A DNA stretch of 64,000 bases, taken from Panagrolaimus kolymaensis (Eukaryota > Nematoda > Chromadorea > Rhabditida > Panagrolaimidae). The stretch lies in contig JAJQJQ010000006.1 of the NCBI GenBank assembly GCA_028622995.1, forward strand, positions 620,001-684,000, given 5' to 3'. Within the stretch, counting starts at the first letter, position 1. Every line of letters begins with the position of its first letter. Below the pieces are notes generated by a model, which had not been told where the DNA came from, ran no database searches, and was given only the letters and a program-made list of their open reading frames with translations. This document shows positions 1-64,000 of this stretch, one piece after another. Position numbers and translations under genes: made by a program.

Positions 1-1160
1 TATTTGTAAAGATTTTTTTAAAAATTTACAATATAGCAATAAAACACTCAAATGATATCAAAATGTAAATGATTTTTGAAAAATTTACAAAAACTACCTA
101 AATTGCTAAATTTTTGATATTTTGTAAAAAAATTTACAATTAGACCACTAGTTTCTCAAACTTATATTATTTTGTAAATGCTCAATTTACAAAAAATGCA
201 GTGATCATTTTGTAAATGGCAATTTACAAACATTGCAGTGCTCTTTTTGTAAATCAGCTTACCAAATTGACTAAGAAAAGGGAAAATGCGGCGAAATTGT
301 TTCTAAAACTTTGCATAAATTACGATGTTTTTTTATGTAAATTTTATCTATTTTATTTCTGAAATGAACATGGATGAAATTTGCGAAATGTTTATTTATT
401 CTCCATATTTTTAAACGATTATATTCTTTATATATTTTAACATTGAGCAAAAATATTATTTAAAATTTAGGAAATGCAAAATAAATTTTAGGAAAAGCAA
501 TTAAGGCAAGAAAAATAAATTTCTTTAGACTGACAGGATAAATATTTTCGGAGGCAGCCGAACGTTGCTATAAGAGAATGTAAAAAAAAACCTCGAATTT
601 TAAAAATGTGTAAACGAATAAAATATTGTAAGAAAAAAGATAAAAGAAAAATATTATTAAAACCGGGAATTTAAAAAAGGCAATAATACTATAAAATTAA
701 ATTTTAATATATTTCTATAAAAAATGGAACATAGAAATGAGGAAGTTAAGCACTAATTATTTTTGATATGAATATTGAAAAATATATAACAAAAAATACA
801 TAAGCCTAAAATACAAATAAAATGGGAAAAATAAAAAAAATTATTGATTTTTAGGTAATTAAAACGCGAGACAACAACAAAAACAATAAAAAAATTTATT
901 ATTTTTTCTTTCTGGAAGCTATCAATATAATTCAAAAAACATGCTTTAGACTTACAAAACAAAAATGTTAAATTAAAGATAATTTTTTTAAAGAGAACAA
1001 TGTAACAAAAAAATAACAAAAATGATAATTTCCGGAAACAAAAAATAAAAATTTAAAATTATCACAAATAAAACAAGCTGTCTCATGTTTAGAAATTGCC
1101 ACTAAAAAACAATATCAAAAGTTTTTAATTATTTGGAAGCCCAGCCAATTAAACTTGATT
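1..1160. other. AT-rich non-coding left end with short palindromes
   Basis: No gene is supported here. Positions 1-260 hold repeated copies of TTTGTAAAT and its complement ATTTACAAA, often paired only a few bases apart (for example near 170-195 and 210-232), so the stretch could fold into a row of small hairpins. The rest is A/T low-complexity sequence. The open frame at 753-1019 is a product of that composition. The sequence lies downstream of the minus-strand gene that ends at 1161. Confidence 0.5.
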
Positions 1161-3678
1161 TTATGAAAAAATTTTATCTTTGTCATTATTATTTCGACCA
1201 TCACCACCAAAAATGCGTTTAAACATATTTCGAATTCCTCCGCCACCTTTGATTTTTTCATCTTTTTTATCGATGGCGCCTGTGTTGCTGTTGTTTTCAG
1301 TTTCTTGAGCACTTCCACCGCCGCCGCTCGTAGTAGCAACAAGAATTGCGGCGGAAGCTTTACGACTTTTATCTCCATCATTATTTATTTCATCTTCTTC
1401 TTCATAAACGGGTGATAAATCACTTAAATTAATTCCTCCATTCCAAGGTTCACAACAAGAATTATTAAATGAAGTTGTTGTTCGACCACCACCGCCAGCA
1501 TAATAAAATGGGGCATCTTCAACTTTTTTATGAAAATCATTTTCAGTGGTGTTTTTATTTTCATAATTTTCAAAGTTTTCGTGAGTTTCAGAATCATCGG
1601 TTTCTTGAATATTATCATGTTTAGAAATATATTTTTCTTTTGGTGAATTTGATGTTGATAAATTAATTACTCGATCCAAATTATATGCAGCTGCTGCTGC
1701 CGCGGTTGCTGGAGAAGGAGGAATGATGGAAGAAGAATTTTGTGGTGGAAGGTTTAAAGTTTTTGGTTTTGTTGGTGGAGGAACGATGATGGTTATTTGA
1801 TTTGCATCTGAACTTGCACGAACTCGAGGGGTTGTAACTAAAAAAAAGCATTGGTAATTTGAAAAGATTTTTGGGTTAAAAAATAAAATTAAAAAATTAA
1901 GTGGTTTTTTGGGTTTAATTTTTTTTTAGATTTTGAAACACCATCCTAATTTTCGTTCTTCGCAAAAAAAGACGGAATGATAACTTTCAAACATTAACAA
2001 AAATATTCGAAAAAGAAGAACAAAGAAGCCTTTTTTCTTTTACGGCGCCGCGTTTTTTTCGTCGGCGTTTGAAAACTTGAAAAAATATAATATTTATTTA
2101 TGAAGCTTGGAATAAATTTGCCTTATTTTTTAAAACACAGCGAAAGGAAAATGTTTTTATTTTCAAATTTGTAAAAATTGAATTTTTTGCAATTAAATAA
2201 CAACCACAAAACAATAAACTCAGTTTAATTTTCATTGTGCTAAAAAAACCATTTTGGAATCAAATTTAAACAAATCTTCACAGTTTCATGTTAGTTTCTC
2301 AAATTTATTTTTACACATTTTCAGTTATATTTTTTAAACAAAGAAACAGTTTTTAAACATTTTACTCAGTTTTTCAAAAAAACAAAAAATAAAGAAAAAT
2401 TCTTTTAGTAGAAATTGATTTTTTTTTTGAAGCCAAAAAAACTCCTCAACAGTTTAATTTGTTAAAAATCATCGAAAGAAACTATAGTTTTATGAATTTT
2501 TTATCAAATCGCAGAGTCGCCTATAGTTCAATTCAGTTTAAAATAAAAAATCTATTTAAAATTAATCCGGAAAAGTGATTTTTACCTCATCTACAGTTTT
2601 AAATTAAAAAAATATATAAAAAATTTTGAATTTTTTTTTGTTTAAAAAGAAATAGAGTTTAGTCGACAGTTTTATTTTAAAAAATCGTGAGAAAAACGTT
2701 TTTTTCCCAATTTGCTTAACATACGCCAGTTTTTTTTTACCCATATATAAAAATATATCCAATTTTAACTTATGTCTTCCCTTAAAATAACCCTCCTCAG
2801 TTTTATATAGCATTCGCTTGTTTTAACAAGTTTCACTCAGTTTTACATTAAAAAAATTTAATTAAACATAGCTATAAAAATAAATTTAGTAACTTATTAA
2901 ACAGTTTAAAATCCGAAAACACCTAAAAAAGAATTTTTTCAGTTTTACAATTCACGAAAATTATTGATAACAGTTTTATATTAAAAAAATAATTTTAAAA
3001 ACCTTTTCCGTTAAATATTATCAAGAATCAGTTTTTTTTATCTCTTTAATAAAAATATATTATTTTTGTAGTTTAAAAACTATAATTCTATTTAATGAAA
3101 AAAAAATCCCTCACTTTCAAGTTCTTCATTTTCTTTAATGGGTTCAATGGAAACTTCTTTCATTTCATAAATTCCAGGTAAATTTTCCATTGTTTCTGCT
3201 TTTTCTAAAGGTTTATCTTGAATGAGTTCGGAACAAATTGTTCGAGAATCATCGCTGCATCGAATTTCTATGTCATCCTTGGTTATCATGTGGCCATGAC
3301 CATGATGGCCATGAATAGGTGGTGAAGGAATATCAGCTTCAGAAGTTGAAAAATATCGAGCTCGAGGGGCTCCTACAAAGAGAAAAAATTGCAGTTTAAA
3401 TTTTTTTAAATAAATAATTTTTGCAAAAAAAAAAAACTAACTTTTTCGATTTTCTTTTGCATATTTTAAAGCTTTTTGAGCTTCGGTGAAAGCTAAAAAA
3501 CAAATTGATTGAATACAGTTTTGATTAAAATTAAAAATGAAAAAAGTAACAAACTTTTACATTCATCTTCAGCTTTTTGATGTGAAGTTTCATATGGACG
3601 TGATTCTGCAACATCGAGGAGCATTTCACGCGAATCTTCAAACATTCGAAGATGAAGGGATTCATTTGATGAGGACAT
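1161..3678 (-). CDS. Unrecognised low-complexity protein, 4 exons, 369 aa
   Basis: Function unknown. Four exons on the minus strand join in phase: 3555-3678, 3442-3492, 3115-3372 and 1161-1837, giving 369 residues. The start is the ATG at 3678; an AG acceptor just upstream (TTTATAG) could be a trans-splice site or the end of a further 5' exon. The N-terminal 60 residues are charged and probably helical (ETSHQKAEDECK, then AQKALKYAKENRK). Next comes a His-rich stretch (PPIHGHHGHGH), an acidic segment, a proline-rich segment (IIVPPPTKPKTL), an alanine run, and a C-terminus with several GGGG runs ending in a basic patch (RNMFKRIFGG). No signal peptide or membrane segment is seen. The 1.28-kb last intron (1838-3114) carries the CAGTTT array. 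Exon phases support a real gene; no family was recognised. Confidence 0.7.
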
Positions 3679-3933
3679 TGCCAAGGCCAACTAACGTCAG
3701 TTAAACTATAAAATAATGCAAAAAATCAAAACAGCATTTTAAAAAACATAAACTTTTTACACAGTTTTAAATAAATAAAAAGAATTTTTTTAAAATTAAA
3801 ATCGACCCAAAAATTTATTAAACATTTTTTCTTCTTTTTTGTGGGCAGTTTCAAAAAATTAATCTTATATGGGTGCGTTGACACAAACACAAAAATATCC
3901 GACAAAATAAAACAAATGCAGTTTATTATTTAA

Positions 3934-4124
3934 AGGGACATAGCTATTTCATGCCTTTTTTGAAATTTCGTTTGCGGGCACTGAAAGTTACACTTGGTAA
4001 GGCGCGTGTTTGAATTACCGTGTAAGACAGAAGTGACACGGTAATTCAAACACGCGCCGCCCCGACTGTTCCTATCAGCCCCAGTATCGAAATTTTTGAA
4101 AAGGCATGAAATAGCTATGTCCCT
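3934..4124. mobile_element. 191-bp MITE related to the 57.5-kb transposon, TTAA TSD
   Basis: The ends are inverted (AGGGACATAGCTATTT... at the left, its complement at the right) and the element is flanked on both sides by TTAA (3930-3933 and 4125-4128). Both arms carry the block GGCGCGTGTTTGAA. The outer 80 bp closely resemble the terminal repeat of the large transposon at 57,514-62,414 (same order: AGGG.CATAGCTATTT, TGAAATTTCGTTT, AAGGCGCGTGTTTGAA). It has no coding capacity, so it is best read as a non-autonomous relative mobilised by that element's transposase or a similar one. It sits between two motifs of the CAGTTT array. Confidence 0.85.
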
Positions 4125-5546
4125 TTAAATGAAAAATAAAATTTTAATGTAATGAAGCTATTCAGTTTAAAACAAAATATTAAAATAATAAATTTAGAAA
4201 ATTAAAGCTTTAAAGATTGAAAGCAAGAGCTTTTAATCGTGACAGTTAATTGAAAAATTGTTTTCGATCCTTGAACCAAAAAATTCAAGAAAAAATAATA
4301 ATCGAAAATATTTGAAACCTACAGTTAAAAAGCAAAATCCTTAAGCTTTATCGTGTAAGGATACAACGCAGTTTAAAAAAATTTAAAATAAATAAGTTTG
4401 TGTTGGTTGCGGAGCTGTTAACCAATATTATTATGCTGTTTCAGTTTATTAGACCCTTAAACAACAAAATTTTTGTCAGTTTTTTTGAGCGAAAAAAAGT
4501 CGATAATTAAACCATATTTAGATTTTAGAAAATTTTTTGTTATTGCAATTAAAAGTATTTTTCATTGTATTATTTTAAAAGTTGGTCGTTTAGCTATGAC
4601 CAACAAATTTTAAAGATATAAACAAAATCTGGTTAATGAACATCCTTTTTGAATAGTTTTTTTTCTCTTCCAAAAAACTAACTCGTCACAAAGTTTACAG
4701 TTTATTATTATTTTGAAGAAAAAAATTATGCAAACACAACTTTTAGTAAGCAAATTTTTTTTGATACTTTCAACTCCAACAAATAAAAACAGTAAAAATT
4801 TTTAAGTTTTTAAATAAACGAAAATAGAAATATCATGAAACATCGATTTTTGGAAGTTAAAAATTTTTTTTGACAAAAATTCAAAAAGCGTTTTTATGCA
4901 GTTTAAAATTTCAATCATAAAATATGATCGTTATGACCCACGAGGTTTTCGAAAATCAAATCAGTTTATAAAAATACTGTTAATTTTCTTTGGTCATAGA
5001 ATCACAACTAACATCAGTTTATCTTTAAAACAAAAAAATTACCAAACAAGATAGAAATTCAAGTGCCAGTTTTAAAAAAACAGTATTAATAATTTCAACC
5101 CAAAAAAATTGAGGAAACTTTAAAAGTTTGAAGCATAAAATGATAAAACTAATCGAAACAGTTTAAAAAAATTAATGCCATATTTTCCCCGATGACACAA
5201 CTTCTAACAGTTAAAAAAAATAACATAAAAATAAAAAACCTTAAATAAACGTTCTCCAAAAACAGTTTATATTAATTTTCCTATATTATTTATTCTTTAC
5301 AAAATCAATAATCCACAAACAAAAAATTATTACTAAAATCTTTTTCAATTTGGATATCTAAATTAGAGTTTTAAATAAATAAATTCAAAGACACAAGCAA
5401 TCATGTAAGAGACATCTCTGTCTAAGAGAATAAAGAAAACAAAAACAAAAATCGATTAATATTTTTTTCCCGTCCATCCATCCGTCGTCACACTGCCGAC
5501 TCCTGTTGTTTCTAAACACTTTTAGGAAGAATATAAGAAGAAGATC

Positions 5547-5575
5547 GTTTATTTATTTATTTATTTATTTATTTT
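5547..5575. repeat. (TTTA)n microsatellite
   Basis: About six to seven consecutive TTTA units are visible. It lies in intergenic DNA upstream of the minus-strand gene at 1161-3678. No function is suggested. Confidence 0.8.
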
Positions 5576-7520
5576 GCTTCAAAAATACGAATACAAAAAA
5601 AAGATGATACTAAAAGTCAATGTTTTTGTTGTTTTTGATAGTTTTGTTTTTGTTAGTTGTTGTTGATGCTAGCGAAAGAAAAAAAAGAAAATATCAAGCT
5701 GCCGCCGCCGATAAATTTGAACCAATAAAAAACAAAAAACAAAGAAAAGTAAAAACTATTTTTCTTGCGCGCTGGCTGCTTTGCTTCACATAGAAATTTA
5801 AAGAAAGATATTTTCTTTTTTCCATCTTTGTTTTTATTTTATTTTTTTCTCCAGTCTAGCATCAAACACACAACAACATTGATCCGGCTGGGGCAAAAAA
5901 AAATTTAAAAGAAAAAAAAGTGTGAGCTGCTGCTTCTTTATTTTTCTATTTTTTTTAGTATTTTTTTTTCTAACGCGTTTTTCCTTCTTTTTTTCTTTTT
6001 TTTCCATAATGCTTTGATCGAAAGGCGAACGAATGGCCTTTAAAAAATTTTTGTCGGCAACAACGACAGCCCAAAAATATAAAAAATTGAGACAGAAAAA
6101 GATGATGGAAAAGAGCAAAACATTTTTCAATGAAAGTCAAATAATAAAATAAGCTTTTTCGAGGCGACTTTAAACAAAAACAGTTTTATATACTAAAAAA
6201 ATCAATTACAAAAACGATATTTTAATAAAAAAATATTTTTGCTCCATTTGAGTTTTAAACATTAAAAAAAGGAACGCAGTTTTTATTGAAAAGCTTCTAA
6301 GCTTATGTAATATTTTTGTTTTTTTAATTTGAATCTTCCCCGAAACTTCACGCAATTTTTTTTTTTTTTTATAATTAGTAATTATTCCGTCCGCAATAAG
6401 ACACACCAGTTTTAAAAAAGATAAAAATTTGATACTTAATTAGAAAAAATACTTCCCAAGTTCTTTCTTTACAGTTTTGTTTTGTTGTTGTTATAATGAA
6501 AAAGTTGATATCATTAATAACTAGATATCTCAAATCACAGTTAAATTTAAGAAAAATTTTTACTGAATATTTATTTCTTGTGTATTATTAAATTCCATTG
6601 TGCTCTCAAACCCCCAGTTTAAAATAATATCAAAAAAATTTGGCAAGCTTTAATTTAGAAAAATTACCCTTTCTCGTATAATTACAGTTTTTTTTATAAT
6701 CGCAAAACCGATATAAATCTTATTGATTTTCTGTTACAAAAAAATCGCAAAAGAACAGTATATTTAAAAAGGCTAAAATAAATTTTGTTTAGAAATTTTT
6801 TAGCCGGCCACTAAGAACCTACAATATCAGTTTTGTCTTTAGTTCTCCAAAAGTAATATTCTTTTTTTTTAATTTCGGATGCAACAGGAAGTTGGCAGTT
6901 TTAATTTAACAAAAATTTTTGAAAAAAACCTTCTGTTGCTGCGGCAATGTGGCCAAAAAAGATGGGTCGATATTGTGAATGTAAAAAATCGTAGTGTATG
7001 ATAACAGTTTCCACACAAATTAAAAACAAAGATAACTAAATACTAATAAAATCCCAAATATAAAATTACAGTTTAAATAAAATTTATTTATTGTTTTGGA
7101 TTTATGGTACCCTATCAAGGCCCGTTATCTTAAAACAGTTAAAACCGAAGTTAATTAAAAAAAAGTCAAAACTAAGCATTTTCAGTTTTGTAATTTTATA
7201 GAAAAAATTTAGCCCCTTCTGATTTAAAAAATCCTTTATTTTATTAAGAAAAAAAATTAATTTTCATATACCTTAATTGCAACCAGTTAAAAAAATTATT
7301 AATAATTCAGAAAAAAATGGATAAAATCTTTGTTGAATTCTTTCGAATTTACAGTTTGTTTGTTTTTTTGTGTGTGTCTTCTTTATTCGAAGAAAATAAT
7401 AAGATTATCTTTTAGAACAACAGTTTATTTTTAATGCTTTTATTTTTATTTTTTGATCAAATAAACAAAGTTTGTAAAAAATCTAAACAATCACAAGAAG
7501 GACTCCAGTTTAAAAAAAAA

Positions 7521-10500
7521 TTAATATTTGCAACCATTATTTGCCCAAGTCATAATATCTTTTCCATAATAACTTCGATGATCTTCAATCGAAAAATCAA
7601 GGGCGCCATCGCTGCAAGCATTGGATTCTTCTTCATCGCATTCGATGTATTTACTTTCGGATGTTAGCATTGTATTATTGAACCAAATCTGGAATTCACA
7701 AACAAATATGGACAACAGTTTTAAAATTTTTCACATGACATCCTGGGTGACAGTTTAAAACAAATTATCATAATGAAATTTTTTGATGGATTTTCGCAAA
7801 AAAAAATTTAAATTTTCTACGTTTTATTTCCCGATTTCAATCGAACTCAGTTTCTTATTTCCCTAAAATGCTTTTTTATTTATCACCCACTGGACGGCCA
7901 CAGTATGTATTCAGTTTAAAAAAAAATGATAAATTCATAATCAGTTTTATTGATAAATATTTTATGCTCATTAATAGTTATTAATCGGTGCGAACCTTCA
8001 GGACGGAATGTTGCGGATGGGAAGAATGAGGACGAGGTTTTTGAGGATGTGAAATTTGTTGATGGAAATTTGTCGAAAATTTTTTACGTATGCTAATTTG
8101 GCGGATTAAAAGTTACGGATGAGAAAATTAAGGACGAGAAATATAAGGACGTGAAATTAATTTATGGAATTATACGGATGGAAATAAGAGGATTAGAAAT
8201 ATAAGGGCGGAATTTTGAGGATTGGAATTTTGCGCATGAGAAATATAAAGAAGGAATTTTGCGGACGAGAATTTTAAGAATGGAATTTTGCGGACCGGCG
8301 CAATTTTGAAATTTTTTGAATTTTTAAAAAAAAAATTTCTTTTATTTTTGAAAGTTCGAGTCAGAATAGGAAAAAAAATTTTTATTTTGAAAAATTCAAA
8401 AAATTTCAAAATTGCGCTGGTTTCGCAAAATTCCATCCTCAAAATTCTCGTCCGCAAAATTCTCGTCCTTAAATTTCTCGAGCGCAAGATTCTCCTCCTC
8501 AAAATTCCATCACAGAAATTAACATCCTCATCATTCACATCCGTAAAAAAATATGCTCAAACTTCCATCATTAATTTTTTTTCCGCAAAATTCTAATCCG
8601 TAAAATTCCATCTCAGAAACTTCCATCCGCAAAATTACGATCCGCAACATTCCGTCCTGAAGGTTCGCACCGCCGTTTCATTCAGTTAAAATAATATAAA
8701 ATTAATAAAATGGATACTTTTCTCTTAATAAGATTCGCAAAAAAAATATTCTCAATAAATTCCTTAATTATCAAGGATGTCAGAAAGCAGTTAAAAAATT
8801 TTTAATTTACTATACTTTTGCGAAGTTTAAAGAATTTTGATTTTAAAAATGTTTATTTGTTTTTTGTTTTTTGCAAACTCATAAAAAACCACTTTTGTAT
8901 AACCACAGATGTCAAAAAAACCCAGTTTATTATTTACTTCCCAAAAAAAAAAATTTTTTCTAGCAATTTATTGAGCGATATTGATATAAATTTTCCCAAA
9001 CCCTAATAATCTTCGTCGCAGTTTAATAAATATTTAATTAAGCATAGCAGATGCTTGGTTTCCAACAAAAAAATGTTATGCAGTTAATACAAATTAATTT
9101 AATAAAGCAAAATCCAGTTTTAATTTTAAATCATGAAAAAAAAATTCCCTTTAATCGCGTTCATAAAAAAAGGAAAATTTGTTGTATTTCAGTTTATACT
9201 AAGCATTAAAAGAAAATTGATAAATTAAATTTTCTGATTTTCAGTAAAATTTTAAAACAAAAGAATGAAGGAAAAAAAATTTTTGTGAATAAAATTCAGT
9301 TAAATTTCAAATTTGAATAAAAAGTTTTTTTTAATTTCTTTTTTAAAATTTACTCATTTTTTAAAGAACAAACAAATAAAAAAAATAGGCGGTGAACAAC
9401 AAAATAGTTTTATGCCATCGTCAGTTATCTTTTTCAGTTTTAGAAATATTATATTAAGCATAACAAATTCTTTGTGAATTGAGTTTTAATATGAAAAAAT
9501 TTACAGAAATTTTTATGTAGATATTCCCAGTTTTAATTTTTTAAATCATAAAAAAATGCATTTTATTCGCATTGGTAAAAAAAACAAGACAAAGGCTGGT
9601 TCAAACAGTTTACTATTTATTGTGAGCTTTGGGAAAATCCAAGCATTAGAGTTACCAGTTTTGTTAAAGTTTTATTTATGACAGTGAAAAATATAAATTC
9701 TAGTTAAATTTTATAAAAAAGTAAAACATTTTTTAAATTTATTTATGGCTTTTAATTTATTCAGTTTTTTTTAGATCATTAGATAAATGAAAATGTCTTC
9801 TTTTATTGCTTCCGAAGTTTGTTCCTCAGTTTTTTTACATTACCACTTAATTTTTTAAGCGTCCAATAAAAATTAGCCAGACCCAGTTTTTTTTTTATTA
9901 TTAAATTTGTCTTTTATTTTTTTTATGAAATAATCCCTTCCAAAACTCTTGGCAGTTTTTTTATTAAAAATATTTACCTCACTTTTATGATGTTGATAAT
10001 TTTCAAATCCCTCAGTAGGTAAATGTGGAACGATATCATGAGCGTGAACCACTCGAAAAGAATAATTCATTAATAAATCATGGGCATTTGCATAATCTTT
10101 ATCTCCCGTTCTTGGCTGACCAAAAGTAATGAGTTTTACTTTTTCTTTTGGCAAATATCCCAATTTTATTATTTCTGCCGCACAAAGTGAAGCCATTGCC
10201 GCTCCAAGCGAATGGCCAGTTACCTGAAAATTTCCCAATTGTTTGAACACAGTTTTAAAAATAAAAAAATAAACCAAACCCAAAGTTCAAAAGTTGGATA
10301 AGAATTTTTATATTTCAAAAAATCATCTTTTATTCCAGCATTCCATAGTTTCGAGAAAGCATTATAAAAATATGAATTTACATTTCCTCCAGCAATAAAT
10401 GGATTTTGTTTTTTAAATATTGAACCAGCTTCTTCAATCACTTGAAAATCATCCGCTGAGCCACTAAAAATTAAGCTTGTTAGTTGCTTTTATTTCGTTT

Positions 10501-12110
10501 TTTTAGAAATTTTTATGTTATAAATTTTATGGCAAAATAAAAAACCTGGAATTAAACCAGGGCGAACTCCGCTTGGCAGTTTAAAAATTGTTTTAAAAAA
10601 TAAAATACAAATTATTGCTCAGTTTTGTATCAAAAAAGCGACCCAAAATTTGTTAAAGAAATGTTTCAGAAATGAACAGTTTAAATAAAAACATTTTAAT
10701 TTTGGTTATCCAATGTTTTCCCTTTATTATTTGATATTAAAAATAAACAGTTTCAGATTTATAATTTTCCAGCTCTTCTTGGGTCTCAATATTTACCGCT
10801 CCGCTCCAAATTTTGCTCCGATCCATTTGCGTGCAAGAAAATTTTTCTTTGGTTCTCTGGCGGCAAATTTCAAATCACTTTTTTTTGAATTTTTTGAATT
10901 TGTAGTTAAAAAAAAACGGAGCGGAGCAGTTTTTACTGGATCGGAGCAAAATTTGGAGCGGAGCAGTTTTTACTGGAGCCCGCTCTTCTTATTCAACAGT
11001 TTATAAAATGATTATTTCTAATTTATTCATGACTTTACACAGTATTTGAAATTCAGTTTTATTATTTTTTTATTCCACTAAGCCACTAAAATTGGTGCTA
11101 ATAAATTACAGTTTAAAAATTTTTATTAAAAATAAATTATGGAGCAGCTATGTTTCAGAACGTTCTTTATAAGAATTGGACAGTTAAAATTATTTTTATT
11201 TTTAAATTCACTAAAGTTCGCACTAAAATGACTGTATATCCATTCGTGCCCGGACCATTCGTGGAACCCCCCCATTCGTGGAAAAAATATACCAATGGGT
11301 TTCCACGAATAGGTATATTTTTTTCCACGAATGGGGTTCCACGAATGGTCCGGGCACGAATAGGTTATTTGCCCACTAAAATGTCAGAAGCCAGTTTTAT
11401 TACTTTTTTATATTATTTTCTATATCTTTATTATAATTTCAATTTGGTAAAGAATTTCAAATATTAAACGAAAGTTCAGTTTTAATTTTTCTCATAATAA
11501 ATTTTTTTAAATACAAACAATTATTTGTATACAAACATAAAACCATTAAAAGAAAATTTATTAAATAATTTTTTTAACGAAAATTAGTTAATATAATCGA
11601 AATTACTTTTTTAGTTCTATCAAAAAATAAAAAAAGTTGTAAGCGATTGAAAAAAGAGACAAGAAGTTCGTTTTAAAGGAAAAATAATTATCAAGGAGGG
11701 TGCTAAGTTTTTATTTTATAATTTTCCATTTTCACCATGTTCGATCAGTTTAAAAAAATAACTCTTAAAACTTACCGAAATGAAATAATAATGGATTTAT
11801 TGGTTATTGAAGCAGCCGTAAACGCTGCGCATGTTTCTTCTTTAATTTCATCACATCCAACAGAAATTAATCGTTCAAACTAAAAAACCCAATGTGAAAC
11901 CAAAGACAGTTAGATTAATATAAAAATCACTTGATTTTCAGGGAATAAATCATTCAAACATTTTTGTGGAGATAATGAAAATGCTGAAGCAGAAATTGGA
12001 TACATATAATTTCGAGAAAATGGGGCATCAAAAGTGATGGCGGCATTTGTGAAGAAGGCATAAGCCGTAACAATAAAAATTGAAAAAATAAATACATAAA
12101 AATTCGCCAT
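7521..12110 (-). CDS. Secreted class 3 lipase, 5 exons, 293 aa
   Basis: A triacylglycerol lipase-type alpha/beta hydrolase (Pfam Lipase_3), likely secreted. Five exons join in phase: 11,931-12,110, 11,776-11,879, 10,280-10,463, 9978-10,223 and 7521-7688. The start is the ATG at 12,110, followed by a hydrophobic signal peptide (FYVFIFSIFIVTAYAFF). Family landmarks occur in order: the SFRGS strand (oxyanion-hole region), the nucleophile elbow GHSLGAA, then ITFGQPRTGD, the catalytic Asp in HDIVPHLP, and the catalytic His in EDHRSYYG, with paired cysteines (IECDEEESNACS) before it. All three catalytic residues are therefore present, the last in a short exon separated by a 2.3-kb intron. That intron carries a 687-bp foldback element, and the intron at 10,464-11,775 carries two more. 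All introns hold CAGTTT motifs. The natural substrate cannot be told from sequence. Confidence 0.93.
7986..8672. mobile_element. 687-bp foldback element in lipase intron
   Basis: The outer arms are perfect inverted repeats of about 30 bp (CGGTGCGAACCTTCAGGACG at the left, its complement at the right). The inside is built from short degenerate units around GGAATTTTGCGGA and GGACGAGAA on the left half and their complements on the right half, so the whole element can fold back on itself. It has no coding capacity and no clear target-site duplication. CAGTTT motifs stop at 7942 and resume at 8683; without the element they would be 54 bp apart, so it inserted into a pre-existing array. Confidence 0.8.
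10796..10978. repeat. Inverted repeat, GCTCCGATCC type, in lipase intron
   Basis: CCGCTCCGCTCCAAATTTTG followed by CTCCGATCCA at about 10,796 is inverted at about 10,937-10,966 with a loop of roughly 110 bp. The right arm is itself part of a direct repeat (GGAGCGGAGCAGTTTTTACT occurs at about 10,917 and again at about 10,954). It looks like a small foldback element or MITE, and its type is unclear. Confidence 0.6.
11242..11361. repeat. 120-bp near-perfect hairpin in lipase intron
   Basis: ATTCGTGCCCGGACCATTCG at the left is exactly inverted at the right, and the inversion continues inward (GTGGAACCCC, ATTCGTGGAAAAAATATA) to a loop of about 15 bp. The unit CATTCGTGGAA occurs several times. 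The whole could form one long hairpin. No target duplication is evident. It is probably a small foldback/MITE insertion. Confidence 0.7.
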
Positions 12111-13055
12111 CAAAAAAAATATGGGTATTACTTTGTTTCAGTTTTTAATTGTTTGAAGAATGGTTTTTGTTTTTGACTTTATCAGTTTTTTCCTTTTCAT
12201 TAATTTTTTGTTACCGAAAAAAAAGACAAAAAAAAGAGGGAAAATTGATTGAAAGCAATCAATAAAATAATCAACTCAGCAAATTGTTCTCACAGTTAAA
12301 AAATCTAACAAGCAAAAATGTTTAAAAAAAAAAAAGTAAAAAATCAAAGCAAACAATATCGCTTTCTTTTTTTTCATAATTTTTTACTCTGTGAATGAAA
12401 AAAACAAAATTCATTCATTCTTCTTTTTTTCATATTCAAAAGCTTGGTTTATCAATATTTTTTTAAATTTAATTAATATCTTTTTCATGTTTGATATTCG
12501 CAGTGGCAGTGGCAGTGGAGAGACAGACATAAAAAAAGAAGAAGGTTTCCTTCGTTCTTGGTAAAATAAATATTTATTATTAAAGTTTTCGTTGAATTTT
12601 TCCATCAATAAAACATTATCCGTTTATGCATTTTTTAGTTTAGTTTTTCTCGTTTTAATAAAAGAGACCATCGAAAATTTTTGATATTAGAATCAAGGAA
12701 AACCTTTATGCAGTTATTTTTACGAAAAGTGTTACCTCACATACATTAATAAAAATGGATACTAAAAATATTCAAAAAACGAAGTGAATAAAGCTTTTAA
12801 AAAAACTATGTAATTTGCTGCTTTAGCATATTTTTATCCCTTCTTTTTTCGCAAGTGCAGTGAAACAAGTAACAAAAAGAATCTTTGGATGTTTGTTATA
12901 ACAAATCGAATTTTAACATTACAGATGCTACACAAAGCTAATTATACGGGTATAAGATGGCAAAGAAGAATAAGAACAACAAAGATTTTATTTATAAATC
13001 ACAAAGAAATGATAAAACAAAGTAAATAAAAAACACGGCAAACAAACAAAAATAA
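12111..13055. other. Intergenic region upstream of lipase, no gene seen
   Basis: Non-coding AT-rich DNA between the lipase start and the BTB gene stop. The CAGTTT array ends near 12,297 (single weaker copies follow, such as 12,711). It probably holds the lipase promoter and the 3' end of the BTB gene; no element is recognisable. Confidence 0.5.
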
Positions 13056-14347
13056 TCAAAATTCAATATCATTTTGAGCACAAAAAACTCTGCAGCGCTT
13101 TCGAAGATCTTTCATTTCGTATTGTTCAGCCATTTGTAAGCGAGTATGAACATTTTCAACAGTCATTGTTTGATCAAGTTTAACAAGAGTAAGTGCCTAA
13201 AAATAGAAGCATTTTAGACAAGAAAGTATTAAAGAAAGAAAACTGCTTACCATAAGTTGTTGGATATCATATTTATCGGCAATTCTGTAAAGTTCTTCAA
13301 ACTCTTCAACATCAGTGATAGCTCCATTTTCACAAAATTCAACCATTTGACGAACAACTTCAGCATCAAAGTCGACAATTTCAATAGAATTTTCAGTTGA
13401 TTCTTTCCAATCTTGATCAAACATTGCTTTGAAGACAGACGAACTTGCAGCCATAAATGGTTTACTTGTCTGAAAACATATGTATTTGAAAAGTAAAGAT
13501 AAAAAAACAAAAAACTTACTTCGATAGTATTTCCTTTGCATTTGATGGTAAACTTAATTGAAGGATCATCTTTCCATAGTTGCTTTAAGTTTTCGCTAAC
13601 ACTTTTCATTTCCATTAAGGTTGAAGATGAGCATTGTCGAGTTGTAATAACATCAACATAGAGGCATAACTTCTTACAGTCTTTATCGATTGTGAATGCT
13701 AAAATTAATAAAAATTAGATGTTATCAATAACTCTTAACTCTTACAATTTCCTTCAACTTCTTCATTTTGGTCAAGAAAATATCCATATTTGAATACACC
13801 AGGATTAGGATTGATATCAATGTAAAATGATAAAGAATCAGGATTAAAAGGTTCTCCACTTCTATCACGAATAGCACCGCGATAAGGATGATCACGAGCA
13901 GGATTACCGCGACGATTAGGAAGATCACGATCAGGAGCACCAGGACGATTAGGAAGATCACGATTAGGAGCATCAGGACGATTAGGAAGATCGCGATCAG
14001 GAGCACCAGGACGATGAAGAAAATCACGATCAAGAGCATCAGGACGAAGATCACGAACATGAGCAAGGCGGTGATAAAGATAAAGATCCATAAAATAATC
14101 GGGCCTACGACCTTTTCTGTTAAATATGAAAATTCCAGTATGTTTTGTGCCAGTGTAAGGATCAATTGATGTCATAACCGGACTACTAAATCCATTTGCA
14201 GCAAGTTGTAAAAAATCATCATGGGCACTAATATCGAGATTCCATACGAACATTTTGTTAATACGAACAACCTGAAAGAAAAAAATAATGATAAATTAAA
14301 TTATATAATAATGAACTTACTTGAGATTTAGCAGAAGTCGAAGACAT
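13056..14347 (-). CDS. BTB-domain protein with 11-residue repeats, 363 aa
   Basis: Probable Cullin-3 adaptor-type BTB protein. Five exons join in phase: 14,321-14,347 (MSSTSAKSQ), 13,746-14,271, 13,520-13,698, 13,251-13,469 and 13,056-13,196. The C-terminal half is a BTB/POZ domain: FTIKCKGNTIE, then MAASSSVFKAMFDQDWKES, EIVDFDAEVVRQMVEF, ADKYDIQQLM and a BACK-like start (MAEQYEMKDLRKRC). The N-terminal half (VWNLDISAHDDF, FYIDINPNP) may be a divergent MATH domain, which would make it a MATH-BTB protein of the kind expanded in nematodes, but that is not certain. It is interrupted by tandem units like RPGAPDRDLPN. The introns are short and lack the CAGTTT array, unlike the flanking lipase gene. 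Confidence 0.88.
13870..14060. repeat. 33-bp tandem coding repeats
   Basis: In-frame 33-bp units within the BTB gene encode about five imperfect copies of an 11-residue R-P-x-A-P-x-R-D-x-P/H-N/H unit. Some copies differ by only one or two bases, which suggests recent slippage or unequal exchange. Because the unit is AGGA/GATC-rich, other frames also stay open here; those are not genes. Confidence 0.85.
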
Positions 14348-14688
14348 GTCGCTGTAATAAATCTTGAAAAAACCAATGAACAGATGAAAGATAAAGTTTA
14401 TGATGAAAGTTTTCAAGGACGTATCAAAAAACTTTTTAACAAAAAAAGATTAACAAAAAACAACGAAACAAAGATTCTACCGCGTGGCACAAGATTTTCT
14501 TCGCAAGAGTTAGTAGATTTAAAATTTCTCTAGCGAGTAAGCTTGTTATTGAGCGAAGTCGATGAAGCTTTTTGTTTTAGGAATTCTAAATTTAGTCATT
14601 TTGATGAAAATAGAAATACGTTAATATTTATTTATTAATAAAAGAAATACATACAAAAAAATGTAAAAAAAAAGTTAAAAACATGAAT
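14348..14688. other. Compact intergenic spacer, no gene seen
   Basis: About 340 bp separates the BTB start codon from the end of the next minus-strand gene. Because the BTB gene lies downstream in the direction of transcription, the spacing is at the loose end of what nematode operons show; no spliced-leader evidence is available. The plus-strand open frame at 14,321-14,533 has no family features and overlaps the BTB start. Confidence 0.45.
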
Positions 14689-16284
14689 TTATTCAATAGT
14701 AGTTTTCTTTGAAGCTTGTTTGCTTTTCGATTTAGTTGATGCTTCATTATCATCTCCACCTTTCTTAGATTTTTAAATTTTGTCGCTTCCTTTAGTTGAT
14801 GGCTTTGATTTATTTTTATCCTTATTTGTTGTTTTCGTCATTGGTTTGGTAGTACTTGGAGCTTTCAAAACAACTGATTCTTTTGTTGTTGAAGCAACTG
14901 GAGCAGCAGCAGATACAGATAGAGGAGGTGGTTGTGGTAACAGTTTTGGAACATCCTTGACTTTCTTTTTACTTTTTGCAACTGATGATTGTTTGAATGA
15001 AGCATTATTGGCTTTTTTCTTTTGAGATTCTTCCTTTTTTCGTTGTTGTTGTATTCCTTCAACTTGATTGTTGTCTTCAATTTTTGGTTGTTGTTGTATT
15101 CCTTCAACTTGATTGTTGTCTTCAATTTTGGGTTGTTGTTGTTCTTTGAATTTTCTTGCTTTCTTTAATTTTCTTTCAAAATAGCACCAATAACTGAAAT
15201 ACAATAAGCATAAGTAAAATGAACATTCAACTAATAAAGGAGGGAATTAGAAGTTAGTAGTAGCTATTTAACGCCATTGCAAAGTTATAAACTTGTACGA
15301 GAAATAAAATTACCCAATAGCAAATACAGGAATAATCAAAACGATGATAACAATGATGAGAATAATCCACCAATAATTTGCCATAAATCCTGCATCTGCT
15401 ACATTTGTTGAACTTGGTATGGCATTTGATTGAGTAGTCGAAGGATTGATTGTCGATGTTGTAGTTGTTACTGGCTTTTTGATTATAGCATCTTTCTAAA
15501 AACGTAAGTTTAGAAAAGGAATGAATGAAAATGGAAGAAAACATGCAATATTGATTGGACATGACGAATCAGCTTTGATAACTTGAAATTTGATATTTCC
15601 ATCTTTGTCGAATTTAGGAGTACAGCTAGCAAAAAATTCAGCCATAAATACAAAATCAGCTTTAGGATGCTTCATCACATATTCATAACATTCAGGAAGC
15701 TTGGACTTTTTAAGAGGTGTACCTAAAGCAAAATATCCATGAGTTCATTGGATCAGAATCTTTGACTTACTATTATCTAACATAATATCATCTTCAACAG
15801 CTATTATCTTTACTCCACATTGAGATGGATCAGAACATAATTTAGCAGCTTCATCATTAATTTGGCCAGCTTCAGCTTCATAGCAAATATGGAAACTAAA
15901 AAATGAAAAAGTATGAATGACTCGTGATTAAAGAAATAAACAACAAACTTACTCCCCAGTGCAATTATTAGGACAAATAACAAAAGTTAATGATCCATTG
16001 GAAATTGTTAGTTCAATATCACCATGTCCAATGAAACCAACAACACCATTTTCTTCTTCAGTTGCAATTAAACTTCGAGCATTACCAACATCAGCAGATG
16101 CAATATTTTCAATAGCAGCATTTTTACCATTTGATGAAATTGATGAGAGAGAAGAATCCTTCAAATCCAGATTATGTCGTTGTACTCTTAAACCAATATT
16201 ACATTCAACAACAGGAAACAAAGGTAACACAGCAGCAAAAAGAAATATTAATAATTTGATGGAACCGCAACAGCCAATTTTCAT
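14689..16284 (-). CDS. One-pass membrane protein with Lys-rich tail, nematode type
   Basis: Unrecognised type I membrane protein. The start is the ATG at 16,284 with a signal peptide (LLIFLFAAVLPLFPVV). Exons are about 15,953-16,284, 15,772-15,897, 15,545-15,721, 15,313-15,494 and from 15,194 downward. The exon 3 to exon 4 junction is uncertain because the best in-frame acceptor is not the expected one. The ectodomain has paired cysteines (CPNNCTG, FHICYEAEAG, SQCGVK, LPECYEYV, SCTPKF). It is followed by a Thr/Ser-rich stalk and one membrane helix (WWIILIIVIIVLIIPVFAI). The cytoplasmic tail has two copies of a 16-residue QQQPKIEDNNQVEGIQ unit and then a Lys-rich region. An in-frame TAA at 14,773-14,775 ends the frame, but the same frame continues in the same Lys-rich style for 27 codons to a second TAA at 14,689. 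I give the longer extent; the annotated stop may be either. Confidence 0.65.
15040..15140. repeat. 48-bp direct coding repeat (two copies)
   Basis: Two adjacent, nearly identical 48-bp units encode the duplicated QQQPKIEDNNQVEGIQ segment of the membrane protein tail, with a partial third start (QQQRKKEE). Simple in-frame duplication. Confidence 0.8.
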
Positions 16285-16629
16285 TATCGTTGTTTTGTTT
16301 GTTTGAATGAATGAAGGAAAGCAGTTTCGAGAAAGAAAAAGCTATGGAAAAGAGTGGAAACGCAACATGCAAATTTTAATGGATTTTCCCAAGCTTTTGG
16401 ATAACAACTTTAGCGTGTCTTTTTTGAGGATAGCTAACTAATACGCCTGCTTGTAACTTCAATGCTATCTAACACTTTTGCTTAAATCCAACTACAAAAA
16501 CACACATAAATTTTTGGCTCAAAAAAGGTTTATAAAAATCAGAAAACAAAAAAAGTAAAGTAAAAATTTAAGTACAAAATCAAAAGTAAAAAACAATAAA
16601 AGCGAAATCAAAGATTTTGTTTAATTTAT

Positions 16630-17309
16630 TCATTCATCTTCTTCATCATCATCCATTTCAATATATTCGAGATTATCGTCATCTTCATCGGCTTCATCAA
16701 GATGATCAGGTTCAGGTTCTAGTTTGGAATAAACGATTAAATCACGATTGATTTGAGCTTCTTCTTCATCAGTGAAATCAGAAGGTAAATTCATAAAATA
16801 TCGTAATTCATCCACGGTTTTTCCTTTGCACCATAAATTCAAACAATAACATCCAGCATCAATGAGACGAGGCATATTCAAGTAATTTGCAGCACATAAA
16901 ACTTCCATTAACTTGTCGTTTGATAACTTTGATAATAGCTTCATTTCCCATTCATCTTTTGATGGTTGATTTGTGGCTGCATCGATCGTTGATAAAGGAA
17001 CATAAGTTGGAGAATCTTTGAAATAATCACAAAATTTAATGAGAATTGGAAGTATCGAACTTGAAACTTGAAATAATTCTAATTTGATTGGTTCATTTTC
17101 TTTTGATGGTTGACGATCAAAATCTGAAAAAATAAAAATGTGAGTTAGCAACCGAGAAAAAACAAAAACTTACTTGTAGCATCAGTTAAAAGGATAGATT
17201 CTTTGATGAAAGCATAATCAATGATGAAAGAATTTCCATTTTCAGTGATGAGTTCAAATTTAGAAGAATGTTTTTGAGTTGGTGAAGCATCAATCATTTC
17301 ATAATCCAT
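16630..17309 (-). CDS. SKP1-like protein, 2 exons, 209 aa
   Basis: Relative of SKP1, the adaptor that links F-box proteins to Cullin-1 ubiquitin ligases. Two exons join in phase: 17,174-17,309 and 16,630-17,123. The N-terminal half is a divergent POZ fold (FELITENGNSFIID). The C-terminal half matches the SKP1 dimerisation region: DKLMEVLCAANYLNMPRLID, then CKGKTVDELRYFMNLPSDFT followed by DEEEAQINRD. The usual short WCEEK-type end is replaced by an acidic tail of about 40 residues (DEADEDDDNLEYIEMDDDEE), longer than typical SKP1 (about 160-170 aa). Nematodes carry many SKP1-related genes, and this fits that divergent group. The ATG at 17,309 is chosen because the frame upstream is intron-like. 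Confidence 0.9.
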
Positions 17310-18546
17310 ATCCACGGTTTTTGACGAAAGAAAAAGCAGAGGAAAATTGATAATAATTTGCAGCAAACGAAGATCAAGAAAATATCGAAGATGAAAAGAA
17401 AAAGATGAGAAAGTTGTTGCAAGTTTGATTTGTGATTGAAAATAATAACTTTTTTGAAGTTGGAAAAAGAAGCGAAATGAAATAAGCTTTCTTTCAAAGA
17501 CAAAAAAAAAATGAAGGATGCCTTCAAAGGTCAAAGCGATTACATGGCAAGATGTCAAAGCCGAGTCAAATTGGCGACATTTATTTTTCTTTAGGCTATA
17601 TTTTTGAAAGGCTTTTTCTTTGCACTGATCGAATAAAAAACGAAAAACCCGCGGAGATGATTATTATTTTTTAAATTAATATGCATATTTGAATATTTTG
17701 CTAAAATATTCGCCAAAAGTTAAATGTTTTTTTACACTTTTGAAGCTAAAGCTCTCATACATTTCTTCCAAAGAAAATATTTGAAAATAAAATTTATGAA
17801 TTTTTTGTTTAGTAAACTAAAAAATGTGATTACCCTTGACTTTTCCTTTTTCTATGCAGTTTATTGGCTTTTTTAATTACTTGATTTTGTTGTTATAGCA
17901 TTAAAGCAGGCAGCTTTTCTATTTGGCTTGGAAGAATTTTTTTTTTGAAAACGAATTTCATTCGAAGTTGTTGATTCAAAATGCAGATGCTAAAAATTTT
18001 CATTGGAACAACAATCCTTCAACAAAACAAAAGACAGTTTAATTTTATTTTTTACCATACTTTTACTTTTCCAGTTTTGGCGATTTTTTATTCAAAAAAA
18101 TTTTGAATTTAAATGAAAAAACAACATTTTTTTCAAATTCAGTTTTATAATATTTTTAACCTTTCGACCTTTTGTGTGTTTTTTTTTATTCAAAGGAAAA
18201 GCTTTTTAACTTATGTTTTAACTTATTTTCTTCTTCCCAAATATTACTCTTGTCAGTTTATTGAACATCCAAAAAACAAAAAAATGTCGCCTTTTTTATA
18301 TAATTTTTTGTTAGATAAAAAAAACACAAGTAGCAATCAAATAAAATATATTTATTTTATTGTCTCATAAATATGCGTGGTTTTTTGGTGATTATTCATA
18401 CAAACATAGACATTTGACATAAAAATTAACAGTTTTTTACGCATTCTCTGGACATTAATTACCCGGGGATTAAAAAACAAAATAAATAAACATTACACAG
18501 TTTTTTTTTCTTTTTAAAAGAAAAGGACAATTTGGAAAGTGTGTAT
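17310..18546. other. Intergenic region, no gene seen
   Basis: Non-coding AT-rich DNA between the SKP1-like start and the ML-domain gene stop. CAGTTT motifs begin near 18,033. The plus-strand open frame 18,113-18,370 is Phe/Lys-rich and overlaps three motif copies; I do not treat it as a gene. Confidence 0.5.
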
Positions 18547-20020
18547 TCAGTTTTGTTCAGAAAAACGAATTTGTGCTACAACGCATGCAATTTCTTCATG
18601 CTTTGAATCTTGATTATAATCAAACATGCGAACTTCAAGTTGATATGGTTTCTGAAAAAAAAAAAGAAGACTATAGATGAATTCAGTTTTATTATGAAAT
18701 TTTTTTAAAAGAAAAATCATGTTTAGGTCATGCTTACCCGCCGAGATAATTTTATATATACAGTTTTTTCTTGCGCTTTTAAGGGCGCTTTTTTACCTTG
18801 AATCCCATAATGAAAATTTTAAAAGGTAACAGTTTTTTGACTAATCTGGGGGCAAGCAGTTAAAGACGAGAAAAAAAAGTTAAAAAACATTTTTTTTCAT
18901 ATTTTCTTTAGAAGAAACAAAGGTACAGTATTTTTCACTAGTATATTTCAAAACGAAGTGTTTTCGAAGGTCACAGTTTTCTATGTTGCATTTCAGTTAA
19001 TTTTAAAATATCTAATGGACAAACATAAAGTTTTCGTGATTTTTTTTCCGAGAGATTCTGTGCTGCAGTTTTTCTAATTTCCCTTGGCTGTTTTTGAAAG
19101 TATACAGTTTTGTTTTTGTAATAGCAGTAAATAGCAGTTAAAAATTTATCGGAATAGAAAAAAATTCCTCTTTTTTTTCTCGCTAGAAACCCCGGTGTTG
19201 CAGTTTTAATATTTTCCTTTATAAAAAGTAACTTACATTAGCTGCAAGAGTATTAATAATTTGTGCAAAGCCTGAAAGATCTAAAGATAATTTAAGATCG
19301 AGATCTCCAGTTTGAAGAGGGCAATTATGAGCAAACTCGCAACCATCAATATCATTCAAAAGTCCAAAAGTTGGAATTTCAGACCATTTACAATCTCCAG
19401 AAAGCCAATCCACGCCATATTGAAGAATTTTAACTTTCACTTTATTATCAGTATAAACTACGCCATTATTTACGCTAATCAAATCAAGAACCATAGCTTT
19501 ACGAGGATCAATGGGATACATAGGATTTCCATTGCCATCATAAACTTTTGAATCTTTTACCATTAATGGCCAAGCTAAAAAAAAATTACGGTAATTTTAA
19601 GAAAGACAGTTTGTTAGTTTTTTAAAAAAGTACTCAGTTTAAATAATAAAAACTTTTAATCTTCGACAACGAAAAAGATTCTACGCAGTTTATAAAAAGA
19701 TTTAAGATTTTTAAATTATTTCCTATCCACCGACACTTTTATTTGTGCCTATGATTTGTAGAAAGTTGGTCCTGTCTTTATTAGCAATTTGCAGTTTTAT
19801 ATTAAATTAACTTTATTGAATAAACAAAAATATCTAATCTAGAATGTTTCATCTGTAACAGTTTCAAACTTTTATTAAAAAACGTCCAATTTTTATGGTA
19901 ATATTTTTCTTTACAAAACAGTTTATTTTTTACACTCAAATAAAATGAAACATATTTTTGTTCATTATTCCTTCAACGATCAGTTTTTTTTTTCATACTT
20001 AAAATTATTTTCCAGTTTAA
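18033..20020 (+). repeat. Plus-strand CAGTTT motif array, block 2
   Basis: The same motif as in block 1 recurs on the plus strand through the 3' flank and both introns of the ML-domain gene. Copies are seen near 18,034, 18,073, 18,140, 18,255, 18,429, 18,499, 18,548, 18,685, 18,761, 18,830, 18,974 and onward. One copy (18,548) overlaps the gene's own TGA stop codon: the last codons AAC AAA ACT GA are the complement of CAGTTTTGTT. The array stops before exon 1 and does not extend upstream of it. Confidence 0.8.
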
Positions 20021-20241
20021 TAATACCGTAATTATTTTTTTCTGCCCAAAATAAATCCTTTTAACCCATTTAAAAAATTCAACTTACTTCCATCACAATT
20101 AAATGTATGAATTTTGGTGTCAGTTCCGTTAGGGAAATCACAAGTTTTTAAATTGTGAAGTGGAATAGCTGATCCATTTCCAACAAGCATCAAAACAACA
20201 ACAGCTACAGCTACAACAAGGCAAGAAAGTTTGTTGAACAT
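18547..20241 (-). CDS. Secreted ML-domain (GM2 activator-like) protein
   Basis: Small secreted lipid-binding protein of the MD-2-related lipid-recognition (ML) family. Three exons join in phase: 20,088-20,241, 19,237-19,574 and 18,547-18,651, about 198 residues. It starts MFNKLSCLVVAVAVVVLMLV, a clear signal peptide. The mature part has the family's spaced cysteines (LKTCDFPNG, FNCDGTWPL, GDCKWSE, DGCEFAHNCPLQTGD, EIACVVAQIRF) and a strand typical of the fold (YQLEVRMFDYNQD). The length and Cys pattern fit GM2-activator-like members. Such proteins bind sterols, phospholipids or glycolipids; the ligand here is unknown. The two introns (436 and 585... about 0.5 kb each) are much longer than those of the neighbouring SKP1-like gene and are filled with the CAGTTT array. 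Confidence 0.88.
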
Positions 20242-22306
20242 ATTTTACCTTTTTGATTTGAAAATTAAGAAATTGGGCGATTTTATGTCTACTTTTATAT
20301 TCTCCCAAAATGAATAATATTTTTGTGAGGTCGAAGAACAATGAATTATCTATTATTTTATTTGCTTTTTTTTATGGTAAGGGGAAATGGTGGAGGCATA
20401 ATCTATGCTAACTATATGGGTCTCCATTTTTTTTATGTCCGGTATAGATAAGGCTATAAATTTTTGTTCATGGGTAATAAAGTGGTGCCACCCCAGATTC
20501 AGCAGCAGCAGCCATCAAGCAACAAAGAATTAATTCTTATCTAATTTATTTTATTCTATTCATCATTATAAGATCGCATAAAATAAAATATAGAATAGGA
20601 ATAATCATGCGAGAGGAGGGGAAGGAAGAAAAATTTTAGGCAACAGCAGCAGAATAAAATTTATAGCTAAGTAACTAACCTTGTTTGCTTGAATAAGATT
20701 TTTTTTATGGAAGCTAAAAACACAAAAAAATAAATAACAATGAAAATGATTATCTTTTTTTTTTTTGCAAGAATCAATCTTGCTTTTTTTGTTGAGAAAA
20801 AATGTAAACAAGAAATCTAAAAAGTTGGAAACACAAAAAAAAGAAAGGTTAAATATAATTAATTGGCGTTAGTTGTTGACGGAAGGAAACTATGCCCGTT
20901 GATCATTGAAGTGATGGCTCTAAAATTCATTTTCGGGGTACTGTAGGGAAAGAAAAAGCTATTGATGACTTTTAAAAAAATGCATGGTTGTTGTGTTTCA
21001 TTTTGATGAATAAATGACCGTTATTAAAAATAATTTTTTTTTTAAAGTGAAACTTATATTATAAAAATTTAGAAAGTTTTTTAACAGTTAATAATATTTT
21101 TTTACATGGCTTTCATTCAAGACAGTTTAAAAACAAAACAAACATATTTCACAGTTTATAAAAAAAGAAATAACCTTCTAAATTAATCTTTTTCTTGAAT
21201 TTTTCAGTTTTGTTTTGATTATTTGTTAATGAAGCCAGTTAAATCTATAGTAAACTTTTTTTGAAAACCAATATAAGAAGAAAAATAAATTAAATTAAAA
21301 ATATTCTTATATCGCTATAAACAGTTTAATTTTTCACCGAATATTTAAAAAAATTTTTTTTTCTGTTTTAGTATAGTTTAAAATAAAACGATAATAACGG
21401 AGTCATTCAGTTTAATTTTCTATTTTTTTTTGATTCTAGAATTTTGCAGGTTTTTTTATTTGAATTAAAAAAAAGAAGATAATTCGAAACTTAATATGTT
21501 ATCGTTTCCTTTGAAAAACAGTTTTACATAAAATTTAATTATTAATTCTTTTAGATTTTTTTTTTCTAAAAATCAGCCAACTCAGTGGACACTTAATTAT
21601 TGGCAAATTCAGTTTTTATTAAATTGTGTAAAAATTCTTTGCGAAAAATTGTTTTTCAAAGACTATTCAAAAAAACACGAAATTTACCAGTTTTATTTTT
21701 TATTTTAAAGTTTAATTAAAAACTGAGGATAGAGTATCCATCCTAAATTAAATATTAACAGTTTTTTTTATTTCATAAATTTTTTTCTTACCTTTGCCTC
21801 CAAGTTTTTCTAATCAACAGTTTTTATGACAAAAAAAGAAAAACGTGTTTATAGTTTTATATTTCTGTGATCGATGTTAAAAAATTATTTTCTTTTTTTA
21901 CAGTTTATTAAATTTAAATAGCTTTAATGGATTAATCGATGATTAAAAATTTGGCTGACAGTTAACAAATTTTTTTATTTGCTTTTTTTTAATAAATTTA
22001 ATATAATAAAAAAGCCAAAACTCCAATAACAATTTTAGATCATTGTCAAACAGTTTTTTTGGGTTTATTTTTTTATTAGATTTGCTCCACTTTTCTATGA
22101 CTACACAAGTTCAGTTTTAAATCTTTGGATCATAACAAAAAGTTCAATTTATTCCAGTTTTTTAATATCCAAAAATATTAAATGGGTTTTATTGAAGAAA
22201 TTATTTAATGACAGTTTAAATTTTCAAAAGTGTTTTTTTTTGTTTTTGTTTTTTTGGTGTATGTTTCACCAAAGAAATCTCGGCTCAGTTTTTAAACGAA
22301 ATATAT
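20242..22306. other. Intergenic region, 3' half with motif array
   Basis: No gene is supported. The first 0.8 kb (20,242-21,080), upstream of the ML-domain gene, has no CAGTTT copies and probably holds its promoter. From 21,085 the array resumes and runs into the 3' end of the GH19 gene. The open frame 20,605-20,811 is low complexity. Confidence 0.5.
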
Positions 22307-25300
22307 TTAAATTCCATCTTTATTAAGTTTAATTCGAACTTTACGATTTATGCAAGGTGAATTATCTTTATTGATTTGATACATTTTTTGATTGGCATAA
22401 ATTCCATATACGCATCGAAGACGATTTCGATCATTTTCTTTAACAAATTTTTCTGGATATATTTTTGGATCAAAATATGGCAAAGCCCCTGGGTATGGAG
22501 CCGGGGCACAATCGCATGGTTTAGCTCGCCACATCGTTGCCCAATCAGGTTGCCATGAAAATTTATGTTGAATTGCATCAAAATTTTCCAGCATTCCTTT
22601 GCACGAAAGAAGCCTTTCATTTTCCATGGGAGCTTGAAATTTTTGTAAAAAAAATTTAAATGCTTTTATTCGACGATTTTCTCCAGGTGGCCCAGGTTCT
22701 TCAGAAGATTCTCCACCGCATTCCTTATTGATTACTAAACTCGTGGGTCCAAATACCGAATCTTCATAACCTGCTCGGCTGTTCTTTTGAGTCGATTTCC
22801 AATTGCCTTAAATATTGAAAAAGTTAAGTCAGTTTACTAAAAAACCGAAGAAAATCCGATAGAGAAAAATTAAGTCAGTTTACAAAAAAAAAACGAATAA
22901 AACAGTTTTAAAAAAACTAATATTAAATCACTAAAATTTTCTCTTGAATTATTATCAAGATCAGGGATGGTCGGAATTCCGTTTCCGTTTTCCGGTATTT
23001 CCGGGTGTTTTTCATTTCCGTTTCCGGTTCCGGAAAAAAATTAAAAAAACTTTTTTAATTTTCCGTTTTGATTTCCGGAAAAAATTTTGAGTTTTTAACG
23101 TAAAATTTCCGTTTCCGTTTCCGTTTCCGGCATTTCCGGGGCATTTTGGTTTTCCGTTTTCCGCGGAAACGGAAAAAAAGTTTTTCCGACCATCCCTGAT
23201 CAAGATTCAGTTTAAAAAATATATTAAAAAAGTGAAAACCTTATTTTAAAAGTATTGCCTTTATCTATCTCAGCATTCAGTTTTATTACTCAAACTAATG
23301 TAAAGCATCCTTAATTTTTGTAAGTTTAAATGCAAACATATGTTTTCAAAACTCATTTTTTTTAAATTAAAAAACTTTTGACATTATATTTTATAAAAAA
23401 CAGTTTTTTCTTTATTAAAAATTTCAAAATTTTGATTTTTAAAAAGCATCCATAATTTTGGCTAGGTTTATAGCTTAAAATAAGATAAAACTATAAAGTA
23501 TGCTAAAATACTCCAAACTTCCATAGTAAACAGTTTTTTTGGTTGATCTAATTTTAATTCTTGTACTTAGAGACAAATAACATCATGCGACCGAAGTAAT
23601 TATAAAAAATTTGTAAAATAACAAACTCTCAAATTATTTTTGGGATTTATTTAGACCTTCAAGAAAAATTAAAGCGAAATCAGTTTTAGTCTAAATTTTT
23701 TTCATCATTTTTTTTGTATCAAGAAAAGTCTCAAACAGTTTATTTTAATAAAAAAAATATAATAAGTCCATTCAAATACATAAAATAATTTTTTATAACC
23801 AAGTCGTCTACAGTTATTTTTTGTTTTGTTTTTTATTCTATTTTAATTGAATTAAACCGTTAAAGAAACAAACGTGGTGGCTACAGTTAATAAAAAAAAA
23901 GAGTAATAATAAATTTTTTTAAAAAATTTAGAGATTTATTTTGCTCATCTAAAAAATTGAGAAGAAACCAGTTTTATGTTTAAAAAAAAGCTTTATAAAA
24001 TAAATTTAAACTAACCCATAATAATATCATGCATTGATGGCTTTGGAGGTTGAGGAGTCATATAAAACCATAGAGCTGATAGCATAGCTAATGGAGGATC
24101 CATTTTTTCCATCAATAAATGAGGCTCATTTAATAAATCAACTTTTATATCATTTATCGCTAAAAAATGTTGAAATTGTCCATAATTATAATTCCATGAA
24201 AGTTGAAAGGGGCCTCTCCCGAAATAACATCCTTTAAAAATAATTTCCCCAGTTGTTCCAGTTTCAGAAGTGGTTGTATTTCTTGTATCACAAGGATACC
24301 AAAAATTTGTTTCAACCTTTTCATTACAATATCTTCCATCCAAATAACATAATTTTCCATCATCAGGTTGTAACATTTTGGTTCGATTTGATGAAGGAAA
24401 ATATGGAGATCGTGGGCCTCCTTCATAATAATGATATAAACCTCCGCGATAAAAACATTCTTTTGCATCTTCTTGGGATGAAGATGAGCTTAAAAATTTC
24501 CATTTTTAGTCAGTTTAAAAAACTCAAACTTTCAGAACTCATTTTAGAAACAAAACAAAAAATATAAAAAATAAATATTCCAATTTTTAAAAACATTACA
24601 GTTAAATTTTTGAATTTTTTAAACTCAATTAAAATATAAAAATGGGTTACAGTTAAACAAAACAAAAAAAAAGATTAATAAAAGCAAAAGCAGCCATGGG
24701 AAATTTTTACGAAGAAATTTCAAGATTATTAAATCAAGCACAAAATTTTATTAAAAAATCCAACCAACCGAAACCAGCGAGTGGGCCCAGTTTTAAAAAA
24801 AATATATGATTCATGGTTTTTTAAACCTTCAAAAGATAGTTAATTGACAATGGATAAATTTTCAAGCAAAAAAAGAAGACAGTTAAATTTTAAAAATAGT
24901 TGAGCAAAAACAATTAAACAACAGTTTTAAAAAAAATTCTAATGTGTATATAAATATGAAACTACAAAAATACAAGCTTTTTGAGATAAATTTTAATAAA
25001 GCCGTCCAGTTAATTTTTAAGTTATTAATTATTTTTTTTTTAAAACATGAACGAAGGAGGATTCAGTTAAATTTGTAAGTAATTTAAGGATTTCAAAAAA
25101 AGGATAAGAAAGATCACCATGGATGAAATTTAAAGACAGTTAAGTAAACCAACAAACAAAATTTTTTTGGAAAAAATAAATCAAAGTTGTCAGAGAAAGT
25201 GTACAGTTTAAAAAAAAGCATGATTCCATTGAGAAATTTGAGACTTTTGTGAATCAAACATTCTTCAAAGAAAAAACACAAATGCAGTTTTTTTTCTCAC

Positions 25301-26685
25301 AAAATTAAATCTAATTTTTAGATGTTAATGAAATTTGCAAGAAAGCGTTTTTTTGTTGCAAAAATAGCAAAAATGTATTTAAAACGCTGTGTTTCAAGAA
25401 CAGTTTATTTTGTTATCGAATGCCTTATCCTTGCGGCTTCACGATGTGAATGAAATTGTCAGTTTAAAAAAAACAGAATGTTGGTGACAATTTCGAGTTA
25501 TAAACCCAAATAATTATGGAACCAAAATTAATTAAATGCTCAACTGTTTAATTACCAAACAAATAATTTGCAGTTTATCCAAAAAAAGACTAGAAAATTT
25601 AAAGGGAAAAAACCAAAGAATGCAGTTTAAAAACAAAAAATATATGTTAGTTAATATAAAACTTTTTGTGAATCCTGAATGCGTCAACAAAAAACATAAT
25701 TTTTCAGTTTTTTTTCGCTACCAAAATTAATTCTAAATTTAAATATTTTTTAGCCCTTTTTAAATATTAGTTAAATAGCTAGCTAGCTTTTTGAGGAGAA
25801 AGAGAAAAAGTTGTAAAAAATATTAATGAATGTCATTGGACAGTTATTTGTTGCTATATTTTCGGGTTTCAGTTTTTGATTTTTTTATATCTTTTTCAGT
25901 TTTAAAAAAAAGCGTTGTTCGTAAAGTACAGTTTAAACAGAAAAAAAACTTTTAAAAAAATAACGCAGTTTGAATAATAATTTTTAATTAAAAGCACGCG
26001 ATAATGATATCCTTAAATCTATGCAATCCAGCTAAGAACTTACTTAAATAAATCATAATTAGTTTCACCTGTTTCTTGAACGATATGAGCAAAAAATGCT
26101 GCAACATCCCTTCGCTTTAATTCATTTTTCGTATATTTGCTTCGTGAAATACTTGAAGCTGTACCAAATTCCGGGAAATATCGTGATGCAATTATAAATG
26201 CATCATACGAATATGGTAAACATTTATGGGGGCCCCAACCATGATTGGCTTTGGGAAATAAGTCCTATAAAATACTTCAAAAGTTCAGTTAAAAAACTAA
26301 AAAATGAATTACTTCAAACTCGGCTCGAGTAAACCATTTTTGTAGAGAAGTTTTTGGAAGCTTATTTGGATCCGATGCAGATTGGCAAGTTTTAGATGGT
26401 GGCGGACCAAATCGTTCAGCTCTTGGACAATTAACAGCCAATGAAGGATTGGCAATAAAAAATAATACTAAAAAATAATAATATTTAAAAGTAATAGGAA
26501 AACATGTCAGTTTTATATCTTTGAAATTTATGGAAAAAATGGGACAAAAAAAGTTATAAAAAGTTTTCAAAGAAAGAATTTATGCTTCAAAGAAGAAAAA
26601 AAGTTAATCAAAATTGTCCAAAAAATTATTTCTTTTAAGAAAATATTTACGATAATAAATTCTGAAAATCTCCGCCATCGGCAGT
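21085..26685 (+). repeat. Plus-strand CAGTTT motif array, block 3
   Basis: The motif recurs through the 3' flank and all introns of the GH19 gene. Copies between 21,085 and 21,959 start at about 21,085, 21,123, 21,152, 21,205, 21,236, 21,322, 21,408, 21,519, 21,610, 21,688, 21,759, 21,818, 21,901 and 21,959, so about 14 in 0.9 kb. The exons are free of it. It ends near 26,681, just before the first exon of the GH19 gene. A hAT-type element at 22,962 has inserted between two copies. Confidence 0.82.
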
Positions 26686-26764
26686 TTTTATTAATAAATT
26701 TACTAAATCAAAAAAAAATAGTGTCAAACTTACCTAAAATTCCAGCAACAGCAATCATAACCAT
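22307..26764 (-). CDS. GH19 chitinase-like secreted protein, 5 exons, 459 aa
   Basis: Family 19 glycoside hydrolase (chitinase class I-like), likely secreted. Five exons join in phase: 26,734-26,764, 26,313-26,467, 26,044-26,264, 24,016-24,488 and 22,307-22,806. Splicing exon 1 to exon 2 makes a signal peptide (MVMIAVAGILVLFFIANPS). The GH19 core follows: PYSYDAFIIASRYFPEFG; AAFFAHIVQETGE, where the Glu after Gln aligns with the first catalytic Glu of the family's HET motif; then GCYFGRGPFQLSWNYNYGQF (the hallmark motif), ALWFYMTPQPPKPSMHDII and VFGPTSLVINKECGGE. The C-terminal 130 residues (WRAKPCDCAPAPYPG onward) extend past the usual family end. GH19 enzymes cleave chitin; nematodes have chitin in eggshells and pharynx, so moulting, eggshell or antifungal roles are possible. 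Introns of 1.2 and 1.6 kb carry the CAGTTT array. Confidence 0.93.
22962..23198. mobile_element. 237-bp hAT-type MITE built of TTTCCG repeats
   Basis: Terminal inverted repeats CAGGGATGGTCGGAA at the left and the complement at the right are flanked by an 8-bp target duplication, ATCAAGAT (22,954-22,961 and 23,199-23,206). CAGGG ends and 8-bp duplications are typical of the hAT superfamily. The interior is almost entirely TTTCCGTTTCCGG-type repeats and their relatives, with a large G+C contrast to the host intron. It lies in the last intron of the GH19 gene. Removing it leaves a 60-bp gap between neighbouring CAGTTT motifs, the normal spacing. Confidence 0.88.
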
Positions 26765-27297
26765 TTCCGGATAAATACAAACATAAACTCTTCGATTGCA
26801 ATTTTTATTCCCCACAAAAAAAAGTTCAAACAAGAATCGCTGCTTTTTCGAAGAATTAATCAAAAAGATTTATTACCTATTGCATGAAGAAGAAAAAAAT
26901 TGTCCACTAAAATCTATCTCCTTCGATCCTTTTTTTCTGTCTGACTTTTTTTTTGAAATGGTTTTTGTTGTTGAAGTTTATCTTGAATTTGGTCTCGATT
27001 TCGCGCAATCGAAAGAAACACTCTTCACTATCCACTTTTGAGGATGTGATTGCTTTTATAGTCCTCCAAAAGCTTTCATTCCTCCTCTTCAATACAAAGC
27101 TTTTATAAAAAGGTGAAGAGAAAAAAAACCCTAACTGACTAAAAACCAACTTTGATCAAACACAAAACCAAAAAATCACATCAAACAAAGTAAAAATTTA
27201 TTATTTGTCTAATCTATCTATTACCCGTATCAACAAAAACAACAAAAAAGTTTACATACAAACAAAAACAAAAAAGACGAAAAATAATCTAGGCTCT

Positions 27298-28982
27298 TTA
27301 TATGCACTTTAATTTAGAAGCCCATGGTTTTTCTTCGATATACTTTTGAAATCCTTGAGCATCATAAAAATGTGGAAATGAATCAATTAATTTTCCATGT
27401 GTATAATTTCGATGAATATAATTGATTGCTGTAGAAAAGGCATCAGGAATTAAATATGATCGACAAATAGTAATTGGAGAATATGGATCAATTAATTGAA
27501 GTGATGGAGCAGCATATTTATTCGGTAACCTGAAAGAGATAAGTAATTATTCATGATAAAGTTTATAACATAAAAGCAATAAGCAAATACAAAGCTAAAT
27601 CTCGAATAGCTAGAGAACTCTATGAAACAGTACGCCTAAAAGAACACTCATAGCAAAAAACTTACCTTCTGACAGCTAATCCACGATTAATGAAAATTCG
27701 ATTGGTATAAAAATCAAAATGTTTGTAATAATTGATCATTTCAAAGATCAATTCAGCTGGACTTTGAGTATTTTTACTTTGCCATTCAAGATTATATCCA
27801 TCAAATTCTCCATCAATCAGACGTAAAACTTTATCCATAGGAACTTCAGGACCAACTCGATGAGGAATCAATGAACATAGAACTGGAAGAACAGGCGCTG
27901 GCAACTAAAAAAGGTTCGTGTATTGAGAGAATATTAGCTTTGAAAAACATACCGATCGACATTGTAAGAAATGCACAGTCAACATGATGAGATGATAACT
28001 TGATAAAAGACCATCGGTGCTATTTCTTAAGCCCAAAACTTCGAATAATTTTTTCATATAAACATAAACTTGTGGAAATCGTGAATCAGCGAGAAGATAA
28101 TGTTTGATTAAATTTGTATTTCGAATGGCTTGAAATTCATCTAGTGGTATTTGAATATCAACAGCAAGACCATTTTTAAAGTAAAACTTTAGAATTGGAA
28201 CATGGGCATCGGGAAGACTAAGTGTTTCGACCACCTCGAATTTTGGATCAACCTTTTTGATTTTATAGAAAAGATTTCGGGCTCGATTGAACAAATCTGA
28301 AAATAAAAGATATTACAGCTGGTGATAGTAGTGACTAAAGCAATATAATTTACTAATCAAGAAACAAACGTTTCATCTGTCCAAAAGTGATTCAATTCTT
28401 TAAAAAAAAAAGGTTTACACCATGGTATTGATGGAGAGATAGTAACTATGTAAAACGAAACTTACAACTTCTAAAGCCTCTATTGTTTCGAACATCTTCA
28501 TAAAACGACATGTCTTCTGTATATAAACAAAGGTCGATATCAGACGAACGATCAAATAATAATCCAGAAGAAGATGAGCCAACAGGAACCAATCTTGAAT
28601 TAGGTGTACAAAGTTTATCTTGAAACATCTTTATTATATTCTTTCTTTCATTTACAATCTGAAAAAAATAAATGGAAACGATGAACGATGTTAATGAAAA
28701 ACAAAAACCAACCTTGATACTTTTTTCAATTCGATTCTTTTCATACCCATCCAAACATTCGTTCAAATATGTCACTTTGCTTGAATTTTCTTCACATAGT
28801 TTTTTAACGAATGATGTATCAGCTGGATTATAATTTGATTCGGATGTTTTTGGATATAAAAAATCCAACTTTGTGAAAGCAAATAAAGTTTTAAAAGTAA
28901 ACAAACCTGCAACTTTGTAAACATGATGTTCAGAATAGGATCGAATAGGTTTAAACCTAGATACTTTGAGTTTTAATAACAT
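27298..28982 (-). CDS. GLD-2/Cid1-like nucleotidyltransferase, copy 1
   Basis: Non-canonical poly(A)/poly(U) polymerase family member that would add nucleotides to RNA 3' ends. Exons are 28,713-28,982, 28,466-28,658, 27,953-28,296, 27,667-27,904 and 27,298-27,528, joined in phase. The catalytic core is complete: VPVGSSSSGLLFDRSSDIDL holds the helical-turn GS motif and the first two Asp; the third Asp lies in GLAVDIQIPLDEFQAIRNT. The central domain (LKHYLLADSRFP-like text reads IKHYLLADSRFPQVYVYMKK, then LSSYHLIMLTVHFLQ) and the PAP-associated segment (LQLIDPYSPITICRSYLIPD) follow. No RNA-recognition motif is seen. The frame stays open upstream to an ATG at 29,174, but that stretch is a Phe/Ile-rich run, so I prefer the ATG at 28,982. 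Introns are short. Targets are unknown. Confidence 0.87.
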
Positions 28983-29457
28983 AATAATAATTATTATAAA
29001 AAAGAAGAAGAATATGATAAATCTACAGTGTTCATCAACAAAAAAAAACAGCAACAAGAACATCGAATAAAAAGCAAGCAAAAACTTTTCATTGACACTC
29101 AAATGCTTTAAAAAAAAGAGTAACACTTTGAAGGCGTTTCGCCAGAATTTTTCGTTTTTGCCGTGCTTTCTCATTTTGAGATTTCTCTGAAAGCAAATTC
29201 GACTAAATCCATTTTAGTTTTTTTAATCATCTCCTTCATGGTAGACAGAATGCTTCCATTTATCCTTAGTTCATTATTATGATATCAACAAAAACAAACT
29301 TTTTCTAAGTTTAGGAGTCTTATCTCTATGTTATTACATTGCAATCACACAACCAAAAAAATCTTTAATTTATTTAATTATTATTATTATTACGTATAAA
29401 CGATTACATAAAATTATTAAACAAAACAAAACAAAAAAGTAATAATTAAAGCTAAAA

Positions 29458-32400
29458 TTAATAAGGTACTTGATAAATTCTATCTCTTGATTGTTTACCA
29501 TTATGAGAAGTAACAACATCATGAACAGTTTTTCCAAAGTGCACTTTCTTCGTATTCTTTTTACATTCACCATTTTCATTGATTTCAGTACAGCAACAAA
29601 CAACATAAACATTTGTGGATTTGGTATTTGCATCTTTTTCTGTTGTTGCAAAACATCGATATGGTTCTTTACTTTCTGATGCAGGAATACGACCATGAAT
29701 TTTGAGCTTTTGTTGTTGGCGATTTCGTGAAATTGCTGTACATGATCGAAGTGCACGAAAGATAGGATTTGATGAATTTGTTGCAAGAAGGTTTGGAATT
29801 TTATCAATGCAACCAGAATAATACTAAAAAATAAGGAATGGTGAAAAAGAGATAATAATGATGTATGCTTAAGATAAAATCGATAAATGTCAATAATAAT
29901 ACTCACTTCTTTGCTATTTTCAGTCCAAAAACATCCAAGAGGTAATTCACAATGAGAATATTTTGATTCTTTCAAATTTGATGAACATCGAAGAGACTTA
30001 TGTCGACCGTAATATTTTTGAATTGAAGACGATGAATTCAAAGCATCTAAAAACAAAAACATGAAATAGATGAATAAACACTTGAAAACCTTACTTTCAC
30101 GGACAAGAGTTTCTTTAATCTCATATAATAATCCGTTAACGGCATCATCTTTTCCTATTGCATCAATACAACAAAAGTTCCCATTTCCATTTGGATCCTT
30201 TAAACAAAAAGGTTTTCGACGATCTTCCAATGGCAGTTCTTTATAAGCTTCAAAACATTTTTCACCATATTCATTTTCAACTGAAGCCTAAAAATGAAAA
30301 GCTGATTATGCAAGAAAAAGGTTTGTAAAAACTTACGATTCCACCAGACAAAGAATATTTACTTGTCAACATTTCAACTTCCCCACTTGTTTGTTTTAAA
30401 GCCATGTAACAAAAGATTGATTTTGTTGATATCTTTAGAGCACTTTGACTGAGAATTTGATCATATGATGTTGCGACATTGAAATCGTTGAAGGGACTTT
30501 TTGTTACTGAAAATGTCATTTAAAGTTAGTTTACTGTAAGAAAAAAAAAACATACCCAAACATTTCGGCATCAACGTGTCTTTAACTTCATTATATTCAT
30601 TTGGTAAATTCTTTCGTAAAGGTTCATCACAATATTCTTTAACGGCGGAGTTATTTTTTCCTATTCTTTCACCTTTACAAGTACAAACGAGCAATGGACG
30701 AGGAATCTTAGTATCACCGCGTGAATAATGATCATCAGGACAATTTTCTGCAATAACTTCCATAATACGACCAGCAATAATATTACATCCAACTTTGCGA
30801 TAAACGCTGAAATGAAAGGGATTTTAAAGTTCAAAAACTAAAGCAATAATGTAACATACTTATAATCTTCATCACGAACAAGCTGTAAATTATGGTTTGC
30901 CAAAAAATATAATGCATTTGGTTGGTTGACATCATAATGAACATAACATAATGGTTGCTTATCATCACCTCCCAAGGTATAATTTGTTCCAGCAAAGAGG
31001 ATTGAATAAATCATAGATTGTTCACAGACTTTCTAAAACAAAGAATAAGGATGAAATTAGTTTTATGAAACAAACAAAAAACTTACATCTTTCATGACGT
31101 TAATCCTATCAATAGCTTTAGTTTTCACAAAATCAACATTACAAAAATCAGGTTCTCTGCAGCAACAAGTTATCTTTGTTTTGTGACGTATAGGGATGTT
31201 ACTTGGACAAATATCTTTATCAAGCAAGCAATAATTTTCACTATTTTTGACAGCATTACAATTGGCTTTTTCAGCAGGCATTTTATATTCTAACCTAAAA
31301 TAAAAGGTTTTAGTTAAAAGGTAGATAGCTTTAAGGAATGACTATAGTCATATAAATTAGATAATTAGTAATCATAAAAATTACATATATTCAGAGCCAT
31401 CATCCTTTAGCGTGTATTGACTTGAACAGAAAGGTTGCAAAAAATCATTTTTGATTGTTGTAACATCGGTTTCATTTTCATAGAATTTACGTAATTGACC
31501 AGTTATCAAATTCTTAGAATAACTTCCTTGAGCACAAATAAGATTAAGATTCTTATATTTTCGAAATGCGCAATTTCCGGGATTGTTCCAACAGCAACAA
31601 AGAACAGCATAAATTTTGGAATTGAAAAATAAATGACAATGATCATTATTAGAAGCATCGTCCTTAAAATCACATGTTTGTTTGAGAGCATGAAATAATC
31701 CAAGCATGGAGAAATTTTTCCCACGAAATTTAGGATGTGTAATACTTTCAGATTGATTGATGCGATTGACAGAATATGGTCCAGAATAATACCGAGTTGC
31801 GCCTTCTTTGAGAGTTGAACGGGAATACGTTCCAGTTGATACTGCTGAGATGTAAGAGAAACATGGAACATCATCGGAAAGTGTAGCCTATAAAAAGAAA
31901 AGTTCCATAGATTATTATCAAATTTGTTGACTTCAAAAACAAACAGGTAAAAAGCCATCTTCATCAAGACATTCATTAAACTCATATGTTTGATTCATTT
32001 CTGTCGAATTTATTACAGGACGTTTACCAAGTGCTCGTTCAGGGACTTCGTTAATGTAGTTCAAAAGCAAACGTTCAAGAACATCATCATTTTTTTCAGT
32101 TTCACCACAAGCAATGTAAGCATCGGTTAACGTTATTTTGTTGTCTTTTACTTTCCTAAAAAATGAATCTAAGATATAATAACCGAGAATAAGAACAACA
32201 TACGTAATAACAGCATGTTTATAATTTTCACTTGAAGAACAAATACAAGACCCATTAAGATTTATCAAAGAAGAAATGTTGATTCCATCGCCAGGGTTGC
32301 CGTCAAAAAGGCGAAATGATTCATTTGAAGGACTTGTATCAATACCTAAAAACAAAAGTTAAACGTATTTTAAAAGCTATTGATTGACTAATGGAAGATG

Positions 32401-32967
32401 GAGCAATCGATTAGGCTAAAAAAGTGAACGATTTGAAAGCGCGAGAGAAACAACTTTGAAAGTTTCGTGGTTCAATAGTAATCTTAGGGTGTTACCATTA
32501 TACTACCAGATCCCAACTTTACATCCACGCTTTCAAACTTTAGTTGGTAAGCAAATAGAATAAAAGATGATAGTGTTGTTAAGGTTCAGGAACATATGCT
32601 TCTTCTGATCTCTTTTTTCTATAACAACTTCACATACCTTGAAAAGAACAAGTTGGTGGTGGAATAGCAGGCCCATCTTCATTAATCGTTGTTGTATCAC
32701 CAATATGGGCAACAAGTCTAGCTGATGTTGAACCATTTCCATTTGTTGAAGATTTCAATTGGATTCGATGTTTTGATAGTAAACATCCTAAAAAATAACA
32801 ATAACAAAAAAGTTAGCTAAAGATCATTCAATATTAAATCATACCTTCATCACATGTTTCTCCAATAATAGCATTGTTGGTTGTATTTATAAGTTTTGTT
32901 GAACCGACAATCATAAACATTGAAAGTGACAGAAAAATCCATAAATATGGATATTTGATGAGCGACA
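29458..32967 (-). CDS. Large secreted ET-module-like Cys-rich protein, copy 1
   Basis: Extracellular multi-domain protein of a nematode type; function unknown. About 12 exons. The start at 32,967 gives a signal peptide (MSLIKYPYLWIFLSLSMFMI). Repeated Cys-rich modules each have a core of adjacent cysteines near the end: NGSCICSSS, YAVLCCCWNNPGNCAF, KITCCCREPDFCNV, LLVCTCKGERIG, GNFCCIDAIG and YVVCCCTEINENGEC. Each is preceded by a C-Y/F motif (ACGETE, QTCDFKDD, QPLCYVHY, IFCYMALK, YRCFATTE). This fits tandem copies of the nematode ET module (Pfam ET), five or more, more than I would expect in a small family member. There is no membrane anchor and the protein ends RIYQVPY. It shares a 0.4-kb divergent upstream region with the C48-like gene at 33,389. 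Confidence 0.78.
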
Positions 32968-33388
32968 TGAGAAGGAACTTTGATTGATTGTTGATGAAAC
33001 AATAAAAAAAAAGAAGTAAACAACTACTAACAACAGAGACAAAAGAAAATTATTTCTTGAATGCTGTGAAGTTGATTATTGTTCACAAACATAATGATTC
33101 GATCGATCTTTCAAAAATACCAACAACAACACAAAAAAAAAACAGTTATTCAAATTTCTGCGAAATATTTTGTTGGAAACTTTGGACGGAGGAATCACCG
33201 TAATTTTTTTCCCACGACGAACTTCGTTTTTGGCGCCATTTTAGAATTTCATTTTTATGCTTTCTTTTTTTTGGCTTTCGTGTTTCACTCACTTTTTTTT
33301 ATTTTATGTAGCGCTTGTTATAAAAAATTTTTGTCGTGAAAAACATTTAGAAAGTTTCTTCTTTCTTTCTTCATCATCATCTAAGAAA
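32968..33388. promoter_or_regulatory. Divergent upstream region, ET-type gene and C48-like gene
   Basis: 421 bp separates the minus-strand ET-type start (32,967) from the plus-strand C48-like start (33,389), so the promoters of both must lie here or in the first exons. The same spacing recurs at 39,901-40,321. A diverged third version is recognisable at about 44,050-44,424 upstream of the C48-like paralog. No specific element was identified. Confidence 0.5.
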
Positions 33389-33783
33389 ATGAATACTGAA
33401 GATCTAGATCTGAATCTGACTACAGAAGAACAAGAACATCCTACATGGTAAGTTTATATTCTTGCTTTTTTTATGTTGTGTTCGCCTAAAAACTTTTTGA
33501 CCGCTTTTTTTATTAAAAAGGTTACATCAATCGAAAGTTTTGTGTGTTGTTTTTATTAAAGTGTTGTAATTTTGCGTTACTGATCTTCTTTTCTTTCAGC
33601 TTACCAGCTTTGTCACCTCAAAAGTCTGAAGAAGCATCAACTCCACCAAAGATAAATGGCATAATTGATGAAGCTTATCGTGCTCAACTTACTGATCTTT
33701 ATGAAACGCCAACTAAAGTTACAGGAGTAAGTTAGTGTACTTATTTTTGCTTTACTTATTCGAATTTTTTAGCTCGTTTATGG
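33389..33783 (+). pseudogene. Truncated 5' end of C48-like protease gene
   Basis: Exon 1 (33,389-33,448, starting MNTEDLDLNLTTEEQEHPT) and exon 2 (33,600-33,726, ending YETPTKVTG) match the intact gene at 40,322. Exon 3 is cut after about 13 bases by the duplication junction at 33,783, after which the sequence is the upstream DNA of the GH19 region. None of the catalytic residues is encoded, so this copy cannot make a protease. It could still drive transcription into the adjacent unit. Confidence 0.85.
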
Positions 33784-34230
33784 AAGAATTAATCAAAAAG
33801 ATTTATTACCTATTGCATGAAGAAGAAAAAAATTGTCCACTAAAATCTATCTCCTTCGATCCTTTTTTTCTGTCTGACTTTTTTTTTGAAATGGTTTTTG
33901 TTGTTGAAGTTTATCTTGAATTTGGTCTCGATTTCGCGCAATCGAAAGAAACACTCTTCACTATCCACTTTTGAGGATGTGATTGCTTTTATAGTCCTCC
34001 AAAAGCTTTCATTCCTCCTCTTCAATACAAAGCTTTTATAAAAAGGTGAAGAGAAAAAAAACCCTAACTGACTAAAAACCAACTTTGATCAAACACAAAA
34101 CCAAAAAATCACATCAAACAAAGTAAAAATTTATTATTTGTCTAATCTATCTATTACCCGTATCAACAAAAACAACAAAAAAGTTTACATACAAACAAAA
34201 ACAAAAAAGACGAAAAATAATCTAGGCTCT

Positions 34231-35915
34231 TTATATGCACTTTAATTTAGAAGCCCATGGTTTTTCTTCGATATACTTTTGAAATCCTTGAGCATCATAA
34301 AAATGTGGAAATGAATCAATTAATTTTCCATGTGTATAATTTCGATGAATATAATTGATTGCTGTAGAAAAGGCATCAGGAATTAAATATGATCGACAAA
34401 TAGTAATTGGAGAATATGGATCAATTAATTGAAGTGATGGAGCAGCATATTTATTCGGTAACCTGAAAGAGATAAGTAATTATTCATGATAAAGTTTATA
34501 ACATAAAAGCAATAAGCAAATACAAAGCTAAATCTCGAATAGCTAGAGAACTCTATGAAACAGTACGCCTAAAAGAACACTCATAGCAAAAAACTTACCT
34601 TCTGACAGCTAATCCACGATTAATGAAAATTCGATTGGTATAAAAATCAAAATGTTTGTAATAATTGATCATTTCAAAGATCAATTCAGCTGGACTTTGA
34701 GTATTTTTACTTTGCCATTCAAGATTATATCCATCAAATTCTCCATCAATCAGACGTAAAACTTTATCCATAGGAACTTCAGGACCAACTCGATGAGGAA
34801 TCAATGAACATAGAACTGGAAGAACAGGCGCTGGCAACTAAAAAAGGTTCGTGTATTGAGAGAATATTAGCTTTGAAAAACATACCGATCGACATTGTAA
34901 GAAATGCACAGTCAACATGATGAGATGATAACTTGATAAAAGACCATCGGTGCTATTTCTTAAGCCCAAAACTTCGAATAATTTTTTCATATAAACATAA
35001 ACTTGTGGAAATCGTGAATCAGCGAGAAGATAATGTTTGATTAAATTTGTATTTCGAATGGCTTGAAATTCATCTAGTGGTATTTGAATATCAACAGCAA
35101 GACCATTTTTAAAGTAAAACTTTAGAATTGGAACATGGGCATCGGGAAGACTAAGTGTTTCGACCACCTCGAATTTTGGATCAACCTTTTTGATTTTATA
35201 GAAAAGATTTCGGGCTCGATTGAACAAATCTGAAAATAAAAGATATTACAGCTGGTGATAGTAGTGACTAAAGCAATATAATTTACTAATCAAGAAACAA
35301 ACGTTTCATCTGTCCAAAAGTGATTCAATTCTTTAAAAAAAAAAGGTTTACACCATGGTATTGATGGAGAGATAGTAACTATGTAAAACGAAACTTACAA
35401 CTTCTAAAGCCTCTATTGTTTCGAACATCTTCATAAAACGACATGTCTTCTGTATATAAACAAAGGTCGATATCAGACGAACGATCAAATAATAATCCAG
35501 AAGAAGATGAGCCAACAGGAACCAATCTTGAATTAGGTGTACAAAGTTTATCTTGAAACATCTTTATTATATTCTTTCTTTCATTTACAATCTGAAAAAA
35601 ATAAATGGAAACGATGAACGATGTTAATGAAAAACAAAAACCAACCTTGATACTTTTTTCAATTCGATTCTTTTCATACCCATCCAAACATTCGTTCAAA
35701 TATGTCACTTTGCTTGAATTTTCTTCACATAGTTTTTTAACGAATGATGTATCAGCTGGATTATAATTTGATTCGGATGTTTTTGGATATAAAAAATCCA
35801 ACTTTGTGAAAGCAAATAAAGTTTTAAAAGTAAACAAACCTGCAACTTTGTAAACATGATGTTCAGAATAGGATCGAATAGGTTTAAACCTAGATACTTT
35901 GAGTTTTAATAACAT
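34231..35915 (-). CDS. GLD-2/Cid1-like nucleotidyltransferase, copy 2
   Basis: Identical in every exon to the gene at 27,298-28,982, shifted by 6,933 bp. The catalytic motif VPVGSSSSGLLFDRSSDIDL and the third Asp in GLAVDIQIPL are intact, so if the duplication is real this copy should also be active. Its upstream DNA is the same as that of copy 1, including the same open frame to an ATG at 36,107. Its downstream neighbour differs: a truncated C48-like gene instead of the GH19 gene. Confidence 0.87.
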
Positions 35916-36390
35916 AATAATAATTATTATAAAAAAGAAGAAGAATATGATAAATCTACAGTGTTCATCAACAAAAAAAAACAGCAACAAGAACATCGAA
36001 TAAAAAGCAAGCAAAAACTTTTCATTGACACTCAAATGCTTTAAAAAAAAGAGTAACACTTTGAAGGCGTTTCGCCAGAATTTTTCGTTTTTGCCGTGCT
36101 TTCTCATTTTGAGATTTCTCTGAAAGCAAATTCGACTAAATCCATTTTAGTTTTTTTAATCATCTCCTTCATGGTAGACAGAATGCTTCCATTTATCCTT
36201 AGTTCATTATTATGATATCAACAAAAACAAACTTTTTCTAAGTTTAGGAGTCTTATCTCTATGTTATTACATTGCAATCACACAACCAAAAAAATCTTTA
36301 ATTTATTTAATTATTATTATTATTACGTATAAACGATTACATAAAATTATTAAACAAAACAAAACAAAAAAGTAATAATTAAAGCTAAAA

Positions 36391-39300
36391 TTAATAAGGT
36401 ACTTGATAAATTCTATCTCTTGATTGTTTACCATTATGAGAAGTAACAACATCATGAACAGTTTTTCCAAAGTGCACTTTCTTCGTATTCTTTTTACATT
36501 CACCATTTTCATTGATTTCAGTACAGCAACAAACAACATAAACATTTGTGGATTTGGTATTTGCATCTTTTTCTGTTGTTGCAAAACATCGATATGGTTC
36601 TTTACTTTCTGATGCAGGAATACGACCATGAATTTTGAGCTTTTGTTGTTGGCGATTTCGTGAAATTGCTGTACATGATCGAAGTGCACGAAAGATAGGA
36701 TTTGATGAATTTGTTGCAAGAAGGTTTGGAATTTTATCAATGCAACCAGAATAATACTAAAAAATAAGGAATGGTGAAAAAGAGATAATAATGATGTATG
36801 CTTAAGATAAAATCGATAAATGTCAATAATAATACTCACTTCTTTGCTATTTTCAGTCCAAAAACATCCAAGAGGTAATTCACAATGAGAATATTTTGAT
36901 TCTTTCAAATTTGATGAACATCGAAGAGACTTATGTCGACCGTAATATTTTTGAATTGAAGACGATGAATTCAAAGCATCTAAAAACAAAAACATGAAAT
37001 AGATGAATAAACACTTGAAAACCTTACTTTCACGGACAAGAGTTTCTTTAATCTCATATAATAATCCGTTAACGGCATCATCTTTTCCTATTGCATCAAT
37101 ACAACAAAAGTTCCCATTTCCATTTGGATCCTTTAAACAAAAAGGTTTTCGACGATCTTCCAATGGCAGTTCTTTATAAGCTTCAAAACATTTTTCACCA
37201 TATTCATTTTCAACTGAAGCCTAAAAATGAAAAGCTGATTATGCAAGAAAAAGGTTTGTAAAAACTTACGATTCCACCAGACAAAGAATATTTACTTGTC
37301 AACATTTCAACTTCCCCACTTGTTTGTTTTAAAGCCATGTAACAAAAGATTGATTTTGTTGATATCTTTAGAGCACTTTGACTGAGAATTTGATCATATG
37401 ATGTTGCGACATTGAAATCGTTGAAGGGACTTTTTGTTACTGAAAATGTCATTTAAAGTTAGTTTACTGTAAGAAAAAAAAAACATACCCAAACATTTCG
37501 GCATCAACGTGTCTTTAACTTCATTATATTCATTTGGTAAATTCTTTCGTAAAGGTTCATCACAATATTCTTTAACGGCGGAGTTATTTTTTCCTATTCT
37601 TTCACCTTTACAAGTACAAACGAGCAATGGACGAGGAATCTTAGTATCACCGCGTGAATAATGATCATCAGGACAATTTTCTGCAATAACTTCCATAATA
37701 CGACCAGCAATAATATTACATCCAACTTTGCGATAAACGCTGAAATGAAAGGGATTTTAAAGTTCAAAAACTAAAGCAATAATGTAACATACTTATAATC
37801 TTCATCACGAACAAGCTGTAAATTATGGTTTGCCAAAAAATATAATGCATTTGGTTGGTTGACATCATAATGAACATAACATAATGGTTGCTTATCATCA
37901 CCTCCCAAGGTATAATTTGTTCCAGCAAAGAGGATTGAATAAATCATAGATTGTTCACAGACTTTCTAAAACAAAGAATAAGGATGAAATTAGTTTTATG
38001 AAACAAACAAAAAACTTACATCTTTCATGACGTTAATCCTATCAATAGCTTTAGTTTTCACAAAATCAACATTACAAAAATCAGGTTCTCTGCAGCAACA
38101 AGTTATCTTTGTTTTGTGACGTATAGGGATGTTACTTGGACAAATATCTTTATCAAGCAAGCAATAATTTTCACTATTTTTGACAGCATTACAATTGGCT
38201 TTTTCAGCAGGCATTTTATATTCTAACCTAAAATAAAAGGTTTTAGTTAAAAGGTAGATAGCTTTAAGGAATGACTATAGTCATATAAATTAGATAATTA
38301 GTAATCATAAAAATTACATATATTCAGAGCCATCATCCTTTAGCGTGTATTGACTTGAACAGAAAGGTTGCAAAAAATCATTTTTGATTGTTGTAACATC
38401 GGTTTCATTTTCATAGAATTTACGTAATTGACCAGTTATCAAATTCTTAGAATAACTTCCTTGAGCACAAATAAGATTAAGATTCTTATATTTTCGAAAT
38501 GCGCAATTTCCGGGATTGTTCCAACAGCAACAAAGAACAGCATAAATTTTGGAATTGAAAAATAAATGACAATGATCATTATTAGAAGCATCGTCCTTAA
38601 AATCACATGTTTGTTTGAGAGCATGAAATAATCCAAGCATGGAGAAATTTTTCCCACGAAATTTAGGATGTGTAATACTTTCAGATTGATTGATGCGATT
38701 GACAGAATATGGTCCAGAATAATACCGAGTTGCGCCTTCTTTGAGAGTTGAACGGGAATACGTTCCAGTTGATACTGCTGAGATGTAAGAGAAACATGGA
38801 ACATCATCGGAAAGTGTAGCCTATAAAAAGAAAAGTTCCATAGATTATTATCAAATTTGTTGACTTCAAAAACAAACAGGTAAAAAGCCATCTTCATCAA
38901 GACATTCATTAAACTCATATGTTTGATTCATTTCTGTCGAATTTATTACAGGACGTTTACCAAGTGCTCGTTCAGGGACTTCGTTAATGTAGTTCAAAAG
39001 CAAACGTTCAAGAACATCATCATTTTTTTCAGTTTCACCACAAGCAATGTAAGCATCGGTTAACGTTATTTTGTTGTCTTTTACTTTCCTAAAAAATGAA
39101 TCTAAGATATAATAACCGAGAATAAGAACAACATACGTAATAACAGCATGTTTATAATTTTCACTTGAAGAACAAATACAAGACCCATTAAGATTTATCA
39201 AAGAAGAAATGTTGATTCCATCGCCAGGGTTGCCGTCAAAAAGGCGAAATGATTCATTTGAAGGACTTGTATCAATACCTAAAAACAAAAGTTAAACGTA

Positions 39301-39900
39301 TTTTAAAAGCTATTGATTGACTAATGGAAGATGGAGCAATCGATTAGGCTAAAAAAGTGAACGATTTGAAAGCGCGAGAGAAACAACTTTGAAAGTTTCG
39401 TGGTTCAATAGTAATCTTAGGGTGTTACCATTATACTACCAGATCCCAACTTTACATCCACGCTTTCAAACTTTAGTTGGTAAGCAAATAGAATAAAAGA
39501 TGATAGTGTTGTTAAGGTTCAGGAACATATGCTTCTTCTGATCTCTTTTTTCTATAACAACTTCACATACCTTGAAAAGAACAAGTTGGTGGTGGAATAG
39601 CAGGCCCATCTTCATTAATCGTTGTTGTATCACCAATATGGGCAACAAGTCTAGCTGATGTTGAACCATTTCCATTTGTTGAAGATTTCAATTGGATTCG
39701 ATGTTTTGATAGTAAACATCCTAAAAAATAACAATAACAAAAAAGTTAGCTAAAGATCATTCAATATTAAATCATACCTTCATCACATGTTTCTCCAATA
39801 ATAGCATTGTTGGTTGTATTTATAAGTTTTGTTGAACCGACAATCATAAACATTGAAAGTGACAGAAAAATCCATAAATATGGATATTTGATGAGCGACA
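36391..39900 (-). CDS. Large secreted ET-module-like Cys-rich protein, copy 2
   Basis: Identical copy of the gene at 29,458-32,967, offset 6,933 bp, with the same exon layout, signal peptide and CCC motifs. Its divergent partner here is the intact C48-like gene (40,322-42,681), whereas the partner of copy 1 is truncated. If both copies are expressed the dose of this secreted protein is doubled. Confidence 0.78.
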
Positions 39901-40321
39901 TGAGAAGGAACTTTGATTGATTGTTGATGAAACAATAAAAAAAAAGAAGTAAACAACTACTAACAACAGAGACAAAAGAAAATTATTTCTTGAATGCTGT
40001 GAAGTTGATTATTGTTCACAAACATAATGATTCGATCGATCTTTCAAAAATACCAACAACAACACAAAAAAAAAACAGTTATTCAAATTTCTGCGAAATA
40101 TTTTGTTGGAAACTTTGGACGGAGGAATCACCGTAATTTTTTTCCCACGACGAACTTCGTTTTTGGCGCCATTTTAGAATTTCATTTTTATGCTTTCTTT
40201 TTTTTGGCTTTCGTGTTTCACTCACTTTTTTTTATTTTATGTAGCGCTTGTTATAAAAAATTTTTGTCGTGAAAAACATTTAGAAAGTTTCTTCTTTCTT
40301 TCTTCATCATCATCTAAGAAA

Positions 40322-42681
40322 ATGAATACTGAAGATCTAGATCTGAATCTGACTACAGAAGAACAAGAACATCCTACATGGTAAGTTTATATTCTTGCTT
40401 TTTTTATGTTGTGTTCGCCTAAAAACTTTTTGACCGCTTTTTTTATTAAAAAGGTTACATCAATCGAAAGTTTTGTGTGTTGTTTTTATTAAAGTGTTGT
40501 AATTTTGCGTTACTGATCTTCTTTTCTTTCAGCTTACCAGCTTTGTCACCTCAAAAGTCTGAAGAAGCATCAACTCCACCAAAGATAAATGGCATAATTG
40601 ATGAAGCTTATCGTGCTCAACTTACTGATCTTTATGAAACGCCAACTAAAGTTACAGGAGTAAGTTAGTGTACTTATTTTTGCTTTACTTATTCGAATTT
40701 TTTAGCTCGTTTATGGTGAACAACTTACTGATGATCTGTTAAATAGCTTTTGTGATAAAGTAGAAGCAGCTGTCGATGAACCATTGGAAGGTTTTATGGC
40801 AATTCAAACTGTCCATGTATTTTTGCTTTGCCTCCATTCTTGATGTACCTCTCTATTGATACTCTTTTTTAGTTAATGCCTGAACTTATTCCATCACTTA
40901 TCACTGGAACTAAACGAGTACTTCAAATTATTCTGGATTCTCATCGAAAACATTACATCTTGTTTGAATGGAACCCTGCTAACAAAGAACGTGGTGTCCT
41001 TATCTATGATCCACTTGTCAAAGATGCTAAAGATATGTTTAATGTTGTAAGTTCTTTTAGATATATTGTTTCAAATTAAGTTTACTAATACTGAGCTGTT
41101 TTTCAATTTAAGTCGTATAAACTTAATTCGATATACTCTCTTAATGATATAACTACCTTTTAATTTAATACGTAAAATGATTCAAAGATCTAAAATTATT
41201 AGTTAAAGCTTCCTTTTGTCTACACTTATTAATAACAATATTCTAATTCTCATTTTTTAGCTTAGCAATTCATTCAAATGTCAATTTCATCGTTTATTCG
41301 ACCATCTTTACCCTTCAAATGACGATGATGATGGATTTGTTCCATGTAAAATGGAAACATTTCATTACTCACAAAATGATAACTGGTCTTGTGGATTACG
41401 TGCTGCTGCGTTGCTTGTTCTTCGAGCTTTCAATGGGTATCTTTTACTTAATATTTTTACCTTTAACGGTACTTAATGGGGTTGTTTTTTAGTAATGAAT
41501 TATTACATGGTGGAGAGATTTGTATTGATGATGAGCGATTTCATCACATCTTGAAAGCAATCATGAGATTGGATGTCAAAGCCACAAAAGAAGATTTTCA
41601 TATTGATACTTGGTTTCAGTAAGCTGTTTTTTATCCACTTTGGTCACTTCTTTATCATGCGTTATTTTATAGTAAAACATCACATCCATATAAATTTGCT
41701 TTCTCCTTTCTTAGAAAAAGGGATTCAAAGCACCTCTGTCAATATCAAAATTGCGATCGTAAACTGAAAGAAACTTATGTAAAAAATGACGAAAATGATG
41801 ATATTCAAAAAATGAAAGAAGCAATCAATGATCCAAGTTTATCTTACGATAGCGATGGCAGTTCTTCTTCTTCTAGTCCTACTTCCGAACGAACATTCTC
41901 TCATGATGAAGACGAATTAATGGATGAAGAAACTGCGATGGATTCACCACCTTCTTATTATTCTTTGGTAGAAGAACTTGAAGATCCAAATGATTTTGTT
42001 GAAAAATTTATCAATAATGTGACTCTTGAAGAAGCTCTCAAACAACTTCATACTGCATTATCAGGTCTCTCTCATATAAATCAAAGAAAGGTAGAGCTTC
42101 AAAATAGAAATCGAAAGCTCGACAGTGACTATAAGAAAGCTCGAGACCGTATTATCTCTTTAGACAATCATCTTCAATTTTTTTCACAGTCTGCTGAGAC
42201 TTGGGCAAATCGAGCAAAGGGAACAAGAAATGAATGTCAAAAACTTGAGGCACGCGTGAAGGAACTTGAAGAAAGTGAAAACCAATTGAAAGAAGCGAAT
42301 GAATATCTCGGACAAAAATTTCTGGAAGAGTTTCAAAAGTTACAACATGAAAATCACCGACTTCAAAATCTTATTTCAATGAAAGATGGTCCTAATTTAG
42401 CTGAATATGTAAAAGAAGTTGAAGGAATGGAATCAGAAAATGAAATGCTATCAATGAGTTTTCAATCTCCTGCTGCTCTTGTTGAAGAATCTTTTGAACT
42501 TGCTACTGTCGGGACTGATTTATTGACCAAAGATGAAGAAATGACACAAGAAGAAGAAAATGAAAAGCATTCGATGATTATTCAACAAGCGCTTGATCTT
42601 GAAGAATATTTTAAACCTGCCACTGTCGTGACTGATGATTTAAAGAAAGGTGAAGAAATGATGAAGCAAGAAAGTGAATAG
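40322..42681 (+). CDS. C48/Ulp1-like cysteine protease with coiled-coil tail
   Basis: Probable Ulp1/SENP-like (MEROPS C48-type) protease; such enzymes remove SUMO or a related modifier. Start at 40,322 (MNTEDLDLNL). Exons are roughly 40,322-40,381, 40,533-40,659, 40,706-40,816, 40,874-41,046, 41,261-41,435, 41,493-41,619 and 41,673-42,681. Candidate catalytic residues: His in SHRKHYILFEW, Asp in GVLIYDPL, Gln in SQNDNWSCGLRAAALL and Cys in the same segment (Q-x5-C-G). The family usually has Q-x5-[DS]-C-G, so the match is good but the His/Asp spacing is divergent. After the protease domain comes a 300-residue tail with an acidic/Ser stretch, a long predicted coiled coil (LEARVKELEESENQLKEANE and flanks) and two diverged repeats around FEPATVGTD/FKPATVVTD-like text. 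The gene overlaps the end of duplication unit 2. Paralog at 44,425. Confidence 0.78.
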
Positions 42682-43110
42682 CAATCGATGGATCTTCAAC
42701 CTCCGGTACTTGTTATGGAAGAACCATTCCAACCTGCAACTTCGATGGAAATCACGAAATTATAATTACTTCCAATTCATGTTATTTTGCATAGTTATAT
42801 TGGTTTCTTGTTTGTGATGTTCATTGTTTTATTTTCTTTCTTATGTCTTGTTTGTTTAATAAAATCATATCTGTTTTTTGTTTGTTGTGTATTGCCCTGC
42901 ATTGTTACTTAGGTAAATTTCATCATTTTTCTAATATTGTAAATGGTTGAGCTTTTATTCATTGCCATGGATAACAGACGCTGATGCTCAACATACAATC
43001 TTGCTTACTATGGTTTCGCTATTACAAAGGTTCATATTTTTGGTTTTGTTTATTTTAGTTTATTCAAATACAAAAAGCAAACATAATAACAATGTAATAG
43101 AATTTAAGAT
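42682..43110. other. Intergenic spacer between convergent genes
   Basis: About 430 bp between the C48-like stop (plus) and the SKP1-like stop (minus). The frame after the TAG at 42,679 continues with similar text (QSMDLQPPVLVMEEPF) for about 30 codons before another stop, so the C48-like tail may formerly have been longer. Otherwise only A/T-rich 3' flanks. Confidence 0.45.
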
Positions 43111-43700
43111 TTTATTCGCTTGGATACCAAGTTGAATGGCGTTCATTATCTTGTTTTTCTTGTTCAGTAAAATCATTTTCAAGTTGAAAGAATTGTCTCA
43201 TTTTTTCAACACTTTTACCTTTAACCAAATAATTAAGGGTATAAGTTGCGGCATCCATTAACCTTGGCATATTAAGATAATTTGTTCCACAAATAAATGA
43301 AACAAATTCTTCGGTAGAAAGTTTTTAAAGGAATACAATATCGCAATGATTTTCAGCTGGTGCAGCTTCAATTGCTTCATTTCCACTTTTAGGTGGAATA
43401 TAAGGTTCAGCTGTTTCATATCGTTTAGCAAAGTATACAATATTTTGAAGAGTTTTAGTTGGAATATTATTTATTGGAATGGAAATTTCTTCTTCACTTG
43501 GATTTTGTAAAGCTAAAAAAAGGTTAATTTTTTTAACAAATAAACGGAGGAGCGAGTAGGATGAGATAAATTTTTTTTTTCTTACCAGTTAATTCTTTCA
43601 ATACTTCTGATTGATTAATAATTCCTTGAGTAGCTTCAATAACGACTCCATCCGAGCAAACTAATTTGAATTTACGCTGAGAATTAGTAGCAGCAGCCAT
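43111..43700 (-). pseudogene. SKP1-like gene with one in-frame stop
   Basis: A two-exon SKP1 relative: 43,586-43,700 (MAAATNSQRKFKLVCSDGVV) and 43,111-43,512. It keeps both halves of SKP1: KFKLVCSDGVVIEA at the N-terminus, then CGTNYLNMPRLMDAATYTLN, LVKGKSVEKMRQFFQLENDF, TEQEKQDNERHSTW at the C-terminus, and it ends at the normal length and place. A TAA at 43,325-43,327 (context CTT TAA AAA CTT) interrupts the frame just before the LSTEEF segment. With everything else intact, this is a very young pseudogene, a sequencing error in an A/T run, or a read-through case. Closer to canonical SKP1 in length than the gene at 16,630. Confidence 0.75.
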
Positions 43701-43929
43701 TATAATAAGTTTAATGAATTTTCTAAATTGCGAGAAAAATAGCAGACGACGTTGAATGAATGGATGAAGAAATTTTTATTCACAAAAATGAATGAGAAAT
43801 ATTTTATTTTTTGCTATTCAAGGTTGTTGTTATTGTTTTTTATGATCAGATTTTGTGTCAAGTATAACCTTTGAGGGTAAAAACGCGGGTAATCATGAAT
43901 AACAAAAAGTTTAGCAACAAAAAAAATAA

Positions 43930-44070
43930 TCATCAAATATTAAGCCTAACCTTTATATAAACTCGTATCTTCAATAACAGCATTGGATGAATATTAAACA
44001 ATCAAAAAAAGTGTGAGAAGAAACCATATAAATGGATATTTGATGAGCGACATGAGGAACTTTGATTGAT
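43930..44070 (-). pseudogene. Decayed 5' remnant of an ET-type gene
   Basis: On the minus strand this stretch resembles exon 1 of the ET-type gene. It keeps the start context and first codons (plus-strand ATGGATATTTGATGAGCGAC followed by ATGAGG matches 32,949-32,970), the CAATAA.AGCATTG segment and the upstream AACTTTGATTGATTG.TGATG block, but has indels and no open continuation. It lies upstream of the C48-like paralog in the same divergent layout as the intact pair at 39,900/40,322. Confidence 0.7.
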
Positions 44071-44424
44071 TGCTGATGAAACATTAATAAAAAAATACTA
44101 ACAACAGAGAAAAAAGTAAAAATGTTCATCGATGAAGTAGTTGCTTATCCCGATAGGTCCAATGGCATTAGCAATCCACAAAAAAGCTTATAAAAAAAAC
44201 TAATATGCAAATTTTTGAATCTTCATTTTTGCAATAAACAAAAATTGTGGCAATCGCTTGTTTTCATTCACTCGTGTTGATTATTTGAAAGCATTTTGGG
44301 TCTCGCTTACGCTGCTTCATTTTCATTTTCTTCTTCGCGTTTTTCATCATTGCTTCGTTTTTTTTGTTGCTGTTGCTGTTGCATTTTATCTTCGTTTTTT
44401 ATTTTTCTGTTGATTGAAAAAAAA

Positions 44425-46227
44425 ATGCGCAGAGGATTTCTTCTTTCTTCTTCATCTAAGCAAAATGATGCTACAACAACAACAAAAGCAAATCCTCCTA
44501 AAGAACAACAACAACCTGCATGGTAAGTTTATTCTTCTTTTTTGTTATGGTCATGCTTCGTAGTTAAGACGTGAATGATGTTCCAGGAGGATCTAATGAT
44601 AGCCTTTTTTGTTTTTCAGGTGTGTAATATTAGCATCGTTTATCTTCTCATTTTTCAGCTCACCTACTTCATCATCAGAGAAATCTGAAAACGTATCAAC
44701 TCTAACATCTAATACTCCATCACCAAAGTCAAAAAAAGAAAAAGCTGATGATGATTATCGTGCTCATCTTTCGGATCATTATGAAACGCCATCAAAAGTT
44801 ACTGGAGTATGTTTGTTGTTTTATTCGTTTTCCAAACTAATATATTGAATATTTTAGCTTCATTTTGGTGAACAACTTACGGATGATCTGTTAAATAGCT
44901 TTTGTGATAAAGTTCAAGCAGCTGTCGATGAACCATTAGAAGGTTTTATGGCAATTCAAACTGTCCATGTATGTTTGCTTTTAAAGCTTTTTTGCTCTTT
45001 TATTTATGTTTTTCTTTTTAGTTAATGCCTGAACTTATTCCATCACTTATCACTGGAACTAAACGAGTACTTCAAATTATTCTGGATTCTCATCGAAAAC
45101 ATTACATCTTGTTTGAATGGAATCCTGCAAACAAAGAACGTGGTGTACTTATCTATGATCCGCTTATTCAAGATTCAGAAGATATGGAAGCTGTTGTAAG
45201 TTCTTTTGCATGAATGTTTGGGATATGATCAGTACGATATTTGACAGCATTAGGTACATACATATAAGTTGATACTCTAATGGACTTGAAAATCCATCAC
45301 TAAACTTACAACCTTTGTTTGGTTTATCTAAAAATGTTTCATGGAGATGAAATTAAGCATTTTGCTTTCATTGTCGCTACCATACTTATACTAAAAAAAC
45401 ATATATTTTAGCTAAACAATTCATTCAGATGTCAATTTCATCGTTTATTCGATCATCTTTACCCTTCAAACGACAATGGAAATGATGGAGAGGTTCCATG
45501 TAAAATGGAATCATTTACTTATGCACAAAATGATAACTGGTCTTGTGGATTACGTGCTGCTGCGTTGCTTGTTCTTCGAGCTTTCAATGGGTATATTTTA
45601 CTTAATATTTGTCTTTAACCTTACTTAATGTGGTTGTTTTTTAGGACTGAACATTTACATGGTGGTGAAATTTACATCGATATACGCCGATTTCATCACA
45701 TCTTGAAAGCAATCATGAGATTAGATGCCAAAGCCACAAAAGAAGATTTTCATATTGATACTTGGTTTCAGTAAGTTGTTTTTGATCCTCTCTGATTACT
45801 TCTTTATCATCCATTGTTTTATAGTAAAGCATCACATCCATATAAATTTCTCTTCTTCAATATTCCAAAATGTGATTCTATTGTCAACATTCGATATCAA
45901 AATTTCTGTCCTGATGTTCCATCAAGTTATGTCGAAAGTGATGAAAATGATGATATTCCAAAAATTCAAGTAGCTCTCATCCGAAAGAAGAAATATCGTT
46001 CTAAAAAAGGTAGCGATGGTGGTTCTTACACTGGTTCCTCTGATGATAATGAATCTGATGATGATGATGATAATAATGGAAGTGATAAAGAAGACAAAGA
46101 TTCTGATGGCGATGATGTTGATAATAATGGAAATGACAATGAAAAAATGAAGAAAACCTCTTCAAAAGATGAAACTTCTCAATGCACTTCAAGTACATCA
46201 ACAACAAAAACGGATGATGGAAATTAG
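44425..46227 (+). CDS. C48/Ulp1-like protease paralog with acidic tail
   Basis: Paralog of the gene at 40,322. Exons are about 44,425-44,522, 44,659-44,806, 44,859-44,970, 45,022-45,194, 45,411-45,590, 45,644-45,770 and 45,825-46,227. The catalytic block is nearly identical to its paralog (SHRKHYILFEWNPANKERGV, IYDPL, then AQNDNWSCGLRAAALLVLRA), so the candidate His, Asp, Gln and Cys are all kept. The N-terminus (MRRGFLLSSSSKQNDATTTT) and the C-terminus differ: the coiled coil is replaced by a short acidic Asp/Asn/Ser-rich tail ending TTKTDDGN. Conserved intron positions show duplication of a spliced gene. The C-terminal change suggests different partners or location, which is an inference. 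Confidence 0.78.
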
Positions 46228-46301
46228 ATAGAATTATTATGGTTTTACTTTTGTGATTCATATATTTTCTTATTGTACTTTTATTTATTTATTTTCTTTT
46301 T

Positions 46302-48640
46302 TTGGTTGTAATAACTATTTTATATCGCGAACAAGAACATTGGGGCCTTACCTTCGGTAAGTCCCTCAAACTAAACATACAAACAAACAATCTTCGAAAC
46401 CGTTACATTTTTACAATCAAAACGTGGACATTTTACACATTAAGGTATTTTTTGAGAACCCTAGAGAGTAGACCTGCTTTTAGGAATTCTAAAAAATTAT
46501 CAAAGGGGAGATTATGTGCTTTTTTAGAGGGTGCAAAATTGGAAAAAAATAGAGTGCCCAAACACCCATGCGTGTCTACAACAATACAATTAAAATAAAC
46601 AACATTGTCCATGGCCTTACAGGCTTACATTCCATTTTTCATGGTAAATTTTGGAGCCCTGCCTACGGCAGACCTCCTAAATTTTACAAAAAAATCTACT
46701 CCAATAATCAACGGTTTCCTGGGCCATGCATTTCCATATCTCTCATATTCGGCTACATCTTAACCACTTCGAGGTCCATTCCATAGGTCTAATTACACAT
46801 GGGCCCTTCAAGCCCCAAAACACATTTCAACCCAAAAACAACCAAATATCGAACCAAACATAATCAAACAATCACCCGAAAATCATTAAATATCAACCCG
46901 AAAACCATCTTACATCTCACCAAAAACAACTAAACATTCACCCAAAAACAACTAAATATCCACCCAAATATTATAAAAAAAATGTGCCGAACGCTTACAT
47001 GTTTACAACAATGCAATTACAATAAACAACAGGGCCCTTCGGCCAACATTCAATTTTCATGGTTAATTTTGGAGCTCTGCCTTCGGCAGACCTTCAAAAT
47101 TTACGATATAAATCGTCTCCAATTAACAACGGTTTCTCTGGGCCACGCTTTTCATATATCTCATAGTCGGATATATCTTGACATCTTCGGGGTTCATTCC
47201 ATAAGCCAAATTATACTTGGACTCTTCGGAACCAAATCCGTTTTGACCCAAAAACCACCAAATATCCACCCAAAAATTAGCTAAAGATCCACCCAAAAAC
47301 ATTTAAATATCGATTAATACATTACAACACAAACAACTAAACATTCACCCAAAAGCCACCAAATATCTAACCAAACTCAATCAAACATCTCACCAAAAAC
47401 AACTAAATGTCCACTCAAAAACCATTTTACATCTCACCAAACACAACTAAACATTCGCCCAAACACAACTAAATGTGCACCCAAAAGCCACCCAAAAGTC
47501 ATCCAAAAGCCACCAAATATCCACCCAAAAACAACTAAATATCCACCTAAAAATTTCAATGCAGACAATCAGAGAAAAAACAAATTTTTCACTTCCAAAA
47601 ATGCTTTCAAAAAAAGCAAAGAGAAACTTTCGTGTCGAGAAAAATTTCAAAAAATGCAAATTTAAATTGACCAAAACATAGGGATCCTTGACTCTCCGAA
47701 GCGTGAGACCAACATATTCGGAATCAGCGTAAAAAACTGATCTAGGCTATCGGGACAAAACAAAAAAAAAGCAGAAACGACATACAGACAAACATACAGA
47801 CAGAAACGACATTCCAAATTAAAAAGGAGGACAAGATATAAGAAGGGGCCTGCCTACGGCAGTCCCCACACTTTACATTTATTCAATTTTACAATTTTAC
47901 ATTTACACATCGGGCCCTTCGGGCCCTCATCTCATCTTCCAGCTTCCATCCCCTGCGGCAGCCCTCCCATTTTACATTAGTTCAATTCATATTTAAAAAT
48001 GGCCCTTCGGGCCACACAATTCATATCCAAGCTCCTTCCCATACTTTATCCCTTTCAAATTCAATTTCATTACTGCGATTAAAAGCACCACAGGCCCTTC
48101 GGGCCTCATCTTACATGTCCCTCATTTGCAGCTTCATTTTAGCACCTCGTAGTCATTCTCATTTCACAGGGCTACGTTTTTCCATTTCTCATTTTAATAT
48201 TTCCATTAAACTTTCTTAAATTCCATCTTATCAATCCTCATTTAAAAAAACATTTTTTCTCAACACCCTCTAACACCTCCACACATACATGCATCTCTGC
48301 ACCATCACCAAATCCACCAAATATGCAACCTTTCAAAAAACACAGTAAAAAAATCATGCAACGAAATTCACCTTCAAAAAGCAAACGACAAAGAGCTCGC
48401 TTTCTCCCTTTCATCAAGCACAAAGAGAAACATTCGCGTTAAGAATTTTTTCAATATGCAAATTTTAAAACCTCAATATCATATGCATATCTCTTTAGCC
48501 GAAGTTCGAGACCCACATTTTTGGAATCAGCGTCAAAAACTACATCGGACTGTACAATCACATTTCAAAAAAACAGGGAACAACCCACAGACAGACAAAC
48601 ATAGCCAATTCAATTTATAAGGGTAGATAAACTAATTAAA
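46302..48640. repeat. Non-coding tract of GC hairpins and CCACCCAAA repeats
   Basis: About 2.3 kb unlike the rest of the window. Small perfect hairpins with TTC or TAC loops recur: GGGCCCTTCGGGCCC (near 47,911), GGCCCTTCGGGCC (48,001, 48,091), CTGCCTACGGCAG (46,659, 47,851), CTGCCTTCGGCAG (47,077) and CTTACCTTCGGTAAG (46,349). They sit in repeated text: about 46,570-46,850 and 46,995-47,270 are diverged direct copies, separated and followed by arrays of CCACCCAAAAACAACTAAATAT-like units (46,840-46,980, 47,250-47,550). A second diverged pair lies at about 47,590-47,820 and 48,400-48,605 and ends in CAGACAGACAAACAT. No coding frame is credible. It may be a decayed satellite or nested non-autonomous elements; origin unknown. 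Confidence 0.75.
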
Positions 48641-48880
48641 TATATTTTTCTATTCCGCCTCTCTCTGTCTTTAAAGTGCATATGTTTTGATAAGTTTCCA
48701 AGTGATGGAATTTCTTTGATTTTTTGTGTGCAGTTTGAGTCTTTTGAGTATTGTAACATTGGGAATCATGAGCATGGCGCGGATGGGGATACACAGATAT
48801 CTTCAATCAGTTTATTAATAATTAATAATTAGTCATAAATATTAATATATACAGTAATAGCAAAACAAAAATATGTATTC

Positions 48881-49190
48881 TTAAAATCTGTAGCCTGTTA
48901 CATGATCATATTCTAATGTCCTCATATTAATAGGTTCAAAATGTTCTAAACAATAATTTTCAATAAACCAATAACCCGCTTGAACAATTAATAAACCACT
49001 ATATTTCATCATAAAAAGCATATATGCTATGGTTCCAAACATTTTTCCAAAGTAAACAAACAATGAAAGAAAGATTTTAAAAAGCCGTAAAACTAAGAAG
49101 AATAAATACGAATACAACAACAGCAATGGCAATGTCCAAAGTAAGAAATCAGGCGGCGGCGAAAAAAAAATATATAAGCAACAAACAACT
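48881..49190 (-). CDS. Possible small membrane protein (last exon)
   Basis: An open frame ending at 48,881 encodes two very hydrophobic segments (LLLLYSYLFFLVLRLFKIFL and FGTIAYMLFMMKYSGLLIVQ) and a polar C-terminus with a more normal composition (ENYCLEHFEPINMRTLEYDH). The frame remains open upstream into PPPDFLLW without an in-frame ATG, so it is probably the last exon of a gene whose 5' part I cannot place, or else not a gene. An AATAAA-like context follows the stop. Confidence 0.35.
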
Positions 49191-49749
49191 TAGGTTTATA
49201 AAATTCGAAAAAAAAATATTGAAAAGATAAGAAAGAAAGTTCAATCACTTTCACTTTTTTCTTCTTCTTCTTCCATTGCTTTCTCTTCTCTCTCTCTTTC
49301 TTCTTTAGGAATGAATCCGGTTTAATTATGTATATGAGAAATGGAAAAGAAAAAGAGAAAGTTGAAACACGGACATCGGATAAAAAAAAAAAGAAAAGAA
49401 GGAGGAAACTAACATTGATCGCTTTTTTTTTCTTCCTTTTTTTTCATTTGAAAAAATTTAAATCAAAAATCTGGTTTTGAATTTTTGAAGCCAGCATCAG
49501 CAGGCAGCAGCAACCAAACTAAATGAATGAATGAAATGAGCAACAACAACAAGTTTCTAAAAATACATACATACATATTTTTTTGTAACTGAAAAAAAGG
49601 CTTTGGAATAAAAATGAAGAGTTATGGAGATTTCTTTTGAAAGTCATTTACCTAATTATTTTTTGGATGCCATTGAATGAAGAAGACACGACGACGACAA
49701 AATTGATTTTCATTTCTTTAAAACTTTGCAACGTTTCAGTTTTAATAAT
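49191..49749. other. Intergenic region, no gene seen
   Basis: Low-complexity purine/pyrimidine runs (TCTTCTTCTT near 49,260, GAAAAAGAGAAAG near 49,345) between the small membrane-protein frame and the cytochrome b5 stop. No element was recognised. Confidence 0.4.
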
Positions 49750-50225
49750 TTAATCCTTTATTTTTCCTATGCAACATTCATCAATTTTATTTTCAATAAA
49801 GGTATGAGAAAATGCATGAGAATCTTGCATTCGAATTGCAAATGTTGCATCCTAGAAAAATACAATATGTATTATTTTTTCTCCAAATAATTAAAATTAT
49901 TCCGGTTCGCTTGATTTTCATCCAAAAAAAAAAAAATGCGTTTAAAGAATTTATTACTTACTTTTCCAGCATATTTTAATAATGCATTTCCACCAGGATG
50001 AAAATCCAAATAATTAGTCATATCACAAACTTTATCATTAAATATTATCCATATCGAATCTATTGTGGAATGTTTGGAAACTTCCGCTCTTGAATAAAGT
50101 TTTTCTTTTTCGCCATCGTCGTCGATAGTTTTCATTATTTTAATACTTTTTTCTTTTTCGACCACCACCACTTTGGAATTATTATTATTAGTGTTAAGAA
50201 TATTTTGACTAATCGATGATCCCAT
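49750..50225 (-). CDS. Cytochrome b5-domain protein, probably N-myristoylated
   Basis: Heme-binding electron carrier of the cytochrome b5 family. Two exons join in phase: 49,962-50,225 and 49,750-49,851, 121 residues. Heme ligands are present: His in YLDFHPGGNALLKYAGK and His in DSHAFSHTF (second ligand region). The start of the domain is LYSRAEVSKHSTIDSIWIIF. There is no C-terminal membrane anchor, unlike microsomal b5, but the N-terminus MGSSISQN fits an N-myristoylation signal (Gly2, Ser6). That is why I choose the ATG at 50,225 over the in-frame ATG eight codons upstream. The 38-residue leader between the two is Asn/Lys/Asp-rich. A lipid-anchored b5 would sit at the cytosolic face of a membrane. 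Confidence 0.9.
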
Positions 50226-51066
50226 ATTTTTTGGCAACCAAGTAAGCAAGCAGACAGCTTTTAGGCATCAAAGGATGCAGAAGACGACGAAAAAGATGAT
50301 GAGAATTTTAAATTATTTCACTCTCACTCACACATTCACTAACGCTTTTCTTTTTCTTGCGTGTCTAAAATGCGTTAAAAAAATGGATGGCAAAAAAGAA
50401 AAAGAAAATTAACCAACCTTGTTAATACCAAAAAAAAACGAGGCAATCAATGGGGTAAAAAATAAAAGACAACGACAAACTCTCAATTTCATTTCCTCCT
50501 CTTTGCTACTCGCTTTTTACTTTCTTACTTAAAACAATTTTATTTTCTTAATCAAATCTTTCTCCTTTTTTACTTTATTTATTGGAAAGAGAATGAATGA
50601 GAAGTTAAAAGCCATAAAATAGTAAATTGAGTTGGAGAGATTTCTATTAAGCAATAGTGTTTATTGTTGCTTGCTTACTTTGAAGCTTACTACCAATGGT
50701 GAAATCATTTTTTGGTGGATATAAAGAGCTGCAACAAGTATTCCTTTCCTTAATGAAAGCGTCATAAAATTATTACAAATACAGAAAGAAAAAACAAAGA
50801 AAATACATTCACCACCAAATTTTCATGTCACCGATCTTTATTCAAAACACAAAGCATAATAAAAAAAGAGTTACAATGATTCAAAAATACAAAAAGTTAA
50901 AAGACAGTTAATTACAAGTTAGTCAAAATTTAGTTTGTACAAATAAATAAAAAAAGGCGTTGGAAAAATGTAACATCTCAGAAATTTGCAATCTCTACCA
51001 TTTTCTCGTTCTCAATTCATGAAGCAACAACAACAGCAGCCTTTCTCCACCAACAAAAAGTCATTC
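50226..51066. other. Intergenic region, no gene seen
   Basis: Non-coding DNA upstream of cytochrome b5 and downstream of the FYVE-type gene stop. It contains A/T and T/C runs and one CAGTTA copy at about 50,905. No distinct element was seen. Confidence 0.4.
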
Positions 51067-52668
51067 TTATTTTTCATTTTCTTTTGAATGAGATTTAAAT
51101 AATTTTGAGAAGAAACCCTTTTTGGGACTTGAAACTTTTGGCGAAACAGATTCTTGCTTTTTGATTGATCGAGGAGTACTTTCTAATGGTTTCACATGCT
51201 TTGGTGGTGGAATCACTTCTTCTTCATCAGCATCGTTAACGGTAGCTCCATGGTCTTTTAAAAATTTTGTTGCTTGTTTTTCAGCTTTGATTGCATCTTG
51301 TCGGATTTTCTTACATTGTTCAGCAAAATTTGGGAATGGATTTGATACAGCTGAAGTTATGGATGGAGTATCTTCACATTCTTTAATAATTTTCTTATAT
51401 GCTAGCGAATCCAATGAAGCACATGAATCACGATTATCATCCACTTGAAGTCCTTCATTAACATAACCAGAATGTTTTCGTTTTTGTGAGCGTTCAACTT
51501 CATCTAACAGTTTCATCGCATCATCGGGTAATTCCATATCGTCATCATCATCACTTTCATTCATAACCACCTGAAAAAAGGTAGTTTCTTTAGTTTGAGT
51601 AAAACATAGTCGTTTAATGCATTTTTTTAGGTAAGTAGCAGTGAGGCAGGTAAATATGTATATGTATGCCACGACAAAAGAAATTAACTTACTAATCGAG
51701 GCTTTCTTACAACTTCGACTGGAACTCCACGTAATGCAGCTAATCTTTCTTCAATTTCGCTTACAGTTGGAGCATTCGAATTTCCATAAGATGATGAACC
51801 TTTATTTGATGTACTTGGAAGCGGACCATCTTCTTTCATTGTATCCAAAATCTTTTTCCCTGTTGGAACTTGTCCGTTCTCATCTGTACCAGTTACATTC
51901 TAAAAAGGTTCAAAAAGTTAGTGTAAAAGCAAACAATAGTTATTGAAATTTTACAATTCTTGGATTTCTAACTTCTTCAATTCGTTTATCTTTGAGTCGT
52001 GCAAGTCGAGCTTGAATTTCGAGCATTTCTTTTTCAACTTTAGCTCCACCACCACCGCCATTGTTTGAAGTTGAATTTGTCGTCGGTTTAGGTTTTAAGT
52101 AATCTCGTCGCATTGATGGAGGAGGCAAAACTTCATTACCCCACCAATTTTTTGGCTTTGGCTCTCCAGGGCCTCTTTCATAACGATCCATAGGTTTATT
52201 TAGGTTTGGTCCAGCGATGTGAGTCTAAAAAGAGATATGTTAATGAACAGCGTTACATTACGAAACAGCTATTATTTCACATTGTACTATCACGAGAAGA
52301 TAGACAAATAATAATGTGGATTTTTTGGAGCAACTTGCTCAGCACATCGGAGATTAGATAAAATTACAATGAAACAATGCAAAATGATAATGGCTGCATG
52401 CAAGGCTGCACTGATTACCGTAGACTATTAACCGCATCGAAACAAAGTTAACAGTTTCTCTAACACAAACATAGTCAAAAGCTGAAATCCTTACCTTTCC
52501 AGCCATGGTTGCATAACAGCTATCACAAACAGATAAAGGTTTTGAGTTGAGATTTGGTATAACAATTTTATTTGATAGACATTTTTCACAAAATCCAAAT
52601 GCACATTTAGAACATCCATGTTCTTTTTTAAAGCGAGTATAAGGTTCCATACAATTTGAGCACGGCAT
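51067..52668 (-). CDS. FYVE-finger protein, ANCHR/ZFYVE19-like
   Basis: Likely homologue of ANCHR (ZFYVE19), which in animals acts in the abscission checkpoint with VPS4/ESCRT. Exons are about 52,495-52,668, 51,955-52,224, 51,692-51,902 and 51,067-51,571. The start at 52,668 opens directly on a FYVE-type zinc finger with eight cysteines: MPCSNCMEPYTRFKKEHGC, SKCAFGFCEKC, then SVCDSCY. It lacks the long phosphoinositide-binding basic motif of classical FYVE domains, as ANCHR does. Two Leu-rich helices follow (IQARLARLKDKRIEEVRNPR and IEERLAALRGVPVEVVRKPR), a duplicated motif, then an acidic segment (NESDDDDDMELPDD) and a basic Ser/Lys C-terminus (GFFSKLFKSHSKE). It lies 227 bp downstream of the mL49 gene on the same strand, so they could share an operon. 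Confidence 0.78.
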
Positions 52669-52895
52669 CGTCTTTTTGAGGTAAGTGTGTTACTGCAAAA
52701 AGTAGTGAGGTATATATTCAAGTCCAATGTTATCACTAAAAGTGGTATTAAAAGTAACAGTACTGAAATAAACAGATAATCCAAAACATATTGATGCGAA
52801 AGAAAGTAACCATATAAAGAGTTTTTATTATATTGAAACCAACAACAACATATTTAACTATGAAATCTAAGATATCCTTTAACAATGAAAAATGA

Positions 52896-53526
52896 TCAAA
52901 AGCCTTTCTCAAAAATAAACTTTTCTACCAATGAACGATGTGGACCTTTAACTTTAATAATTCCTTTGATTTCATCAACATATGTTGCAACAGGATGATC
53001 AAGTTGAGCTTCAAGATATTCTTTTAAATCTTTTTCACATGCAAATACATCACCAGATATTTCTCTAATTAAAACCAATTCAGCATATTCAAAATCCATT
53101 GTATCAGGATTGAGTTGATCTCGACGTCGTTCAAGGAAGAGTGAAGGTTGATGATGACGATTTCGACCAATAAAATATGGTAGTGATGGTGGAGGATCAA
53201 GTGGTGGCCTCCATCCAAATGGCATTGTTCCTGTATTCATTGGCATAGGTGGAATTCTTTCTTGTGGAAATAATCTTTCAATAAATGACCATGGAACATT
53301 TGATTCTTTGAAGTCGGTATACGTTAATTCTGAAAACGCATATATAAGACAAAGTTCGAAAACAGGAAACATAAAAATCATGGAAGCAAAAATAAACAGC
53401 TACTACCAGCTTACCTTTTTCTGGAAGAGCATGCTTCCAAGGATCTTCCCATGGCTTCTCAGTACTATAAAAGCGTGAACAACTTGGTTTTGAAATTAAA
53501 CGAGTTAATCGACGAGCAATAATCAT
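52896..53526 (-). CDS. MRPL49: Mitochondrial ribosomal protein mL49
   Basis: Large-subunit mitoribosome protein of the mL49/IMG2 family. Two exons join in phase: 53,415-53,526 and 52,896-53,329, 181 residues. The N-terminus is basic and Ser-rich (MIIARRLTRLISKPSCSRFY), as expected of a mitochondrial presequence. The C-terminal domain fits the family: the Pro-rich FGWRPPLDPPPSLPYFIGRN, LVLIREISGDVFACEKDLKE, then DEIKGIIKVKGPHRSLVEKF ending in FEKGF, the usual family end. The downstream same-strand gene (FYVE type) begins 227 bp after the stop. Confidence 0.88.
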
Positions 53527-54403
53527 ATCTAAAAAAAGTAACAATAATGAAAGAATACACGGAGTAAAAAAGGCATTTAAAGGTAAATAAAACATTTGGA
53601 AAGCAACCAACGATTAAATACAGACAGTTTCACGGATTGGAAAATCTCATTTATTATTTTGAAAAATTCAAACAAGGAGGATAAAAGCAAAACATGAAAA
53701 TCTTTGCATTGCAAATTTACAAATAAAAAGAAAAATCAGAAACAAAGGAATAGAAAAATGGAAGGATAAGAAGATGGAATACACGAAAACGAAATTTTGA
53801 TACAATTTCAAATTTTAAAACACATTTTTTACACACAAGCATGAAAGATAAAAAAAAAGATGAAGAGATAATGGAAAATGGATCATCAACATTTTTTTAG
53901 ACAATGGCTGCGAATGGGAAGCATATTGCCAAAGATATTATAATTTTTCTTGATTTTTTTTTAAATTACCCAATCTTTAGAATATTTGCGATAAAATAAA
54001 TTTTAAAAAATGCAAATATTTTTGTTGTTTTAACATTAAAAAAAATGAGCAGCGATTTAAAAAAGTACAATAACGAAAAGTTTTTTTAGAGGAATGAATC
54101 TTTTGTTGTTGTTTTGAAAAGAGGTAATTTTAGTTATATAAAAAATAGCGAAAAAAAGGCGCGTTTTTAGCAAAAATTTATAAAGCTAATTATCCTAAAC
54201 CCATTTTTAAATCTTAACTATTATAAAAATAAAATGGATGGAATGGGGTTTTTTTGTTAAGGAATTGATGCTGCAACCATTTTTTCCAATACTCTGCCCA
54301 TAAATATATTTTTTAAAACACGCTCGCTATGATTTCGAAATACAATAAATTTAATAATAAAATAATTTTTTAAAACATTTTATTCACTGCTGCCACTTGA
54401 TTT
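53527..54403. other. Intergenic region, no gene seen
   Basis: AT-rich DNA between the mL49 start and the end of the TRIM-like gene. One CAGTTTC copy lies at about 53,626, but there is no array. No coding frame is credible. Confidence 0.45.
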
Positions 54404-57024
54404 TTAAAGATCATCATCAGAATTATCAGGAGCTGAATAACGAATTTGTGAATGGGAATGATTATTTGATGATGACGATGATGATGGTTGTTGCTGTTGT
54501 TGTTGATTTAATGGTCCATTATTAATATTATTAAGTCGACGCCGAGCCATTACAAGTCGTCGAGAAGCTCGATGTCTTCCCGATGATGATGAGGATGGAA
54601 ATGTGAATTCACTGAAGAAAAAACAAATACAAATAATAAAAGTTTAATTGGGAGGAGGAAATGAAACAAATAACAAAAAATAATAAAAGTAAATGAATCA
54701 TCGATTTAAAAACCACAATTTTTATTTATATATTTTTGCGCAATGAATGAATCATTTTTTTTCATAAAAAAGTGACAAACAAATTTTGTTTAAAGTTTGG
54801 AAAAAAAATAAATACACTGAAAAAAAAAACCTGTTGCCGTAAAACGGCACTTTTTTTTTGGCTAATAAACGGCCATAATTTTGCTATTTTACGGCGTTTT
54901 TTAGACGTTTTCAAAACGATAAGTCAAAAATATGGATGGTTTTTGAACGTCTTTTTATTTTAGTATATTTTACGGTTATTATTTTATCGTTTTAAAACGT
55001 TTACATAAAATATGAACGTTCTATAACATCATATCGTAAAAACTTTCGTTTTACGACTATTGTTGTGATCGTTTAACGACTAAATAATTTCTTTTATTCT
55101 CTGGCTCACATTTTTTTCAGAAACCCAAACGTAGCCCCTGTTTATATACATTATCACATTAAGGCACAACCTTTGGTTGAATTTTCGGTTAATTTCTGAT
55201 TCATTTTCTGAAGGTGGCGGCATAGCCGTGCGTAACTCCATCTGAAGACTATTGAACTAGAAATTGTTAATATAGGTCCAGTAGCAATAGCTCTGACCTA
55301 CATTAACATAAAGGAAAGGTTTGCCTATGCACTCCACATAAAAAAAAGCTTTGGTTTACCATAGCGTATAATTTTTGGACAAAAGTCAGTTTATCTGATT
55401 TTATCATATTTTCTTTAATCAAACTTTATTTTTAAATCTTTGTCGAAAACCAAAAAAATTTGTACCATGCCTCGAATAAACAGTTTTTTAACGACCTTTT
55501 TTTAGACGTAAAACGACCAAAAATAAATAGACGTTCAGTATTCGACCCAGCGGAAAAGTAGCTCTCTAATAGTGCAAAAAAATGGCCGTTTTACGGTTAT
55601 TTTTTTATCGTTTTTTTTTCAGTGTAATAACGAAGTAAAAAAAATTTGTTTAAAAAAACTAACTTTGTTGTGGAATTTGTGGATGATGGAGGCATAGAAA
55701 TAATTGGGGCACCGCCGGATTGAGAAAATTTTGAAAAAATATTTGATGTTTTTGATGAAAATGTATCCCTAATTGAATTCCATTCAATTCCATGCTTCAT
55801 TTGAATTTTTTGCATTTGATTTGCGGTCTAAAACAAAAATAGAATAAATTTTTTGGGATTAAATCTTTAATAAAAAATTTTGTTCCTTACATCTTGACAA
55901 AGTCTCAAATATGTTTCAATATTTTCATTTAATTCTTCTAATTGTTGCTTGGTTAATTTTGAATTGGTTTCAAAATTATTTAACACTGGTTCTAAATGAA
56001 TAAAAGATTCTTGAACCATCTAAAAAAAAATTTTTTAAGGAGTAAATTTAAATTTTAAGTTAACAAAAAAAGAGGAATGTTTTGTTACGTACAGTTTTGC
56101 AATTATCATATTCATTAGTAATTCGATTTTCATTTAATTTTGAATATGTATTTATTGAAACATTGTTTAGCTTTACTATAGAATCAAAAACGAAAGCTTG
56201 TCGCTCTTCAATAGTTGACATTTGAGAATATGATGTAAGTTGATGTTGGCCATGATGATGGACGCAACAAGTTCCACATGCAAATAACTAAAAAAATAAA
56301 ATACAATAAATTAATTTTTGAAGAGGCAGTCGAAGAAGAAGTTTTAAAAAAAAATTTGATTTGGAAAGTTTTTCTTTTTACGAGAATATTTTTTTTGGAA
56401 GGAAAAAAAGTTTAAATGCAAATTTCTTTTTTTGGTTTGTCTTTTTGAAAGAAAAAAAATCTCTGACTTACCGGATCTGATCTCCCACTAGAACACCATG
56501 AACAATAAAATAAATGCCTAGTCTCACATAATTCTTTACAATTTGAACACATTATTCCTGTGGGTGGTCGAGTAGGCGATGAAGAAGAAGATTCATTATT
56601 ATTTCTTCTTAATGTTCCATCTTTGGAATCAGTTTCAAGGGAATTAAATTTATTTATAATATCTAAAAAAACCAAACTAATTTTTTGAAAAGTCTGCCGA
56701 TAAAAATTTAAAAAAAATCATACCTGCTAAACGATAATTTTTAACTAATATACTTCGATCGGCAGGCATTTCAGCTCGACATTCTGGGCATGCCATGGTT
56801 GGGGTTCCATAATGATATTGTTGTTGAGCCGTTTCCCTTGCAGACATAATTAAACGTTCAGTACAAATTTTACAAAAAGTATGGCCACATTTAAGTAAAA
56901 GGGGATCAGTAAAGACTTCAAAACATATGGAACAATTCATATCGATGGATGCTTTGAAATCATCAAATTTTAAACTTCCATCATTACTATTATTATTTAA
57001 GATAGTTGAAGAAGACGATGCCAT
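54404..57024 (-). CDS. RING/B-box coiled-coil (TRIM-like) protein
   Basis: Probable E3 ubiquitin ligase of the TRIM/RBCC type. Six or so exons on the minus strand: about 56,726-57,024, 56,472-56,664, 56,093-56,287, 55,891-56,019, 55,660-55,829 and 54,404-54,612. The RING finger is complete C3HC4: CSICFEVFTDPLLLKCGHTF, CKICTERL, then ACPECRAEM. A B-box-like Cys/His cluster is split over two exons (IMCSNCKELCETRHLFYCSW, then FACGTCCVHHHGQHQ). A coiled coil follows (LTKQQLEELNENIETYLRLC). The C-terminus is Ser/Gln-rich with a basic patch (SSGRHRASRRLVMARRRLNN) and no NHL or B30.2 domain. The last intron holds an 810-bp mobile element, and the upstream region is hit by the large transposon 490 bp before the start codon. 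Confidence 0.85.
54815..55624. mobile_element. 810-bp TA-flanked element, CACTGAAAA ends
   Basis: Ends CACTGAAAAAAAAA and TTTTTTTTTCAGTG are inverted and flanked by TA on both sides, which fits the Tc1/mariner group; the exact family is uncertain. No transposase frame is present, so it is non-autonomous. The inside is rich in CGTTTTA/TAAAACG words in both orientations (GCCGTAAAACGGC near 54,836, CGTTTTAAAACG near 54,991, GTTTTACGAC near 55,060) at both ends, while the middle (55,090-55,480) is ordinary sequence. It sits in the last intron of the TRIM-like gene. Confidence 0.75.
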
Positions 57025-57513
57025 GATTTTCGAAAAAAATATGGAACTCTTGGTTACAGCAAAGCAGAGTTTTCAAAAATGGCTTCAAAAACTGAAATTT
57101 GGAATATGAAAACAGAAATTATTTATGATTTTTAATGGAAAACATAATTAAGAAAAACGACGCGGAAAAGATAGTCAAACTTAAAACATGTAAAGTATGG
57201 AAATAAATTGGTGGCAAAACTCCAAAAGAAAAAATTAACATAAATATATATATATTCTTTAAAAATGGAAAGTCCCCAAAAGAAAAATAAGTGCAAACCC
57301 CATTCGTTTTTTAGTTATTTTTTTTTTGCAGCGGCGGCAAAGATTTTTTTTTTATTACCAAAAAAAACAAAAACATTCAAGCAAGCAAAATAGTAACAAA
57401 AAAAATACCACTTTCCCAGGCAAATTTTAGACTTTAAAACAAATTAGAAAAACCAAAACTAAACAAAAAACATTGAGAGAATCTTTGGTCAATGTTTGTT
57501 TTTGCTATTTTAA
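57025..57513. other. 5' flank of TRIM-like gene up to transposon
   Basis: Probable promoter of the minus-strand TRIM-like gene, AT-rich, with a patch GCAGCGGCGGCAAAG near 57,331. It ends at the TTAA target duplication of the large transposon (57,510-57,513). Confidence 0.4.
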
Positions 57514-58146
57514 AGGGCCATAGCTATTTGCAGCCTTTCTGAAATTTCGTTTACTGGGAGCTGAACTTTGGCTTGGAAAGGCGCGTGTTTGAAAACACTT
57601 TTTCGTTTCAAAACTTTTTTCTTTTGTTCATTCATTGAATTTTTTCATTTTCACTTTTTTCTTCGAATGTTTGATGCTTGTTGTTGAAGATATGGGTGTT
57701 TATCTTTAATTTTGAATGTATTTGGTGATGATTTTATGAATATGGTTGCTGCTGCTGCTTCTTCATAGTTGATTACAGGACAGTTTTTTTGTATTGTTTT
57801 GGTTCTTTCTTTAGTTCAATTTTTAGGTTTATCTGTTTGTTAGCTGATTCATTTCCAGGCCAGTTTTTTGTATTGTTTGGTTATATCTTTAGTTCAATTT
57901 TTAGGTTATTTGAGGATCTATGGCTGGTGAATGGATAAAGACTAATGGATATATGGCTGTTTGTTTATACTTCAACGATGTCGATGGTTTATGGATTCAA
58001 TTCACTGGTGAGTGATTATGATTTTTTTTTGCTATCCACAATGGTCTAATTATTGAGGGGTTACCTGGGTTATTATATTAGTACATCAGTGGGATACGGG
58101 TATGATTGTTGACTCAATCGCTATAATGAAGTTAGCTCAATGGCTG
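57514..58146 (+). repeat. Left terminal inverted repeat of the transposon
   Basis: 633 bp, inverted at 61,782-62,414. It contains GGCGCGTGTTTGAAAACAC near the end and a partial internal direct repeat (CAGTTTTTTGTATTGTTTGG-type text at about 57,781 and 57,861). The inner limit is set where the two arms stop matching, after ...GCTCAATG.CTG. Confidence 0.92.
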
Positions 58147-58329
58147 TAACGCTTTAAATCAACATATTCTTTTTGCAATAAGCTTTCCCTCATAGTATCA
58201 AGTGGAACTTCGTCGAAAAGGAGACATGTATCACTTACAACAATTTTATCACAATAAATATTTATAACAACAAAGTAAATAACAAAACAAATCGCAATAT
58301 ATAGTTATTAAAGCATACACTTTTAAAAT

Positions 58330-58926
58330 CTAACTATCATCGTCGTCGAAATAGCATCCGCAGTATCCTTTATAATTACCATCGGGTGATGGATAGACAT
58401 TTCTTACAAGTGCAACAACGCAAGCTGGTAACTGAAGTCTTTTGCCAATACCAAGTGTATGATGAACCAACATTGTAACTTTACGATAGCAAGCAAATCG
58501 ATATTTTGCAGATTCTTCAGCATAACTGTATTTATCAATATATATGCTTCGAGTCAACTGAGCAACTTGTTTTAACCTTATTTGATCAAACAAAATAAAA
58601 GCGTCAAGTTCCATACGGTTTTGGATAGTTTGTTGAATGATGTTATGATTTGCAAAACATCCATTTGAATTACCAATAAAACGATGCCAATTAGATGCCC
58701 ATTGCGTTGTACTATCTCGAATATCACAACAGCAAACCATTTCTTCTACAGTTGCCATTGGTGAACAATTGTTACATCTGCACCATTGATCTGATTGACG
58801 ATTTTTATTCAATTCATAACCAAGGAGATTGCAATAATATGAAGTTGGAGAAGGTGTGGGAATATTGGATGAGGAGGTTTGTTTCTTTTTTGGAAAATAA
58901 GCATATGGCTTGATTGAATTTTCCAT
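58330..58926 (-). CDS. P2X7 cytoplasmic-domain-like protein of the transposon
   Basis: A 198-residue protein encoded inside the transposon, divergent from the transposase. It matches the Cys-rich intracellular domain known from the P2X7 receptor C-terminus (Pfam P2RX7_C), which also occurs as a free-standing or transposon-linked domain: QWCRCNNCSPMATVEEMVCC, then ...WHRF..., AKYRFACYRKVTMLVHHTLG and GKRLQLPACVVALVRNVYPS. In P2X7 this region binds zinc and guanine nucleotide. There are no membrane segments and no channel part here. The start is the ATG at 58,926. The C-terminus GYCGCYFDDDDS is acidic. The role in transposition is unknown: DNA or nucleotide binding by an accessory protein is a plausible inference. 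Confidence 0.8.
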   Translation of the reverse strand: MENSIKPYAYFPKKKQTSSSNIPTPSPTSYYCNLLGYELNKNRQSDQWCRCNNCSPMATVEEMVCCCDIRDSTTQWASNWHRFIGNSNGCFANHNIIQQTIQNRMELDAFILFDQIRLKQVAQLTRSIYIDKYSYAEESAKYRFACYRKVTMLVHHTLGIGKRLQLPACVVALVRNVYPSPDGNYKGYCGCYFDDDDS

Positions 58927-59030
58927 TATCAAAGAATTTTGAAGAAAATTTGAAGTCTGAATGGAATAATAAAAGCAAGATAATATTATTTTCAGTATGC
59001 AGATTGTAATTTGGTTGGAAAATAAATGAG

Positions 59031-59151
59031 AATAATTTACCCTTGAAGGTAAATGTCAAAGAGCTTTCTTCAACCGAAAATATTCATCACTAAATGACAA
59101 TAATTTACCCTTGAAGGTAAAGGTCAAAGAGCTTTCTTCAACCGAAAATAT
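59031..59151. promoter_or_regulatory. Duplicated 53-bp repeat between the transposon genes
   Basis: AATAATTTACCCTTGAAGGT and the following AAA.GTCAAAGAGCTTTCTT CAACCGAAAATAT occur at 59,031-59,083 and again at 59,099-59,151 (period 68 bp) with one or two changes. The pair lies in the 450-bp interval between the divergent starts of the two transposon genes, so it may be a shared promoter or regulatory site. Confidence 0.65.
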
Positions 59152-59376
59152 GCACTTAGTCTATTTGTTTGCCTATTGCTATGCTTCACACTTATAAAAA
59201 GAAAAGATTGAATAACTTTCGTTGATGACTTTGCTTTTCTTCAATTTGATTTCATTTGTCGTTTATTCATCATACCCGTTCGCAACAATTCTCTTTTAGT
59301 ATAAAATTTGCGTGTATTTACTCCTTATCCCATTTTCATAATAAGATCCTTTCATCAATTGATATTTATTTTTAGA

Positions 59377-61569
59377 ATGGTGAAACGTTGTCCCGCTTGC
59401 CAAGAGATTGTTTCTCCTACTAATGCTGTAAATATACCTGATGTGGCATATCGTAGAATAGAATGGGCTGATATTTTTGAGATTGATCATGACGTTATGC
59501 TTGGATACAACCAACATACTATTTTTTGTTCATGTCACTTCAATCAAGCTGATTTGGTTTTTGCTGATGGAAAAGTAAAATCACTCAACAAGAAAGCTAC
59601 CCCACTTCCATTTAGAAGAGAAAGTACTGGATCACCTGCTATAAAAGTTCGTAGACTTATGAATTATAAGCAAACTTACTCCCGTCCAAATGAAAGCATT
59701 GAAGCTGAAGGAATTACTTCCACATTGTCTCCCGCTTATGAAGGTGGTGATTTTGACTATCATTTTACTGGTTCACCTCAACCTATTCCTGCAAGAAAAA
59801 AACGAGGGCCATATCGCAAAATCAAAGATATATATATCAATGTCGATGATGAAATGACTCCTCGAAATCCTCCCATTATTGTTGAACTCCCAGAAGAAAA
59901 GGAAGAACCTGCCGAAGATTTGGTTGAATATGTACTAATTTCCAAAAAAATGCTTTTATCGATTTTCAATCATTGTCCCGAATGCAACACTGGGCTTAGT
60001 GGTCAGCGAAAAAAAGAATTACGAACTATCGGTACAGCTGCCAGTATAACATACAGATGTCCCAAATGCTGTCCTCAAAGTCAAAAGACATGGGCAACAC
60101 AAGAAACTATTCCTGGTACCAAAATCTATCAAGGAAATGCACTCTTGGCTTCTGCAGCTTCGATAACACCTGTTCCATTCCCAACTTTGAAAGAATTGTT
60201 CACCCTTGCAAAAATTGGAATTTTTGGAGAAACTCTTCATAGAGCCAATTCTAAAAACGTTGTATGGCCAGTTGTTCGGGAACATCATACTAATGAACAT
60301 GTTGATCTTCTGAAAATGGTAAAAGATCGAACAGAAACACCACTAAATGTGCTTATGGATGGTCAATATGATTCACCAGGTTATTGTGCTTCCCTTTGTT
60401 GTGTTACTGCTATGGATTCAGAAAGTGGTTACATCCTTGCTTTTGAAACGCTCCACAAATCCATGACTGCTGACGTAAGCGGCCGAATGGAAGCAGAAGG
60501 TGTAAGAAAAATATTAGATTTATTTGAAGAAAATGAAATTCAAGTCAACCGTTTAACCACCGATAGACATACCACAATCATAAAAATGGTGAGAGAACAA
60601 TATCCTTCAATTACTCATATGTATGACGCATGGCATATGGTGAAACCCATCGTTCGAGACCTACGCAATGAAGCTAAAAAGAAAAAAAGCTCCAACCTCA
60701 AAGATTTTATCAAAGGTATAAAGAATCATTTATGGTACAGTATTAGTGAAAGTAAAGGTGATGGGGAACTATGCCGTGAAATATTGCTATCTTCTTTATT
60801 CCACATCATTGGTATTCATGAATTTGAGAATGAGAATATTTTCAATCAACTTTACGAAGCAATTGAAGATACTATTGGAAAAGATAAGAAAATGGAAGAA
60901 GCTTTTCAAAAAATGAACCCAGGTAAAGGATCCGACCTCTTCAAGTCCCTGAATTTCACTAAGATTGATAAATGTAAACATACACCAATTAATCCTGACG
61001 AAGACGACAATGAGTACATGAATCCTATTAGCTATGGATACTTTTGCTTGTTTACAAAAATTACAAATGAAAAATTCCTTGCTGACATCATCAAAACCTC
61101 TCCTGACTTTGCAACTTCCCGAGTTGAAAACTTCCACTCCCTCGCAACTGGAAAATATTGCCCAAAGAAAACGTACTTTCCATATCATGGATATGACATA
61201 AGAAGAAAGGTTGCAGTTTTGCATTATAACAACAATGTTCGATGTGAAAAAAACGGAACTCGTAAAACTATTGGTAGCAAACAAGTTAGATCGAAAGCAA
61301 ATGCTGGAGAAATGGTAACGAAAATTATAAAATCTAAAGCACCAATTACTTGGAAGCATGACATAATTCGAGATTGTTTGGAAAAGATAGAAAAAAGAAA
61401 CATCATCGACGAAGAAATACCTTCATTTGATAATGAAGATGAAATCTTAGAAGATGAAGAAGAACTCTTTGTCAATGTCCATGATGAAGAATATTATTGG
61501 GATTTACAAAGAGATGGGGATCAAAACGACAATGATGATTTTTTGGAAGAAGATGAAGGGGAAGAATAA
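59377..61569 (+). CDS. DDE-type transposase of the TTAA element, 730 aa
   Basis: Transposase of the large element. The start ATG at 59,377 (MVKRCPACQEIV) follows a T-rich stretch; the frame is open upstream to 59,308 but that part looks untranslated. The N-terminal half has CxxC pairs likely to bind zinc (CPACQE, FCSCHF, HCPECNTGLSG, YRCPKCCPQ). The catalytic core has an RNase H-like pattern: Asp328 in LMDGQYDSPGYCA, Asp396 in LTTDRHTTI, a YDAWHMVK motif at about 416-422, and Glu584 in SRVENFHS. These fit a D-D-E triad, with the SPG and DxWHxxK signatures of the transposase group seen in Kolobok-like elements. The C-terminus is very acidic (EDEEELFVNVHDEE, then EEDEGEE). The frame is uninterrupted. 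Confidence 0.88.
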   Translation: MVKRCPACQEIVSPTNAVNIPDVAYRRIEWADIFEIDHDVMLGYNQHTIFCSCHFNQADLVFADGKVKSLNKKATPLPFRRESTGSPAIKVRRLMNYKQTYSRPNESIEAEGITSTLSPAYEGGDFDYHFTGSPQPIPARKKRGPYRKIKDIYINVDDEMTPRNPPIIVELPEEKEEPAEDLVEYVLISKKMLLSIFNHCPECNTGLSGQRKKELRTIGTAASITYRCPKCCPQSQKTWATQETIPGTKIYQGNALLASAASITPVPFPTLKELFTLAKIGIFGETLHRANSKNVVWPVVREHHTNEHVDLLKMVKDRTETPLNVLMDGQYDSPGYCASLCCVTAMDSESGYILAFETLHKSMTADVSGRMEAEGVRKILDLFEENEIQVNRLTTDRHTTIIKMVREQYPSITHMYDAWHMVKPIVRDLRNEAKKKKSSNLKDFIKGIKNHLWYSISESKGDGELCREILLSSLFHIIGIHEFENENIFNQLYEAIEDTIGKDKKMEEAFQKMNPGKGSDLFKSLNFTKIDKCKHTPINPDEDDNEYMNPISYGYFCLFTKITNEKFLADIIKTSPDFATSRVENFHSLATGKYCPKKTYFPYHGYDIRRKVAVLHYNNNVRCEKNGTRKTIGSKQVRSKANAGEMVTKIIKSKAPITWKHDIIRDCLEKIEKRNIIDEEIPSFDNEDEILEDEEELFVNVHDEEYYWDLQRDGDQNDNDDFLEEDEGEE

Positions 61570-61781
61570 ATTACCAATTACCATTTTATTTTATTTATTT
61601 GTTCGAACTTTGTATATTCAATGTATACGTATGTAATAATAACTTTTATTTTCAAACAGTGTCTTGCTAAGATTCAAGTAGGGAAAAACATAAAACATAT
61701 TTGACGAGGTTCGTATTCAGTGGATGACTATACTAGATTAGTGGGAAACTAAAAAAATATCACAACAAATTAACAAATTTC

Positions 61782-62414
61782 CAGTCATTGAGCTAACTTC
61801 ATTATAGCGATTGAGTCAACAATCATACCCGTATCCCACTGATGTACTAATATAATAACCCAGGTAACCCCTCAATAATTAGACCATTGTGGATAGCAAA
61901 AAAAAATCATAATCACTCACCAGTGAATTGAATCCATAAACCATCGACATCGTTGAAGTATAAACAAACAGCCATATATCCATTAGTCTTTATCCATTCA
62001 CCAGCCATAGATCCTCAAATAACCTAAAAATTGAACTAAAGATATAACCAAACAATACAAAAAACTGGCCTGGAAATGAATCAGCTAACAAACAGATAAA
62101 CCTAAAAATTGAACTAAAGAAAGAACCAAAACAATACAAAAAAACTGTCCTGTAATCAACTATGAAGAAGCAGCAGCAGCAACCATATTCATAAAATCAT
62201 CACCAAATACATTCAAAATTAAAGATAAACACCCATATCTTCAACAACAAGCATCAAACATTCGAAGAAAAAAGTGAAAATGAAAAAATTCAATGAATGA
62301 ACAAAAGAAAAAAGTTTTGAAACGAAAAAGTGTTTTCAAACACGCGCCTTTCCAAGCCAAAGTTCAGCTCCCAGTAAACGAAATTTCAGAAAGGCTGCAA
62401 ATAGCTATGGCCCT
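61782..62414 (-). repeat. Right terminal inverted repeat of the transposon
   Basis: 633 bp, the inverse of 57,514-58,146. It ends ...AAATAGCTATGGCCCT followed by TTAA. The high identity to the left arm is consistent with recent transposition or gene conversion between the arms. Confidence 0.92.
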
Positions 62415-62418
62415 TTAA

Positions 62419-63895
62419 AGCAGAAAAAATTTGTTTAATTGTTTAAGACTCTTATTTTTCAGTTTTTATTTAATCCAAATCCTTTTCGATCAAACTAAAA
62501 GTACAGTTTCCATAATTTAAAATTAATTATCCATGCCAAAAAACAAAAACATAAAAATTAATAAACAACAATGAAAGCATGGAAATAATTCAATGTTTTA
62601 ATTCTAAGAAACCAACACACTTTTTTACAATTTATTTGTATGTATAATATTGCTTTAACTAAATATCCATTAGCATGGAATCATATGATCACAACTGTGA
62701 CAGTTATATTATAAATAAACTTTAAAATATTCATCTATCATTCGTATACAGTTTTTATCAATCAAAAATGTTAAGGGTAACAAGATTCCCGTTACGAAAA
62801 ATGTCCGGCGGTTTAAAATTTAAGAAATGAAAAAAATAAAAGATAGATTATCTCTTTTTATTTAAAAGTTAAAATAAGAGCAAGTCTCGACAATTTTTTT
62901 ATTTTATTAATATATACAAACTCATGTTATTAAGGCAATAATTAGCATCGCACAATCCCTTGATGTTGTTGGACAGCGGCAACACAGTTATAAATAAACC
63001 CCTAAAGAATATTCAATCTATGAAAATGAATATTGTTCAGTGTTAAACGAATTAATGTTCCTCGTTCCCAGTTATTTTCTTCTTGCTTAGTTTATTCAAG
63101 TTGACACCAGTTAGAATATGTTCTAAAAATTTCCAAGTTAGTGAGGCTAATCAATTTTATTTTCATTTTCATTTTTCTCTTTGTTGTCCATCCACCCTCA
63201 CCTTCACTTCTTCTAATGATGATGATGACGTAAAAACACCTTTTTTTCTCGACAGGTTGCTATTGATTTTAACAATTAAAATCAAAAATTAAAAACAATT
63301 AAAAAAAAGGAAAAAATTGTTGATCAACTTCAAAAAACAATGTTCTCAGGTTTATTTATTGTTTTTGAAGAGTTTGTGATTGTCGTTTGTCTGTCACCTC
63401 TTTCTTTTGCTTTGTTGACTAAAATTTAAAATATGTCTGTGTGTTTGAGGAATCACTTTTAATAAATTTAATTCAATATTTTCTTATTTACCAATAATGA
63501 TAAAATTAATAAAGTTATCAATAAAATTCATATTTTGAGTATTTTTAAAAATAAAGGTAGGTTTCCAAGACTTTGAAGAAAAAAAATTCCAAAAACCAAT
63601 GTTCCCATGTAAAATTGGCGAAGTGTTTTTGATGTCCATATTGTTGTGTCTCTTTGCATCATCATCAAAAAAACAACATTGACCAAGAACAACTAAAAAA
63701 AATTCTTATCCCTGTTTTTCCATGAAATATTTTTTTGTTTTGTTGTTTATTATTATTATTGACGCAATAAATATTTTCCTTCCTCCTTTTTTTAACATTT
63801 TTTAAACCTCTACCTTTTTTACGTGTACAAAGCCTTTAATTTATTCTAGTGTGTTTCTTGTAATTCATTACGTAACTTTATTTGTGTTTTTTTAG
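62419..63895. other. Intergenic or intronic DNA right of the transposon
   Basis: AT-rich, no confident exon. A few CAGTTT/CAGTTA copies occur (about 62,459, 62,504, 62,700, 62,750) but too sparse to call an array. The plus-strand frame 63,083-63,292 includes an Asp run (SSNDDDDVKTP) and could hide an exon of the gene whose exon begins at 63,896; I cannot support it. Confidence 0.4.
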
Positions 63896-64000
63896 GAATA
63901 TTGTTACTACCATCTTGTCTTCCTCAAACTTCTAAATTGATCTTTCATCCATCCAAAGAACAACAACATCAATCAATAATAGAATTAATTCACAATGTTA
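63896..64000 (+). CDS. Partial exon of an unidentified plus-strand gene
   Basis: After a good acceptor (GTGTTTTTTTAG) a frame stays open to the window edge: ILLLPSCLPQTSKLIFHPSK followed by a Gln/His-containing helix-like stretch. Only 35 codons are visible. Nematode-like codon use and a sharp change from the low-complexity upstream DNA support an exon. The family is not recognisable and the gene continues beyond 64,000. Confidence 0.4.

Follow-up and report, generated by a model that had tools for sequence, protein, structure and literature searches.

Arrays of CAGTT-marked, rapidly diverging 20-mers in the nematode Panagrolaimus kolymaensis as candidate small-RNA genes

The motif array and its neighbours

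Panagrolaimus kolymaensis is a clade IV nematode. The window analysed here is a stretch of 64,000 bp (positions 620001-684000 of contig C5) from a 265.8-Mb assembly with 807 contigs, described as triploid in its publication (PMC10374039). The short word CAGTT[T/A] recurs on the plus strand in two blocks: block 1 (2221..12716) holds 95 copies, each with a 20-base segment directly 5' of it, and block 2 (18035..26291) holds about 80 copies with the same anatomy. The gap between them (12717..17856) contains three scattered copies, together with BTB and Skp1-type exons on the minus strand, and an exon of a class I (GH19) chitinase lies on the minus strand within block 2 (24014-24505). Homeologous copies of the array locus were found on contigs C20 (83%) and C23 (79%, both over the first 860 bp of the array). 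Inside block 1, at ~3930-4136, lies a MITE-like element of ~200 bp with long terminal inverted repeats, which is missing at the same place in C20 and C23; another copy is present on the C23 stretch.

The initial annotation had described the array as reaching from 2221 to 12300, with near-regular spacing and a more than 20-fold enrichment. Its copy counts (16 in 2221-3029 and 14 in 21085-21959) were exact and the array is present where it was placed, but its extent had been set too narrowly: there are two blocks in the window (2221-12711 and ~18035-26286), and left of the window the array continues on the opposite, minus strand (C5:603-617.5 kb). Between 2221 and 12300, 94 copies on the plus strand face 0 on the minus strand, as compared to 7.6 ± 2.6 and 3.6 in 100 dinucleotide shuffles. 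The near absence from the reverse strand was thus borne out and the enrichment survived the shuffle control, albeit at ~12-fold. The region 18001-27000 gave the same picture (82 and 1 vs. 7.6 and 3.9) and 27001-62000 had no excess (24 and 13 vs. 22.0 and 24.5). The whole window has 213 copies on the plus and 18 on the minus strand. In the array-free part, 27001-62000, [AT]AACTG is below the shuffle prediction (13 vs. 24.5 ± 5). CAGTTT is the hexamer with the greatest strand asymmetry in the two blocks taken together (143 vs. 1).

The distances between motifs have a mode of 55-75 bp, as had been claimed, but they vary too much to be called regular (coefficient of variation 1.2-1.3). What they have instead is a floor: only 3.2% and 1.4% of the gaps in the two blocks are shorter than 26 bp, whereas ~21% would be expected for random (exponential) spacing, and neighbouring units rarely overlap. 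The array also tends to avoid exons, since nine hand-listed exon ORFs hold 9 of 177 units where 27 were expected. Tandem Repeats Finder did not find an array-wide unit but local repeats alone, for example at 8109-8657 and at 10918-10979, the latter containing the motif; a tandem repeat or satellite is thereby ruled out. Rfam gave 0 matches in the window at the gathering threshold.

Clusters in the genome

The array is real and reaches far beyond the 64-kb window. The triple CAGTTTN{45,75}CAGTTTN{45,75}CAGTTT occurs 2351 and 2395 times on the two strands of the whole assembly (control 90 and 78), and triples with gaps of 60-63 occur 39 and 43 times, giving 82 matches where the control had 0. 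These dense triples lie on C3 (6.80-10.01 Mb, n = 16), C5 (0.48-2.61 Mb, n = 13), C18 (0.40-3.57 Mb, n = 11), C20 (0.05-2.45 Mb, n = 9), C23 (0.27-2.79 Mb, n = 11), C40 (0.01-0.20 Mb, n = 6) and C42 (0.23-1.74 Mb, n = 8), with four on small contigs and four on C6. The matches on C6 all come from a single tandem repeat of 66 bp that looks coding, contains CAGTTT and imitates the array pattern (C6:3792166-3792501). With C6 excluded, seven large contigs hold 74 of the 82 dense triples, within ~15 Mb that make up some 6% of the assembly; of these contigs, C5, C20 and C23 are homeologs at the window locus. Outside of the observed clusters, each of 28 other loci (eight of 10 kb and twenty of ~3.7 kb around Argonaute exons) had at most six motif copies per strand. 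Plus and minus blocks alternate over tens of kilobases where this could be read, both strands are used on C3, and blocks of opposite strand do occur side by side. Scaled from three regions, the total comes to ~50,000 (triples) to 57,000 (pairs) units, which for a single haplotype means 17,000-19,000; the estimates are approximate, as density may vary and the counting rules differ between the counts compared.

Anatomy of the unit

On the minus strand, a unit reads [A/T]AACTG followed by N20, which equals N20 directly 5' of CAGTT[T/A] on the plus strand. Examples on the plus strand are 2514..2539 (20-mer 2514-2533, CAGTTT 2534-2539), 6665..6690, where the 20-mer (6665-6684) is strongly diverged and the motif (6685-6690) is invariant in three homeologs, and 10230..10255, where the 20-mer (10230-10249) is heavily substituted in the other two homeologs and CAGTTT (10250-10255) is kept. 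This geometry differs from the one proposed initially, a promoter motif with a T start 35-45 bp downstream. At that distance from CAGTTT the profiles of base composition and identity are flat, and the variable segment lies on the opposite side, directly next to the motif.

Base composition was profiled in the AACTG reading over 771 sites, which come from three homeologs and hence are non-independent. GC is as low as 5-18% in the seven bases before [A/T]AACTG, a patch that is A/T-symmetric with no T bias; it is ~29% in the body and falls back to 24% at position 21. Positions 16-20 of the body have an excess of G, with 29% G at position 20 (p = 7e-12 in 284 sites of C5 alone). The same step is seen in a second cluster, on C3, where a sample of 67 units among 97 rows, chosen by eye, had a GC content of 0.319 in the 20-mer vs. 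0.228 in the preceding 20 bases, with C at 0.24 at positions -20 to -16 and a GC of 0.15 after the motif. K-mer enrichment yielded no extra upstream motif but only the AACTG of neighbouring units and A/T words, and the Pol II pause dinucleotide YG was not jointly enriched at positions 19-20 (33 observed, 44 expected). The bodies are mostly unique; only 4 pairs among 284 are within five mismatches (ungapped), which rules out repeated or recently copied 20-mers.

Fast divergence of the body beside a conserved motif

Aligned identity of C5 to C20 and C23 was 0.88-0.90 in the flanks and 0.79 at positions -19 to -1. In the profile around CAGTT[AT], with 629 site pairs counted in one direction, identity rises from 0.864 at -19 to nearly that of the flanks at -20 (0.888) and -21 (0.900). 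The motif positions themselves had identities of 0.95-0.99 over all homeolog pairs. Taken separately, the plus blocks and the opposite-strand block (43 and 53 sites) each showed the drop, and in the younger split between C20 and C23 the flank had 0.929 and the body 0.874. The ratio of body to flank divergence was 2.03 (bootstrap limits 1.80-2.29) and 1.98 (1.78-2.21). Fourfold degenerate sites of eight exon stretches had identities of 0.883 (280/317) and 0.894 (286/320) and noncoding DNA outside the arrays 0.886 and 0.871 (~820 sites each), next to 0.795 and 0.787 for the body; since fourfold sites match the flanks, the body diverges at about twice the neutral rate. By distance from the motif, divergence was 0.224 at body positions 1-7, 0.190 at 8-12 and 0.219 at 13-18, then 0.161 at position 19, 0.124 at position 20 and 0.102 at 21-30, giving a sharp edge at the motif and a graded far edge. 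The lower value at positions 8-12 (difference from the rest of the body -0.03, interval -0.057 to -0.007) is a post hoc observation on which we do not rely.

None of 16 control words showed a comparable drop at -19 to -1 (identity 0.873-0.952 with 17-329 site pairs each, a slight dip being seen with CACTT and CAATT). Single-base variants of the motif ranged from 0.868 to 0.983, lowest in CACTT (0.868), CGGTT (0.882) and CAATT (0.885), so that the motif may have weaker variants. CAGTTT and CAGTTA behaved alike (body identity 0.816 and 0.824). Enrichment and acceleration, which were measured independently, thus pick the same word. Of the aligned sites in the window, 129 of 155 and 135 of 161 retained CAGTT, as compared to a mean of 0.535 for its permutations, only three of which, with 2-8 cases each, reached equal retention.

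All four bases change faster in the body than in the comparison (identity 0.844 vs. 0.922 for A, 0.680 vs. 0.805 for C, 0.693 vs. 0.826 for G and 0.810 vs. 0.907 for T), which rules out a confounding by base composition. Most changes are dispersed point substitutions. Relative to the 5' flank, every one of the six substitution classes is elevated (1.3- to 2.1-fold); relative to the 3' flank this holds for five, the exception being C/G (0.277 vs. 0.406). The spectrum is not deaminase-like. At the few sites where the other homeolog has a broken motif, 18-26 per comparison, most of the acceleration was retained; body identity there somewhat exceeded that of intact sites in four comparisons and was lower in the other two.

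Candidate small-RNA genes and alternative explanations

The explanation to which we give about an even chance is that the units are small-RNA genes on the opposite strand, each consisting of [A/T]AACTG and a variable guide of 19-20 bases. Each CAGTT[T/A] would then mark one tiny noncoding gene in which an AT-rich opening patch is followed by an initiator-like [A/T]AACTG and the unique body of 19-20 bases, from which a small guide RNA would be made. A start at the U of AAC-UG would give a 21-nt RNA with a 5'-U (UG + N19) and a start at the G one of 20-21 nt; in the AACTG reading a fixed U (or G) start comes free. The sharp motif edge and the graded far edge would suit a small RNA with a fixed 5' and a ragged 3' end, which would favour the AACTG strand, and the A/T-symmetric patch appears to resemble a site of DNA opening rather than a U-tract terminator. 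The motif would be conserved because every unit needs it, and the body would diversify because novel guides are favoured or, at least, because its rate of change is raised. The guides may load one of the many non-PIWI Argonautes and might so distinguish foreign from own transcripts. The small-RNA array suggested initially is indirectly supported by the compositionally distinct, fast-evolving and rarely overlapping 20-mers in megabase clusters; the downstream geometry suggested with it was wrong. Against small-RNA genes speak the absent upstream motif, the absent pause dinucleotide and the acceleration at motif-broken sites.

A further point against them is the strand of neighbouring units. Genome-wide, 17,894 neighbour pairs at 45-75 bp are on the same strand (control 3,970), and opposite-strand pairs, 887 and 776, are below their controls of 1,445 and 1,584. 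Autonomous promoters leave this shared strand unexplained; it favours the CAGTT reading or long precursors. The 20-mers could be cut from long precursor RNAs of one direction with the motif as a processing mark, as in fly piRNA clusters, the product being N20-CAGUU (plus) or AACUG-N20 (minus). The body abuts the motif with no promoter spacing, as such processing would have it, but the strand of the blocks is not obviously tied to that of the host genes and precursors would leave the AT-rich patch beyond the motif unexplained. We consider this reading unlikely. In the window the exons are on the minus and the array on the plus strand, at C5:603.3-607.3 kb the apparent exons, by ORF reading alone, and the array are both on the minus strand, and block strand seems to be independent of host genes.

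A somewhat smaller chance is given to a mutation hotspot, in which the 18-19 bases next to the motif are damaged or shielded by a bound protein or an initiating polymerase, and functional RNA is not produced. For an increase in nearly all substitution classes a higher overall mutation rate would suffice, the mostly scattered changes agree with it, and the acceleration, as judged from few broken sites, does not clearly depend on a motif that is intact in both homeologs. However, the accelerated box is one-sided, of fixed length and of distinct base composition, there is no deaminase-like bias, and the strong retention of the motif together with the spacing of the units implies that the unit itself is selected.

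At the pairing centres of C. elegans, short motifs occur in large numbers, clustered in certain chromosome regions, and a protein-binding array for chromosome behaviour, be it pairing-centre-like, a chromatin domain or nucleosome phasing, would likewise account for short-motif clusters that are largely confined to a few contigs. To our knowledge, the C. elegans arrays have neither a hypervariable partner segment nor strand blocks, and a binding array could do without strand uniformity and without a one-sided, unique, accelerated and GC-richer 20-mer. The A/T phasing considered initially was weak (autocorrelation of A/T clusters peaks at 0.05 at lags 12-14), a strong 10-bp A/T periodicity as in periodic A/T clusters was not seen in the array, and phasing is disfavoured since it would leave the accelerated box of 18-19 bases unexplained. 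Taken as a whole, a binding array is improbable. Nematode 3' splice sites contain CAG, but a by-product of splicing or a composition accident of AT-rich DNA is refuted by the 12-fold excess over dinucleotide shuffles and the 94:0 strand bias; the upstream 20-mers, which are GC-richer and have no T-tract, and the tendency of the units to avoid exons also speak against it.

Relation to known small-RNA systems

In the triploid assembly, at least 143 exon matches to the Piwi domain indicate a large Argonaute set. An exon-wise six-frame search for a PIWI-clade Argonaute (PRG-1) had a best match of 58 bits and 28% identity; the Piwi-clade probe gave 269 bits with Siwi and 104 bits with Ago2 in phmmer against the PDB, and this check and the assembly search were scored by different programs. 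A PIWI-clade Argonaute is, judging from these matches, likely absent. According to PMC4323106, which cites their absence in Panagrellus, piRNAs were not found in clade IV nematodes, and this counts against the small-RNA genes proposed above.

In several respects the units resemble the 21U-RNA loci of C. elegans and C. briggsae: there are thousands of them, each pairing a conserved motif with a body that changes fast (18-19 nt plus the TG of the motif, 20-21 nt in all, against ~21 nt), in a few megabase-scale clusters of AT-rich, mostly noncoding DNA as is typical of type I piRNA loci. Published figures are over 15,000 type I loci for C. elegans (PMC7917550) and clusters of 2.5 and 3.7 Mb (PMC6436959), and the GC-richer body followed by lower GC is like the pausing signature described in the latter. 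In type I loci a GTTTC-type Ruby motif lies upstream, whereas in the array [A/T]AACTG directly adjoins the body. On both strands of three array blocks there are just two copies of the Ruby motif CTGTTTCA, and GTTTC was not among the k-mers enriched upstream of the units. C. briggsae clusters use both strands and their piRNA bodies are under little selective pressure, as stated in PMC9683057, whereas neighbours within 45-75 bp in the array share their strand and the body changes at about twice the neutral rate. In the size and number of its units and the size of its clusters, the array would thus work as type I piRNA loci do, but on this comparison it is not a member of that class, because no PIWI-clade Argonaute and no Ruby motif were found, the geometry is different and the blocks are strand-uniform.

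Like the Pristionchus-type intronic piRNAs described in PMC6436959, units lie in introns, but in Pristionchus the motif and Piwi are present, neither of which was found here, and the array units are concentrated on few contigs and also intergenic. The clade IV nematode Strongyloides ratti has, by the account in PMC9203780, piRNA-like 21-22-nt RNAs with a 5'-U that come from AT-rich clusters, with AT-rich sequence upstream and in the absence of PIWI; the putative RNAs of the array would resemble them. The loci of S. ratti, in which an upstream motif was not found, overlap heavily, whereas in the array every unit has its motif and units seldom overlap. The array could be a motif-driven relative of the S. 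ratti 21-22U RNAs.

Published reports of the motif or of such arrays in Panagrolaimus were absent from the matches listed in open-access full text; the CAGTTT and AACTG strings that turned up there are a FISH probe and an adapter sequence and are unrelated to the array. A bolder reading, given somewhat less confidence than the small-RNA genes as such, is that of a PIWI-independent guide-RNA system, in a nematode lineage considered to have lost piRNAs, with ~17,000-19,000 marked loci per haplotype, guides that change faster than neutral, an abutting motif of its own and strand-uniform blocks. If true, motif-driven piRNA genes would have been reinvented independently or deeply remodelled, and the array would be a candidate system for transposon silencing or recognition of foreign RNA in nematodes that do not have PIWI. 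Change of the body beyond the neutral rate would show guide repertoires that are driven to diversify and do not merely drift. Such a genome-encoded catalogue of motif-marked 20-mers could be tested at once by existing small-RNA methods.

Further features of the window

A long transposase-like ORF on the plus strand (59305-61566) has three protein matches, the best of which is from Panagrolaimus sp. ES5; they include an uncharacterized protein of Panagrolaimus and a Ditylenchus transposase. Between 26844 and 40716 lies a direct tandem duplication of 6,940 bp (26844-33783 and 33777-40716) with 99.97% identity (2 mismatches), which carries minus-strand exons and is either recent or a duplication in the assembly.
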